Origin: an uncultured Gammaproteobacteria bacterium | GTDB lineage: Bacteria > Pseudomonadota > Gammaproteobacteria > Eutrophobiales > Eutrophobiaceae | NCBI GenBank assembly: GCA_943788815.1 | Contig: CALSRS010000002.1 | Span: 1 to 58,961 of the forward strand | DNA length: 58,961 nucleotides | Reading direction: 5' to 3' | Shown here: positions 1 through 58,961 of the stretch, one piece after another | Position numbering within the stretch: position 1 is the first letter of the stretch | Layout of the letters: each line of letters starts with the position of its first letter | Notes under the pieces: model-generated | Told to the model about the DNA's origin: nothing | What the model saw: the letters and a program-made list of their open reading frames with translations, nothing else | Database searches by the model: none | Position numbers and translations under genes: made by a program

Positions 1-843
1 GGCAAAATCTGAGTTGATCTCTTGATCTTTCAATCCATAGTTTATTGTCGCTTTCAAATAACCCAGTTTTGAACCACAATCATACCTGACCCCATCAAAT
101 CGATAGGCATAGACGGATTCAGATGCGAGCAATTGTTTAATCCCATCTGTTAACTGAATCTCACCCCCAGCACCTTCACCAATATTTTCTAATATTTCCA
201 TAATAGATCCGGACAAGATATAACGCCCCACCACTGCAAGGGTACTTGGTGCATCAACCGGCTTGGGCTTTTCAACGATATCGTCAATTTTATAGATAGA
301 ATCTGATACTGGCGTCGTACTCACTATTCCATATTTATCCGTGTCGTCTGGATCAACATTCTCAACAGCAATTAAACTTGCTTGATGGTCATTATAAACA
401 TCCACCATTTGTTTTAAGCAGCCATGAGAATTATCATCGATCATATCGTCAGGCAAAATTACTGCAAACGCATCATTACCCACAAACTGCCTGGCACATA
501 ATACTGCATGCCCCAGCCCTAGCGCCTGAGATTGGTCGGCATAATGACATTTCACATCCGATGGTATTATTGTATTTACGATTTTATGTAATTCGTGTTT
601 TTCTTTTTTCAATAAATCTTCATTTAATTGCTTGTTATTCGAATAATGTTCTCGGATGCTTGCCTTATTCTCAGAAATGACAAAAATAATTTCTTTTACC
701 CCTGCTCTGACCGCCTCCTCTGTTGCGTACTGGATAATTGGCTTGTCGACTATGGGCAACATTTCTTTAGGGACGACCTTTGTTGCAGGCAAAAATCGTG
801 TGCCCAAACCTGCAACTGGAAAGACTGCTTTTGTAATATTCAC
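1..843 (-). CDS. galU: UTP--glucose-1-phosphate uridylyltransferase (3'-truncated by window edge)
   Basis: GalU makes UDP-glucose from UTP and glucose-1-phosphate in the cytoplasm, feeding the UDP-uronic acid branch encoded further upstream in this cluster. The frame opens with GTG at 843 and directly abuts the TAA stop of the dehydratase gene (TAAGTG), so translation is probably coupled. The N-terminus reads VNITKAVFPVAGLGTRFLP, the classic nucleotidyltransferase signature of GalU. Later segments include EKP and the GGEIQLTDGI stretch typical of the family. 281 codons lie in the window; GalU is usually about 290-300 residues, so only the last few are missing off the left edge. It is the last visible gene of the minus-strand polysaccharide cluster. 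Confidence 0.93.
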   Translation of the reverse strand, partial: MNITKAVFPVAGLGTRFLPATKVVPKEMLPIVDKPIIQYATEEAVRAGVKEIIFVISENKASIREHYSNNKQLNEDLLKKEKHELHKIVNTIIPSDVKCHYADQSQALGLGHAVLCARQFVGNDAFAVILPDDMIDDNSHGCLKQMVDVYNDHQASLIAVENVDPDDTDKYGIVSTTPVSDSIYKIDDIVEKPKPVDAPSTLAVVGRYILSGSIMEILENIGEGAGGEIQLTDGIKQLLASESVYAYRFDGVRYDCGSKLGYLKATINYGLKDQEINSDFA

Positions 844-2703
844 TTAATTCACCTTCGGTAATTTAACGATATTATTCGTTTTTTTAAAATGTGGCATGTA
901 ATCTTGCAGTATCAATAACATCTCATCTTGCTGATACTTAATACTGGCGTGCTCGAGCTTATTAATTGTTTTTTGCAAGGTTTGAAGATCAACTTCCTTG
1001 TCGCGGGCCAGAAAAATCTTTTCATGCGAAGTATCTTCCATGACCTCCTCATCATAAAACAATTCTTCGCTTATTTTCTCACCTGGTCTAAGTCCAACAA
1101 CTTGAATCTCGACATTGCGATTTGCAGTACTTTTTGACAATCGAATCATTTGTTCAGCAAGATACAAAATCTTTACCGGCTTCCCCATATCAAGAACAAA
1201 TACTTCCCCTCCACGCCCCATCACGCCAGACTGAAGAATTAACTGACAGGCTTCTTGTATCGTCATAAAGTATCGACTCATTTCCGGATGAGTTACTGTT
1301 ATGGGCCCACCATTTTCAATCTGCTTCTGGAATGCCGGCACCACGCTCCCATCTGATCCGAGAACATTACCAAACCTGACTACGCTAAAGCTGGTGTTCG
1401 CAACATTTTTCGACAATGAATATAATTCACCAAGACGCTTGGTGACACCTAAAACATTGACAGGATTCACTGCCTTATCTGTAGAAATAAATATAAATTT
1501 TTCCACAGCATATTTTTCAGCCGTATTTACAAGATTCACTGTCCCAAAAATATTATTCTTAACCGCTTCTCGCACTTCATTTTCCAAGAGTGGAACATGC
1601 TTGTATGCTGCAGCATGAAATACTATTTGCGGAGCAAACTCATTAAAAATTTCCTCCAGCTTAATCTGATCACAAATATCACCAAGCACACCTCTTACAG
1701 ATATATTTGTCTCATAAGCTGAGAATTCATTTAATATACGATAGAGATTAAACTCATTTCTCTCAAAGATAATTAGTTCTTTAGGATTAAGATTTATAAT
1801 CTGCCGACATAATTCTGATCCGATAGAACCGCCTCCTCCGGTAACCATTACTTTTTTATTCACTATTCCTTTTTGAATGAGGGGCCAATCCAGTTCGACC
1901 TTGCTTCTACCCAGCAAATCATCGATAGACAGGTCTCGCAGTTCCTTGATAGACGTTTTGTTGGTCATCATTTCATTTATTTTGGGTAGTGTCCTGACAG
2001 GCAAGTCTGTCATTTCAGTGATTTTAACAATAGCCTGCATCTCCTCATCTGTTGCTGAGGGTATTGCAATAACAATCATTTCAGGGTTATGCCTGCTGAT
2101 ATATGTGGAGAGATTTGTGATCGGTCCTAGTACTCTGATGCCATGTATCTCTGATCGGAATAATTCAGGATTATCATCAATGAATCCAATAGGCAACAAA
2201 CTATCGTCTCTCAACATCTCTCTGGCAAGCATTTCACCAGCCCTGCCAGCACCTAAGATAAATATACGTTTTGCGTCGCTGTTATCAGTAAATTTCAACG
2301 ACTTGTCCTTCCAGTAACGATATCCTAATCGAGGACCTCCAAGCAGCAACATTAAAAATATTGGGTACAATAGCAAAATTGATCGTGGAACAGCTTCCAG
2401 TCTTGTAAATATAAATAGCGCCATCATTATTAACATGGCACCTAAAATTGATGCCCTGAAAATATTCCATAAATCCGGGAGACTGGCAAACCGCCAGATT
2501 CCTCTATATAAATTAAAGCGCCAGTAAACGAAGCCCTGTAAAAAAATGATTACCGGAATAGAAGACAAGCATGTCTTCATATCAGGGAATGGAAAATCCA
2601 GATTATATCTAATCCACCATGATAAAAACCAGGCTGCCACTGCCATAAATATGTCGTGGATGATTATTAATAGACGCTTAGACATTACTGGTGAATTAAT
2701 CAT
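844..2703 (-). CDS. Membrane-bound nucleotide-sugar 4,6-dehydratase, WbpM/CapD/PglF family
   Basis: Large (619 aa) dehydratase expected to convert UDP-GlcNAc to UDP-4-keto-6-deoxy-GlcNAc at the inner membrane. Four hydrophobic segments (about 11-30, 47-62, 85-100, 107-122) precede two Rossmann folds: a first with GAGRAGE (151-157) and the catalytic SDR domain with TGGGGSIGSE (about 286-296). The STDKAV motif (about 404) precedes a KR motif near 421. In WbpM the usual SDR Tyr of YxxxK is Met; here that position reads Leu (VLGVTK). The start overlaps the WbpL-like gene by 8 bp. With the two genes before it, it reproduces the wbpV-wbpL-wbpM order known from Pseudomonas aeruginosa O-antigen loci, which points to UDP-QuiNAc or UDP-FucNAc synthesis. 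The exact product is inference. Confidence 0.92.
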   Translation of the reverse strand: MINSPVMSKRLLIIIHDIFMAVAAWFLSWWIRYNLDFPFPDMKTCLSSIPVIIFLQGFVYWRFNLYRGIWRFASLPDLWNIFRASILGAMLIMMALFIFTRLEAVPRSILLLYPIFLMLLLGGPRLGYRYWKDKSLKFTDNSDAKRIFILGAGRAGEMLAREMLRDDSLLPIGFIDDNPELFRSEIHGIRVLGPITNLSTYISRHNPEMIVIAIPSATDEEMQAIVKITEMTDLPVRTLPKINEMMTNKTSIKELRDLSIDDLLGRSKVELDWPLIQKGIVNKKVMVTGGGGSIGSELCRQIINLNPKELIIFERNEFNLYRILNEFSAYETNISVRGVLGDICDQIKLEEIFNEFAPQIVFHAAAYKHVPLLENEVREAVKNNIFGTVNLVNTAEKYAVEKFIFISTDKAVNPVNVLGVTKRLGELYSLSKNVANTSFSVVRFGNVLGSDGSVVPAFQKQIENGGPITVTHPEMSRYFMTIQEACQLILQSGVMGRGGEVFVLDMGKPVKILYLAEQMIRLSKSTANRNVEIQVVGLRPGEKISEELFYDEEVMEDTSHEKIFLARDKEVDLQTLQKTINKLEHASIKYQQDEMLLILQDYMPHFKKTNNIVKLPKVN

Positions 2704-3724
2704 TATGTTCGGAATTACAATAAGCTCTATATTTTAATTGAATTAGTATCCATATTGCAGCCAGTATACCGTAACAAGCCATGACAAATAACCAGGAGTA
2801 AGGCTTAAAATAATATGACAATATTAATGCTGGCAGTATCAACAAAACATATACAGCTATTAGAAAAAACAATATGTCTTTATGACTATCCATCATTAAT
2901 ATAACTTTTTGATATGCGTGTTCTCTATGTGCCTCGTACCATTTCTTACCTAGAAAGAATCTCATCAACAAGGTTAAACTCGTGTCACACACAAAAATTG
3001 ATAATAATATCAACCATATTTCAATGAGAACGAAATTATTCACATGGCAGTAAAAAGCACATAGCCCAAATATCAAGCCTATAAAACAACTGCCCGCATC
3101 ACCCATAAAGATTTTAGCTGGGGGAAAATTATAGTAAAGAAACCCTGAAGTAGATGCCGCAATTATTATCATCAAGTAAACCAAAAAACTCACGCCGGAC
3201 AAATAAGCGATTATGCAAATTGATATACTGACGAGCATGGTATGCAATCCAGCCAAGCCATCACTACCATCCATAAAATTATATATATTTACAAGCCAGG
3301 CAATTACGATACTAAATAACAGTATAAGCATAAGCCCCATATTGTTTTCAACCGGCACTGCACTGTTTAACATACTTACACCTAATACGGCAGCAGCAAA
3401 ATAACTTATCCCTTTTGCTAGTGTTGGCAAGGTCTTAACATCATCAAGCAAGCCTGTTACAAATACCAAAATCCCGCTTGAAAAGAATGCAACTATCTCA
3501 CGATCATTTATATACTCACCTATCCATAGTGATATTAAGCCAATCAAGACTGAGATAACAATTGATATGCCACCACCCCTTGGAGTCGGTGAATCATGCA
3601 AACTTCTTGAACCTGGATGATCTAGAATATTATTTTCTGTCGCAAAATAAATTATTTTCCTGGTTAGGATCATTGACATAAAAAAAAACAAGATAAAGAT
3701 GGATGCACCGTATAACAAAGACAT
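2696..3724 (-). CDS. Undecaprenyl-phosphate sugar-1-phosphate transferase, WecA/WbpL (GT4-type) family
   Basis: Polytopic inner-membrane enzyme (342 aa, about ten hydrophobic segments) that moves a HexNAc-1-phosphate from its UDP-sugar to undecaprenyl phosphate and so starts the repeat unit. Family motifs visible in order are PTPRGGGI near the N-terminus, NFMDGSDGLAG (about 148-158; Asp-rich cytoplasmic loop), FMGDAGSC (about 204-211; catalytic Asp) and HREHAYQ (about 265-271; the His-rich loop in the WbpL-type form). It sits between the WbpV-like reductase and the WbpM-like dehydratase, so the substrate is probably UDP-QuiNAc or UDP-FucNAc rather than UDP-GlcNAc. That assignment rests on context. 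Confidence 0.92.
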   Translation of the reverse strand: MSLLYGASIFILFFFMSMILTRKIIYFATENNILDHPGSRSLHDSPTPRGGGISIVISVLIGLISLWIGEYINDREIVAFFSSGILVFVTGLLDDVKTLPTLAKGISYFAAAVLGVSMLNSAVPVENNMGLMLILLFSIVIAWLVNIYNFMDGSDGLAGLHTMLVSISICIIAYLSGVSFLVYLMIIIAASTSGFLYYNFPPAKIFMGDAGSCFIGLIFGLCAFYCHVNNFVLIEIWLILLSIFVCDTSLTLLMRFFLGKKWYEAHREHAYQKVILMMDSHKDILFFLIAVYVLLILPALILSYYFKPYSWLFVMACYGILAAIWILIQLKYRAYCNSEHND

Positions 3725-3732
3725 AGGATTAT

Positions 3733-4683
3733 TTATTTGCTATAAGTATCAAGATACCAATTGGCCGTATTCAAAAAAGCAGCAGGCATATCTACAGATG
3801 ACACCCACCCCAGATCATTTTTTAATTTTGAATCATCAATCACTAAGTTCCCGCAAAGTCGTGCAAAGTCCTTTTTTTTATTTAATGACATTGCAATTAT
3901 TTTTAACAATTTATCTGGCATGTAAAATAATCTGGGTGTTTTTTTGAAGGCATGTGACAAGTTAAAAATCAGCTCTTTAGTACTTAGATCACTGTCCTTC
4001 ACAAGGTACACTTGATTTTCACACGATTCTCGATGAATAAGACCTTCAATAATATGACACAAGTTTTCAACATAGATATAACTTCTCAAATTTATCAAGT
4101 TTGCAAATGGGAATGGATAATTAGCATCTATAATTGACAATAATTTAAGAAAATTACCTTTAACTCCCTCCCCAAAAACTAGTGGAGGTCGCAATATTAT
4201 ATATTGCATCTTGCTATTTTTGCATACGTCAACTAATGCAATCTCTCCTTCTAATTTACTACGCGCATAATCATTTTGAGGGTCAAGCACTGAGCTTTCC
4301 GTAAAATCCTGCATATGCGATTCATTACCATGTACCTGCACAGTGCTTAAATTAATAAATAACTTTACACCTTGTCGTTCTGCTGCATTAGCGACCTGCA
4401 AGGTTCCATTGACATTAAAATCATAGGTGAGATCATTTTTGCCTTTACTGGTTTGCGTCACACCAGCAAGGTGTACTACAACATCCACTCCACTAAAAAC
4501 TGAATCTTCAATAGAATTATTTCTATCATAATTGAGGCAGATGTTATTTACATTGTCCTTGGTACCCACATCACACAAAAGACGGCTGGACGCCAAAGTT
4601 AATTCATAATTTTTTGTTACCAACTGCCTGCTTAAGCACTGACCTATAAAACCATAGGCGCCAGTTATTAATATAGATTTCAT
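3733..4683 (-). CDS. NAD-dependent sugar epimerase/reductase, WbpV-like extended SDR
   Basis: 316-residue extended SDR. The N-terminus has the Rossmann glycine motif G8-x2-G11-x2-G14 (ITGAYGFIGQ), a catalytic Ser in NLSTVQVHG and the YARSK YxxxK pair near residue 138. In the WbpV family such enzymes reduce the 4-keto group of UDP-4-keto-6-deoxy-HexNAc to give UDP-QuiNAc or UDP-FucNAc. It lies 8 bp upstream of the WbpL-like transferase, and the 4,6-dehydratase that would supply its substrate follows, which supports this role. A simple 4-epimerase is the alternative; sequence alone does not separate the two. Confidence 0.85.
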   Translation of the reverse strand: MKSILITGAYGFIGQCLSRQLVTKNYELTLASSRLLCDVGTKDNVNNICLNYDRNNSIEDSVFSGVDVVVHLAGVTQTSKGKNDLTYDFNVNGTLQVANAAERQGVKLFINLSTVQVHGNESHMQDFTESSVLDPQNDYARSKLEGEIALVDVCKNSKMQYIILRPPLVFGEGVKGNFLKLLSIIDANYPFPFANLINLRSYIYVENLCHIIEGLIHRESCENQVYLVKDSDLSTKELIFNLSHAFKKTPRLFYMPDKLLKIIAMSLNKKKDFARLCGNLVIDDSKLKNDLGWVSSVDMPAAFLNTANWYLDTYSK

Positions 4684-4701
4684 CTAAATGCGCTTTCAGG
4701 T

Positions 4702-6153
4702 TTATTCATGCCGACCAAAGTCGTCATCAAACCTGACGATATCATCTTCACCAAGATAATTTCCGGACTGAACTTCTATCACCACCAGATCTGAATCTTG
4801 CTTATTTTCCAGCCTGTGTTTTTCTCCTAGTGGGATATAGGTAGATTCATTAACCTCAAGATTAAACACCTTGTCACCACATGTCACTGTCGCCGTCCCT
4901 TTTACCACCACCCAGTGTTCTGCCCTTTTATGATGCAATTGTAGTGATAGTTTTTTTCCTGGCTTAACTATCAGTTTTTTCACCTGATAGTTACTACTCA
5001 ACTCTAGAGTCTCATAACTTCCCCAGGGACGAAACACACGTTTGTGCATCACAGCTTCTGGTTTATTTTCCAGTTTTAGTTTACTTACCACTTGCTTGAC
5101 CGCCTGGGTATTATTACGATTTCCTACCAGGACTGCATCAGGCGTTTCCACTATCAGTAAATTATCACAATCGAATGTAGCAACCAATCTGTCGTGAGAC
5201 TGAATAATTGAATTTGTTGTTTCATGACTCACAACGTTACCATCAACGACATTATTGTTTACATCTTTGTTTCTAATATCAAATAACACGTCCCAGGAAC
5301 CTAAATCTGACCAACCGGCATCCATTTTAATATTAACCAGTTGATAAGCACTTTTATCTTCACATATTTTTTCCATCACTGCATAATCAATTGATTCTGC
5401 AGGACAGTCTGTGAATGAGTTATCCAAAAAACAATACCCATCACTTGCTTTACTATTTGACAGTACATTTACACATACATCATATATATCAGATCGATAA
5501 TTCTGGACAGCGTCCAACCATGAGGATGCTTTCATCATAAAAATCCCGCTATTCCAGAAATAATTTCCTGATTGCAAAAATTTTATTGCCGTTGCTTCAT
5601 CAGGTTTTTCAACAAAACTACTCAATACCTGCACTGAGTCAGCATTTTCTGACTTAACAGTTTGAATATATCCATAACCAGTTTCTGGTCCTGTGGGTAC
5701 AATTCCAAAAGTTACAAATTTACCTTGCTGCGCCTGCGACACTCCCAAGACTATTGCACGGTTAAATTCTTTACTGTCTGTTATCCGGTGATCTGCTGGC
5801 GCAATTAAAAGTACAGGGTCTTCTTTAATATATTTTAATGCGGCTATGGTTAAAGCAGGCGCCGTATTCTTGCCTGCAGGCTCAAGTATGACTTCGGTCG
5901 GTTTAACGTCAATCATTTCAGCATGATCACTAACTAAAAAACGATGAGCCTGATTACATATGAGTACAGGTGAATTGAGCTCAAAATCACCCTCTAACTC
6001 ACACATTCTAACAATCGTTTTCTGCAACAATGATTGTTCATCATCAAATGCAATAAATTGTTTTGGATATTGTTCTCTGGATAAAGGCCAAAGTCTCGTG
6101 CCTCCTCCCCCTGCGAGGATTATGGGAAGAAGAGTTGTTTGATTTAAATTCAT
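4702..6153 (-). CDS. manC: Bifunctional mannose-1-phosphate guanylyltransferase / mannose-6-phosphate isomerase (type II PMI)
   Basis: Cytoplasmic enzyme making GDP-mannose. At 483 residues it has the normal length of the AlgA/ManC/WbpW family. The N-terminal nucleotidyltransferase domain opens with GGGGTRLWPLSREQYPKQF (about 15-33) and contains FVEKP, the sugar-phosphate-binding motif. The C-terminal cupin isomerase domain starts near RPWGSYE and carries KPGKKLSLQLHHKRAEHW with metal-binding His and Glu residues. It implies that mannose, or a GDP-Man-derived sugar such as rhamnose or fucose, is part of the polymer. No phosphomannomutase (ManB) is seen in the window, so that step must be encoded elsewhere. 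It is followed 18 bp later by the WbpV-like gene. Confidence 0.95.
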   Translation of the reverse strand: MNLNQTTLLPIILAGGGGTRLWPLSREQYPKQFIAFDDEQSLLQKTIVRMCELEGDFELNSPVLICNQAHRFLVSDHAEMIDVKPTEVILEPAGKNTAPALTIAALKYIKEDPVLLIAPADHRITDSKEFNRAIVLGVSQAQQGKFVTFGIVPTGPETGYGYIQTVKSENADSVQVLSSFVEKPDEATAIKFLQSGNYFWNSGIFMMKASSWLDAVQNYRSDIYDVCVNVLSNSKASDGYCFLDNSFTDCPAESIDYAVMEKICEDKSAYQLVNIKMDAGWSDLGSWDVLFDIRNKDVNNNVVDGNVVSHETTNSIIQSHDRLVATFDCDNLLIVETPDAVLVGNRNNTQAVKQVVSKLKLENKPEAVMHKRVFRPWGSYETLELSSNYQVKKLIVKPGKKLSLQLHHKRAEHWVVVKGTATVTCGDKVFNLEVNESTYIPLGEKHRLENKQDSDLVVIEVQSGNYLGEDDIVRFDDDFGRHE

Positions 6154-6163
6154 TTAATTCCTT

Positions 6164-7291
6164 CTATTTATTCAGCATTAAATTATACAGGTCAATAGTT
6201 CGCCTATTTATAATATTCACATCGAACTTATTTTCAACCAGTGTCCTACCAGCCTTACCCATCTCGATTCTGCTGGCAGGTGAACATACTAAAGATTCCA
6301 TAGCGTCTGCAAGACTAATTGCGTCCTTTGCGTTCACTATCAATCCATTTATATTATTTGTAACTATATCCCTGCATCCAGGCACATCTGTCGTAACGAT
6401 TGCTCGCCCTACAGACGCTGCTTCAAGTAATGTTTTTGGCAAACCTTCACGATAGGAAGGCAGGCAGACTACATTTGCACTGCAAATCACATTATACATA
6501 TCATCACGGTGCCCCCACCATTCAACAAGCTGATCTTCTAACCAGCTATTTAATTCAGATTTATTAATACTACTTGGATTGCCCTCATCAACGTCTCCCA
6601 CGACAACATAACTAGCACCTGTATTTCTAGTTCTTAATATTTTACATGCCTCTATAAATTCACGAATCCCCTTGTCAACCAGTAAGCGGGAGGCAAACAT
6701 GACAATAGGAGTGTCTGTGGGTACTTCAGGGGTATATTTAAAATGACTGGTATCAACACCAGCCCCCCTTATCAATGAGTATTTTCCAGTCTTAACCAAG
6801 CCTTCATCCATAAGCAAGGTTTCATCATCTTTATTCTGAACGATAGAATAAAACTGTTCACGCTTAAATAGCAAAGATAATAAAGGAGTAATTATTTTCC
6901 TGAATATCAAAGATGACCATGATGAGGATATGAATATATATCCTAAGCCAGTATATGCATTAATCACCCTCGGCACGCCTGCAATCCACGCGCCAATAGA
7001 ACCAAGCAATATCGGTTTCAATGAAATATTATGCACCAGATCCGGTTTATATTTTTTATTAATTTCAACCAACTGCAAGATTGAACTAATTTCTTTTATA
7101 GGATTAGCGACAGATCTGGCCATCGAAATGGGAACCACTTCTATACCAATAGCTGTGATTTTATCCGTGTAATTTCCCGGATTGGTAGCAACAATCACTT
7201 TATAACCTTCTATTAATGTCTGCTCAGCCAACATTTTTCGATGAGACCAGAAATACCAGTCCTCGGTAACTAGATATAAAATACTTTTCAT
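6164..7291 (-). CDS. Glycosyltransferase family 4 (GT-B retaining)
   Basis: 375-residue GT-B enzyme. The N-terminal half resembles the Glyco_trans_4_2-type acceptor domain of O-antigen transferases (LYLVTEDWYFWSHR at the start, then DLVHNISLKPILLG). The C-terminal half has the donor-site E-x7-E motif in EGLPKTLLEA. It probably adds one sugar to the lipid-linked chain on the cytoplasmic face of the inner membrane. Donor and linkage cannot be read from sequence. It is 2 bp downstream of the next glycosyltransferase gene and 10 bp upstream of manC, so the three are probably co-transcribed. Confidence 0.87.
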   Translation of the reverse strand: MKSILYLVTEDWYFWSHRKMLAEQTLIEGYKVIVATNPGNYTDKITAIGIEVVPISMARSVANPIKEISSILQLVEINKKYKPDLVHNISLKPILLGSIGAWIAGVPRVINAYTGLGYIFISSSWSSLIFRKIITPLLSLLFKREQFYSIVQNKDDETLLMDEGLVKTGKYSLIRGAGVDTSHFKYTPEVPTDTPIVMFASRLLVDKGIREFIEACKILRTRNTGASYVVVGDVDEGNPSSINKSELNSWLEDQLVEWWGHRDDMYNVICSANVVCLPSYREGLPKTLLEAASVGRAIVTTDVPGCRDIVTNNINGLIVNAKDAISLADAMESLVCSPASRIEMGKAGRTLVENKFDVNIINRRTIDLYNLMLNK

Positions 7292-7293
7292 TT

Positions 7294-8481
7294 CTATTTT
7301 ACTTCTAAGGAATCAATGAATTTAAACAGTTGAATATAGCCGGATAGACAACTAATGGCAGTAAACTTGGCCTGCACTCTTAATCTTCCATAATCACCAT
7401 ATTCACGTCTTAACAATTCATTTTCAGACAGCCTGAGTATGGCCGAAGCCAATTGTTGGGGGCTATGAGGCTCAACAACCAGTCCAGATTTCTCATGTAT
7501 CACAGCTTCACTGTTTCCACCAACGTTGGTTACAATCATAGGTATAGCTGAGGCCATCCCTTCAAGAATTGCATTGGAAAAACTCTCCTGGTGAGATACC
7601 AGTAAACCGATATCTGATTCTGAATAAATCTCTGCAATATCATTTCTGAGTCCCAGCCAACACACGTGCTCATTGAGTTTGTATTTTGACACCAGAGTGA
7701 GAAGGTCTTTTCTGTTTTCAATACCTGCTCCTGCTACAAGCAGCATCCAGGGTTTTTTCAATGTGTCTTTTATTAATGATAATGCATGTATTAAATCAAT
7801 ATGTCCTTTGTAGGGTATTAAATTTGCAACAATAGTTAATACCAATGTATCTTCATCCAGCTTTAGTTCCTTCCTTATGCTTGAATGTGTATTGCGTACA
7901 TTAAATTCCGGCATAGTTATACCATTGTAAATTAGTCTGGTTTTTTCTGGAGAAACATTTTCTTCATGACATAACTGATCAATTACTGCCTGACTATTCC
8001 CTACAATCATAGTTACATGTTTATGCAACCAGATTTCAAACTTCCTGATTAGATAACGTTCCTGCAGGTAAACATTAAGACTACGCCGGAACATTATTGT
8101 CTTGTTATTATTACCAGCAAGCTTGGCCGAAATCATACCCAGGTAGTATGAAGAAGGCAGGTAGAAACAGATTATATCTACGGGTTCTCGATTAAACCTC
8201 AATGCTAGATAATATATCGTCGCAACCGAACCAGTTAACCTGCTAAGCACAGGTATTCGCTGAAAGAATCTGACAAATTTTGAAGGCTCATAAACAGGGA
8301 TATTTACTTGCTCTAACTGACTCGCCATTTCACCCTTTTGAGTAAGGGTAAGGACAGAAACTTGAAATCCATTTTCAGCTAAAAAAGGTAATAGTCGAAC
8401 CAGGTGAGTTTCGGCGCCACCTATATCCAGACTGCCAATTATAAATCGTATTTTAACAATTTCACTTTTAATGCTTATCAC
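7294..8481 (-). CDS. Glycosyltransferase family 4 (GT-B retaining)
   Basis: 395-residue GT-B enzyme. The N-terminal acceptor domain shows IIGSLDIGGAETHLVRLL, the GGAE/H element typical of GT4 enzymes. The C-terminal domain has SHQESFSNAILEGMASAIP with the E-x7-E donor motif, followed by VGGNSE. The start is a GTG at 8481 without a strong Shine-Dalgarno, so the exact N-terminus is uncertain by a few codons. It lies 22 bp downstream of the glycosyltransferase-methyltransferase fusion and nearly abuts the next GT4 gene. The sugar transferred is unknown. Confidence 0.87.
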   Translation of the reverse strand: MISIKSEIVKIRFIIGSLDIGGAETHLVRLLPFLAENGFQVSVLTLTQKGEMASQLEQVNIPVYEPSKFVRFFQRIPVLSRLTGSVATIYYLALRFNREPVDIICFYLPSSYYLGMISAKLAGNNNKTIMFRRSLNVYLQERYLIRKFEIWLHKHVTMIVGNSQAVIDQLCHEENVSPEKTRLIYNGITMPEFNVRNTHSSIRKELKLDEDTLVLTIVANLIPYKGHIDLIHALSLIKDTLKKPWMLLVAGAGIENRKDLLTLVSKYKLNEHVCWLGLRNDIAEIYSESDIGLLVSHQESFSNAILEGMASAIPMIVTNVGGNSEAVIHEKSGLVVEPHSPQQLASAILRLSENELLRREYGDYGRLRVQAKFTAISCLSGYIQLFKFIDSLEVK

Positions 8482-8503
8482 CCGTTATAAAATATCATTA
8501 GCA

Positions 8504-10981
8504 TTAAAGATGACGTCTAAACAAAAATTCTGTATTTGCTTCACCTGTGACAATTTTCTGCAAATCAAATCCCAAATCTTCGCAATAATTTATAACATCA
8601 TCATCATAAACAAACTCCATTGGCCAACCGCCCAGCCAGTCTCTTATATCCGTCATGAAATTCATACCTCGATCTTTCTTATACTCCCACGCTCTTTTAA
8701 TTACTTTCAATATTTTTAACGGTTGAGATTCCATCATGAATCGCCAGATATACCACAGCTCCATCCATCTTCTCTTTATTACACCAGATGACACATATTT
8801 TTTCTTTATACCAAGCCAGAAATCGGGCCCTGGATCGATTTGAACATCGGCTGAATATAAGGCAATGTAAAATATCCCACCTGGCTTGACTCTACTTGCA
8901 GCATTCTCTATTGCATGCCATACATCACCGGTATGATGTAATACCCCCCATGAATATACAATATCGAATAATGAAAGGTTATTCATATACTCATCATCCA
9001 AAACCGAAGCCTGCTCAAATTCCCAATTAGAATGGTCGTGCCTGATATCTCTTAAGTATTTTGTTGCTTTAATAGAAACGGGGTCATAATCAAAACCATG
9101 TACTTGTGTTGCACCTGCATCCAGGGCAGCAAGTGAGTGCAAACCACTACCACACCCAATATCTAAAAATGTTTTATCCTGCAGATTCTGAAGCTCAAGA
9201 AACTTCAGCAAATGTCCTTTTGATTCATCAAGTATCTCTTCACTGTAATTCGCTTTAATGTACGACTCCCAATTTTTGCCAAATTCAAAACGCCGTCCAT
9301 CATTTTCTTTGATAAGATATTTTTGCGTTGATTCATAAATTTCTTCGATACCTGCAGACATCTTCTCCACTGCGAAGTTATTTTTCGCATGTATTTTCCC
9401 TTCTATGCCTGCCTGTTGAAGCCAGGAATTATCATGAATTAATCGATCTAATAATAAAGCAATCTGGTTTGCATCATAGTTTTCGACCACCCAGCCGGTC
9501 ACCTTGTTTATCAATGTTTCAGGGGCGCCTCCTGCCCTGGTTGTAACAACCGGCACTCCCAGCAATTGAGATTCAATTAGCACATTTGGCAATCCTTCTA
9601 ACCTGGAAGTAAGCAAAAAGATATCCATTGCAGATATATGTTCATATGCGTCATAGGTCCTTCCAACAAAATGTATATGATTATTCATACCACTATTCAC
9701 AACTTTCTGTTTTGCAACATCAAGCAATGGACCATCTCCAACCATCAGGAAATGAATATCTGGATCCAGATCATGAAGTCTTGTTGCTATATCCAGCCAT
9801 AGCATAGGATTTTTTTCTTCAGAAAAACGGATTACAGTACCAATAACTGGACTTGTGTCCGGGATTTCATATTTCGTCTTTAATCTCGAATTGCCTGATA
9901 CATTATTTTCTTTAAATTCATCTGCATTGACATTAAACCCATTATGAATAACCCTGATTGTTTTTTCAGGTAACGCAAGCCATTTCTCATATTCCCTTGC
10001 TCCCGCATGACTATTATTAATCAGGGTTACGCCAGACTGTTTTGCCAGCCAACAGTATGCTTCTCGCATATACGGTTGATGAAAAGCAAAATGGTATGGA
10101 GGAAGACTCCTTAAGCCAAGTATAATCTTTGGAACACCAGCTAAGACCGCAGCTATGCCTCCACTAACACAGACACTATCCAGCCAGAAATGAGCTGTTT
10201 GTGGTGAATTATTTACAGGCATTCCAGCATACAGTGATACTTTATCCCTTAGAGATGTGGGCAATATACTGATCTGAGTTTGAAATAATGTCCTGAGCTC
10301 TTCATCCATGATAAATGATTGACTGTTTATAGTTAATGTCTCGACATTTATTCTTTCAAGTTCACCAATAAAGAACCTATCTGAATCACTGGACAAAAAC
10401 TCACAAAAAACTTTAACATCCTTATTTTTTGCTAATGATGTAACTGTCATTATCAATTGGCGTTCAGAACCGCCTGGCCCAAGGCTGCCTATTGCATGTA
10501 TTATTCCAGAGTATTTTTCATTTAATGTTATTGGACTGAAATACTTATCATACTTATTAAATGCGCGACGATAATGAATATTGGCAACATCAAATAGAGA
10601 ACTAAATATCAGGTTTGCAATCAGCGTTTTAATATTAGGTCTGGATTTATGCTCTGCAAGTAAATGACGGTAATCTAATGAACGATTCCAGAGAATTAGA
10701 TAAATTTTCCTTACTACGATATAAAATATAAAAAATATTCCGAATATCAGACTATCTATCTTAAGCCATAATTTGAGCAGTCTAACACCAAAATATTTTA
10801 CAAAAAAACCTGGCTCGCTACCTTCCCTAACTATAAGTAGCTTATATTTTTGCTGGTAATTGTTTTTTGTTTCATGATATGTACGAACTATTATTTGTAA
10901 AAAAAAGTGGCCATAAGGGTACAGAATATTCCTTACACTATAAGGAATAACATTCCTTATGATTTTTCGAAATCTACTCAT
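8504..10981 (-). CDS. Bifunctional GT4 glycosyltransferase / class I SAM methyltransferase fusion
   Basis: 825-residue fusion. Residues 1-150 include a basic start and one strongly hydrophobic stretch (about 76-98), probably a membrane anchor. A GT-B domain follows, with GSLGPGGSERQL near 164-175 and the donor motif EGLPNVLIES near 460. The C-terminal 230 residues form a class I methyltransferase: motif I reads FLDIGCGSGLHSLA near 605, with a downstream DIVYSWGVLHHTGD segment and KPGG. In Wzm/Wzt systems the non-reducing end is often capped by methylation, which sets chain length and is recognised by the Wzt C-terminal domain. Joining a transferase and a methyltransferase in one chain suits an extend-then-cap enzyme, but that role is inference. 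Single-frame continuity argues against an artefactual fusion. Confidence 0.85.
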   Translation of the reverse strand: MSRFRKIIRNVIPYSVRNILYPYGHFFLQIIVRTYHETKNNYQQKYKLLIVREGSEPGFFVKYFGVRLLKLWLKIDSLIFGIFFIFYIVVRKIYLILWNRSLDYRHLLAEHKSRPNIKTLIANLIFSSLFDVANIHYRRAFNKYDKYFSPITLNEKYSGIIHAIGSLGPGGSERQLIMTVTSLAKNKDVKVFCEFLSSDSDRFFIGELERINVETLTINSQSFIMDEELRTLFQTQISILPTSLRDKVSLYAGMPVNNSPQTAHFWLDSVCVSGGIAAVLAGVPKIILGLRSLPPYHFAFHQPYMREAYCWLAKQSGVTLINNSHAGAREYEKWLALPEKTIRVIHNGFNVNADEFKENNVSGNSRLKTKYEIPDTSPVIGTVIRFSEEKNPMLWLDIATRLHDLDPDIHFLMVGDGPLLDVAKQKVVNSGMNNHIHFVGRTYDAYEHISAMDIFLLTSRLEGLPNVLIESQLLGVPVVTTRAGGAPETLINKVTGWVVENYDANQIALLLDRLIHDNSWLQQAGIEGKIHAKNNFAVEKMSAGIEEIYESTQKYLIKENDGRRFEFGKNWESYIKANYSEEILDESKGHLLKFLELQNLQDKTFLDIGCGSGLHSLAALDAGATQVHGFDYDPVSIKATKYLRDIRHDHSNWEFEQASVLDDEYMNNLSLFDIVYSWGVLHHTGDVWHAIENAASRVKPGGIFYIALYSADVQIDPGPDFWLGIKKKYVSSGVIKRRWMELWYIWRFMMESQPLKILKVIKRAWEYKKDRGMNFMTDIRDWLGGWPMEFVYDDDVINYCEDLGFDLQKIVTGEANTEFLFRRHL

Positions 10982-11048
10982 GCTTTTACCAATAAAATAC
11001 TTATGATCAATTAAATATTAAGCATGAAAGTATCAGATAAAATAGCAA

Positions 11049-11849
11049 TTAATCATTTAAGGTACTATTCCTGCCCAGGTATAGTAAATTCTGTTCTCCA
11101 CCTGTTTTAACCGATATGTTTTGCCTGATTTCATTTAAAAAAGATGGTGACGCTCCGTTTTCACTTTGACTCCACATTTTATCGCCCGGCAAAAAAATAT
11201 GATCGTTGAGTTCCACCTGGTGAGATACTATTTCTTCGATCCCATATTTAGCGAGCAATCCTTTTAATGACTGCTCTGTAAATGATCGAACATGCTGCCA
11301 TCTGTGAAAAAGAAGATTACTCTCTGGACAATACGACATATTCATTTCCAGATCTTCATTATTCGGGGTGGTAACAACAAGCACACCACCTGGTTTCAGT
11401 AAACTTACAATCTGAATCAAGGTCTCGTCTAATTCTTCATCAAGAATATGTTCTATTACTTCAGCCATGATTATCACATCAAAGGTCTCGTCTGAATTTT
11501 TGTCAATTGTCCCTAGAAAATTATCATGCTGATTCAAGTTCTGTTTTATTACTTTTTGACGCTCGTTTGAGTCTTCATAAGCTGCTGTTAAATAACCCCG
11601 CTCACAAAGTAATTTGATCAGATCACCATCACCCGCACCAAAATCCAGTATTCTTCCATCACCAGGTAATTCATGTTCAATTGTAAGGATCAGACTTTTT
11701 CCCACTTGTCTGGAAAATCCAAGATCCAACAACCTGGTATGGGAGAGTCCATCCCAGAATTTCCTGACGAGTTCGGGAGTCCATTTTAATTTTTGTGGCT
11801 TCATATGAATATCACCATAATTCTCACCTGCTTTTATACTATCACTCAT
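11049..11849 (-). CDS. Class I SAM-dependent methyltransferase
   Basis: 266 residues. Motif I is ILDFGAGDGDLIKLL; the acidic motif is followed by FDVIIMAEVIEHI (the VIEH form seen in UbiG/COQ3-type methyltransferases) and by LKPGGVLVVTTPN. It probably methylates a sugar hydroxyl or a terminal group of the polysaccharide. The start ATG overlaps the stop of the TylF-type gene by 4 bp (ATGA), which indicates translational coupling. A 67-bp gap separates it from the fusion gene. The acceptor is unknown. Confidence 0.85.
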   Translation of the reverse strand: MSDSIKAGENYGDIHMKPQKLKWTPELVRKFWDGLSHTRLLDLGFSRQVGKSLILTIEHELPGDGRILDFGAGDGDLIKLLCERGYLTAAYEDSNERQKVIKQNLNQHDNFLGTIDKNSDETFDVIIMAEVIEHILDEELDETLIQIVSLLKPGGVLVVTTPNNEDLEMNMSYCPESNLLFHRWQHVRSFTEQSLKGLLAKYGIEEIVSHQVELNDHIFLPGDKMWSQSENGASPSFLNEIRQNISVKTGGEQNLLYLGRNSTLND

Positions 11850-12733
11850 TTTTTGATTACTAAGCCTTGTCCTGTGGGCAAAGAAACTATTGATTCAGGT
11901 TTGTTTTTAAAATATTCATCAGCTGCAGTCTTTGCTCCGGGACAGGATTTAAACCCATAATCATCCATTAATACTATCCCCTGACTTACCATTCTCGAAT
12001 AAAAATAATTCAATGTTTGGTAAGTCGGCTCATAAAGATCAACATCAATATGTAAAAAACATATTTCATCGCCGGAATAATCTTGAAATACCTTTGGTAT
12101 CCAGCCTTTGTATACTTTGAAGTTTTGGTATTGATTCAGTCCAGCCATTAGAATTTTTTCTGAAGACTGCAATGCACCTTCTACCCAATAATCACCATCT
12201 TTATCACCAGGTTGAGATAGTCCTTCAAATGAATCAAACAAATGGACGGTCTTGTCTGAATCATTAAATGCTTTACACATTAACGATGCGCTGGCACCTT
12301 TATATGCGCCACTTTCTACCAAATCACCTTCAAGGCTAAAAACGAGTTTTAACAACTGGTTTAGAGTAAATTTTCTATCAAGTGAGTGCCAATTTTCTGG
12401 GTCCATGAATTTCTCGTAATATTCAAGAAACTCTCTATCTTCCAGGAATAATTTTCCAAACTCACTGAATTTATATTTAGGATAAACAGCCATGGTAAAT
12501 ATCTCAGCCATCTGAAACCTGACATATTCATTATCAAGGTTATCCTTTTCTCGTAACAACAGAGATTTTATTTTTTTCACATCGTCGGCGGACATTAATT
12601 TAAACAAGTCATTAAGCAAGTCCATATCCGCATCGTCATTATTGTAATTGCTGGAGCCATCACAACCACTAATTGCAAATTGCTCTACGCCGGCAATCCT
12701 GGAGAAAAATTTCCTTAATTCATTCAAAAACAT
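11846..12733 (-). CDS. TylF/MycF-type (macrocin O-) methyltransferase
   Basis: 295 residues with the hallmarks of the TylF/MycF family of metal-dependent sugar O-methyltransferases: GDLVESGAYKGASASLM for SAM binding, HLFDSFEGL, the metal-site segment LHIDVDLYEPTYQTL, then MDDYG and PGAKTAADEYF. Family members methylate deoxysugar hydroxyls in macrolides and are common in polysaccharide loci. It lies 2 bp after wzt and overlaps the following methyltransferase by 4 bp. Two methyltransferase genes directly behind the exporter fit a polymer whose O-methylation is read by Wzt. The N-terminal 80 residues are not part of the recognisable catalytic fold. Confidence 0.88.
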   Translation of the reverse strand: MFLNELRKFFSRIAGVEQFAISGCDGSSNYNNDDADMDLLNDLFKLMSADDVKKIKSLLLREKDNLDNEYVRFQMAEIFTMAVYPKYKFSEFGKLFLEDREFLEYYEKFMDPENWHSLDRKFTLNQLLKLVFSLEGDLVESGAYKGASASLMCKAFNDSDKTVHLFDSFEGLSQPGDKDGDYWVEGALQSSEKILMAGLNQYQNFKVYKGWIPKVFQDYSGDEICFLHIDVDLYEPTYQTLNYFYSRMVSQGIVLMDDYGFKSCPGAKTAADEYFKNKPESIVSLPTGQGLVIKK

Positions 12734-12735
12734 GC

Positions 12736-14028
12736 TTAATTTTTCTCTAAGGTCTGAATGTTAAACTGCGACTGTAAATTCACAACTGAAGTTGTAAATA
12801 TCTTATTCGTACCAGCAACACTGAATCTAATCGCGTCCTCAATAAAATCTATTTTCTCTCCATCTTTATCATGGGCAACACCCAGAGTTATAAAATATTC
12901 TCCCGCTGCCAGCCACATTTTTGCTTTTATAGTGACATTAAACTGTTCACCTGTTTTTGATGTGTATGGATTATCATCATTAGAGATATTAGTCATTCCC
13001 CATAATACTGTCCCGCGCTTATCCTTAATCGCAAAACCGCAGGAAATATCATCTATATCCATTAGCGTGTTCACGTCCATTTCCAGCTTAAAATCTGCCC
13101 CGGACATCATATTGCTCAAAACATTTCCCGCTAGATCATATAAGCCCCAATCCTTTATCTTAGCCTTATTATTTCCATATCGGACATTCTGTTTATTCTG
13201 GATATTTTTATCCGCAGATTCACCATTTATCGAATAGCTTGCGCTCTGAACATTATTTAACTGGCCAGCAGTGATATTATTTTTGATATTTTCACTTCCA
13301 CCAAACAGTAGATTTTGATATTCCTCGGTAATTTTCTTTGGCTCACCTTCAGAATAAATTTGTCCGGATTCTAGGATAACTGCCCTGTCACAAAGGGAAG
13401 TAATTGTATTACTATCATGGGTTACCAACAGAATAGTAGCGTCTTTTTTGCTTAAGTTTCTCATCCAGGAAATACATTTTTTCTGAAATTTTGCATCACC
13501 TACTGACAGGGCCTCATCAACGATTAATATATCCGGCTCAACACTGATAGCAGTGCTAAATGTCAGTCTTGCCTGCATGCCGGTAGAATAAGTTTTAAAA
13601 GGCTGATCAATGACATCATTTAGTTCACTGAAGTTAATTATTTCATGTAACCTGGAATTAACTTCTGCTCGCGTCAACCCCATGCAAAATCCACCCATGA
13701 ATATATTCTCCCTGCCTGTGTACTCAGGATGAAATCCCGTGCCTAACTCCAGAATTGAACTTATCCGCCCATTTACCTCAAGTTCACCACTAGTACTTTC
13801 CAACGTGCCGGCGATTATCTTAAGAAGAGTACTCTTGCCTGCCCCATTCCTCCCCATTATTCCAACTATCTCACCACGTTTAACAGTTAAGTTTATATCT
13901 TCCAATGCCTGCTTACTTATATGCCTGGATTTTTCAAACATCAATTCAAGTAAGGGATCTGCAGGATGCGAAAATATCCTGTATTTCTTTCCCAGATTTA
14001 TTATTCTGATTGCATCATGACCGGTCAT
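12736..14028 (-). CDS. wzt: O-antigen/polysaccharide ABC exporter ATP-binding protein with C-terminal carbohydrate-binding domain
   Basis: 430-residue ATPase of a Wzm/Wzt exporter. Residues 1-240 form the nucleotide-binding domain: Walker A GRNGAGKST (59-67), signature YSTGMQ (147-152) and Walker B ILIVDEA (167-173). From about 250 to 430 a second, beta-rich domain resembles Wzt_C, which in O8/O9a-type systems binds the modified non-reducing terminus of the glycan. Presence of this domain suggests capped-chain recognition rather than a bare ATPase. The start ATG overlaps the wzm stop by one base (TAATG). The methyltransferases that could make the cap follow immediately. Confidence 0.93.
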   Translation of the reverse strand: MTGHDAIRIINLGKKYRIFSHPADPLLELMFEKSRHISKQALEDINLTVKRGEIVGIMGRNGAGKSTLLKIIAGTLESTSGELEVNGRISSILELGTGFHPEYTGRENIFMGGFCMGLTRAEVNSRLHEIINFSELNDVIDQPFKTYSTGMQARLTFSTAISVEPDILIVDEALSVGDAKFQKKCISWMRNLSKKDATILLVTHDSNTITSLCDRAVILESGQIYSEGEPKKITEEYQNLLFGGSENIKNNITAGQLNNVQSASYSINGESADKNIQNKQNVRYGNNKAKIKDWGLYDLAGNVLSNMMSGADFKLEMDVNTLMDIDDISCGFAIKDKRGTVLWGMTNISNDDNPYTSKTGEQFNVTIKAKMWLAAGEYFITLGVAHDKDGEKIDFIEDAIRFSVAGTNKIFTTSVVNLQSQFNIQTLEKN

Positions 14029-14828
14029 TAAAGATTATCCCCAAGTGTACCTTTACTCCGCTCAAAAATATTCAACCCAACGATAAACACCAATACACTC
14101 TCCAGAGGAAAAACCACCCATGCCACTGGATGCTCTATAGAGCCATAAAACAAGAGATCCTGCCAACACCAAACAGCATAACTAAATGGATTAAACACAA
14201 ATATCCATTGTAATATTTCCGGAGTGGCACTTGGGTTATACAATATGGGCTGTGCAAATAAATTGGCCGAGTTAAATACGATAATCAAATCTCTGATATC
14301 TTTAAGAAAGACACCAAAAACTGAAAATATAAATGCAATTCCTACCATTGCAATTACCTGAATTAAGATGAGGACAGGCAAAGCTAAACTAAACAATGAC
14401 AAGTTTCCTTTGAACGTACTAAAACCAATGGCAAAAACCAAGCCGCCTGCATATGGTAATAGACTGGCGATGGCAGTTTTTACTGGCAATACTTCTACTG
14501 GAAATACAATTTGTTTAACCAGGCTAGCATGAGTTAATAGTATTGCTGGTGAACGTGAAAGTATGTCCTGGAATGCTAACCAGCATATTACCCCAGCAAG
14601 AATATTGGTTGAAAAATCTGTCTGGATGCTCCCCAAAGAAAACCTTGCTGGAAAGACATAGGCGAACAGGACCGCATATAAGCTCATAAGTAAGACAGGA
14701 TGCCCGAATGACCAAATCACACCGATCACCTGACCCGTGTGTCGATCTTTCAATTCTCTACGCACTAACTCCATGATTAATTCATGACGAGAAGAGAATA
14801 AATTTATTACCTTAAAAATTAACTTCAT
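14028..14828 (-). CDS. wzm: O-antigen/polysaccharide ABC exporter permease
   Basis: 266-residue ABC-2-type membrane protein with about six hydrophobic segments. The N-terminal MELVRRELKDRHTGQVIG stretch is the amphipathic interfacial region typical of Wzm/TagG/KpsM permeases. It forms the transmembrane channel that passes undecaprenyl-linked polysaccharide to the periplasm, powered by the ATPase encoded next (1-bp overlap). Its start overlaps the stop of the asparagine-synthase-like gene by 4 bp (ATGA). Presence of Wzm/Wzt, and absence of Wzx and Wzy in the window, places the polymer in the ABC-dependent pathway. Confidence 0.92.
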   Translation of the reverse strand: MKLIFKVINLFSSRHELIMELVRRELKDRHTGQVIGVIWSFGHPVLLMSLYAVLFAYVFPARFSLGSIQTDFSTNILAGVICWLAFQDILSRSPAILLTHASLVKQIVFPVEVLPVKTAIASLLPYAGGLVFAIGFSTFKGNLSLFSLALPVLILIQVIAMVGIAFIFSVFGVFLKDIRDLIIVFNSANLFAQPILYNPSATPEILQWIFVFNPFSYAVWCWQDLLFYGSIEHPVAWVVFPLESVLVFIVGLNIFERSKGTLGDNL

Positions 14829-16768
14829 AATGCTACATCTGGATTATTATCAAGCCAGGCTTGAAGCATAAGGACGTTCCATAATGGATAGCCCCAGTTT
14901 TCCCCCTTTAGGTGACGCTGCCATTTATCAATAATTGGGGCAGATTTCAACAAACCTTGCTCATCTAATCGATCTTTATTTAAAAGAGATTCTGCCCAAT
15001 CTTTCAATGGTCCTCGAATCCATTGGTCGAATGGAACGCCGAAACCCATTTTGGGACGATCTATAAGGTGCCTGGGTAGGCGCTTGTACAATAATTGTCT
15101 CAAGGCCCATTTGCCCTGGCCATTTCGTATTTTCATATTGATGGGTAACCCCCATGAAAATTCAACTAGCCTGTGATCCAGGAGTGGCACCCGCGCTTCA
15201 AGAGAAACACTCATACTCGCCCTGTCTACTTTGGTTAATATGTCATCTGGAAGGTAAGTCAACGTATCTAGCAATTGCATACGATCCAGAAAATTAGGAA
15301 AAATTGACTTCATTGAAGGATCCCACAAAAGGCCTTTGTGTTCTTTTGCATCAAGGACCAATTCATCTGGTGGGTCCCAGTGACTAATCATCCTCATATA
15401 CATGGAGTCGGGGTCACTCGTTAGTATAGCGTTTGCATATTTATGAATTTTCATACCCATTTGAGGTCTGCGTAGTGCACTAGGCATGTATTTTGTAACG
15501 TTATCCCACATTGATGTAGAACCACTCAGCAGCAATCTTGCTAATTGTTTTCGAATATAATATGGCGCTATCGTTGCCTGATTCCACATCTTCAATCCGT
15601 CCGTATACCGATTATAACCAGCAAATAATTCATCACCTCCATCGCCTGACAAAACTACGGTGACGTGAGATCGCGTTAATTCGGATAACAATAAGGTCGG
15701 TAGTTGAGATGAATCTGCAAATGGCTCGTCATAAAAAGTAGGGATTTTAGTTATTAATTCAACTGCTTGTTCAGGCTCGGCATATAACTCTGTATGTTTT
15801 GTATTTAAATGCTCAGCAATTAATTTCGCATATTTTGCCTCGTTAAAATCATCATCATTAAATCCAATCGTAAATGTCTGCACTTGGTTATCACACTGCT
15901 CAGTTAACAGTGCTGTCACGAGTGAAGAGTCAATTCCGCCGGACAGTAAAGTGCCTAATGACACATCTGATACCAGACGTCTTCTCACAGAATCTGACAG
16001 GAGCTCATCGAGCTCACTCAACATTTGGTTTTCATCAACATCTGTTCTATTGGAAATATTTTCTGCTGCGATACTTACAAGATCCCAATAACGATTCACT
16101 GTTACATTTCCATCACCTGTTATTTTCAATATCGTTCCAGGCTCAAGTTTGCGAACATCCTCGTAGATAGAAAATGGACTTGGGATATAATTGTGGCGCA
16201 TGAAACTCGATACCGACCCCCTATCTATACGTGCCTGCCACCCGGGTGTTTGACGTAGCGCCTTAAGTTCTGATCCAAATACCAGTTTCTTGTTAAATGA
16301 CCCCCAGTACAATGGTTTTATGCCCAGCCTGTCTCTAACCAGATAAAGGACATGATCTCTTCGATCATATAAGGCAAAGGCGAACATCCCGATAAATTTT
16401 TTCACAGCATTCTCAACACCCCATTGAGCACATGCTTCCAGAACAACCTCCGTGTCAGATCTTCCTTTAACAACCCTGCCTTTACCTGCCAACTCACCAG
16501 CTATTTCAGTATGCGAATAAATCTCACCGTTATAAACAATGACATAACGTTTACATGATGAAATCATAGGTTGCGCACCTGACGGGGAAAGATCTCTAAT
16601 AGCAAGTCGACAATGACCCAAGCCTATCCCTTTCGTTTGATCAAACCAGATATTGCTGGAATCGGGACCACGGTGACTCAACACTTTTGTCATTTTATCT
16701 AATGTCGATTGAAATACGTCCGCATCCCAAACCGGTTCATTTAGAAAAACGCCAGAAAATCCACACAT
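14825..16768 (-). CDS. asnB: Asparagine synthase-like glutamine amidotransferase
   Basis: 647 residues, full length for the class-II glutamine amidotransferase/AsnB family. Cys2 (MCGFSG) is the glutaminase nucleophile; the synthetase domain has the PP-loop LLSGGIDSSLV near residue 270. Although it matches asparagine synthase, its position between rmlB and wzm resembles WbpS of Pseudomonas O-antigen loci, thought to amidate N-acetylgalactosaminuronic acid. The cluster also encodes uronic-acid-forming dehydrogenases, so amidation of a uronic acid carboxylate is plausible. Ordinary asparagine synthesis cannot be excluded from sequence. Confidence 0.9.
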   Translation of the reverse strand: MCGFSGVFLNEPVWDADVFQSTLDKMTKVLSHRGPDSSNIWFDQTKGIGLGHCRLAIRDLSPSGAQPMISSCKRYVIVYNGEIYSHTEIAGELAGKGRVVKGRSDTEVVLEACAQWGVENAVKKFIGMFAFALYDRRDHVLYLVRDRLGIKPLYWGSFNKKLVFGSELKALRQTPGWQARIDRGSVSSFMRHNYIPSPFSIYEDVRKLEPGTILKITGDGNVTVNRYWDLVSIAAENISNRTDVDENQMLSELDELLSDSVRRRLVSDVSLGTLLSGGIDSSLVTALLTEQCDNQVQTFTIGFNDDDFNEAKYAKLIAEHLNTKHTELYAEPEQAVELITKIPTFYDEPFADSSQLPTLLLSELTRSHVTVVLSGDGGDELFAGYNRYTDGLKMWNQATIAPYYIRKQLARLLLSGSTSMWDNVTKYMPSALRRPQMGMKIHKYANAILTSDPDSMYMRMISHWDPPDELVLDAKEHKGLLWDPSMKSIFPNFLDRMQLLDTLTYLPDDILTKVDRASMSVSLEARVPLLDHRLVEFSWGLPINMKIRNGQGKWALRQLLYKRLPRHLIDRPKMGFGVPFDQWIRGPLKDWAESLLNKDRLDEQGLLKSAPIIDKWQRHLKGENWGYPLWNVLMLQAWLDNNPDVAL

Positions 16769-16792
16769 CTATTTATCCATGCCTAAACTCAT

Positions 16793-17890
16793 TTATCTGA
16801 CGTCGTAATTGGCGCTAATCCAATCCTGATAAGAACCGTCTTTGACTGCGCCCACCCATTCATTATTTGACAGGTACCACTCAATGGTCTTTTTTATACC
16901 TGTCTGGAATGATTCTTTTGGCTGCCAAGCCAGATCATTCTCAATTTTCGTCGTATCGATTGCATATCGCTGATCATGCCCAGGTCGGTCCGCCACAAAC
17001 GTAATCAATTCTTCATAACGGCCATTAGATGAAGGTGCCATCTCATCCAGCATCTTACAAATTGTTTTTACCAACTCCAGATTGGTAATTTCATTATCAC
17101 CACCAATATTGTAGGTTTCCCCTGGTGTGCCATTGAGCAATGTAGTGAAGATTGCATCACAATGATCTGAAACATATAACCAGTCGCGGATATTCATACC
17201 ATCGCCATATATGGGTAGAGATTTCCATTCCAGGCAATTGGCGATAACCAGTGGTATCAATTTCTCAGGATATTGATATGGGCCATAATTATTTGAACAA
17301 TTCGTCGTCAACACGGGCAGACCATAGGTGTGATGATATGCTCGAACAAAATGATCAGAAGCTGCTTTAGATGCCGAATACGGGCTGTTTGGCTCGTATA
17401 GTTTTAATTCTGTAAATTTTGGATCATTAATCTCTAATGAGCCATATACCTCATCCGTTGAAACGTGTAAAAAACGAAATTTCTTTTTATTATTTTCCGG
17501 TGTCGTTACCCAGTATCGATAACTTTCATCAAGCAGCCGAAAGGTTCCTACCACATTGGTTTCTACAAAAACTTCTGGACCAGCGATAGAACGATCCACA
17601 TGACTTTCTGCTGCAAAATTAATTACAGCATCGGGTTGGTGTTTTTCAAGTAATCCCTTAACTAATTCCCTGTCACCGATATTTCCTTTAATAAAAATAT
17701 GCCTACGATCATCTTTCAGGCTTGCCAAATTCATCATATTTCCTGAATAAGCTAGCAAATCCAGATTGATAATTTTACCTGGGTATTTCTCTAGCCAGTT
17801 AAGTACAAAATTAGAACCGATAAATCCTGCCCCACCGGTTACTAAGAGAGTCTCATAGATATCCAAATTTTTATTCAAGGTTCTTCTCAC
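16793..17890 (-). CDS. rmlB: dTDP-glucose 4,6-dehydratase
   Basis: 365-residue extended SDR converting dTDP-glucose to dTDP-4-keto-6-deoxyglucose. Motifs are VTGGAGFIGSNFV for NAD binding, HVSTDEVYGSL with the catalytic Thr-Asp-Glu, and YSASKAASDHFVRAYHHTYG with the Tyr/Lys pair, followed by NNYGPYQYPEKLIPL; all are diagnostic of RmlB. The start used is GTG at 17890, overlapping the regulator gene by 20 bp. In-frame TTG codons a few residues later are possible and would remove part of an unusually long N-terminus. No rmlA, rmlC or rmlD is in the window, so the fate of its product is open (rhamnose via genes elsewhere, or another deoxysugar). Confidence 0.93.
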   Translation of the reverse strand: MRRTLNKNLDIYETLLVTGGAGFIGSNFVLNWLEKYPGKIINLDLLAYSGNMMNLASLKDDRRHIFIKGNIGDRELVKGLLEKHQPDAVINFAAESHVDRSIAGPEVFVETNVVGTFRLLDESYRYWVTTPENNKKKFRFLHVSTDEVYGSLEINDPKFTELKLYEPNSPYSASKAASDHFVRAYHHTYGLPVLTTNCSNNYGPYQYPEKLIPLVIANCLEWKSLPIYGDGMNIRDWLYVSDHCDAIFTTLLNGTPGETYNIGGDNEITNLELVKTICKMLDEMAPSSNGRYEELITFVADRPGHDQRYAIDTTKIENDLAWQPKESFQTGIKKTIEWYLSNNEWVGAVKDGSYQDWISANYDVR

Positions 17891-18515
17891 TTAAGTTTTT
17901 GATGCCCAGTATTTCAGGGATAAATATAGTTTTTTCTCCATCCTCAACATTAATATAATCTATCATGGCTTGCGGATTTTTCAGTTCTGTAATTATGCAC
18001 GCATCATATTCGGGATTTTGTATAGGGGATTTCCAAACGGGGTAACCCAAGTGTTCAATTTCAGGGGATTCCCTGTCAATAAATCCTATGATATTAATAT
18101 TGAACTCTCTTGATCTGAGAATAGCAATCTCAGCCAACTCAGAGATTCCGCATAAAATAATACTGTGAATATTTTGATTTACACATTTTTGAAAAACTTC
18201 ACTACACGATGTACTTGCTCGGCGATAGAAACCAAATGAGATGCTTAGGTATTCAGCCGTCAACCTGCTCTTCTCTGTAAAACCTTTGGGCGTCAAATAA
18301 TAGAGATACCTGTTTGCAGGGGCCTGCTCGATTTTTACCAGACCTTTTGTTACACAGCGCTTAAGGTAGGAATTGGCCAAGCCTAATGCGACACCCAGCC
18401 GGTCTGCCAGGTGACGCTGGGTGAGATTACTTTGCTTATCTATCGCCTGAAGTAGGCTTAATGTAAGGGAATCTTCCTTGCTGTCCGTGTTCATAATATG
18501 AACAAGATACATCAT
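17871..18515 (-). CDS. Winged-helix (MarR-like, EPS-associated) regulator with C-terminal Rossmann-like domain
   Basis: About 215 residues. Residues 10-85 form a winged helix-turn-helix (LTQRHLADRLGVALGLANSYLKRCVTKGLV, then a YLYYLTPKGFTEKSRL wing) much like the MarR-family EPS-associated regulators found in polysaccharide loci. The C-terminal half reads IILCGISELAEIAIL and GFIDRES, recalling the nucleotide-sugar-binding Rossmann segment of CapD/PglD-type proteins, so it may sense a sugar-nucleotide or nucleotide. Several starts are possible: a TTG at 18524 inside the palindrome, ATGs at 18515 and 18512, or ATG at 18494, which best fits the family N-terminus. I used the first ATG. Likely autoregulated through the adjacent palindrome. 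Confidence 0.8.
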   Translation of the reverse strand: MMYLVHIMNTDSKEDSLTLSLLQAIDKQSNLTQRHLADRLGVALGLANSYLKRCVTKGLVKIEQAPANRYLYYLTPKGFTEKSRLTAEYLSISFGFYRRASTSCSEVFQKCVNQNIHSIILCGISELAEIAILRSREFNINIIGFIDRESPEIEHLGYPVWKSPIQNPEYDACIITELKNPQAMIDYINVEDGEKTIFIPEILGIKNLSEKNLE

Positions 18516-18517
18516 TC

Positions 18518-18534
18518 TGTTCAATCTCTGAACA
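18518..18534. promoter_or_regulatory. Candidate operator: perfect 17-bp palindrome at start of the winged-helix regulator gene
   Basis: TGTTCA-ATCTC-TGAACA: two perfect 6-bp arms around a 5-bp spacer. It lies just upstream of the regulator ATG at 18515 and just downstream of a candidate promoter, where a bound repressor would block initiation. Size and symmetry suit a dimeric winged-helix protein. Function is inferred from position. Confidence 0.5.
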
Positions 18535-18547
18535 CGAACGCATAAAA

Positions 18548-18574
18548 ATTATAATTAAAGTTGTATTTTCACAA
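18548..18574 (-). promoter_or_regulatory. Candidate sigma-70 promoter inside the polysaccharide cluster
   Basis: On the minus strand a perfect -10 TATAAT (18548-18553) lies in the AT-rich 83-bp gap between cysC and the regulator. The best -35 match is TTGTGA (18569-18574) with a short 15-bp spacer, so the -35 is weak. It would drive the regulator, rmlB and the export genes separately from the UDP-uronate genes upstream. Confidence 0.4.
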
Positions 18575-18598
18575 TAATATCTATTAGTTACTGAGTTA

Positions 18599-19222
18599 TT
18601 AATTGATTTCCTGTTCGAATTTCTTATGCGTTTTCAGATATTCGATTACCTGATGGGCGCAATCCTCTATGCTGGATTCCCCCGTGTTAAGTACGATTTC
18701 AGGGTTATCTGGCTCTTCGTATGGGGAACTGATACCTGTGAACTCTGGTATTTCCCCTGCCCTGGCCTTTTTATAGAGTCCTTTTGGGTCTCGTTCCTCA
18801 CAAATGTCCAGGGTGGTCTGACAATAAATCTCGATAAACTCACCGTCTTCCACCAAATCACGAACGATCTGCCTGTCTTTTTTAAAGGGTGATATAAAAG
18901 CAGTCAAGGTGATGACACCTGCCTGAGTAAGAAGATTACTTACCTCGCCAATTCTACGAATATTTTCAGTCCTATCCTCATCCGAAAAGCCCAGGTCCTT
19001 ACACAGGCCTTTTCTGACATTGTCTCCATCCAACACGAATGTGCGTATATTTTGTTTATGGAGTGTGTCTTCTACTGCATGGGCAAGGGTTGATTTTCCT
19101 GAGCCAGAAAGACCGGTAAACCAAAGTATACAACTTCGATGGCCATTCATTCTTTCTCGATCTTTACGATAGACGGTGGGTTCGTGCCAAACAGTATTTT
19201 CATTTGTAATTTTATTATTCAT
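18599..19222 (-). CDS. cysC: Adenylylsulfate (APS) kinase
   Basis: Phosphorylates adenylylsulfate to PAPS. The 207-residue form has Walker [30 protein letters not shown] for APS binding, RIGEVSNLL, the lid segment AFISPFKKDR and, further on, the DPKGLYKKARAGEIPEFTGI loop, all CysC signatures. I chose ATG at 19222, which follows AGGAA and gives the usual WHEPTVYRKDRERMNGH N-terminus. A TTG at 19261 would overlap ugd by 20 bp. No cysD, cysN or cysH is nearby, so it stands apart from sulfate assimilation genes. Within a polysaccharide operon it may supply PAPS for glycan sulfation, though no sulfotransferase is visible in the window. Confidence 0.93.
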   Translation of the reverse strand: MNNKITNENTVWHEPTVYRKDRERMNGHRSCILWFTGLSGSGKSTLAHAVEDTLHKQNIRTFVLDGDNVRKGLCKDLGFSDEDRTENIRRIGEVSNLLTQAGVITLTAFISPFKKDRQIVRDLVEDGEFIEIYCQTTLDICEERDPKGLYKKARAGEIPEFTGISSPYEEPDNPEIVLNTGESSIEDCAHQVIEYLKTHKKFEQEIN

Positions 19223-19241
19223 TATACGGCTGTTCCTATTT

Positions 19242-20555
19242 TTATAAGGTTGGTCTTCCAATGCAAAAGTAATTATATCCTTTTTCTTTCATCAAGACAG
19301 GTTCATAGATATTTCTGAGATCGATAAATACATTTGTGTTCATCATTTTTTTTATTTCATCGAGATCAAGTCCGCGGTATTCATTCCATTCTGTTAAAAT
19401 CAACACTGCATCTGAGCCTTTGAATATGTCATAAAGGTTTTCATAGAAATCGATATTCTCTGACAGTACTTTTTTGGCCTCCTCCATTCCATGAGGATCA
19501 TGGGCACGTATTTTTGCACCTTGCTCGATTAATTTAGGAATAATCGAGATTGATGGTGCATCACGCATGTCATCCGTATCTGGCTTGAATGTCAGGCCAA
19601 GGACAGATATCACCTTTCCAGAGAGTTCATCATCTAATGCCAGGCTAATCTTTTTGAACATTCTGGCTTTTTGCGCCTCATTCACTTCAACTACAGATTC
19701 TACAATACGGCTAGTCACACCTGATTCTTGTGCGATCCTGACTAATGCCTTGGTATCTTTGGGAAAACAAGAGCCCCCATAGCCTGGGCTAACGTGAAGA
19801 AATTTTTTACCTATTCGACCATCCAGCCCCATCCCTTTAGATACGGCATGCACATCGGCACCGACAGCTTCACACAACATGGACATTTCATTAATGAAAC
19901 TGATTTTTGTTGCTAAAAATGCGTTGCTCGCATATTTGATCAGTTCGGCACTTTCAAGGTCTGTTAATATGATTGGCGTCTCAATCAAATTTAAAGGTCT
20001 GTAAAGTTCTTTTAATACACCGAGCGCCTGTTCTGATTCCCCGCCAATAACAACACGATCAGGGCGCATAAAATCTGATATTGCAGCACCTTCACGAAGA
20101 AACTCAGGATTGGATGCCACATCAAAATTGGCATTAGGATTTTCTGCTTCAATTATTCGTTTTACGTTCCTTGCCGTTCCCACCGGCACAGTTGATTTGT
20201 TAACCACTACCGTGTATCCCTTGAGATGTGACGCAATGTCTTTGGCCGCCTGAAAGACATAAGATAAATCGGCATGGCCATCACCACGTCGAGAGGGCGT
20301 GCCAACTGCAATAAAAACCAAATCACTCTCACCTACGATCTCGCCGTATTCATTGGTGAAATTTAATTTTCCATTATCCAAATTTGATCTGACAAGCTCT
20401 TCCAGACCAGGCTCATATATTGGAATTTTTCCATTATTTAGTAAATCGATCTTTTGTTTATCCGTGTCGATACATGTCACTTGTGCACCAAATTCAGCAA
20501 AACACGTGCCGGATACCAGTCCTACGTAGCCACTTCCGATTATTACGACTTTCAT
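19242..20555 (-). CDS. ugd: UDP-glucose 6-dehydrogenase
   Basis: 437 residues, the normal length. It oxidises UDP-glucose twice with NAD+ to UDP-glucuronate. The N-terminus MKVVIIGSGYVGLVSGTCFAE is the NAD-binding motif; GVPS-like GTPS and the catalytic-Cys segment GYGGSCFPKDTKAL (Cys near residue 260) are present. Its substrate comes from GalU at the other end of the cluster, and its product feeds the UDP-glucuronate 4-epimerase gene two positions upstream. It sits 14 bp downstream of the TviB-like gene; cysC follows 19 bp after its stop. Confidence 0.96.
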   Translation of the reverse strand: MKVVIIGSGYVGLVSGTCFAEFGAQVTCIDTDKQKIDLLNNGKIPIYEPGLEELVRSNLDNGKLNFTNEYGEIVGESDLVFIAVGTPSRRGDGHADLSYVFQAAKDIASHLKGYTVVVNKSTVPVGTARNVKRIIEAENPNANFDVASNPEFLREGAAISDFMRPDRVVIGGESEQALGVLKELYRPLNLIETPIILTDLESAELIKYASNAFLATKISFINEMSMLCEAVGADVHAVSKGMGLDGRIGKKFLHVSPGYGGSCFPKDTKALVRIAQESGVTSRIVESVVEVNEAQKARMFKKISLALDDELSGKVISVLGLTFKPDTDDMRDAPSISIIPKLIEQGAKIRAHDPHGMEEAKKVLSENIDFYENLYDIFKGSDAVLILTEWNEYRGLDLDEIKKMMNTNVFIDLRNIYEPVLMKEKGYNYFCIGRPTL

Positions 20556-20569
20556 AGTTATTCCTTAGC

Positions 20570-21859
20570 TTACAATCTGACTAATTTAATGTTTCCAGGT
20601 ATAGCTGACCTGTCCAGAATTCTTTGTACATCTATCACCACACCCATATTTTGATTTAGCAATGGGGCTATACCTCCCCATCCTTGCTCTTCAAACTCTG
20701 TATGCGCAACTGCCAACACAGAGACATCTGAGGGTACTAATGCCTGCTTCTCTAATAGATGTATCCCATATCTCTCATGTATATCTTCTTTACTGGCAAA
20801 TGGGTCATAGACCTGAACGCGGACACCTTCATCTTGAAGAAATTGTACAATATCAATGTTTTTTGAATTTCTAACATCAGGTACATTTTCCTTAAATGTA
20901 ATACCCAGGACCGTTACGATACTATCGCTGATATCGATGTCATTTTCTGTCAGGTTTTTTATCACCAGGCGAGAAATATATTCAGCCATACCATCATTGA
21001 TTCGCCTTCCTGCCAATATTACTTCTGGTGCATAACCAATGCTTTCAGCCTTATATGTCAGGTAATAAGGATCGACCCCAATACAATGCCCACCGACTAA
21101 TCCGGGCTTAAATGGCAAAAAGTTCCACTTTGTTGCTGCAGCCTCTAAAACATCCCCTGTATCAATATCCATTTTATCGAAGATCACTGCCAATTCATTC
21201 ATTAATGCGATATTCAAATCACGTTGAGTATTCTCGATAATCTTTGAAGCTTCGGCTACTTTTATTGACGCTGCCTTAAAGACACCTGCTGTTATGACTG
21301 CCCCATATACTTCAGCAATAATGTCCAAGGTTTGGGTTTGCTGGGCAGAAACTACTTTTTTAATAGTAGCAAAACTGTGGTCTTTATCCCCTGGATTAAT
21401 CCGTTCAGGCGAGTATCCTACTTGAAAATCCGTCCCTGCAATTAGTCCAGATTCACTTTCAAGCACAGGAATGCATTCCTCCTCAGTGGCGCCTGGATAG
21501 ACAGTTGACTCATAAACCACAATATCTCCTTTTGAAATCACTGCCCCCAACAAACTCGTTGCATGCATCAGCAAGGATAAATCAGGACGCTTGCTCTCAT
21601 CCACTGGGGTGGGTACTGCGACGATATAAAAGTCAGCTTCGGTAAGTTTTTGAATATTTGATGTGAATTCAATATCAGTATCAGTTAACTCATGACTTGA
21701 AACCTCCAGCGTCTCATCGATACCTTGATTTAATTTTGATATTCTCGTTTCATTGATATCGAACCCAATCACTTTTCCAAACTTTGAAAATGCGACAGCA
21801 ACAGGCAAGCCTACATACCCAAGCCCCATAACGGCAATTTTTCTATTGTGGGGGATCAT
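20570..21859 (-). CDS. tviB: UDP-N-acetylhexosamine 6-dehydrogenase, TviB/WbpO family
   Basis: 429-residue nucleotide-sugar dehydrogenase. The N-terminus [20 protein letters not shown] is the NAD site; [13 protein letters not shown] and [19 protein letters not shown] are typical of the Vi-antigen TviB/VipA and WbpO group. The catalytic Cys lies in [13 protein letters not shown] near 258. Family members oxidise UDP-GlcNAc or UDP-GalNAc to the matching N-acetylhexosaminuronic acid; which one cannot be decided here. It overlaps the upstream epimerase gene by 4 bp. A TviC/WbpP epimerase partner is not obvious, since the neighbouring epimerase looks specific for UDP-glucuronate. Confidence 0.92.
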
Positions 21860-22860
21860 TTATAATAATCTACATACCAATTGATGAAATTTTTAACTCC
21901 AATTTCTATTGGCGTATTGGGTGAAAAATTCATATCTTTAATTAAATCATCCACATCTGCATACGTTGCAGGCACATCCCCTGCTTGCATAGGCAGAAAA
22001 TTTTTCTTGGCTTTTTTACCTATACATTCTTCAATGACTTCTATAAATCTGAGTAATTCTACGGGATTATTATTGCCTATATTGTATAACCTGTATGGTG
22101 CAAGACTTGTTCCTGGGTCAGGATTTTGTCCGTCCCAGTCAGCCTCAGGCGCAGCAATTTTATCAACCACGTTCACTACGCCACTTACGATATCATCTAT
22201 ATAGGTAAAATCACGACTATGATGACCATTGTTAAATACGTCTATCGCTTCATCATTCATTATTTTCTTTGTAAATAAAAATAATGACATATCAGGTCTT
22301 CCCCAGGGGCCATAAACGGTAAAAAATCTAAGCCCTGTCGTTGGCAGCTTGTACAAATGACTATAGGAATGTGCCATCAATTCATTTGATTTTTTTGTCG
22401 CGCCGTATAATGAACATGGATGATCGACATTATGCTGAGTAGAAAATGGCATTTGTGTGTTCGCCCCATAGACTGAACTGGACGATGCATAGACCAGATG
22501 CTCTACAACATTGTGACGACATGCTTCAAGAATATTTAGAAAACCCTCTATATTGGACTTGATATAAGCATGTGGATTTTCTAATGAATATCTAACACCC
22601 GCCTGGGCGGCAAGGTGAATTACTCGCTGTGGTTTCTCATCTTCAAATATCTGAGTGCAGATATTATTATCGGTAATGTCCGATTTAATAAACGTAAAAT
22701 TACTACTACCTTCCAGATTCGTTAACCTGGCCTTTTTTAAATTCACATCATAATAATCATTGAGATTATCCATGCCTATGACGCTATCACCCCGTTTCAA
22801 CAACGAAGTGCATACTGCGGCACCAATAAAACCCGCAGCACCTGTTACGAGTATTTTCAC
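21856..22860 (-). CDS. UDP-glucuronate 4-epimerase (extended SDR)
   Basis: 334-residue epimerase interconverting UDP-GlcA and UDP-GalA. It shows [13 protein letters not shown] (NAD site), [16 protein letters not shown], a hallmark of the UDP-glucuronate epimerase subgroup (Cap1J/LpsL), [11 protein letters not shown], the YxxxK pair in [11 protein letters not shown] and [14 protein letters not shown]. The start is GTG at 22860 preceded by GGAAA. It is the first gene of the minus-strand cluster; the 190 bp before it contain the tRNA-operon terminator and no clear strong promoter. Together with Ugd it implies galacturonic acid or glucuronic acid in the polymer. Confidence 0.93.
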
Positions 22861-23020
22861 GAATTAGTTTCCATCTATTGCCAGAACCATAGCTTATTTA
22901 TGATGCCATTATGCTGGATAAGCACGACTTTCAGAAGTGAGATTTTTATTTGCACTAAACTGCTTTTACTGATGATTTGTCGAGCCGATGTTCGAATCGA
23001 CGCTAAAATGACTCCCTTAA

Positions 23021-23046
23021 AATATAGGGACTGATTTCCCTATATT
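23021..23046 (-). terminator. Candidate intrinsic terminator of the tRNA-Ala/tRNA-Glu unit
   Basis: A perfect 10-bp stem (AATATAGGGA / TCCCTATATT) with a 6-nt loop lies 4 bp past the CCA end of tRNA-Glu on the minus strand. The stem is AT-rich and the following T tract is short, so termination strength is uncertain. Confidence 0.5.
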
Positions 23047-23050
23047 AAAA

Positions 23051-23126
23051 TGGCGTCCCCAAGGGGATTCGAACCCCTGTTGCCGCCGTGAAAGGGCAGT
23101 GTCCTAGGCCTCTAGACGATGGGGAC
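23051..23126 (-). tRNA. tRNA-Glu (anticodon TTC)
   Basis: 76-nt gene including encoded CCA. The minus strand starts GTCCCCATCGTCTAGAGGCC, has the anticodon loop in CCCTTTCACGG (TTC), a T-arm GGGGTTCGAATCCCC and a closing acceptor strand GGGGACG-CCA. It lies 28 bp after tRNA-Ala and near gltX, whose product charges this tRNA. Confidence 0.96.
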
Positions 23127-23154
23127 TTTACGTTTAAGTCACAAAAAATATAGT

Positions 23155-23230
<76 letters not shown>

Positions 23231-23352
23231 AAAAGGGTTTTCATAAGCAGATTAATTTAGCGAATAAATCGCTTATTTCAACTGAATATGAGACATATTG
23301 TAACCAACAAAGCCGCTAAGGTGGAGGAATTTACGTTACCCCCTCACTGGTG

Positions 23353-24759
23353 TCAAGCTGACCTTGCCTGAATAAATTCGAGCGCCTTATCTAGACGTTT
23401 TATCACTCTGTCTTTTCCAATGAGGGCCAGTGTTACATCAATAGAAGGCGATATGCCGTTACCAGTGACGGCAACTCGCAAAGGTTGTGCAACTTTACCC
23501 ATTTTTATTTCAATTTCTTCACAAAACTGGGTAATTGACTGCTGAATAGAATTAGAATCCCAGGGTTCAAGGGCCATTAATCTATTTTTTAACTCACTCA
23601 GCGGTTCTAATATTACCGGCCTTAAATGTTTCTTGGATGCCACAGGGTCGAAATCATCAAAGTCTTCGTAAAAATACCTGCTTTGCAAGGCCATCTCCTT
23701 TATCGTCTTGACCCGTTCTTTTTGAACTTCACAGACTTTTTCAAGTTTCGGCCCTTGTGTGTAATTTATAGACAATCTATCCAGCTGCTCCTTTAATAGT
23801 GGGGCAAGAGTCTCACCATCATAGTTTTTCAAATATTGCTGATTCAGCCAGATTAACTTCTCAGGATTTATGGCGGCCGCTGATTTGTTCACATCTTGCA
23901 AATCAAACAATTTAACCATTTCTTCTAAACTGAAAACCTCCTGGTCACCATGTGACCATCCAAGCCTCACAAGGTAATTTAATAATGCCTCTGGCAGCAC
24001 CCCATTTTCTTTATATTGGAGCACACTTGCTGCCCCATGACGTTTGGATAGTTTTTTTCCATTTTCATCCAAAATTAATGGAATGTGTGCATACGTTGGT
24101 ACAGTAGCACCAAGAGCTAAAAATATATTAATCTGCCTGGGTGTATTATTTAAATGATCATCGCCTCTAATCACGTGACTGATCTGCATCTCTGCATCAT
24201 CAATCACTACGGATAAATTATATGTGGGCGAGCCATCAGATCTAAGAATAATAAGATCATCCAGTTCTGAATTTTCATACCGCACCTCGCCCTGAATAAG
24301 ATCATTTACAATTGTTTCGCCATGCTGTGGCGTCTTAAATCTAATTACTCTTGAATCATAATTATCAGGCGAATTTTCTCTATTCCTGCATTTGCCATCA
24401 TATTTTGGCTTTTCACCACGGGCCATTGCAGTTTCCCGCATAGTATCTAGCTCATCCTTGCTGCAATAACAATAATAAGCATTGCCTGTTTCAAGCAGCT
24501 TAGTTATTGCACTTTGATATTTTTCATTACGGCTAGACTGATAAAATGGGCCTTCGTCAACATCAAAACCCAGCCACTGCATCCCATCCAGTATTATATT
24601 GATGGCCTCTTGTGACGAACGTTCTATGTCTGTGTCTTCTATTCGTAATATGAATTCACCCTGGTGGTGTCGAGCATATAACCATGAAAACAAGGCGGTC
24701 CTGACTCCGCCTATGTGTAAATCTCCGGTAGGACTAGGGGCAAATCTTGTGCGTATCAT
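23353..24759 (-). CDS. gltX: Glutamyl-tRNA synthetase
   Basis: 468-residue class I aminoacyl-tRNA synthetase that charges tRNA-Glu. The N-terminus RFAPSPTGDLHIGGVRTAL contains the HIGH-equivalent (15-18); the KMSKS-equivalent is KLSKRHG near 236. RIEDTD is present. A zinc site is suggested by CYCSKDE (about 96-98) and YDGKC (about 122), as in the E. coli-type enzyme. The order gltX then tRNA-Ala then tRNA-Glu on the same strand suggests shared transcription, although 122 bp separate gltX from tRNA-Ala. Confidence 0.97.
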   Translation of the reverse strand: MIRTRFAPSPTGDLHIGGVRTALFSWLYARHHQGEFILRIEDTDIERSSQEAINIILDGMQWLGFDVDEGPFYQSSRNEKYQSAITKLLETGNAYYCYCSKDELDTMRETAMARGEKPKYDGKCRNRENSPDNYDSRVIRFKTPQHGETIVNDLIQGEVRYENSELDDLIILRSDGSPTYNLSVVIDDAEMQISHVIRGDDHLNNTPRQINIFLALGATVPTYAHIPLILDENGKKLSKRHGAASVLQYKENGVLPEALLNYLVRLGWSHGDQEVFSLEEMVKLFDLQDVNKSAAAINPEKLIWLNQQYLKNYDGETLAPLLKEQLDRLSINYTQGPKLEKVCEVQKERVKTIKEMALQSRYFYEDFDDFDPVASKKHLRPVILEPLSELKNRLMALEPWDSNSIQQSITQFCEEIEIKMGKVAQPLRVAVTGNGISPSIDVTLALIGKDRVIKRLDKALEFIQARSA

Positions 24760-24880
24760 TAAGAAGGTTAACTATAAGTTGAAAGATAAAAGTGTACAGA
24801 CTAAAGTTCAAACTTTAAAGTTGAAAGTATTTTAAGCATTCAATGAATCCAGACATACTTGACACTTAACACTTAACATA

Positions 24881-24934
24881 GAGCGATTAGCTCAGCGGAA
24901 AATATTACGGGTTCAATCCCAATATTGTCCACCA
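24881..24934 (+). pseudogene. Decayed tRNA lacking the anticodon arm
   Basis: 54 nt resembling both ends of a tRNA: GAGCGATTAGCTCAGCGG (acceptor strand and D-arm), then directly GGGTTCAATCCC (T-arm) and ATTGTCC-ACCA. The acceptor strands can pair at six of seven positions (two G-T), and CCA is encoded. The anticodon and variable arms are missing, so it cannot be a normal tRNA. It lies just upstream of the TIGR02444-family gene. It may be a deletion remnant or a scar of past integration. Confidence 0.55.
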
Positions 24935-24957
24935 TATTAAGAGAAATAAAATTTGCC

Positions 24958-25503
24958 ATGTCATTCTGGGATTATTCAAATAAAGTATATCAATCAACCC
25001 ATGTGCCTGAAGCCTGCTTACAGCTACAAAACAATCATGGTATGGATGTTAACATGCTCCTGCTTTGTTGTTGGTATGGCATTAACTACGGCAAGTTCAA
25101 ACTGGACACATTTGTACAGTGTCATAATTTTTCCAGGAAATGGTCAGATAATGCTGTAAAACCCCTGCGTAATGTACGCACATGGTTAAAGCAATCTGCT
25201 TGCTTTGACATGCAGATTGAGGAAGCCTCCTGTATGGAATATCGTGAGCAGGTAAAACATCTCGAACTTCAGGCGGAAAGACTTCAGCAATATTCGCTCG
25301 AAGCGCTCTGTGCATCACAAAACTCGGCTATACATGACAGCAATGACCAATCCGCAGCAATTGCCTGCAATCTAAAAATTTATCTGGAAGCGGAAAAGAT
25401 TCAAGCGACTGAAACCATAATTTGCGAGCTGGAAATTCTCGCCAAGAACAGCATTAGTAACCTGGACAAGGCATCATTCAGTAAAATATTTTATTCCGTC
25501 TAA
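24958..25503 (+). CDS. TIGR02444/DUF2390-family protein, function unknown
   Basis: 181 residues. The start SFWDYSNKVYQSTHVPEACLQLQNNHGMDVNMLLLCCW is the conserved core of the TIGR02444 family, known from many gammaproteobacteria without an assigned function; the PLRNVRTWLK segment is also typical. I chose ATG at 24958. A longer frame from TTG at 24925 would start inside the tRNA remnant and adds residues not seen in the family. The second half is Gln/Glu/Ala-rich and helical. Its stop overlaps that of the convergent RND pump gene. Confidence 0.82.
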   Translation: MSFWDYSNKVYQSTHVPEACLQLQNNHGMDVNMLLLCCWYGINYGKFKLDTFVQCHNFSRKWSDNAVKPLRNVRTWLKQSACFDMQIEEASCMEYREQVKHLELQAERLQQYSLEALCASQNSAIHDSNDQSAAIACNLKIYLEAEKIQATETIICELEILAKNSISNLDKASFSKIFYSV

Positions 25504-28500
25504 CGCTGTTCAGCACGGGCAATCAGATTATCAAGTTTTTGTTCCACCGTATTTCGCGCCTGGGTGCCCTGCGCTAATAATTTGTAAAACAAAGGGACAA
25601 TAAACAAAGTAAATACTGTAGCAAACATGATTCCTGAAAAGATAACTATCCCCAGAACAGTGCGGCTTTCAGCTCCGGCACCGCTGGATAAAATTAGTGG
25701 CAGCGCACCAATCGAGGTTGAGATGGTCGTCATGACGACAGGTCTAAAACGTGTCCTGGCACCTTTTATTATTGCCTCATTAAATGGTAATCCTTTATCA
25801 CGCAACTGATTAATAAACTCAACGATAAGTATACCGTTCTTGGCGGCGATACCCACTAGCATAACCATGCCTATCTGACTGTATATGTTCATGGTGCTCC
25901 CGGTTAGATGAAGACCCACCAAACCACCAAAAATTGCCATTGGAACGGTAATCATAATAACCATGGGATGAATGAAACTTTCAAATTGGGCTGCCAGCAC
26001 AAGATAAACCACCAATAGTGCAATACCAAATGTAAATATCAGACTTCCAGAGGCCTCCTTGAATTCTAATGATTCTCCTTTATAGTCGATATGCGCTTCC
26101 TGTGGCAGATTTTCATGAACCACATTTTCAAGAAAGCTCAGAGCATCTCCCAGTGAGTAACCTGGTGCCAAATTTGCACTGATTGTCATTGCCCTGTAAC
26201 GATTATATCTATTCAACACACCGGGACCGGCGGAATTTTCAATGATGGTAAGGTTTGTTAAGGGGATCAGTTTTCCAGTGCGGTCAGACCTGACAAATAT
26301 ATTTGCCATGTCATCTGGTGTCGCACGCTGGTCATCCTTTGCCTGCAACACCACATCATATTCTTCCCCATCTACATTATAGGTAGTGACTTGCTGCTCC
26401 GTCATCATATTGGAAAGGGTACGACCAATGGTGCGTATAGATACACCTAGTTCTGCTGCACGGTCTTTGTTGATTCTGACGACAACCTGAGGCTGTGTCT
26501 CTTTCAGGTCAAAGTCTACCTGTACCAGACCTGGATTTTCGCCCGCGTGCTCGAGAATTATGTCACGCCAATAGGCAAGATCTTCGTAAGTTGGACCACC
26601 TAATACAAATTGCACTGGCTGGCCACCACCCCGACGAGACAATCCGGAACGCTTGGCCACAAATACACGAACCCCCGGTATTTTTCTCCATTCTGATGAA
26701 ACTGCCTGCATTATTTCATCTGTAGTGGAGGATCTTTCAGACCAGGGACTTAAGGCCATCATCCCTATGCCAGAATTGGTATTCCCACTAAACCCAGGAA
26801 AACGAAATAATCCGCGCTGTAATTCTCCAGACTCCAGGAATGGAACCAGAGGTTTTTCCAATTGTGGTAATAGTTCATCGTGTATCCTCGCAAAACTGGT
26901 ACCTTCTGAAGCACTGATTCTGGCACGAAATACGCCCTGATCTTCCTGGGGTGCATATTCCTGCGGAATCTTACCAAACAGTTGATATGCAAATATTGCA
27001 ATGAATATCATAAAAACAATACTCAGCCAGGATGAAGATAATAGTTTCTCTAGAATTGACTGATATAAATCTGATACCCAGCCAAAGAAGCCTGACACCA
27101 GCTTCTCACCCCGACCTTCATCGCTATGCGGTAAGAGTATCTTGGAGCACAACATAGGGACTAGAGAAAGAGCGAGGATACTGGAAAATATTACAGCAGC
27201 AGCGACTGTCACTGCCAGTTCTGAAAAAATTCTACCCACATTATCAGTTAAAAAGATAATGGGCACAAAGACGGCGACAAGAACTATTGTAGTCGCAATG
27301 ACTGCAAAAGATACCTGCCTTACTCCCTTATATGCAGCGAGCAATGGAGTTTCACCCAATTCAATTCGTCGATGGATGTTTTCAAGTACGACAATGGAAT
27401 CATCAACAACCAGACCTATGGATAAAACTAAGGCAAGTAAAGTGATCAAATTCACAGAATAACCAAAGATAGCCAGAACAGTGAAGGCAGAAACAAGACA
27501 GATGGGAATCGTCAACAAAGGAATAAACATTGTGCGCAAGCTGCCGAGAAAAACCAGTATCACTATTCCCACCAGGACAGTCGCCAATCCTATTGTTTGA
27601 TAAACATTATTGATTGCCTCGCGAATAAAAAGGGAATCGTCTGATGAATAGATCAGTGATATACCATCCGGAAGTTCCTGATTGATCCTTTCAACTTCTA
27701 ATTTGACTGCCTCTAGTACTTCCAGGGTATTCGCAGTAGATTGTTTTACTATTCCAATACCCACCATATCTTCACCATTGGTACGGAAAATCACCCTGGG
27801 GTTCCTTTCAGCGACACCTACTTGTGCCACTTCACCAAGTCGAACCAGATGTCCATCATCACCTCGACGGATTACCAGGGATCTAAAATCATCTACTGTA
27901 GAATAATTTTTTGCTATTCTGGCGACAAATTCCTTATCACGGGACTCCAGTCTCCCTGCCGGCAATTCTATATTCTCCCTTAGCAGCGCATTTTGAACAT
28001 CAATTACAGTTAAATTGCGTGCGGCCAGTGCCATCCTGTCCATCCATATACGCATGGATGGCCTGCTTGCCTGAAAATAATTGACCTGGGACACCCCCGA
28101 GATAACGGAGAACCTGTCTATGATAAAGCGCTCAACAAAATCTGTAGCCTCCATCATGGACATAGCGCCGCCCGTTGCCAAATTCATCCACAATATGGGT
28201 TGTGCGTCTGCATCTCGTTTTGAAATTCGGGGTGTTTCAATGTCGTCAGGAAAACGCCGCTGCACAGAAGAAATTCGATCTCGCAGATCATTCGTAGCAT
28301 TGTCAATATCACGATCTAGATTAAATTCCACGGTAACGCTCGAACGACCATCACGACTGCTTGAGGTAATGTTATTTATTCCTGCAACTCCGCTGATTTC
28401 CCCCTCTAGAACCTGGGTAATTCGTGATTCGACTATATCTGCTGATGCCCCCGGGTATTCAGTAATAATCGAGACCACAGGCGGACTAATGTTGGGGTAT

Positions 28501-28607
28501 TCACGAATGGATAACTGCATAAACGCCAGTATGCCCAGCACCGTAAGCAGGAGGCTTAAAACCGTAGCAAAGACTGGCCTCTTAACTGATGTGTCTGAAA
28601 GCCACAT
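25500..28607 (-). CDS. RND-family efflux pump inner-membrane transporter (HAE1/AcrB-like)
   Basis: 1,035 residues, full length, with twelve expected membrane helices and two large periplasmic loops. It begins MWLSDTSVKRPVFATVLS, typical of this family. Proton-relay residues are visible: the Asp pair in LVVDDSIVVLEN (about 401-402) and the Lys in AAKNGILIVEF (about 922). It exports drugs or other amphiphiles by proton antiport with the adaptor encoded 2 bp upstream. No outer-membrane TolC-type gene is in the window. Substrate is not predictable. Its TAG stop overlaps the TAA of the convergent TIGR02444 gene. Confidence 0.94.
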   Translation of the reverse strand: MWLSDTSVKRPVFATVLSLLLTVLGILAFMQLSIREYPNISPPVVSIITEYPGASADIVESRITQVLEGEISGVAGINNITSSSRDGRSSVTVEFNLDRDIDNATNDLRDRISSVQRRFPDDIETPRISKRDADAQPILWMNLATGGAMSMMEATDFVERFIIDRFSVISGVSQVNYFQASRPSMRIWMDRMALAARNLTVIDVQNALLRENIELPAGRLESRDKEFVARIAKNYSTVDDFRSLVIRRGDDGHLVRLGEVAQVGVAERNPRVIFRTNGEDMVGIGIVKQSTANTLEVLEAVKLEVERINQELPDGISLIYSSDDSLFIREAINNVYQTIGLATVLVGIVILVFLGSLRTMFIPLLTIPICLVSAFTVLAIFGYSVNLITLLALVLSIGLVVDDSIVVLENIHRRIELGETPLLAAYKGVRQVSFAVIATTIVLVAVFVPIIFLTDNVGRIFSELAVTVAAAVIFSSILALSLVPMLCSKILLPHSDEGRGEKLVSGFFGWVSDLYQSILEKLLSSSWLSIVFMIFIAIFAYQLFGKIPQEYAPQEDQGVFRARISASEGTSFARIHDELLPQLEKPLVPFLESGELQRGLFRFPGFSGNTNSGIGMMALSPWSERSSTTDEIMQAVSSEWRKIPGVRVFVAKRSGLSRRGGGQPVQFVLGGPTYEDLAYWRDIILEHAGENPGLVQVDFDLKETQPQVVVRINKDRAAELGVSIRTIGRTLSNMMTEQQVTTYNVDGEEYDVVLQAKDDQRATPDDMANIFVRSDRTGKLIPLTNLTIIENSAGPGVLNRYNRYRAMTISANLAPGYSLGDALSFLENVVHENLPQEAHIDYKGESLEFKEASGSLIFTFGIALLVVYLVLAAQFESFIHPMVIMITVPMAIFGGLVGLHLTGSTMNIYSQIGMVMLVGIAAKNGILIVEFINQLRDKGLPFNEAIIKGARTRFRPVVMTTISTSIGALPLILSSGAGAESRTVLGIVIFSGIMFATVFTLFIVPLFYKLLAQGTQARNTVEQKLDNLIARAEQR

Positions 28608-28609
28608 AG

Positions 28610-29728
28610 CTAGCCTGTCTCAGGTCGTATTGTTGTCTTGGCTTGACTTAAATTCAATTTGGCCTGCTCATCCAATCTAAATGGCGCCTTGTCTTGAAGC
28701 TTAAATCCACCCTCAATTATGACTCGTTCACCTTCGAGCAACCCACTAATGACTTCTACATATCCGAACTTTCTTGAACCAATTTCAATAACCCTGCGGT
28801 GAGCCAACCCATCTTCACCGGCGATAAACACATGACTTTGACTTCCGGTTTGAATAAATGCAGATTCGGGAATAACCAAGGCATTACGCTCATTTGTTAT
28901 TACCTTAACGGTCATTAACATTCCGGGCCTTAACTTGTTCTCATTATTTTGAATGGTCGCACGTATGTTTGCCGCTCGGGTATCCGGGTCTATCCTGTTA
29001 CCGATGGAACTTATGACACCATCAAATTCAGTATCTTTCCAGGTGTCACTAATGGCGACAATCCTGAAACCTGGTTCAACAGCCCCGAGGAAAAGCTCTG
29101 GTATTGAAAAATCTAGTTTGATGATGGAGATATCATCCAGGGTCGTAATCACAGTGTTAGATGTAAGTAGTGTTCCAGGGCTAATTTCTCTGAAACCGAG
29201 TATTCCACTAAATGGCGCTCGTATTAATCGGTCATTCATTCTAGCCGTGAGGGCATTAAACCGGGCATTCGCTGCCTCTTCTCTGGCAATGGCTTCATCC
29301 ATTACAGACTTGGATGTTAATCCCTTATCGCCCAATTCCATTTGTCGCCTTAATTGTCGCCTGGCCTCGTCAAGATTTGCCTGAGCTTCAGCAAGCAATG
29401 CTGATTCCTCATTATTGGTCATTTCAATAAGAATCTGCCCTGCTTCCACGTGGTCACCATCATCAAAATGCACCTGACTGACGGTATCTGTTACCTTGGA
29501 AATCACTGACACAGATTCATTTGCCAGAGCAGTACCAATTGATTCAATCGAATCAGATATTTGCATGTATTTAACTGCTTCCACAGTAACAATTTCAGGC
29601 ATACGAGCTCGGGAACGTGGACGATCACCTTCACTTACAGTCTCCATATCTTTTGAAGATTGGTCAAAATAAACCCAACCTGCCGCGACAAAGATGACGG
29701 TAAAACCAGCAAAGATTAGTGCTCGCAT
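28610..29728 (-). CDS. RND efflux periplasmic adaptor (membrane fusion protein)
   Basis: 372 residues. An N-terminal membrane anchor (RALIFAGFTVIFVAAGWVYF) is followed by a biotinyl-lipoyl half (VHFDDGDHVEAGQILIEM), a helical hairpin (EAQANLDEARRQL), the second lipoyl half (IRAPFSGILGFREISPG) and beta-barrel segments (RPGMLMTVKV). It links the inner-membrane pump to an outer-membrane channel. The gene lies 2 bp ahead of the pump gene, so they form an operon, with a candidate promoter just upstream. Confidence 0.93.
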   Translation of the reverse strand: MRALIFAGFTVIFVAAGWVYFDQSSKDMETVSEGDRPRSRARMPEIVTVEAVKYMQISDSIESIGTALANESVSVISKVTDTVSQVHFDDGDHVEAGQILIEMTNNEESALLAEAQANLDEARRQLRRQMELGDKGLTSKSVMDEAIAREEAANARFNALTARMNDRLIRAPFSGILGFREISPGTLLTSNTVITTLDDISIIKLDFSIPELFLGAVEPGFRIVAISDTWKDTEFDGVISSIGNRIDPDTRAANIRATIQNNENKLRPGMLMTVKVITNERNALVIPESAFIQTGSQSHVFIAGEDGLAHRRVIEIGSRKFGYVEVISGLLEGERVIIEGGFKLQDKAPFRLDEQAKLNLSQAKTTIRPETG

Positions 29729-29746
29729 AATGATATAACCACACGC

Positions 29747-29775
29747 AATTTAAATTTCGACGAAGTGTACGTCAA
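29747..29775 (-). promoter_or_regulatory. Candidate sigma-70 promoter of the RND adaptor-pump operon
   Basis: On the minus strand TTGACG (29770-29775), a 17-bp spacer and TAAATT (29747-29752). The -35 matches consensus at five of six positions, the -10 at four of six, with ideal spacing. The predicted start gives a very short leader before ATG at 29728, and no clear Shine-Dalgarno is seen. Confidence 0.4.
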
Positions 29776-29940
29776 TAATTGTGAAAATTCTGTGTAGAAA
29801 TTACTGTCGATGTACAGAAGGAATTGACTAGCTAAAACGAAAAATGCTGACTTTATGCGAGGAAGTGAGAAAGATTGCAAAATACAAACAATCAAATAAC
29901 TTTTATTACCACTTAATTATCATATAGTTACAAAATATTT

Positions 29941-30516
29941 TTAATCTAGTTTAGATATTATATCCTTGGTCGCTCGCCTGCGCTGAACAGGCACTTTTGC
30001 AGGATAACCGTACCAGAACAGACCCACTACCCTACGCTTATTTTTATTAATCTTTAATAACTCATAAAATCTATCGTCACGAGTAACATCTCCGGTGGTC
30101 CATTTCACACCAATACCTTCACTCCATAGAGACAACATCAGGTTCTGGGCAGCACAGCAGGTGGCAGCATAATTTTCCTCTTGAACTATGGGATCTGAAG
30201 AAATGTCATGAGTTAATACAAACCAGCCAGGGATCGCATCCAGACGTTTTCTGGTGGATAAGCGTATATTTTCACTTCTCCCCGTTGATTTAATCTCTAC
30301 AATCAACTGAATTATCTTTTCACGCGTCTTTTCACCCAAAAGATAAAAATGCCAGGGCTCTGTCAATCTGTGGTTAGGTGCCCAGCGGGCATGATCAATT
30401 GCAGATATAATTTGTTGCACCGACACTGCCTTATTTTGAAATAAATTAATTGTTCGTCTGGTTTTAATCGTTTCACTTACGACTGCTTTTTGTGCCTGCT
30501 TCACAGAATCTTCCAT
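29941..30516 (-). CDS. Nitroreductase-family protein (YdjA-like)
   Basis: 191-residue FMN-dependent oxidoreductase of the small YdjA-like branch. RRTINLFQNKAVS near the N-terminus, ARWAPNHRLTEPWHF (FMN contact), AATCCAAQNLMLSLWSEGIGVKW and the late GLFWYGYPA segment match the family. Physiological substrate is unknown; members reduce nitro or quinone compounds with NAD(P)H. It is transcribed away from the MacAB-like genes, separated from them by 216 bp. Confidence 0.88.
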   Translation of the reverse strand: MEDSVKQAQKAVVSETIKTRRTINLFQNKAVSVQQIISAIDHARWAPNHRLTEPWHFYLLGEKTREKIIQLIVEIKSTGRSENIRLSTRKRLDAIPGWFVLTHDISSDPIVQEENYAATCCAAQNLMLSLWSEGIGVKWTTGDVTRDDRFYELLKINKNKRRVVGLFWYGYPAKVPVQRRRATKDIISKLD

Positions 30517-30732
30517 TAATTAATCACCTGATATTTACCTGCTGCATAAAATGATATTTTGCAAATACCATACAATTTCTAACATTATGAATATATAATG
30601 AAAAACCCGTCTTTTTAAACTTTTTTACAGGATAATTGCCTAATATTCAGTCGAATATACAAGGATTAGTATATTGATAGAAGTAATATTCAACCAGCTG
30701 TTAATAGTCGTATTGAGAGATAACAGATTTTT

Positions 30733-31419
30733 ATGAGTGAAGAGATCATTATCACCAGTGATTTGCAACGTACCTATAAAATGGGTGGCGAAATCATCCA
30801 TGCATTGAAAAACTTTAACATCTCGATCAAGCGTGAGGAATATGTTGCTATCATGGGGACCTCAGGTTCTGGCAAATCCACCTTGATGAACCTCATAGGT
30901 TGTCTTGATTCTCCCACGAAAGGCAATTACTGGCTCAATGGAAAATTGGTCTCCGAACTCAGCAATCGTCAATTGGCAAGTATTCGAAATGAGGAGATAG
31001 GTTTTATTTTCCAGACATTTAATTTGCTACCACGCATGGATGCCTTACATAATGTTGAGTTACCCCTGATATATCGAGGGCTGGGACGTAAGCAACGTCT
31101 AGAAAAAGCAAAAGAAGCATTGGTACAGGTCGGATTACAGGATCGTATGAATCATCGGCCAAATGAGATGTCAGGAGGACAAAGACAACGAGTTGCTGTT
31201 GCCAGGGCACTTGTTACCAAACCAAGTATTATTCTGGCCGATGAGCCCACAGGCAACCTGGACTCAAAGACTAGCGATGAAATTATGTCATTACTAGATA
31301 CTTTAAATAAGGAAGGACACACCATTATTTTAGTTACACACGAAGCAGACATCGCTGCTCATGCAAAACGATCAATTCATCTTGTCGATGGATTGATTCA
31401 AAGTGATTCTCTTAATTAA
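30733..31419 (+). CDS. MacB/LolD-type ABC transporter ATP-binding protein
   Basis: 228-residue ATPase. Walker A is GTSGSGKST (42-50), the Q-loop [10 protein letters not shown], the signature [15 protein letters not shown] (about 145) and Walker [13 protein letters not shown] (about 165-176), the last motif being typical of MacB/LolD/FtsE ATPases. It is followed without a gap (TAAATG) by the adaptor gene and then by the permease, so the three make one export system. A GAGAGA Shine-Dalgarno lies about 17 nt before the ATG, and weaker sites are closer. Confidence 0.92.
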
Positions 31420-32862
31420 ATGAGAAGAAAATTGAAATCCATGCGCTTTTTTATCGGTATATTCACCATCGTCATCCTATCAGCATGTGATCAACCTGAA
31501 GAAATTCAGACAGATCTGTATGAGACAGCTATCGCAAACTATAGAAGCATTGAAATTTCTGTAGAAGCGGCGGGTATTATCGAACCAGAAATAACCATTG
31601 AAGTGAAATCTAAAGCATCTGGTGAAGTTCTTGTATTAACTGCAGAGACGGGTGATTTTGTTGAGGAAGGCACCTTACTGGTTCAAATTGATAAGCGCAC
31701 GCCAAGGAACCTGGTAGATCAATCCAGTGCTGATCTTGAAGCCTCGGTTGCCAGACAAAAAATTGCTGAATCTCAGATAAACCGCAGCAAAACATTGTTA
31801 GACAAAAACATTATCACTGATACTGAATATGAAACTGCTCAACTTGAATTGGCCAATGCGAAAGCCCTGGTCATCAGTCGTCAGGTAGACCTTGAAAATG
31901 CGCGTATAGCTTTAGAAGACACTGATGTTAACGCCCCAATTTCAGGTACAATCATAGAAAAAAATGCAGAGCGAGGACAGGTCATATCTTCTCCCACAAA
32001 AGATGTCGGTGGAGGCACTTTATTATTAAAAATGGCTGATTTGGGATCTGTTCTTGTAAGAACACTGGTGGATGAAACCGATATCGGCAAGATAAAAAAT
32101 AAAATGCCCGTTATAGTAAACGTGGCCGCCTTCCCCAATCAACCCTTCACCGGTGAAGTATTAAAAATAGAACCGCAGGCAACAGTGGAACAAAATGTCA
32201 CCATGTTTCCTGTGATCATTCGTCTTGCCAATCAAAATGGACTGTTAAAGCCTGGGATGAATGCAGAGGTCAAAATAAATATTGCCAGGGCAGAAGATGT
32301 CCTTTCCATCCCAACGATTGCACTCAGGAGTGAACGTGATATTACAACGACCGCAAATGTACTGGGCATGAGTGAATCTGAGCTACGCGCTAAGATTACC
32401 GTAAAAACAGAAGATTCAACTCAAAATTCATCCGATAAAATCCCGACACAAGAGACAGTCAATATAAGAGGACGCGAAGTCCCCATTCCAGAGGGTGTCG
32501 ATTCTGGATTGATAAAATCTGCCATGGAAAAACGTCGTAATGGCGAAACACCTTCTGATACTGAAAGGCAGGCAATGCGAAAGATATTTCAATCATTGGA
32601 AAATCAAGAAAATAATCAAGGTACGTCTAGTTTGGACTATCAGTTTGGTGGTGATTACTGGGTATTACTGGTTGTAAATCAGGAACTCATTCCCATACCC
32701 GTTAAGAGTGGTATTACAGACCTGGAATACAGCCAGATCATTGATGGTATTAATGAAAATGATCAGGTCCTTATCTTACCAAGCTCTGGTTTGATAGAAC
32801 GTCAGGAAAGAATGCAGGAAAGACTCAACCAACGTATGAGTCTTCCCGGCATGGGTAATTAA
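31420..32862 (+). CDS. MacA-like periplasmic adaptor, predicted lipoprotein
   Basis: 480 residues. The N-terminus has a signal with lipobox ILSAC near residue 23, so the protein is probably lipid-anchored, unlike the membrane-helix anchor of typical MacA. Lipoyl halves (VLTAETGDFVEEGTLL and VNAPISGTIIEKNAERG), a coiled hairpin between them and a beta-barrel (KPGMNAEVKI) identify an HlyD/MacA-type adaptor. A polar insert of about 100 residues (about 310-405) interrupts the membrane-proximal part; its role is unknown. It is sandwiched between the ATPase and permease genes. Confidence 0.9.
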   Translation: MRRKLKSMRFFIGIFTIVILSACDQPEEIQTDLYETAIANYRSIEISVEAAGIIEPEITIEVKSKASGEVLVLTAETGDFVEEGTLLVQIDKRTPRNLVDQSSADLEASVARQKIAESQINRSKTLLDKNIITDTEYETAQLELANAKALVISRQVDLENARIALEDTDVNAPISGTIIEKNAERGQVISSPTKDVGGGTLLLKMADLGSVLVRTLVDETDIGKIKNKMPVIVNVAAFPNQPFTGEVLKIEPQATVEQNVTMFPVIIRLANQNGLLKPGMNAEVKINIARAEDVLSIPTIALRSERDITTTANVLGMSESELRAKITVKTEDSTQNSSDKIPTQETVNIRGREVPIPEGVDSGLIKSAMEKRRNGETPSDTERQAMRKIFQSLENQENNQGTSSLDYQFGGDYWVLLVVNQELIPIPVKSGITDLEYSQIIDGINENDQVLILPSSGLIERQERMQERLNQRMSLPGMGN

Positions 32863-32885
32863 GCAACTCAACTAATATCCTGGCT

Positions 32886-34094
32886 ATGGTCATCTTCGAA
32901 ATCATTCGTGTCGCGTTCCAATCAATCATTGCAAACCTGTTTCGCTCAATGTTAACCATGCTCGGCATCATAATTGGCGTCGCGGCAGTCATTACCATGG
33001 TTGCAGTAGGGTCAGGCGCGCAAAGAGCCATCAATGATCAAATTGAATCTTTAGGCGCTAATATACTAAATATCTCATCAAGTCGTTCTTACCGCGGCGG
33101 GATTTCAAGAAATCAAATGACCTTAACCGTCAATGATGCCCAAATGCTTAAAGATGAATCTAAATATATCATGGCCCTGGTTCCTGAAATTGATGGCCGC
33201 GAACAAATAAAATACAAAAATAAAAATATTAATGTCACCGTAGTGGGCACCACCGCAGACTTTGCGCCCGTTAAAGGATTTAAAATTGAATATGGCAATA
33301 TGTTCTCTCTATCTGATGATGATGCCAAACGGCGAGTTGCCGTCCTGGGAGCAGATATCCCAGGTGAGCTAGAGACAAACCCGCATGAATTAATCGGTAG
33401 TATTATCACAATAAAAAATCAGCCCTTTCAGGTGCTCGGCATATTTGAAAAAAAAGGCTCTGTTGGATATCGTAACCCTGACGATGACATCTGGGTCCCC
33501 TTACAAACAGCACAGTATCGGGTACAAGGGACAGATCGTCTTGAAACTATCAGCGCTCAGGTTTCAGAAAGCGTCAGTCTTGAAAAGGCCATTGTTGAGA
33601 TTGAGAGAATACTAAGACGCGAGCATAAACTGCTACCGGGGAAAGACAATGACTTCACCATCACGGACAGCAGAATTTTTCTAAATACTGCACAAGAAGC
33701 AACAAAAATATTTACTTTCCTGCTAGCAAGTATTGCAAGTGTCAGCCTGATTGTCGGTGGCATTGGGATCATGAATATTATGCTAGTATCGGTGACAGAA
33801 CGAACCAAGGAAATTGGAATCCGCATTGCATTGGGTGCAACACGAACTAATATCTTATTCCAATTTCTCGTTGAATCCATGGCATTATGTATCCTTGGCG
33901 GTCTAGTAGGAATTGGTTTAGGCTATGGGGCATCTGCCATGCTAAATGAAATAGCAGGATGGAAAACATTTGTCTCTCCCTCTTCTATTATAATTGCGTT
34001 TGCATTTAGTGGCATCGTTGGTCTGGTATTTGGGCTCTTACCTGCAAGACGTGCTGCCATGTTGGACCCAATAGACGCACTTCGATATGAGTAA
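32886..34094 (+). CDS. MacB-type ABC transporter permease (FtsX-like)
   Basis: 402 residues. One N-terminal helix (FRSMLTMLGIIIGVAAVITMV), a periplasmic MacB_PCD domain of about 220 residues, then three helices at the C-terminus with GGIGIMNIMLVSVTERTKEIGIRIA, a hallmark of the FtsX/MacB fold. It pairs with the separate ATPase encoded two genes upstream; in E. coli MacB the two are fused. The set may export a peptide, lipid or polyketide-like compound. Ends with PARRAAMLDPIDALRYE, the usual family terminus. Confidence 0.93.
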   Translation: MVIFEIIRVAFQSIIANLFRSMLTMLGIIIGVAAVITMVAVGSGAQRAINDQIESLGANILNISSSRSYRGGISRNQMTLTVNDAQMLKDESKYIMALVPEIDGREQIKYKNKNINVTVVGTTADFAPVKGFKIEYGNMFSLSDDDAKRRVAVLGADIPGELETNPHELIGSIITIKNQPFQVLGIFEKKGSVGYRNPDDDIWVPLQTAQYRVQGTDRLETISAQVSESVSLEKAIVEIERILRREHKLLPGKDNDFTITDSRIFLNTAQEATKIFTFLLASIASVSLIVGGIGIMNIMLVSVTERTKEIGIRIALGATRTNILFQFLVESMALCILGGLVGIGLGYGASAMLNEIAGWKTFVSPSSIIIAFAFSGIVGLVFGLLPARRAAMLDPIDALRYE

Positions 34095-34184
34095 TTAACC
34101 ATAGAAAACAATAAGTTACTAAATTACACCTTGCAACTAATCATATATGCTTTTGATATATTTAATCTTAAATTTCCGTAAATA

Positions 34185-35996
34185 ATGCGTGGTTCCAGAC
34201 ATTACTCCTCCAATAAATGGTCAGGGGATTGGCATGTTCTAAAAAGCCTACTCCCATATTTAATGGATTTTCGCATGCGCATTGCCATTGCCATGGCATG
34301 CCTGGTTTTATCAAAAGTTGCCAATATTTCCATACCCTTTGTTTTGAAATACATCGTTGATTCACTCGATACCGTCCAGAATCAGCTTCTCGTTCTACCC
34401 TTATCGCTACTCGTGTTCTACGGAATATTGAGATTCAGCTCGATTATCTTAGGTGAAATTCGCGACACGGTATTCGGTCGTGTGACTGAACATGCGATGC
34501 GACAGATCGGACTGAGGGTATTTAAACATCTACATGAACTCGATATTGCATTCCATTTATCCCGAAAAACCGGCGGATTGTCCAGAGATGTAGAGAGAGG
34601 AACTGCAGGCATTAGTTTTCTCATGCGGTTTTTATTGTTTAATATTATCCCAACCTTACTTGAAATCCTTCTGGTAACGTTCATATTATTTTTCAATTTT
34701 GGCTGGCCTTTTGCATTGGTCATCTTATGCTCAGTCATATGCTATATCGTTTTCTCAATTATAGTCACCGATTGGCGAACCAATTTCGTCAAAAAAATGA
34801 ATGAGATGGACAATAAAACAAATACATTTGCCATTGATAGCCTGCTTAATTTTGAAACGGTCAAATATTTTTCCAATGAAGACCACGAAGCAATGCAATA
34901 TGATAAAAATCTTGCTCAATTAGAAAAAGCCAGAATGGACAACCGATTGTCACTGGTTACGTTGAATTCTGGCCAGGCAATTATTATTTCTGTCTCTATA
35001 ACGATAATAATGGTCCTGGCAGCACAAAGAGTTGTGACGGGTGCAATGACCCTGGGCGACCTGGTACTAGTCAATGCCTATATGCTACAACTATTTTTGC
35101 CATTAAATTTTCTGGGGTTTGTCTACCGTGAAATAAAACGTGCGTTAGCCGATGTAGAGCATATGTTTTCACTATTGGAAACTAAACCCACTGTAACTAA
35201 CCCTACCAGTGATATTAAGATTGAATTTCACGAAGGAAAAATTGAGTTTAAAAATGTTTCATTTTCCTATTCTGAAGATCGTAAAATTATTGATAATGTT
35301 TCGTTTTCACTACCCAAAGGACAAAAATATGCCATTGTTGGGCCTAGCGGATCAGGTAAATCTACCATTGCTCGGTTAATTTTTAGACTCTATGACATTA
35401 ATGCCGGTAATATCTTTATTAATGGTACTGACATTCAGACGGTACCACTTCAAAACCTACGAAAATTAATAGGGATAGTGCCACAAGATACCGTCCTCTT
35501 TAATCAGTCAATATTTTATAATATTTCATATGGCAACCCTGGGGCATCAAGAGAAGATGTCTCAAAAGCAGCAAATATGGCACATTTAAATGAGTTTATC
35601 GCATCATTACCAGATGGTCTTGACACTCTCGTTGGAGAGAGAGGTTTAAAAGTATCCGGGGGGGAGAAGCAACGCATCGCCATTGCTCGTATGCTATTAA
35701 TGAATCCGTCTATTATGGTATTTGATGAAGCTACCTCTTCCCTGGACTCATCTGCTGAAAAAGCTATTGTTAACGCAATCAACGAAATATCTGAAAACAG
35801 TACTTCCATCGTGATCGCGCATCGTCTTTCTACAATTACCGATGCTGATCAAATTATTGTGCTAAGACACGGCAAAATAATTGAGCAGGGAAAACATTTA
35901 GAATTACTTGAAAAGAATGGAACATATTCAAGGTTATGGGAATTACAGCAGCAGTCGTCCTTGACCACAACTGTTTCAGAAAATCTAATTACATAA
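34185..35996 (+). CDS. Atm1/HMT1-type ABC exporter (half-transporter)
   Basis: 603 residues: a six-helix membrane domain (about 25-310) and one nucleotide-binding domain with Walker A GPSGSGKST (about 386), signature VSGGEKQRIAIARM (about 490) and Walker B VFDEATSSLD. The NTAFAID-like NTFAIDSLLNFETVKYFSNE segment in the membrane domain is typical of Atm1/ABCB7-type transporters, which in bacteria export glutathione-metal or related thiol compounds. It works as a homodimer in the inner membrane. It is 90 bp after the MacB-like permease and converges on the SapC gene, 22 bp away. Confidence 0.92.
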   Translation: MRGSRHYSSNKWSGDWHVLKSLLPYLMDFRMRIAIAMACLVLSKVANISIPFVLKYIVDSLDTVQNQLLVLPLSLLVFYGILRFSSIILGEIRDTVFGRVTEHAMRQIGLRVFKHLHELDIAFHLSRKTGGLSRDVERGTAGISFLMRFLLFNIIPTLLEILLVTFILFFNFGWPFALVILCSVICYIVFSIIVTDWRTNFVKKMNEMDNKTNTFAIDSLLNFETVKYFSNEDHEAMQYDKNLAQLEKARMDNRLSLVTLNSGQAIIISVSITIIMVLAAQRVVTGAMTLGDLVLVNAYMLQLFLPLNFLGFVYREIKRALADVEHMFSLLETKPTVTNPTSDIKIEFHEGKIEFKNVSFSYSEDRKIIDNVSFSLPKGQKYAIVGPSGSGKSTIARLIFRLYDINAGNIFINGTDIQTVPLQNLRKLIGIVPQDTVLFNQSIFYNISYGNPGASREDVSKAANMAHLNEFIASLPDGLDTLVGERGLKVSGGEKQRIAIARMLLMNPSIMVFDEATSSLDSSAEKAIVNAINEISENSTSIVIAHRLSTITDADQIIVLRHGKIIEQGKHLELLEKNGTYSRLWELQQQSSLTTTVSENLIT

Positions 35997-36018
35997 ACTG
36001 ATTAATTGATTAGCTATA

Positions 36019-36744
36019 TCAACCCATTTTTTGCATCAGTTTGCTGACGTTATTTAACGATAATAAATGCGCAAAAATCAGTTCCATCTGATCTGATTTC
36101 AGTAAACCGGCAACCTTGTCTTCAGACAATGCCTTGAGCTTTGCACGATTTACACACTGGAAACCGCCTATGGCAAATTTATCACCAGACTGTAATTCCA
36201 CATTAGCCTGCATAGGCTCAAGAATATCCAATGTTTTGAGATTATTACAAAAAGCCGTCGTGATCGTCACATTCTTTTGGTAATCTTCTAAAAAATCAAC
36301 AGCTTGTTTTAAAATGTCTGTTTGCTCACCTTTTTTATCGAACAAAGCCTTACCTTCTTTTGCCGTATTAAAGCCACTGAAACTCTCATCGACACAAACG
36401 GTGAAGTTACCTTCATTAGATTCTGGAGCAGCCAGTATAAATGGATAGCGCCTGGCATATGCAGGAATGTAAGATGCATCCCATTCGCCTTTATCATTTA
36501 CATACAAATTTTGATTTGCTTGCAATCCTAGCAATACGACAGGATATACATTTTCGTTTTCATCCTTACCAAATACTACAACATAGTCTGATACGCATTT
36601 AATAAACTCAATAGCTGCAATATATAAACTATTAGTTTCTGCTGCGAACCCAAACCCATTAACGGGTTCAATATATAATGACTTGTGCTGCTCTTTATTT
36701 AATGGAACAACTTTTTGGTAGAATAGTGGTAATGCTGCTGTCAT
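36019..36744 (-). CDS. SapC-family protein
   Basis: 241 residues matching the SapC family, named after a gene of the Campylobacter fetus S-layer region; molecular function is not established. Features seen are YQKVVPLNKEQHKSL at the N-terminus, FPFILA-like YPFILAAPE, the FTVCVDE segment and LFDKKGEQT. No signal peptide is visible. It lies 21 bp after the small secreted protein gene and in the same direction, so it probably shares a transcript with the giant surface protein. That context supports a role in making, secreting or attaching a surface layer. Confidence 0.85.
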   Translation of the reverse strand: MTAALPLFYQKVVPLNKEQHKSLYIEPVNGFGFAAETNSLYIAAIEFIKCVSDYVVVFGKDENENVYPVVLLGLQANQNLYVNDKGEWDASYIPAYARRYPFILAAPESNEGNFTVCVDESFSGFNTAKEGKALFDKKGEQTDILKQAVDFLEDYQKNVTITTAFCNNLKTLDILEPMQANVELQSGDKFAIGGFQCVNRAKLKALSEDKVAGLLKSDQMELIFAHLLSLNNVSKLMQKMG

Positions 36745-36765
36745 GCTATTTTCCTTTCTTATATT

Positions 36766-37359
36766 TTATTGTGTTTCCGGTATTATAATATTCACACCTG
36801 ATTCTTCATCAAGGCTTAAGTCATCATCAATTATTTCATCATCAACATCTTCAAATAACTGTTGAATTTCTGGTGAGACTTCACTGGCCGCTGCCGCACC
36901 AAATCCAAAAAAGTCGTCAAATCCAAACTCATCTTCCACAACCTCCTCGACCTCAAATTGTGGCATTGTGTTCATTTTATCAAGAATCAAATTATAACTG
37001 TCTCGAATATCAACGTAACTTACCAGGACTTCCTCTAGAGAAGCATCCTGCGCATCTGTATATCTAACACTCAATGCATTTATACGCGTATCAATTGTAG
37101 AAATTAGTTGGCTAATTTCGTCTCTATTGACACTGGCAGAACAGGTTTTAAACAATTCACATTCTACAACAGACAACTGCACTCCCTGCTGGATTGTAGA
37201 AAAGATATCTAACTCATTTTTTAAAATCAACACGTCAGCACCTGCCGCATAATCTTCGTTTAAAATTTGACTATGTGCAGCATTCAACGCAATAAGCATT
37301 ATAAATAGCAAAGTGCATTTTGCTAAGAGATTAATTTTCAACATTCTCAACTTCATCAT
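36766..37359 (-). CDS. Small secreted protein sharing a module with the C-terminus of the giant surface protein
   Basis: 197 residues, no named family recognised. Starts with a signal peptide (hydrophobic core LLFIMLIALNAAHS), so the mature protein is exported. Residues encoded at 37078-37212 align without gaps to the giant protein (37887-38021), 16 of 45 identical, with shared TIxQG, a C-x5-C pair, and VxxxExxxLI then RI. Both continue into a charged helical segment and a Phe/Gly/Asp/Glu-rich stretch (here DEFGFDDFFGF). The C-terminus is very acidic. ATG at 37359 overlaps the giant gene's TGA (TGATG), so translation is coupled; a longer form from TTG at 37368 is less likely. A binding partner, cap or anchor for the giant protein is the simplest idea. 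Confidence 0.8.
   Translation of the reverse strand: MMKLRMLKINLLAKCTLLFIMLIALNAAHSQILNEDYAAGADVLILKNELDIFSTIQQGVQLSVVECELFKTCSASVNRDEISQLISTIDTRINALSVRYTDAQDASLEEVLVSYVDIRDSYNLILDKMNTMPQFEVEEVVEDEFGFDDFFGFGAAAASEVSPEIQQLFEDVDDEIIDDDLSLDEESGVNIIIPETQ
37078..37212 (-). other. Shared C-x5-C module, copy in the small secreted protein
   Basis: 45 codons aligning gap-free with 37887-38021. Key shared residues in order: Leu, Thr-Ile, Gln-Gly, Leu-Ser, Cys-Glu, Cys (five residues after the first Cys), Val, Glu, Leu-Ile, Arg-Ile. Confidence 0.75.
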
Positions 37360-40300
37360 CAATACCAATTATACTCAACCTGCTTCATATACTGGTTGTA
37401 TGAATATAGTTCATTTTCATAACGCGGGAACCTGGATAGTGTTATATCACCGACTTCAGCAACAAAACCAGATCCCAGAGATGCTTGAGTGCCATCAAGT
37501 AATTGCTGAATTTGGCGCTCAATAAACCGAATTTGTTGTTGAGTCGCTCGTATAATCTCATCAATCGCCTCTATCGTAAGCTCAACACCTGTGTTTTCGC
37601 TTAACTGGGCCCTCAGATCGGTGTTCGCTTTCAAGTTCTCTAGCCAATCGATTCTTGCTGCCACCGTGTCGAGGATCGTATTTAAACGTCTGATTTCACC
37701 CGTAGCAAAATCTTCACCAAATTCATCGCCGAAGCCATCATCAAAGTCTTCATCCGCTTCGTAGAATTGCTGCAGTTCTATCTTGTAGTTATTAAAGTTT
37801 TCTAATTCCTGCTCATAACCAGCCAAGAGACTTTCTAATTGTTCTTGATCACGGCCTGCGCCTTCTTCCAGACGTCTCTCCATTTCATCAATTCGTGCCT
37901 CCAGACCTTCAATCAACTCATCCAATTCGGTCTCTGTCACATCAGGGGCACAGCCTTCGATCTCTTCACACTGGGCCAAGGACAATGCAATACCCTGCCC
38001 GATGGTTCCATAAAGAGTGAGGTCTTCTTCAAATAGACCGACATCAATAAATGCGATCTGTTCCAAACCAATAAGGTTACCTAGAATCAGCGTTTGAGCC
38101 TGTACAAAGGTGAGATTATTGAGGTTCAATCCTGTGCCCACGGCAAGACCGTTAAGGAATGGAATGGTCGCGTCAGTAGAATCGATAGGTGTGGCATTTA
38201 ATACACCAAAGGTAGGTGTATTACCTGTTCCTACAACAGCTTGCAGGTTCCCGCCATTAGCATCAACAATGAGATTATTAGCATTTATAATATCATTAGC
38301 GGCCACGAGCAAGACGGATGCACCCTCGATAGTTCCTGGGAAGTATATGCCAGTAATGTCACCTGGCCCGGAGACACCGCCATTTGCATCACCAACCGCT
38401 ATGAGTGATACCTGGTCATTATCCAGCGCATTTTGTGCTCCATTACCCCCTACACCGCCCGAACTAACAACAGAATTGATATCAAGTGAGATATTACTGC
38501 CGAGAAGAGTAATATCTGATCCACTACGAAGTGCAACATTTGCCGCTATAGATAGCAAATCAGTATTTACTGTGACTACTTCTGAACCATTAGAAATCGC
38601 TGGTCGTGTAGGAGTCTCAATAGCACCACCAATAACTAGATGACCCGTAAAATTAGCAAATACGCGTGCATCCAGCAAGCCTGCGCCAGAGCCATTACTG
38701 ATAGTCAGGTTTGAAAGCAATGGTGTCAAAATTTGTAACGCAGCTTCACCTGTTACCTGTGTTCCTGTCAGTAATACTGTATTCGTGCCAGATAACAGAA
38801 CGGTATCTCTCGCTATATTCAGCGCTCCATTAGAACTAAAATCAATATCACCACCGACATTAAAATCTGTTGTCCTCGCGGCATCCGGCACAGGACTCAA
38901 AGAGGTCGTTACTGCATTGGTAATTAAATTACCATTAATATCCATCCAATCAAGGGTTAATGTATTTGTATCTGTTAAAGCAACATTATTTCCATTTAAT
39001 ACAGAGACCCGACCACTAAAATCATTAGCAGCATTGGTTAATGTAATATCATTGTTGTTGCCTACCGTAATTCCAGTCGTACCCGAAACTGATATTGAGC
39101 CACTTTGTGTAACTGTACCGCTCTCCACAACCAGATCGCCATTAATGTTAGATGTACCAAATTCAAGATTATCCGTATCAACCAGGGTTACATTACCGGT
39201 ATTGCTCAGAACCAGTGTATTAAAATCATTACTGGCTGAATCCAGGATAATATCATTGCCACCAGAACTGATAGTTGTTACACCGGTTATTGAAACAGTG
39301 CCACTGTCCGTTATTGCACCATTATTAACCAGGGTGGCATTGCCTATGGTATTAAACTGAACCAGATCCAGGGAGCCACTATTATTCATGCTGACATTAC
39401 CACCGGCAATGAGATTTAGATTATCAATAACAGTATCGACATGAGCGGTTCCGCCTATCCCTTCACTGGCTGTTATGTTGAGGGTGGTGGCAGTAATATC
39501 CACGATCAGGTCTGGATTAGTTTGTTCATCATCTATGGCCCCGGCTACCGTGATGGTCACTGTATCACCATCAGCCGAGATACCATTGTTACTGATTAAC
39601 AGATCAGCGCCGACCCCACCGTTATTGCTGATAGTGATGCCCCCGGTCGTGGTAGAGACTGAATTTAGCGTCAGAGACTGATTGCCGTTCTGGGTCAGTG
39701 AAATGGCCCCTGTGCCGGTAGTCATAGATTGGACAGTCACCGCTTCGGCAGCAGTAATCACGATACCAATATTACCGTTCGTCGTGTTCGTATTCAGGAG
39801 ATCAATATCGCTGGTATTGATGGCGACATCGTTACCAATGCCTGTTGTGGCATCAATCGTCAGATCGTCTCCAATGATATGAGGCCCTGTGCCAATAGCG
39901 TTAACTGATCCTGCATTGGTATCAATAATTATATCGCCTAATGCCAGGGCATTTATTAGATCGATCACAATATTGCCCGTGGTTGTGCTAATCGAAATAT
40001 CATTGGCATCATTGTCCGTGGTTGAGACCACGTTGGTGGCAGTAATGGCACCACCTGCCGTCACCGTGATCGCACCGTTACTGCTGGTAACATTCGTCAG
40101 GGTAATGGCATTGGTCTCATTGATATCGATTGCGCCCGCCGCACTCGTCGTCGCCGTCAAACTGACTATGTTGGTATCCAGACTGATACCGCCACCGGCT
40201 GTGGCCGTCAACACCTGCGCCGTCACGTCAGTGGTAGCATCACCATCGGTAATGGCGCCACTTGCGACCAGATTCACATCACCTGCTGTTGTCCCGGCAT

Positions 40301-43300
40301 TGACCACACCTACCGCAATCGCACCACCGGTACTGGTAATACTGATGTCATTGGCATCATTGTCCGTGGTTGAGACCACGTTGCTGGCAGTAATGGCACC
40401 ACCTGCCGTCACCGTGATCGCACCGTTTGCGGTAATCATATTTTCCAGAACCACAGCATTTGATTCTTCTATTACAATAACACCAGCTGTACTTGTATTA
40501 GCAACTATCTGGTTTACCGTTGTATCCAGATCAACTCCACTTCCAGATTCTGCTTCAAATTCATCCGCAACAATATTTATTGCAAGTCCATTAATATCTG
40601 TAATGGCCAGATCTGCTTCTAATCTAACATCACCACTATTACCACCTGTACTTACATTACCTACATTGATATTTCCTGTGTCACTGATTAATTCGATGTC
40701 ATTTGTATCCGTATCCGTTAATGACTGAACGTCTGTCGCGATAATCGCCCCCCCGGCAACAATGGTTATGGCGCCGTTACTGGTATCCACGTCCGTCAGG
40801 GTGATGGCATTGGTCTCATTGATATCGATTGCACCTGCCGCACTGATGGAGGCATTCAAACTTGAGATAGTCGTGTCCAGGCTGATTCCACCGGCCGCAT
40901 CCACGGTCAGAATATTACCGGTTATATTCACTGTTCCACCGTTTGCATCTGTTATGGCTGCAGTTGAATCCAAGGTTACATTACCACCACCAGCATTGAT
41001 TACCCCCGCTGGCAGTGAATTAATAGAATCTATTTGTATATTGGCGTTATCTGCCGTCGTATCCGCGTTCAGGGCAGTGCTCCCCGTCACGTCCACTACC
41101 TGGGAATTACCAATGCCTCCTGATGTTGCTTCCAGGTTTATCGTGCCGCCCACGACATCCGCCACACCATCATCTACATCACTGTCGATGTCACCCGCCG
41201 AGGTGATATTCACGGTCCCAGTTCCAGCTCCGACCAGGTCGACCGTAATATCACCGGTAGTCACCGTTTCAATATCGATCTGGTTGTTGTTTGCGGTATT
41301 CACCGCCACTGCATTGATGTCTGCACCCGTCACGAGTACATCTATCGTTCCATTTGCCGCATCCACGTCCGTCAGGGTGCTGCCCGTTACCGCCATCAAT
41401 TCCACGTTCCCCGCGGGATTTGCCTGGATACTGCTGAAATCCACGGCACCAACACCGGCCGCAGTGCCGCCCAGACTGTTAAGGAAAATACCGCCAGAGC
41501 TGGTATTCGTGGCTGTAACAGTTGAAGTGATCGCTTCAAGTTTGCCGTTTGTACCCGTTGATCCGATCCCCGTCACAGCCGTCAGGGTCACCGCGCTGCC
41601 AAACAGGTCATTTGCCGTGCCATTGTCTTGATCGGTCATGTTCCCAGTCGAAGCCAGTGTAATCATTCCACCAGCCGCATCCACCAGGCCTATGGGGAGG
41701 TTGCCTATGGAATCAATCAGAATATTACTCCCGTCAGCACTGGAATCAGCATCAAATCGCGTTGATGCCGTGACATCCACCACGCCACCGCCGGTACCAA
41801 TACCACCTACCAGCGCATCTAAGATAATGATGCCACCCTCTACGTCAGCAATGCCATTATCCACCGCCGTAATATCACCGGTTGAATTGAGGGTAACATT
41901 CCCTCCCCCTGCATTAACCAACCCCAATCGCAAATCACCTATGGAATCAATCAGGATATTTCCATCATCACCCGCATCCGTGTCCGCATTCAGGGCCGTC
42001 GTCGCCGTCACGTCTACCACCGAGCCAGTACCAATACCACCCACCGCCGCGGTTAAATTAATCGTCGCACCGGTCACATCCGCTACGCCGTCATTGGTCG
42101 TGCTGTTAATCGCACCCCCGGCATCCAGCGTCACATCACCCAGCGTCGCGTCTGCATCGGTCACCGTAATCGTACCACCCGCATTCACAATAATGTCATC
42201 CGCTGCCGCACCGTCAGAGACCACCGAGGTCAAGGTGATCGCATCCGTCTCATCTAATTCTATGGTCCCCGTCGCACTCGTCGTTGCACTCACACTCGTC
42301 AATGCCGTCTCCAGCGCATTACTGTCGCCAATCCCTCCGGCCGCCGTTAACGTGCCAACGCCACCTGCCAGGTTATTGCCTGCTGTATCGTTATTGGCAT
42401 CACTCATATTCCCCGTGGAATCAATCGTGATATTTCCCGCACCGGCTGTGACCGCACCTAATGGCAGATTGCCAATCGAATCAATCAGGATATTACCGTC
42501 ATCACCCGCATTCGTGTCCGCATTCAAGGCCGTGCTTGCCGTTACATCCACCACCGAGGTATTACCAATCCCGCCGGATGCAGCGACAAGGCTAATGGTA
42601 CCGCCTGTAATATCTGCTGTGCCATCATTAGTAATACTGTCAATATCTGCAGATGAATTGATTACTATGGCACTTGTTGCATCACTGTTATTTACGAATC
42701 CAATCGCCAGACCATCAGCGGTATCACCATCAGTTTCATTAATCTGTATATCACTGGAACTGCTGTTATCTGCTGATAATCGTGTGGCATCGAGGTCAAT
42801 TGCTGTCGTTTCAGCTGGTATGCCCGTACCTGCACCGATACCCGTGGCTGCATTGAGGACTACAGCATAGGCCTGCACATCCTCAATATTATCGTTACCA
42901 CCATCTACAATCTCATCATTGGTACTATCCAGAGTAACCGTATCATTTATGGTGTCTGCTTCAACCACGGCGTTAAGGATAATCGCACCTGTGGTCGCCG
43001 CACCATTGTGCGTGACAGTGATATCACCGTCTGCCGTCAACAGGCCATAGCCATCCGCTGTAGCATCGAGGTCTGAAATATTCAGATCAGTATTTCCAGT
43101 CTGAGTATACGTCAGGGTATTTGTGCCACTGATGGCTATATCAATATTAGCCACGTTCATGCCGGTAAAGGTTTCACTCGCGGCTGATTTTGCCAGGAAG
43201 TTGGTTGCGGCCAGTGAATTGCCATTCACCAGGTTAGCAGCTTCCATGCGCAGGGTATTCAAGGTCAACCCATCGGACACCGTTACCGTGCCAGGGGCAA

Positions 43301-46300
43301 TCAATCCCAGATGGTCGTTTGAGTCTACCGCCGTATTGTCCACCGCCAGTACGCTACCATCCAGGTCGCCATTATCCTTAACGATAAAGACAAAGGCTGA
43401 ATCAGCCCCTGAGGTCGAATCCGGCGTATTCAGATCCGAGATCGTTAGTGTCCCTGCACCACTGGTATCGTTTATTGCAATGTCACCAGCCGGTGTTCCA
43501 TCTGCTTCACCCGTCACTGTCAATGTAATACTGCCCAGTTGTACTTCAATGAAGTCTGTCGCCCCAAGCGACAGTACCCCAGTCGTATCGGCCACATCGC
43601 CAATATTCGCACCTGCCTGTAGCGTAGCACTTACACCCACCAGGTCATCATTGTCTGTAGTCTCGTTATCAACGATATTACGACCTGCTGTCAGATTAAT
43701 CGCGTTACTCGCCGTCACGATGCCATCGTTGCCCGTATCCCCCAGTAACACATCCGATGTGACACCACCTGCCGTCAATGTGACGTCATCATCAGCCCCA
43801 GCACCATCGTCATTACTGCTATCAACCGCATATACCGTCAGTGAGCCATTCGTTGTAGAAATATCAATATCTCCATCAAAGGTGCTCGCCGAGGTCACTG
43901 TCACTGCAGTGGCCTCATCAATATAGATGTCACCAGCGTTAGTGTCCGTATTGGCACTTAAAGTCACCGCCTCCGTATCGATCGCCTGCCCCGTCGCACC
44001 AATCGCCGTTGCTGCATCCAGGTCCAGAACATTGCCAGTAATAAGGTCACTACCCTCTGCCGTCGCATCCGTAATCGAGCCCGCTATCGCATCCAGCGTC
44101 ACATCACCCGCAGGACCCGCAACTATCACACCTATTTCAAGATCACCCGTTGTACTGCTTATCGTAATGTCGTCCACTGTGGCACCCTGAGTCGTGAGAC
44201 TGCGTAAAATCGCCCCATCAGATTCCAGGATATTAATAACACCCGTGCTGGACAGCTCCGCGCTCAGATCGGCCACCTGTGTCTCAATAGCGTTACCTGT
44301 GCCGATTCCATCATCGGCATGCAGACTGATCTGGGCAACTGCGGTATTGGCTATAACATCAACCGCCGTATCACCACCATCTAAAATGGAACCCGAGGCC
44401 GAATCGATATCTATGGCGGTAATACTGGTGCTGTTAGTTGCCACGATGCTACCCAGCGTGATATTACCGTCGGCGTCGATATCAATCGTACCGCCGGTGG
44501 CTGTAATAATCGCAGAATCTGCCCCGGTATCCGTCATCGTAATCACCTGACCCGCTGCCGTCGCCTGTACCGATATATCTCCGGAAACCGACGTTATATC
44601 ACCGGTTTCTGCAAGGAGGACTCCACCGTATATCGACACCAGACTGATCTGCCCTAATATCGTATCCACAGTGTCGTTAATATTCAGGTTACCACCTGAA
44701 CCCCATGTCTGTAGCAGGATACTGCCAGATGCAGCACCAGCCCCGGTTGCATTGATCCCACCACCTGCTGCCTGAATCGTCAGGTCGCCATCATCAACAG
44801 CTATAACTATCGAATCACCAGCATCATCTGTCTGGCTAACCTGTACAACCAGCAGATCAGATGAAGGCGTAATTTGCCCCAACTGGATATGACCATCACC
44901 GTTATTGGTCGCACTGACACTGACAACATCAAGATCAATAGCCTCTCTTTCCAGCGCGCCGGTACCGGAACCAATGCCTGTAACAGCGGTTAAAGTCGCG
45001 GTGCCATTTGCGGTAATATCTGTATCACCCAATGCATCATCGTCATCAATAATTCCACCGGCTGCATTCAATATCACATCGTTGGCAGAATTGATTTCAC
45101 CATTCAGGGTATTTGCAGAATCGCCAAAAATGATGTCTCCACCAGATGATGTGACTATATCAACATCATTGCTGACGCCAACTGAATCAACATTAAGGAT
45201 TCGCACATCACCACCCGCATCCACATCAATGGCACCGTCTGTGGTGGTCACGGAAGTTAAGGTAATGGCATCGGTCTCATTCAAACCAATATCGCCCGCC
45301 GCACTGGTGTTGGCCGTGATGCTGTCTACTGCCGTGTCTATCTGAACTACTGTGCCACCTGTGCCACCAATGGCGCCGCCAGCATCCAAATCCGCACTCA
45401 CGGCACTAATATCCACATTGTCCGCATTATCATCGTCCACAATGGCGCCGGCTGCATTAATAATTGCCGCATTGTCCGCCGTCACCGTACCTGCAAAGGT
45501 CGCACCGTCACCAAAGGTAATGTTGCCTGAGGAAGTTGTGATGGTTACGTCGTGGGTCTCGTCATTACCCGTATCAGCCGAAGTGACTGTTTGAATAATC
45601 ACCGCACCACCCGCATCCACATCAATGGCGCCGTCTGTGGTAGTCACGGAAGTTAAGGTAATGGCATCGGTCTCATTCAAACCAATATCGCCCGCCGCAC
45701 TGGTGTTGGCCGTGATGCTGTCTACTGCCGTGTCAATCTGAACTACTGTGCCACCTGTGCCACCAATGGCGCCGCCAGCATCCAAATCCGTACTCACGGC
45801 ACTAATATCCACATTGTCCGCATTATCATCGTCCACAATGGCGCCGGCTGCATTAATAATTGCCGCATTGTCCGCCGTCACCGTACCTGCAAAGGTCGCA
45901 CCGTCACCAAAGGTAATGTTGCCTGAGGAAGTTGTGATGGTTACGTCGTGGGTCTCGTCATTACCCGTATCAGCCGAAGTGACTGTTTGAATAATCACCG
46001 CACCACCCGCATCCACATCAATGGCGCCGTCTGTGGTAGTCACGGAAGTTAAGGTAATGGCATCGGTCTCATTCAAACCAATATCGCCCGCCGCACTGGT
46101 GTTGGCCGTGATGCTGTCTACTGCCGTGTCAATCTGAACTACTGTGCCACCTGTGCCACCAATGGCGCCGCCAGCATCCAAATCCGTACTCACGGCACTA
46201 ATATCCACATTGTCCGCATTATCATCGTCCACAATGGCGCCGGCTGCATTAATAATTGCCGCATTGTCCGCCGTCACCGTACCTGCAAAGGTCGCACCGT

Positions 46301-49300
46301 CACCAAAGGTAATGTTGCCTGAGGAAGTTGTGATGGTTACGTCGTGGGTCTCGTCATTACCCGTATCAGCCGAAGTGACTGTTTGAATAATCACCGCACC
46401 ACCCGCATCCACATCAATGGCGCCGTCTGTGGTAGTCACGGAAGTTAAGGTAATGGCATCGGTCTCATTCAAACCAATATCGCCCGCCGCACTGGTGTTG
46501 GCCGTGATGCTGTCTACTGCCGTGTCAATCTGAACTACTGTGCCACCTGTGCCACCAATGGCGCCGCCAGCATCCAAATCCGTACTCACGGCACTAATAT
46601 CCACATTGTCCGCATTATCATCGTCCACAATGGCGCCGGCTGCATTAATAATTGCCGCATTGTCCGCCGTCACCGTACCTGCAAAGGTCGCACCGTCACC
46701 AAAGGTAATGTTGCCTGAGGAAGTTGTGATGGTTACGTCGTGGGTCTCGTCATTACCCGTATCAGCCGAAGTGACTGTTTGAATAATCACCGCACCACCC
46801 GCATCCACATCAATGGCGCCGTCTGTGGTAGTCACGGAAGTTAAGGTAATGGCATCGGTCTCATTCAAACCAATATCGCCCGCCGCACTGGTGTTGGCCG
46901 TGATGCTGTCTACTGCCGTGTCAATCTGAACTACTGTGCCACCTGTGCCACCAATGGCGCCGCCAGCATCCAAATCCGTACTCACGGCACTAATATCCAC
47001 ATTGTCCGCATTATCATCGTCCACAATGGCGCCGGCTGCATTAATAATTGCCGCATTGTCCGCCGTCACCGTACCTGCAAAGGTCGCACCGTCACCAAAG
47101 GTAATGTTGCCTGAGGAAGTTGTGATGGTTACGTCGTGGGTCTCGTCATTACCCGTATCAGCCGAAGTGACTGTTTGAATAATCACCGCACCACCCGCAT
47201 CCACATCAATGGCGCCGTCTGTGGTAGTCACGGAAGTTAAGGTAATGGCATCGGTCTCATTCAAACCAATATCGCCCGCCGCACTGGTGTTGGCCGTGAT
47301 GCTGTCTACTGCCGTGTCAATCTGAACTACTGTGCCACCTGTGCCACCAATGGCGCCGCCAGCATCCAAATCCGTACTCACGGCACTAATATCCACATTG
47401 TCCGCATTATCATCGTCCACAATGGCGCCGGCTGCATTAATAATTGCCGCATTGTCCGCCGTCACCGTACCTGCAAAGGTCGCACCGTCACCAAAGGTAA
47501 TGTTGCCTGAGGAAGTTGTGATGGTTACGTCGTGGGTCTCGTCATTACCCGTATCAGCCGAAGTGACTGTTTGAATAATCACCGCACCACCCGCATCCAC
47601 ATCAATGGCGCCGTCTGTGGTAGTCACGGAAGTTAAGGTAATGGCATCGGTCTCATTCAAACCAATATCGCCCGCCGCACTGGTGTTGGCCGTGATGCTG
47701 TCTACTGCCGTGTCAATCTGAACTACTGTGCCACCTGTGCCACCAATGGCGCCGCCAGCATCCAAATCCGTACTCACGGCACTAATATCCACATTGTCCG
47801 CATTATCATCGTCCACAATGGCGCCGGCTGCATTAATAATTGCCGCATTGTCCGCCGTCACCGTACCTGCAAAGGTCGCACCGTCACCAAAGGTAATGTT
47901 GCCTGAGGAAGTTGTGATGGTTACGTCGTGGGTCTCGTCATTACCCGTATCAGCCGAAGTGACTGTTTGAATAATCACCGCACCACCCGCATCCACATCA
48001 ATGGCGCCGTCTGTGGTAGTCACGGAAGTTAAGGTAATGGCATCGGTCTCATTCAAACCAATATCGCCCGCCGCACTGGTGTTGGCCGTGATGCTGTCTA
48101 CTGCCGTGTCAATCTGAACTACTGTGCCACCTGTGCCACCAATGGCGCCGCCAGCATCCAAATCCGTACTCACGGCACTAATATCCACATTGTCCGCATT
48201 ATCATCGTCCACAATGGCGCCGGCTGCATTAATAATTGCCGCATTGTCCGCCGTCACCGTACCTGCAAAGGTCGCACCGTCACCAAAGGTAATGTTGCCT
48301 GAGGAAGTTGTGATGGTTACGTCGTGGGTCTCGTCATTACCCGTATCAGCCGAAGTGACTGTTTGAATAATCACCGCACCACCCGCATCCACATCAATGG
48401 CGCCGTCTGTGGTAGTCACGGAAGTTAAGGTAATGGCATCGGTCTCATTCAAACCAATATCGCCCGCCGCACTGGTGTTGGCCGTGATGCTGTCTACTGC
48501 CGTGTCAATCTGAACTACTGTGCCACCTGTGCCACCAATGGCGCCGCCAGCATCCAAATCCGTACTCACGGCACTAATATCCACATTGTCCGCATTATCA
48601 TCGTCCACAATGGCGCCGGCTGCATTAATAATTGCCGCATTGTCCGCCGTCACCGTACCTGCAAAGGTCGCACCGTCACCAAAGGTAATGTTGCCTGAGG
48701 AAGTTGTGATGGTTACGTCGTGGGTCTCGTCATTACCCGTATCAGCCGAAGTGACTGTTTGAATAATCACCGCACCACCCGCATCCACATCAATGGCGCC
48801 GTCTGTGGTAGTCACGGAAGTTAAGGTAATGGCATCGGTCTCATTCAAACCAATATCGCCCGCCGCACTGGTGTTGGCCGTGATGCTGTCTACTGCCGTG
48901 TCAATCTGAACTACTGTGCCACCTGTGCCACCAATGGCGCCGCCAGCATCCAAATCCGTACTCACGGCACTAATATCCACATTGTCCGCATTATCATCGT
49001 CCACAATGGCGCCGGCTGCATTAATAATTGCCGCATTGTCCGCCGTCACCGTACCTGCAAAGGTCGCACCGTCACCAAAGGTAATGTTGCCTGAGGAAGT
49101 TGTGATGGTTACGTCGTGGGTCTCGTCATTACCCGTATCAGCCGAAGTGACTGTTTGAATAATCACCGCACCACCCGCATCCACATCAATGGCGCCGTCT
49201 GTCGTTGTCACCGATGTTAATGTGATCGTGTCGGTTTCATCAATCACGATATCGCCGGATGTGGTCGTGGACGCGACTAAGTTTGTTGCTGAAGTCTCAA

Positions 49301-52300
49301 TGTCCTGATCGGCTGTTGATGAGCCGATGCCGGTATTAGAAGTAAGAGTAACTGTGCCACCAAAAATATCGACGGTGTTATCCGCACCATTATCAATAAT
49401 CGCACCGCCAGTAGTATTGGTAGTAGTGAGATCAACATTACCAAGTGTTGATACCAGTCCCACATTTAAATTGTTAGCTGTCTGAGTGACAACCACATTA
49501 CCAGCACCGCCTGTGGCAATGGTATAAACCGTATTCGATGTGCCCGCGTCTGTAACATTAATATTGTTGGCACCAGTCCCCGTGATCGTCAGCGCGTTGA
49601 CATCGATACCCAAAGTCAGGGCCGTGTTATTACCATCCGTATTGTCGATACCAACCGTGCCATTCGATGTCAGAGTCAATGTCCCGGCACTAGTAAAGGC
49701 ATTGGCATCGGAGTTATCTGTAATAAAACTACCTGTAACAAGTTTTAAATCATTGGCACCATAAGTCGTTGCACGATCCAGTAGTATCCGACCTGAAGCA
49801 CCGTTACCAATTGTTAGTGTGCCAGTACTGCTAAGTGAATCCATCTCTACATCATTTAGTTCTAACGCAGATACTGCAGTTACTGCATCATTACCAAGTC
49901 CAATCGTACCGCCATTCGAGGTTATAGTCAGAGTCCCGCCGGAAACGATTTGATCTTGATTGCCAGCATCATTAGTCTCAATGACGATGTCAGCCGCATT
50001 GATCGATATATTGCCAGTGCCGATCGTGGTCAACAGGGCTATCTCGGTCGTACCCTCATCCTGTAAAGTCAAAGTCCCTGCACCGGCATCAATATTCAGA
50101 TTACCCGTTGAGTCCGTTTGAATAGTTACATTATGAGCGCCTCCGGTTGTTGTATCCACATCAATACCAACACCGGTCAGGTTAATATTAAAAGCACCTG
50201 TATTATTGATATTTTGCTGTACTGTCAGAAGTCCACCCGCATCCACATCAATGGCGCCGTCTGTGGTAGTCACGGAAGTTAAGGTAATGGCATCGGTCTC
50301 ATTCAAACCAATATCGCCCGCCGCACTGGTGTTGGCCGTGATGCTGTCTACTGCCGTGTCAATCTGAACTACTGTGCCACCTGTGCCACCAATGGCGCCG
50401 CCAGCATCCAAATCCGTACTCACGGCACTAATATCCACATTGTCCGCATTATCATCGTCCACAATGGCGCCGGCTGCATTAATAATTGCCGCATTGTCCG
50501 CCGTCACCGTACCTGCAAAGGTCGCACCGTCACCAAAGGTAATGTTGCCTGAGGAAGTTGTGATGGTTACGTCGTGGGTCTCGTCATTACCCGTATCAGC
50601 CGAAGTGACTGTTTGAATAATCACCGCACCACCCGCATCCACATCAATGGCGCCGTCTGTGGTAGTCACGGAAGTTAAGGTAATGGCATCGGTCTCATTC
50701 AAACCAATATCGCCCGCCGCACTGGTGTTGGCCGTGATGCTGTCTACTGCCGTGTCAATCTGAACTACTGTGCCACCTGTGCCACCAATGGCGCCGCCAG
50801 CATCCAAATCCGTACTCACGGCACTAATATCCACATTGTCCGCATTATCATCGTCCACAATGGCGCCGGCTGCATTAATAATTGCCGCATTGTCCGCCGT
50901 CACCGTACCTGCAAAGGTCGCACCGTCACCAAAGGTAATGTTGCCTGAGGAAGTTGTGATGGTTACGTCGTGGGTCTCGTCATTACCCGTATCAGCCGAA
51001 GTGACTGTTTGAATAATCACCGCACCACCCGCATCCACATCAATGGCGCCGTCTGTGGTAGTCACGGAAGTTAAGGTAATGGCATCGGTCTCATTCAAAC
51101 CAATATCGCCCGCCGCACTGGTGTTGGCCGTGATGCTGTCTACTGCCGTGTCAATCTGAACTACTGTGCCACCTGTGCCACCAATGGCGCCGCCAGCATC
51201 CAAATCCGTACTCACGGCACTAATATCCACATTGTCCGCATTATCATCGTCCACAATGGCGCCGGCTGCATTAATAATTGCCGCATTGTCCGCCGTCACC
51301 GTACCTGCAAAGGTCGCACCGTCACCAAAGGTAATGTTGCCTGAGGAAGTTGTGATGGTTACGTCGTGGGTCTCGTCATTACCCGTATCAGCCGAAGTGA
51401 CTGTTTGAATAATCACCGCACCACCCGCATCCACATCAATGGCGCCGTCTGTGGTAGTCACGGAAGTTAAGGTAATGGCATCGGTCTCATTCAAACCAAT
51501 ATCGCCCGCCGCACTGGTGTTGGCCGTGATGCTGTCTACTGCCGTGTCAATCTGAACTACTGTGCCACCTGTGCCACCAATGGCGCCGCCAGCATCCAAA
51601 TCCGTACTCACGGCACTAATATCCACATTGTCCGCATTATCATCGTCCACAATGGCGCCGGCTGCATTAATAATTGCCGCATTGTCCGCCGTCACCGTAC
51701 CTGCAAAGGTCGCACCGTCACCAAAGGTAATGTTGCCTGAGGAAGTTGTGATGGTTACGTCGTGGGTCTCGTCATTACCCGTATCAGCCGAAGTGACTGT
51801 TTGAATAATCACCGCACCACCCGCATCCACATCAATGGCGCCGTCTGTGGTAGTCACGGAAGTTAAGGTAATGGCATCGGTCTCATTCAAACCAATATCG
51901 CCCGCCGCACTGGTGTTGGCCGTGATGCTGTCTACTGCCGTGTCAATCTGAACTACTGTGCCACCTGTGCCACCAATGGCGCCGCCAGCATCCAAATCCG
52001 TACTCACGGCACTAATATCCACATTGTCCGCATTATCATCGTCCACAATGGCGCCGGCTGCATTAATAATTGCCGCATTGTCCGCCGTCACCGTACCTGC
52101 AAAGGTCGCACCGTCACCAAAGGTAATGTTGCCTGAGGAAGTTGTGATGGTTACGTCGTGGGTCTCGTCATTACCCGTATCAGCCGAAGTGACTGTTTGA
52201 ATAATCACCGCACCACCCGCATCCACATCAATGGCGCCGTCTGTGGTAGTCACGGAAGTTAAGGTAATGGCATCGGTCTCATTCAAACCAATATCGCCCG

Positions 52301-55300
52301 CCGCACTGGTGTTGGCCGTGATGCTGTCTACTGCCGTGTCAATCTGAACTACTGTGCCACCTGTGCCACCAATGGCGCCGCCAGCATCCAAATCCGTACT
52401 CACGGCACTAATATCCACATTGTCCGCATTATCATCGTCCACAATGGCGCCGGCTGCATTAATAATTGCCGCATTGTCCGCCGTCACCGTACCTGCAAAG
52501 GTCGCACCGTCACCAAAGGTAATGTTGCCTGAGGAAGTTGTGATGGTTACGTCGTGGGTCTCGTCATTACCCGTATCAGCCGAAGTGACTGTTTGAATAA
52601 TCACCGCACCACCCGCATCCACATCAATGGCGCCGTCTGTGGTAGTCACGGAAGTTAAGGTAATGGCATCGGTCTCATTCAAACCAATATCGCCCGCCGC
52701 ACTGGTGTTGGCCGTGATGCTGTCTACTGCCGTGTCAATCTGAACTACTGTGCCACCTGTGCCACCAATGGCGCCGCCAGCATCCAAATCCGTACTCACG
52801 GCACTAATATCCACATTGTCCGCATTATCATCGTCCACAATGGCGCCGGCTGCATTAATAATTGCCGCATTGTCCGCCGTCACCGTACCTGCAAAGGTCG
52901 CACCGTCACCAAAGGTAATGTTGCCTGAGGAAGTTGTGATGGTTACGTCGTGGGTCTCGTCATTACCCGTATCAGCCGAAGTGACTGTTTGAATAATCAC
53001 CGCACCACCCGCATCCACATCAATGGCGCCGTCTGTGGTAGTCACGGAAGTTAAGGTAATGGCATCGGTCTCATTCAAACCAATATCGCCCGCCGCACTG
53101 GTGTTGGCCGTGATGCTGTCTACTGCCGTGTCAATCTGAACTACTGTGCCACCTGTGCCACCAATGGCGCCGCCAGCATCCAAATCCGTACTCACGGCAC
53201 TAATATCCACATTGTCCGCATTATCATCGTCCACAATGGCGCCGGCTGCATTAATAATTGCCGCATTGTCCGCCGTCACCGTACCTGCAAAGGTCGCACC
53301 GTCACCAAAGGTAATGTTGCCTGAGGAAGTTGTGATGGTTACGTCGTGGGTCTCGTCATTACCCGTATCAGCCGAAGTGACTGTTTGAATAATCACCGCA
53401 CCACCCGCATCCACATCAATGGCGCCGTCTGTGGTAGTCACGGAAGTTAAGGTAATGGCATCGGTCTCATTCAAACCAATATCGCCCGCCGCACTGGTGT
53501 TGGCCGTGATGCTGTCTACTGCCGTGTCAATCTGAACTACTGTGCCACCTGTGCCACCAATGGCGCCGCCAGCATCCAAATCCGTACTCACGGCACTAAT
53601 ATCCACATTGTCCGCATTATCATCGTCCACAATGGCGCCGGCTGCATTAATAATTGCCGCATTGTCCGCCGTCACCGTACCTGCAAAGGTCGCACCGTCA
53701 CCAAAGGTAATGTTGCCTGAGGAAGTTGTGATGGTTACGTCGTGGGTCTCGTCATTACCCGTATCAGCCGAAGTGACTGTTTGAATAATCACCGCACCAC
53801 CCGCATCCACATCAATGGCGCCGTCTGTGGTAGTCACGGAAGTTAAGGTAATGGCATCGGTCTCATTCAAACCAATATCGCCCGCCGCACTGGTGTTGGC
53901 CGTGATGCTGTCTACTGCCGTGTCAATCTGAACTACTGTGCCACCTGTGCCACCAATGGCGCCGCCAGCATCCAAATCCGTACTCACGGCACTAATATCC
54001 ACATTGTCCGCATTATCATCGTCCACAATGGCGCCGGCTGCATTAATAATTGCCGCATTGTCCGCCGTCACCGTACCTGCAAAGGTCGCACCGTCACCAA
54101 AGGTAATGTTGCCTGAGGAAGTTGTGATGGTTACGTCGTGGGTCTCGTCATTACCCGTATCAGCCGAAGTGACTGTTTGAATAATCACCGCACCACCCGC
54201 ATCCACATCAATGGCGCCGTCTGTCGTTGTCACCGATGTTAATGTGATCGTGTCGGTTTCATCAATCACGATATCGCCGGATGTGGTCGTGGACGCGACT
54301 AAGTTTGTTGCTGAAGTCTCAATGTCCTGATCGGCTGTTGATGAGCCGATGCCGGTATTAGAAGTAAGAGTAACTGTGCCACCAAAAATATCGACGGTGT
54401 TATCCGCACCATTATCAATAATCGCACCGCCAGTAGTATTGGTAGTAGTGAGATCAACATTACCAAGTGTTGATACCAGTCCCACATTTAAATTGTTAGC
54501 TGTCTGAGTGACAACCACATTACCAGCACCGCCTGTGGCAATGGTATAAACCGTATTCGATGTGCCCGCGTCTGTAACATTAATATTGTTGGCACCAGTC
54601 CCCGTGATCGTCAGCGCGTTGACATCGATACCCAAAGTCAGGGCCGTGTTATTACCATCCGTATTGTCGATACCAACCGTGCCATTCGATGTCAGAGTCA
54701 ATGTCCCGGCACTAGTAAAGGCATTGGCATCGGAGTTATCTGTAATAAAACTACCTGTAACAAGTTTTAAATCATTGGCACCATAAGTCGTTGCACGATC
54801 CAGTAGTATCCGACCTGAAGCACCGTTACCAATTGTTAGTGTGCCAGTACTGCTAAGTGAATCCATCTCTACATCATTTAGTTCTAACGCAGATACTGCA
54901 GTTACTGCATCATTACCAAGTCCAATCGTACCGCCATTCGAGGTTATAGTCAGAGTCCCGCCGGAAACGATTTGATCTTGATTGCCAGCATCATTAGTCT
55001 CAATGACGATGTCAGCCGCATTGATCGATATATTGCCAGTGCCGATCGTGGTCAACAGGGCTATCTCGGTCGTACCCTCATCCTGTAAAGTCAAAGTCCC
55101 TGCACCGGCATCAATATTCAGATTACCCGTTGAGTCCGTTTGAATAGTTACATTATGAGCGCCTCCGGTTGTTGTATCCACATCAATACCAACACCGGTC
55201 AGGTTAATATTAAAAGCACCTGTATTATTGATATTTTGCTGTACTGTCAGAAGTCCACCCGCATCCACATCAATGGCGCCGTCTGTGGTAGTCACGGAAG

Positions 55301-58300
55301 TTAAGGTAATGGCATCGGTCTCATTCAAACCAATATCGCCCGCCGCACTGGTGTTGGCCGTGATGCTGTCTACTGCCGTGTCAATCTGAACTACTGTGCC
55401 ACCTGTGCCACCAATGGCGCCGCCAGCATCCAAATCCGTACTCACGGCACTAATATCCACATTGTCCGCATTATCATCGTCCACAATGGCGCCGGCTGCA
55501 TTAATAATTGCCGCATTGTCCGCCGTCACCGTACCTGCAAAGGTCGCACCGTCACCAAAGGTAATGTTGCCTGAGGAAGTTGTGATGGTTACGTCGTGGG
55601 TCTCGTCATTACCCGTATCAGCCGAAGTGACTGTTTGAATAATCACCGCACCACCCGCATCCACATCAATGGCGCCGTCTGTGGTAGTCACGGAAGTTAA
55701 GGTAATGGCATCGGTCTCATTCAAACCAATATCGCCCGCCGCACTGGTGTTGGCCGTGATGCTGTCTACTGCCGTGTCAATCTGAACTACTGTGCCACCT
55801 GTGCCACCAATGGCGCCGCCAGCATCCAAATCCGTACTCACGGCACTAATATCCACATTGTCCGCATTATCATCGTCCACAATGGCGCCGGCTGCATTAA
55901 TAATTGCCGCATTGTCCGCCGTCACCGTACCTGCAAAGGTCGCACCGTCACCAAAGGTAATGTTGCCTGAGGAAGTTGTGATGGTTACGTCGTGGGTCTC
56001 GTCATTACCCGTATCAGCCGAAGTGACTGTTTGAATAATCACCGCACCACCCGCATCCACATCAATGGCGCCGTCTGTGGTAGTCACGGAAGTTAAGGTA
56101 ATGGCATCGGTCTCATTCAAACCAATATCGCCCGCCGCACTGGTGTTGGCCGTGATGCTGTCTACTGCCGTGTCAATCTGAACTACTGTGCCACCTGTGC
56201 CACCAATGGCGCCGCCAGCATCCAAATCCGTACTCACGGCACTAATATCCACATTGTCCGCATTATCATCGTCCACAATGGCGCCGGCTGCATTAATAAT
56301 TGCCGCATTGTCCGCCGTCACCGTACCTGCAAAGGTCGCACCGTCACCAAAGGTAATGTTGCCTGAGGAAGTTGTGATGGTTACGTCGTGGGTCTCGTCA
56401 TTACCCGTATCAGCCGAAGTGACTGTTTGAATAATCACCGCACCACCCGCATCCACATCAATGGCGCCGTCTGTGGTAGTCACGGAAGTTAAGGTAATGG
56501 CATCGGTCTCATTCAAACCAATATCGCCCGCCGCACTGGTGTTGGCCGTGATGCTGTCTACTGCCGTGTCAATCTGAACTACTGTGCCACCTGTGCCACC
56601 AATGGCGCCGCCAGCATCCAAATCCGTACTCACGGCACTAATATCCACATTGTCCGCATTATCATCGTCCACAATGGCGCCGGCTGCATTAATAATTGCC
56701 GCATTGTCCGCCGTCACCGTACCTGCAAAGGTCGCACCGTCACCAAAGGTAATGTTGCCTGAGGAAGTTGTGATGGTTACGTCGTGGGTCTCGTCATTAC
56801 CCGTATCAGCCGAAGTGACTGTTTGAATAATCACCGCACCACCCGCATCCACATCAATGGCGCCGTCTGTGGTAGTCACGGAAGTTAAGGTAATGGCATC
56901 GGTCTCATTCAAACCAATATCGCCCGCCGCACTGGTGTTGGCCGTGATGCTGTCTACTGCCGTGTCAATCTGAACTACTGTGCCACCTGTGCCACCAATG
57001 GCGCCGCCAGCATCCAAATCCGTACTCACGGCACTAATATCCACATTGTCCGCATTATCATCGTCCACAATGGCGCCGGCTGCATTAATAATTGCCGCAT
57101 TGTCCGCCGTCACCGTACCTGCAAAGGTCGCACCGTCACCAAAGGTAATGTTGCCTGAGGAAGTTGTGATGGTTACGTCGTGGGTCTCGTCATTACCCGT
57201 ATCAGCCGAAGTGACTGTTTGAATAATCACCGCACCACCCGCATCCACATCAATGGCGCCGTCTGTGGTAGTCACGGAAGTTAAGGTAATGGCATCGGTC
57301 TCATTCAAACCAATATCGCCCGCCGCACTGGTGTTGGCCGTGATGCTGTCTACTGCCGTGTCAATCTGAACTACTGTGCCACCTGTGCCACCAATGGCGC
57401 CGCCAGCATCCAAATCCGTACTCACGGCACTAATATCCACATTGTCCGCATTATCATCGTCCACAATGGCGCCGGCTGCATTAATAATTGCCGCATTGTC
57501 CGCCGTCACCGTACCTGCAAAGGTCGCACCGTCACCAAAGGTAATGTTGCCTGAGGAAGTTGTGATGGTTACGTCGTGGGTCTCGTCATTACCCGTATCA
57601 GCCGAAGTGACTGTTTGAATAATCACCGCACCACCCGCATCCACATCAATGGCGCCGTCTGTGGTAGTCACGGAAGTTAAGGTAATGGCATCGGTCTCAT
57701 TCAAACCAATATCGCCCGCCGCACTGGTGTTGGCCGTGATGCTGTCTACTGCCGTGTCAATCTGAACTACTGTGCCACCTGTGCCACCAATGGCGCCGCC
57801 AGCATCCAAATCCGTACTCACGGCACTAATATCCACATTGTCCGCATTATCATCGTCCACAATGGCGCCGGCTGCATTAATAATTGCCGCATTGTCCGCC
57901 GTCACCGTACCTGCAAAGGTCGCACCGTCACCAAAGGTAATGTTGCCTGAGGAAGTTGTGATGGTTACGTCGTGGGTCTCGTCATTACCCGTATCAGCCG
58001 AAGTGACTGTTTGAATAATCACCGCACCACCCGCATCCACATCAATGGCGCCGTCTGTGGTAGTCACGGAAGTTAAGGTAATGGCATCGGTCTCATTCAA
58101 ACCAATATCGCCCGCCGCACTGGTGTTGGCCGTGATGCTGTCTACTGCCGTGTCAATCTGAACTACTGTGCCACCTGTGCCACCAATGGCGCCGCCAGCA
58201 TCCAAATCCGTACTCACGGCACTAATATCCACATTGTCCGCATTATCATCGTCCACAATGGCGCCGGCTGCATTAATAATTGCCGCATTGTCCGCCGTCA

Positions 58301-58961
58301 CCGTACCTGCAAAGGTCGCACCGTCACCAAAGGTAATGTTGCCTGAGGAAGTTGTGATGGTTACGTCGTGGGTCTCGTCATTACCCGTATCAGCCGAAGT
58401 GACTGTTTGAATAATCACCGCACCACCCGCATCCACATCAATGGCGCCGTCTGTGGTAGTCACGGAAGTTAAGGTAATGGCATCGGTCTCATTCAAACCA
58501 ATATCGCCCGCCGCACTGGTGTTGGCCGTGATGCTGTCTACTGCCGTGTCAATCTGAACTACTGTGCCACCTGTGCCACCAATGGCGCCGCCAGCATCCA
58601 AATCCGTACTCACGGCACTAATATCCACATTGTCCGCATTATCATCGTCCACAATGGCGCCGGCTGCATTAATAATTGCCGCATTGTCCGCCGTCACCGT
58701 ACCTGCAAAGGTCGCACCGTCACCAAAGGTAATGTTGCCTGAGGAAGTTGTGATGGTTACGTCGTGGGTCTCGTCATTACCCGTATCAGCCGAAGTGACT
58801 GTTTGAATAATCACCGCACCACCCGCATCCACATCAATGGCGCCGTCTGTGGTAGTCACGGAAGTTAAGGTAATGGCATCGGTCTCATTCAAACCAATAT
58901 CGCCCGCCGCACTGGTGTTGGCCGTGATGCTGTCTACTGCCGTGTCAATCTGAACTACTGT
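37359..58961 (-). CDS. Giant repetitive surface protein, beta-solenoid/haemagglutinin-like (5'-truncated by window edge)
   Basis: At least 7,200 residues in one unbroken frame; the N-terminus, with any signal or TPS domain, lies beyond the right edge. Nearly all of it is short beta-strand repeats rich in Gly, Asp, Asn, Thr, Ala, Val and Ile (patterns like GxITLxxx, DVTLDAGG), as in filamentous-haemagglutinin-type solenoids. The upstream part is a near-exact 132-aa repeat array with 354-aa interludes; toward the C-terminus repeats become progressively diverged. The last ~220 residues change character: C-x5-C (the only two Cys I find), coiled-coil Glu/Arg-rich segments, an acidic FGDEFGEDF stretch, and a second helical region ending VEYNWY. 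Likely secreted and surface-attached; adhesion or sheath formation is inference. No secretion partner (TpsB or T1SS) is in the window. The region is visibly more GC-rich than its neighbours. Confidence 0.9.
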   Translation of the reverse strand, partial: TVVQIDTAVDSITANTSAAGDIGLNETDAITLTSVTTTDGAIDVDAGGAVIIQTVTSADTGNDETHDVTITTSSGNITFGDGATFAGTVTADNAAIINAAGAIVDDDNADNVDISAVSTDLDAGGAIGGTGGTVVQIDTAVDSITANTSAAGDIGLNETDAITLTSVTTTDGAIDVDAGGAVIIQTVTSADTGNDETHDVTITTSSGNITFGDGATFAGTVTADNAAIINAAGAIVDDDNADNVDISAVSTDLDAGGAIGGTGGTVVQIDTAVDSITANTSAAGDIGLNETDAITLTSVTTTDGAIDVDAGGAVIIQTVTSADTGNDETHDVTITTSSGNITFGDGATFAGTVTADNAAIINAAGAIVDDDNADNVDISAVSTDLDAGGAIGGTGGTVVQIDTAVDSITANTSAAGDIGLNETDAITLTSVTTTDGAIDVDAGGAVIIQTVTSADTGNDETHDVTITTSSGNITFGDGATFAGTVTADNAAIINAAGAIVDDDNADNVDISAVSTDLDAGGAIGGTGGTVVQIDTAVDSITANTSAAGDIGLNETDAITLTSVTTTDGAIDVDAGGAVIIQTVTSADTGNDETHDVTITTSSGNITFGDGATFAGTVTADNAAIINAAGAIVDDDNADNVDISAVSTDLDAGGAIGGTGGTVVQIDTAVDSITANTSAAGDIGLNETDAITLTSVTTTDGAIDVDAGGAVIIQTVTSADTGNDETHDVTITTSSGNITFGDGATFAGTVTADNAAIINAAGAIVDDDNADNVDISAVSTDLDAGGAIGGTGGTVVQIDTAVDSITANTSAAGDIGLNETDAITLTSVTTTDGAIDVDAGGAVIIQTVTSADTGNDETHDVTITTSSGNITFGDGATFAGTVTADNAAIINAAGAIVDDDNADNVDISAVSTDLDAGGAIGGTGGTVVQIDTAVDSITANTSAAGDIGLNETDAITLTSVTTTDGAIDVDAGGAVIIQTVTSADTGNDETHDVTITTSSGNITFGDGATFAGTVTADNAAIINAAGAIVDDDNADNVDISAVSTDLDAGGAIGGTGGTVVQIDTAVDSITANTSAAGDIGLNETDAITLTSVTTTDGAIDVDAGGAVIIQTVTSADTGNDETHDVTITTSSGNITFGDGATFAGTVTADNAAIINAAGAIVDDDNADNVDISAVSTDLDAGGAIGGTGGTVVQIDTAVDSITANTSAAGDIGLNETDAITLTSVTTTDGAIDVDAGGLLTVQQNINNTGAFNINLTGVGIDVDTTTGGAHNVTIQTDSTGNLNIDAGAGTLTLQDEGTTEIALLTTIGTGNISINAADIVIETNDAGNQDQIVSGGTLTITSNGGTIGLGNDAVTAVSALELNDVEMDSLSSTGTLTIGNGASGRILLDRATTYGANDLKLVTGSFITDNSDANAFTSAGTLTLTSNGTVGIDNTDGNNTALTLGIDVNALTITGTGANNINVTDAGTSNTVYTIATGGAGNVVVTQTANNLNVGLVSTLGNVDLTTTNTTGGAIIDNGADNTVDIFGGTVTLTSNTGIGSSTADQDIETSATNLVASTTTSGDIVIDETDTITLTSVTTTDGAIDVDAGGAVIIQTVTSADTGNDETHDVTITTSSGNITFGDGATFAGTVTADNAAIINAAGAIVDDDNADNVDISAVSTDLDAGGAIGGTGGTVVQIDTAVDSITANTSAAGDIGLNETDAITLTSVTTTDGAIDVDAGGAVIIQTVTSADTGNDETHDVTITTSSGNITFGDGATFAGTVTADNAAIINAAGAIVDDDNADNVDISAVSTDLDAGGAIGGTGGTVVQIDTAVDSITANTSAAGDIGLNETDAITLTSVTTTDGAIDVDAGGAVIIQTVTSADTGNDETHDVTITTSSGNITFGDGATFAGTVTADNAAIINAAGAIVDDDNADNVDISAVSTDLDAGGAIGGTGGTVVQIDTAVDSITANTSAAGDIGLNETDAITLTSVTTTDGAIDVDAGGAVIIQTVTSADTGNDETHDVTITTSSGNITFGDGATFAGTVTADNAAIINAAGAIVDDDNADNVDISAVSTDLDAGGAIGGTGGTVVQIDTAVDSITANTSAAGDIGLNETDAITLTSVTTTDGAIDVDAGGAVIIQTVTSADTGNDETHDVTITTSSGNITFGDGATFAGTVTADNAAIINAAGAIVDDDNADNVDISAVSTDLDAGGAIGGTGGTVVQIDTAVDSITANTSAAGDIGLNETDAITLTSVTTTDGAIDVDAGGAVIIQTVTSADTGNDETHDVTITTSSGNITFGDGATFAGTVTADNAAIINAAGAIVDDDNADNVDISAVSTDLDAGGAIGGTGGTVVQIDTAVDSITANTSAAGDIGLNETDAITLTSVTTTDGAIDVDAGGAVIIQTVTSADTGNDETHDVTITTSSGNITFGDGATFAGTVTADNAAIINAAGAIVDDDNADNVDISAVSTDLDAGGAIGGTGGTVVQIDTAVDSITANTSAAGDIGLNETDAITLTSVTTTDGAIDVDAGGAVIIQTVTSADTGNDETHDVTITTSSGNITFGDGATFAGTVTADNAAIINAAGAIVDDDNADNVDISAVSTDLDAGGAIGGTGGTVVQIDTAVDSITANTSAAGDIGLNETDAITLTSVTTTDGAIDVDAGGAVIIQTVTSADTGNDETHDVTITTSSGNITFGDGATFAGTVTADNAAIINAAGAIVDDDNADNVDISAVSTDLDAGGAIGGTGGTVVQIDTAVDSITANTSAAGDIGLNETDAITLTSVTTTDGAIDVDAGGAVIIQTVTSADTGNDETHDVTITTSSGNITFGDGATFAGTVTADNAAIINAAGAIVDDDNADNVDISAVSTDLDAGGAIGGTGGTVVQIDTAVDSITANTSAAGDIGLNETDAITLTSVTTTDGAIDVDAGGLLTVQQNINNTGAFNINLTGVGIDVDTTTGGAHNVTIQTDSTGNLNIDAGAGTLTLQDEGTTEIALLTTIGTGNISINAADIVIETNDAGNQDQIVSGGTLTITSNGGTIGLGNDAVTAVSALELNDVEMDSLSSTGTLTIGNGASGRILLDRATTYGANDLKLVTGSFITDNSDANAFTSAGTLTLTSNGTVGIDNTDGNNTALTLGIDVNALTITGTGANNINVTDAGTSNTVYTIATGGAGNVVVTQTANNLNVGLVSTLGNVDLTTTNTTGGAIIDNGADNTVDIFGGTVTLTSNTGIGSSTADQDIETSATNLVASTTTSGDIVIDETDTITLTSVTTTDGAIDVDAGGAVIIQTVTSADTGNDETHDVTITTSSGNITFGDGATFAGTVTADNAAIINAAGAIVDDDNADNVDISAVSTDLDAGGAIGGTGGTVVQIDTAVDSITANTSAAGDIGLNETDAITLTSVTTTDGAIDVDAGGAVIIQTVTSADTGNDETHDVTITTSSGNITFGDGATFAGTVTADNAAIINAAGAIVDDDNADNVDISAVSTDLDAGGAIGGTGGTVVQIDTAVDSITANTSAAGDIGLNETDAITLTSVTTTDGAIDVDAGGAVIIQTVTSADTGNDETHDVTITTSSGNITFGDGATFAGTVTADNAAIINAAGAIVDDDNADNVDISAVSTDLDAGGAIGGTGGTVVQIDTAVDSITANTSAAGDIGLNETDAITLTSVTTTDGAIDVDAGGAVIIQTVTSADTGNDETHDVTITTSSGNITFGDGATFAGTVTADNAAIINAAGAIVDDDNADNVDISAVSTDLDAGGAIGGTGGTVVQIDTAVDSITANTSAAGDIGLNETDAITLTSVTTTDGAIDVDAGGAVIIQTVTSADTGNDETHDVTITTSSGNITFGDGATFAGTVTADNAAIINAAGAIVDDDNADNVDISAVSTDLDAGGAIGGTGGTVVQIDTAVDSITANTSAAGDIGLNETDAITLTSVTTTDGAIDVDAGGAVIIQTVTSADTGNDETHDVTITTSSGNITFGDGATFAGTVTADNAAIINAAGAIVDDDNADNVDISAVSTDLDAGGAIGGTGGTVVQIDTAVDSITANTSAAGDIGLNETDAITLTSVTTTDGAIDVDAGGAVIIQTVTSADTGNDETHDVTITTSSGNITFGDGATFAGTVTADNAAIINAAGAIVDDDNADNVDISAVSTDLDAGGAIGGTGGTVVQIDTAVDSITANTSAAGDIGLNETDAITLTSVTTTDGAIDVDAGGAVIIQTVTSADTGNDETHDVTITTSSGNITFGDGATFAGTVTADNAAIINAAGAIVDDDNADNVDISAVSTDLDAGGAIGGTGGTVVQIDTAVDSITANTSAAGDIGLNETDAITLTSVTTTDGAIDVDAGGAVIIQTVTSADTGNDETHDVTITTSSGNITFGDGATFAGTVTADNAAIINAAGAIVDDDNADNVDISAVSTDLDAGGAIGGTGGTVVQIDTAVDSITANTSAAGDIGLNETDAITLTSVTTTDGAIDVDAGGAVIIQTVTSADTGNDETHDVTITTSSGNITFGDGATFAGTVTADNAAIINAAGAIVDDDNADNVDISAVSADLDAGGAIGGTGGTVVQIDTAVDSITANTSAAGDIGLNETDAITLTSVTTTDGAIDVDAGGDVRILNVDSVGVSNDVDIVTSSGGDIIFGDSANTLNGEINSANDVILNAAGGIIDDDDALGDTDITANGTATLTAVTGIGSGTGALEREAIDLDVVSVSATNNGDGHIQLGQITPSSDLLVVQVSQTDDAGDSIVIAVDDGDLTIQAAGGGINATGAGAASGSILLQTWGSGGNLNINDTVDTILGQISLVSIYGGVLLAETGDITSVSGDISVQATAAGQVITMTDTGADSAIITATGGTIDIDADGNITLGSIVATNSTSITAIDIDSASGSILDGGDTAVDVIANTAVAQISLHADDGIGTGNAIETQVADLSAELSSTGVINILESDGAILRSLTTQGATVDDITISSTTGDLEIGVIVAGPAGDVTLDAIAGSITDATAEGSDLITGNVLDLDAATAIGATGQAIDTEAVTLSANTDTNAGDIYIDEATAVTVTSASTFDGDIDISTTNGSLTVYAVDSSNDDGAGADDDVTLTAGGVTSDVLLGDTGNDGIVTASNAINLTAGRNIVDNETTDNDDLVGVSATLQAGANIGDVADTTGVLSLGATDFIEVQLGSITLTVTGEADGTPAGDIAINDTSGAGTLTISDLNTPDSTSGADSAFVFIVKDNGDLDGSVLAVDNTAVDSNDHLGLIAPGTVTVSDGLTLNTLRMEAANLVNGNSLAATNFLAKSAASETFTGMNVANIDIAISGTNTLTYTQTGNTDLNISDLDATADGYGLLTADGDITVTHNGAATTGAIILNAVVEADTINDTVTLDSTNDEIVDGGNDNIEDVQAYAVVLNAATGIGAGTGIPAETTAIDLDATRLSADNSSSSDIQINETDGDTADGLAIGFVNNSDATSAIVINSSADIDSITNDGTADITGGTISLVAASGGIGNTSVVDVTASTALNADTNAGDDGNILIDSIGNLPLGAVTAGAGNITIDSTGNMSDANNDTAGNNLAGGVGTLTAAGGIGDSNALETALTSVSATTSATGTIELDETDAITLTSVVSDGAAADDIIVNAGGTITVTDADATLGDVTLDAGGAINSTTNDGVADVTGATINLTAAVGGIGTGSVVDVTATTALNADTDAGDDGNILIDSIGDLRLGLVNAGGGNVTLNSTGDITAVDNGIADVEGGIIILDALVGGIGTGGGVVDVTASTRFDADSSADGSNILIDSIGNLPIGLVDAAGGMITLASTGNMTDQDNGTANDLFGSAVTLTAVTGIGSTGTNGKLEAITSTVTATNTSSGGIFLNSLGGTAAGVGAVDFSSIQANPAGNVELMAVTGSTLTDVDAANGTIDVLVTGADINAVAVNTANNNQIDIETVTTGDITVDLVGAGTGTVNITSAGDIDSDVDDGVADVVGGTINLEATSGGIGNSQVVDVTGSTALNADTTADNANIQIDSINSLPAGVINAGGGNVTLDSTAAITDANGGTVNITGNILTVDAAGGISLDTTISSLNASISAAGAIDINETNAITLTDVDTSNGAITIVAGGAIIATDVQSLTDTDTNDIELISDTGNINVGNVSTGGNSGDVRLEADLAITDINGLAINIVADEFEAESGSGVDLDTTVNQIVANTSTAGVIVIEESNAVVLENMITANGAITVTAGGAITASNVVSTTDNDANDISITSTGGAIAVGVVNAGTTAGDVNLVASGAITDGDATTDVTAQVLTATAGGGISLDTNIVSLTATTSAAGAIDINETNAITLTNVTSSNGAITVTAGGAITATNVVSTTDNDANDISISTTTGNIVIDLINALALGDIIIDTNAGSVNAIGTGPHIIGDDLTIDATTGIGNDVAINTSDIDLLNTNTTNGNIGIVITAAEAVTVQSMTTGTGAISLTQNGNQSLTLNSVSTTTGGITISNNGGVGADLLISNNGISADGDTVTITVAGAIDDEQTNPDLIVDITATTLNITASEGIGGTAHVDTVIDNLNLIAGGNVSMNNSGSLDLVQFNTIGNATLVNNGAITDSGTVSITGVTTISSGGNDIILDSASNDFNTLVLSNTGNVTLVDTDNLEFGTSNINGDLVVESGTVTQSGSISVSGTTGITVGNNNDITLTNAANDFSGRVSVLNGNNVALTDTNTLTLDWMDINGNLITNAVTTSLSPVPDAARTTDFNVGGDIDFSSNGALNIARDTVLLSGTNTVLLTGTQVTGEAALQILTPLLSNLTISNGSGAGLLDARVFANFTGHLVIGGAIETPTRPAISNGSEVVTVNTDLLSIAANVALRSGSDITLLGSNISLDINSVVSSGGVGGNGAQNALDNDQVSLIAVGDANGGVSGPGDITGIYFPGTIEGASVLLVAANDIINANNLIVDANGGNLQAVVGTGNTPTFGVLNATPIDSTDATIPFLNGLAVGTGLNLNNLTFVQAQTLILGNLIGLEQIAFIDVGLFEEDLTLYGTIGQGIALSLAQCEEIEGCAPDVTETELDELIEGLEARIDEMERRLEEGAGRDQEQLESLLAGYEQELENFNNYKIELQQFYEADEDFDDGFGDEFGEDFATGEIRRLNTILDTVAARIDWLENLKANTDLRAQLSENTGVELTIEAIDEIIRATQQQIRFIERQIQQLLDGTQASLGSGFVAEVGDITLSRFPRYENELYSYNQYMKQVEYNWY
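37887..38021 (-). other. Shared C-x5-C module, copy in the giant protein C-terminus
   Basis: 45 codons reading LTLYGTIGQG at the start and CEEIEGC in the middle, aligned gap-free with the small protein; 16 identities and several conservative changes (Tyr/Phe, Ile/Val, Leu/Ile, Glu/Asp). It marks the switch from beta-solenoid to helical C-terminal region. Confidence 0.75.
39970..40960. repeat. Diverged tandem repeats (about 116 aa) in the giant gene
   Basis: Near-identical stretches recur at 40001 and 40349 (348 bp, 116 codons apart), with a further partial copy near 40760-40870. They encode TAGGAIT-x-NVVSTTDNDANDI and AAGAIDINETNAITLT elements. These resemble the 132-aa units further upstream but have drifted, so they look like an older expansion. 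Confidence 0.7.
41000..42620. repeat. Second family of diverged repeats in the giant gene
   Basis: At least four copies of a module encoding VVDVT-x-STALNADT...NILIDSIGNLPLG, with starts near 41010, 41700, 41930 and 42465 (plus coordinates). Copies vary in length and sequence. They sit between the 116-aa family and the unique solenoid region. Confidence 0.65.
45211..49170. repeat. Tandem block 1: ten 396-bp units (132 aa each)
   Basis: Ten head-to-tail units of exactly 396 bp, each starting (plus strand) CCACCCGCATCCACATCAAT. Units 2-10 appear identical. The unit at 45211-45606, the most C-terminal in the protein, differs from consensus at four bases I can see (including one Thr-to-Ala change). 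Each unit encodes 21 Asp/Glu, one His and no Lys, Arg, Cys, Met, Pro, Trp or Tyr. Confidence 0.95.
49171..50232. repeat. Interlude 1 (1,062 bp, 354 aa) between 396-bp blocks
   Basis: A distinct in-frame solenoid segment (LLTVQQNINNTGAFNINLT... through ...GDIVIDETDTITLTS) that shares only its edges with the 132-aa unit. It carries the only Lys/Arg of a superunit (GRILLDR and DLKL). It recurs at 54193-55254 with no difference seen. Confidence 0.92.
50233..54192. repeat. Tandem block 2: ten identical 396-bp units
   Basis: Again exactly ten 396-bp units, matching block 1 except for the four edge substitutions in the first unit of block 1. Block plus interlude is 5,022 bp (1,674 aa), the higher-order period. 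Confidence 0.95.
54193..55254. repeat. Interlude 2 (1,062 bp), copy of interlude 1
   Basis: Reads the same as 49171-50232, exactly 5,022 bp further on. This shows that whole superunits, not just single units, have been duplicated. Confidence 0.92.
55255..58961. repeat. Tandem block 3: nine full 396-bp units and part of a tenth, running off the window
   Basis: Nine complete units and 143 bp of another, all in frame and matching the consensus. The array therefore continues past the right edge; total copy number is unknown. Confidence 0.95.

Follow-up and report, generated by a model that had tools for sequence, protein, structure and literature searches.

The window (the whole stretch of 58,961 nucleotides that was analysed) carried a gene for a winged-helix regulator with a C-terminal Rossmann-like domain, and two perfect copies of the palindrome TGTTCA-N5-TGAACA were found at the front of this gene, on promoter-like sequence and on the start codon. 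The best reading of the locus, and a probable one on the sequence evidence, is a locus-dedicated autorepressor that would shut its own operon by promoter occlusion. The regulator is a relative of the MarR_EPS family with a putative Rossmann sensor and a composite of promoter, operator and start codon. The MarR_EPS family is named in passing in PMC10599003 and PMC8007912, and among openly accessible papers the literature search turned up no work on the regulator or its operator. These results equip the regulator family with a specific operator, a map of the promoter and a prediction of how it acts, which can be tested by simple assays, and the way in which surface-polysaccharide operons sense precursor pools becomes directly testable.

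The regulator and its domains

The regulator gene was located on the minus strand at 17871–18494 and encoded 207 aa. Its ATG at 18494 was assigned from the open reading frame, the HMM matches and the same start and operator in relatives; the longest frame (217 aa, from a TTG at 18524) was dropped in favour of this conserved ATG. The original prediction had given the regulator a span of 17871–18574; the regulator was present there, with the gene itself covering 17871–18494 and the promoter and operator block lying above it. The regulator copies at loci L028, L029 and L030/L182 looked frame-shifted, perhaps by assembly errors.

The predicted MarR-like winged helix was confirmed. The DNA-binding domain (residues 7–87; 18234–18476, minus strand) matched the MarR_EPS model TIGR04176 over residues 7–87 (E 4.1e-18), HTH_24 (1.5e-8) and MarR_2 (27.5 bits; cut-off 27), and by Pfam the protein qualified for the MarR superfamily, with MarR_2 above its cut-off. 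MarR_2 was also matched at E ≤ 0.1 by 25 of the 25 proteins of the regulator alignment. The protein thus shared with MarR_EPS a homologous winged helix and a setting in polysaccharide clusters; unlike MarR_EPS, it had an additional Rossmann domain, some 100 aa long, and its TIGR04176 score of 65.4 bits missed the cut-off of 88 bits.

The full-length AlphaFold2 model had a pLDDT of 78.9, and its winged-helix part was of low confidence, with block values of only about 48–79. Analysis of the model by DSSP showed a long linker helix (residues 75–106; 18177–18272, minus strand). The Rossmann-like C-terminal domain (residues 109–200; 17895–18170, minus strand), a putative sensor, was assigned from the AlphaFold2, VIA and hhalign results, and this part of the prediction held: residues 88–200 folded alone gave a pLDDT of 93.9 and a pTM of 0.88.

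VIA comparison of the C-terminal domain gave, as its closest credible folds, SucD-type CoA-binding domains, Rex and WbaP at Z of about 9–10 (rmsd 2.5–3.4). Periplasmic binding proteins, which stood in the top rows (Z about 10–11.7, 5–12% identity), were taken as a generic arrangement. Foldseek with the C-terminal domain alone returned nothing below 0.001; with the whole model, the only match below 0.001 was the O-methyltransferase 8bif (E 7.9e-4, TM 0.32), which was not taken as a relative. A search of PDB sequences with the regulator gave nothing significant (best E 0.058).

Rex has the same layout, with a winged helix followed by a Rossmann domain. The match to Rex held domain by domain only (VIA Z 8.8–9.6, rmsd 2.5–2.7), the whole-chain superposition having an rmsd of about 15, and neither NCBIfam at E 0.1 nor Pfam at E 1 gave the window regulator a match to the Rex family or to CoA_binding. 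NAD binders such as Rex carry a GxGxxG loop; unlike Rex, the window regulator has the loop GISELAE, without this glycine pattern. The operator site of Rex also differs from TGTTCA-N5-TGAACA. By these tests the window regulator is not a Rex, being Rex-like in layout.

Profile comparison by hhalign with the N-terminal Rossmann domain of CapD, the CapD of the same cluster included, gave 86% over 59 columns (E 4.8e-6, from one alignment of 19 and one of 4 sequences), against 0.1% for the control of the winged helix with CapD. The domain concerned in CapD/PglF and WbaP is CoA_binding_3 (PF13727), which was found in the cluster's own CapD, and WbaP (8t53) superposed with Z 9.1 and rmsd 3.0 over 89 residues. 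These proteins are enzymes, whereas the window protein is a regulator in which Pfam found no direct PF13727 match at E 1. NeuD gave a weak match (12%, with 3 NeuD sequences), and TIGR03570 was matched at E ≤ 0.1 by 5 of the 25 regulator-family proteins (best 0.021); these profile matches leave a NeuD-type sensor a weak candidate. For the likeness to sugar-nucleotide-binding modules proposed originally, the profile match to CapD was thus moderate and that to NeuD weak. Sensing of a sugar nucleotide by the Rossmann domain is plausible from these comparisons, and the sensing of precursor supply in the original prediction is a candidate function.

Paired palindromes, predicted promoter and start codon

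The original prediction had described one perfect palindrome TGTTCA-N5-TGAACA; the exact pattern occurred in two copies, neither assigned to a strand. Operator O1 (18488–18504) contained the ATG start codon, and operator O2 (18518–18534), 30 bp upstream of O1, lay over the predicted -35 position. The genome scan for this pattern that had been proposed as a check covered the own genome (3,229,922 bases in 3 contigs) and found 3 exact copies, 2 of them at the regulator. The third was on another contig, beside recF and inside a 733-aa frame that read as gyrB by eye, and was taken as chance. With one mismatch allowed, the relaxed pattern YGTTCAN5TGAACR had 30 sites in the genome and its reversed control 24, and so the exact pair, rather than the relaxed sites, is the signal.

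Between the two operators a predicted -10 box, TATCTT (4/6), was located at 18504–18509 on the minus strand, where many relatives had TATAC or TATAG followed by T. The corresponding -35 position, TTCAGA (4/6, weak; 18527–18532, minus strand), was placed from aligned relatives and fell inside O2. By this comparison the window carries a degenerate copy of the predicted conserved promoter.

Conservation of the site was examined in 48 fused loci, the window itself included. Duplicates on the same contigs (L034, L035, L036 and L038, on the contigs of L005, L006, L010 and L019) and short or weak matches (L031–L033) had been removed from this set, and the near-identical pairs L049/L050 and L052/L053 were counted in it. 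An exact YGTTCAN5TGAACR site was present within 170 bp upstream in 40 of the 48 loci, the window among them, and at least two sites, with one mismatch allowed, in 33. In 22 of these 33 the last two sites were 29–31 bp apart (overall range 15–36 bp). A site lay on the start codon in 27 of the 48 loci, again with the window. The 8 loci without a near site were L021, L024, L045, L049, L050, L052, L053 and L054; L045 had no upstream sequence, L021 and L024 had a site further up, and no operator site was found in L049/L050, L052/L053 and L054.

A second set of 23 gammaproteobacterial homologues contained one locus seen before (L136, identical with L037) and 22 new ones. The exact site was found within 60 bp upstream in 18 of the 22, and on the start codon in 16 of those. 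In the other 4 it lay some 0.6 kb upstream, in front of an RfaH-like gene standing immediately before the regulator; where the operon starts earlier, the operator thus stands at the operon front. Over the rest of the 23 loci (71,272 positions) only 4 exact sites were found, and they were those of the 4 loci without a near site.

Off-locus sites were counted in 42 chosen genomes, 27 of the 30 with a regulator match and 15 of the 66 without. The 27 genomes with the gene had 49 exact YGTTCAN5TGAACR sites (control pattern 9), and 44 of the 49 were no further than 1.3 kb from the regulator; among the 15 genomes that lack the gene, 6 exact sites were counted against 7 for the control. Off-locus exact sites were thus at background level, for which reason a wide regulon was rejected, and the distribution points to control of one locus, not of a regulon. 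Extra exact copies in the same cluster were seen at L025, where the distance upstream to the regulator was about 1.3 kb, and at L024, where two lay ahead of the RfaH-like gene; they possibly mark a second controlled promoter.

The MarR_EPS family was sampled by its best 30 loci, which comprised 19 short and 11 long frames. Among these best 30 loci, the short proteins, which were above the family cut-off, shared the exact operator site in 12 of 19 cases and had no exact site in the remaining 7, and the 11 long frames, fusions to sulfate adenylyltransferase-type frames, had the operator in 0 of 11.

In the second set the order of elements was TTGAC, a spacer of 17–18 bp and TATAGT. The palindrome opens with the T that closes the -10 box, and the start codon follows 10 bases after that T. 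Among the 16 start-codon cases of this set, counted without L136, the -35 box had 5/6 at 17–18 bp in 12 and the -10 box had 5/6 in 13. Alignment of 27 relatives on the start-codon palindrome showed a TATA box immediately before it; these relatives had been picked for carrying the site there, so that the column statistics are not independent. A transcription start 6–8 bases past the -10 box would leave a leader of a few bases at most, and in many gammaproteobacterial relatives the mRNA is probably leaderless.

The composite TATASTGTTCANNNNRTGAACR, a pattern partly learned from genomes that were afterwards searched, was matched 22 times when 369 genomes of the class were searched, and its reversed control 0 times. 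All 22 matches opened a regulator homologue (blastp E 8.7e-15 or better), and the composite is thus specific enough to find such switches from sequence alone. An automatic residue check passed 15 of the 22, and blastp settled all of them; the match of L182 covered 45 residues only, its frame breaking after 46 codons. The genes began with ATG in 18 cases and GTG in 4, and a Shine-Dalgarno-like word at -20 to -4 was found in 0 of 22. The 22 genomes were all among the 37 genomes of the class that carry the gene; the composite was missing from the remaining 15, of which the genome of the window is one.

In alphaproteobacterial loci the sites lay 37–165 bp upstream of the start. Where at least two were present, a palindrome started inside TTGA|CGTTCA in 10 of 10 loci, and the next palindrome came directly after TAT or TATA in 5 of the 10 (L040, L043, L047, L051 and L056).

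Predicted mode of action and alternative readings

In the autorepressor model, the winged helix would bind the inverted repeat YGTTCA-N5-TGAACR as a dimer. O1, whose first base is also the final base of the predicted -10 box, would cover the predicted transcription start and the ATG, and O2 would cover the -35 position of the regulator's promoter. The bound regulator would exclude RNA polymerase and keep both the regulator and the polysaccharide assembly and export genes low. In many gammaproteobacterial relatives a -10 box so near the start codon would give a leaderless mRNA and leave no space in which a Shine-Dalgarno sequence could fit. Repression would be released or strengthened by a ligand of the Rossmann domain, and this ligand is probably a nucleotide or nucleotide-linked precursor.

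The most likely alternative concerns the window species, in which a promoter above the palindromes may be used, with the operators acting as a roadblock and an mRNA that is not leaderless; we regard it as possible though not probable. The TATAAT box named in the original prediction was exact at 18548–18553 (minus strand), whereas the conserved -10 is degenerate in the window, and a scan of 17800–18700 reported as its only promoter-like match a third site, TTAATA-17-TATTAT (18574–18602, minus strand). If TATAAT or the TATTAT at 18574–18579 is the real -10, the leader could be about 45–75 nt. However, TATAAT was not conserved, since only 6 of the 48 loci (the window among them) had it in the 100 bp upstream, and its -35, TTGTGA with a 15-bp spacer, was poor by eye. 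The scan reported neither TATAAT nor the TATCTT between the palindromes, and its single match was below the mean of 3.1 in shuffled sequences. Such a roadblock is compatible with autorepression, and the regulation would be the same in kind.

That the regulator is an activator or a dual regulator of the operon is unlikely. Ligand-dependent winged-helix proteins can activate, and O2 is close to the -35 position. The usual place for an activator, however, is upstream of the -35 box, while the most conserved site here reaches from where the -10 box ends to the start codon, which it includes, and the alphaproteobacterial site starts inside the -35 box.

It is still less likely that some other, unrelated transcription factor binds the palindromes. 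The site accompanies the gene through numerous families whose neighbouring genes differ, does not exceed background in the 15 searched genomes without the gene, and is shared by the short MarR_EPS relatives of the sample of best 30 loci. Least likely of all, and very improbable, are RNA hairpins that hide the start codon in autogenous translational control: the TGTTCA of O1 could pair with the TGAACA around the ATG, and the absence of Shine-Dalgarno-like words from the composite cases would suit this, but O2 is upstream of the predicted transcript start, and the alphaproteobacterial sites lie well ahead of the start codon, inside promoter-like sequence.

Gene cluster, presumed controlled genes and candidate signals

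The polysaccharide-cluster setting of the regulator was confirmed by its neighbours RmlB, ApsK, CapD and glycosyltransferases. The downstream genes (844–17890, minus strand), co-directional frames with a widest gap of 67 bp, are presumed to be co-transcribed; the rmlB frame overlapped the regulator frame by 20 bp. They included RmlB, AsnB, Wzm, Wzt, methyltransferases, glycosyltransferases, ManC, an SDR, a WecA-like protein and CapD, of which RmlB, CapD and the glycosyltransferase-methyltransferase were named by HMM and the others by reading the frames. The upstream half (18599–22860, minus strand) consisted of ApsK, identified by HMM, and of Ugd, a TviB-like protein and a UDP-uronate epimerase-like protein, read from the frames. 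The gap of 104 bp before the regulator was the widest between 844 and 22860, the next widest being 67 bp.

The original prediction held that the export half is switched apart from the UDP-uronate half. The two operators, the predicted promoter and the 104-bp gap at its head support a separate switch, and control of the assembly and export half would fit these features. Within 1.5 kb of the regulator in 49 gammaproteobacterial loci, ApsK was upstream in 14 and Ugd in 15, and neither was downstream; no exact palindrome was found before the UDP-uronate half in the own genome. Against a strict separation, some relatives had uronate-type genes behind the regulator: L052/L053 had Ugd, L039 and, with the same type, L133 and L139 had an epimerase-like gene, and L142, L144, L147 and L151 had TviB-like genes. 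The stretch from apsK to the regulator showed no terminator, so that read-through is possible and the halves need not be fully separate.

In 25 of the 49 gammaproteobacterial loci the regulator had an RfaH-like antiterminator gene as its immediate upstream neighbour, including L024, L135, L140, L145 and L147 (TIGR01955 over its cut-off for L145 and L024; tblastn for L135, L140 and L147). RfaH-type antiterminators of polysaccharide operons are thus frequent neighbours of the regulator and a different protein, and the arrangement suggests a regulator pair. No RfaH was found at the window locus, and the own genome had one NusG-family gene only, on another contig.

Among the best 30 MarR_EPS loci, the winged helix was also seen on the N-terminus of frames of about 690–700 aa (L090–L100, all in family f102 of the phylum sample). 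The frame of L095, when scanned, was a sulfate adenylyltransferase/APS kinase, and that of L090 read alike; it is unusual for an enzyme of sulfate activation to carry a DNA-binding domain. Because the same winged helix occurs in these sulfate-activation fusions and ApsK is the upstream neighbour of the regulator, PAPS is an alternative candidate signal. We tentatively propose, as a broader reading that is somewhat less probable than even, a widespread undescribed switch in which a 22-bp unit of -10 box, operator and start codon, a leaderless mRNA and a winged-helix–Rossmann sensor of a polysaccharide-related nucleotide (nucleotide sugar or PAPS) would gate a polysaccharide operon, often beside RfaH.

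The adenylyl-sulfate kinase (18599–19261, by HMM) lay inside the uronate half and hints that the polysaccharide is sulfated; inspection of the cluster by eye revealed no recognisable sulfotransferase. Further downstream of the regulator, an 825-aa protein (8504–10981) joined glycosyltransferase and methyltransferase domains.
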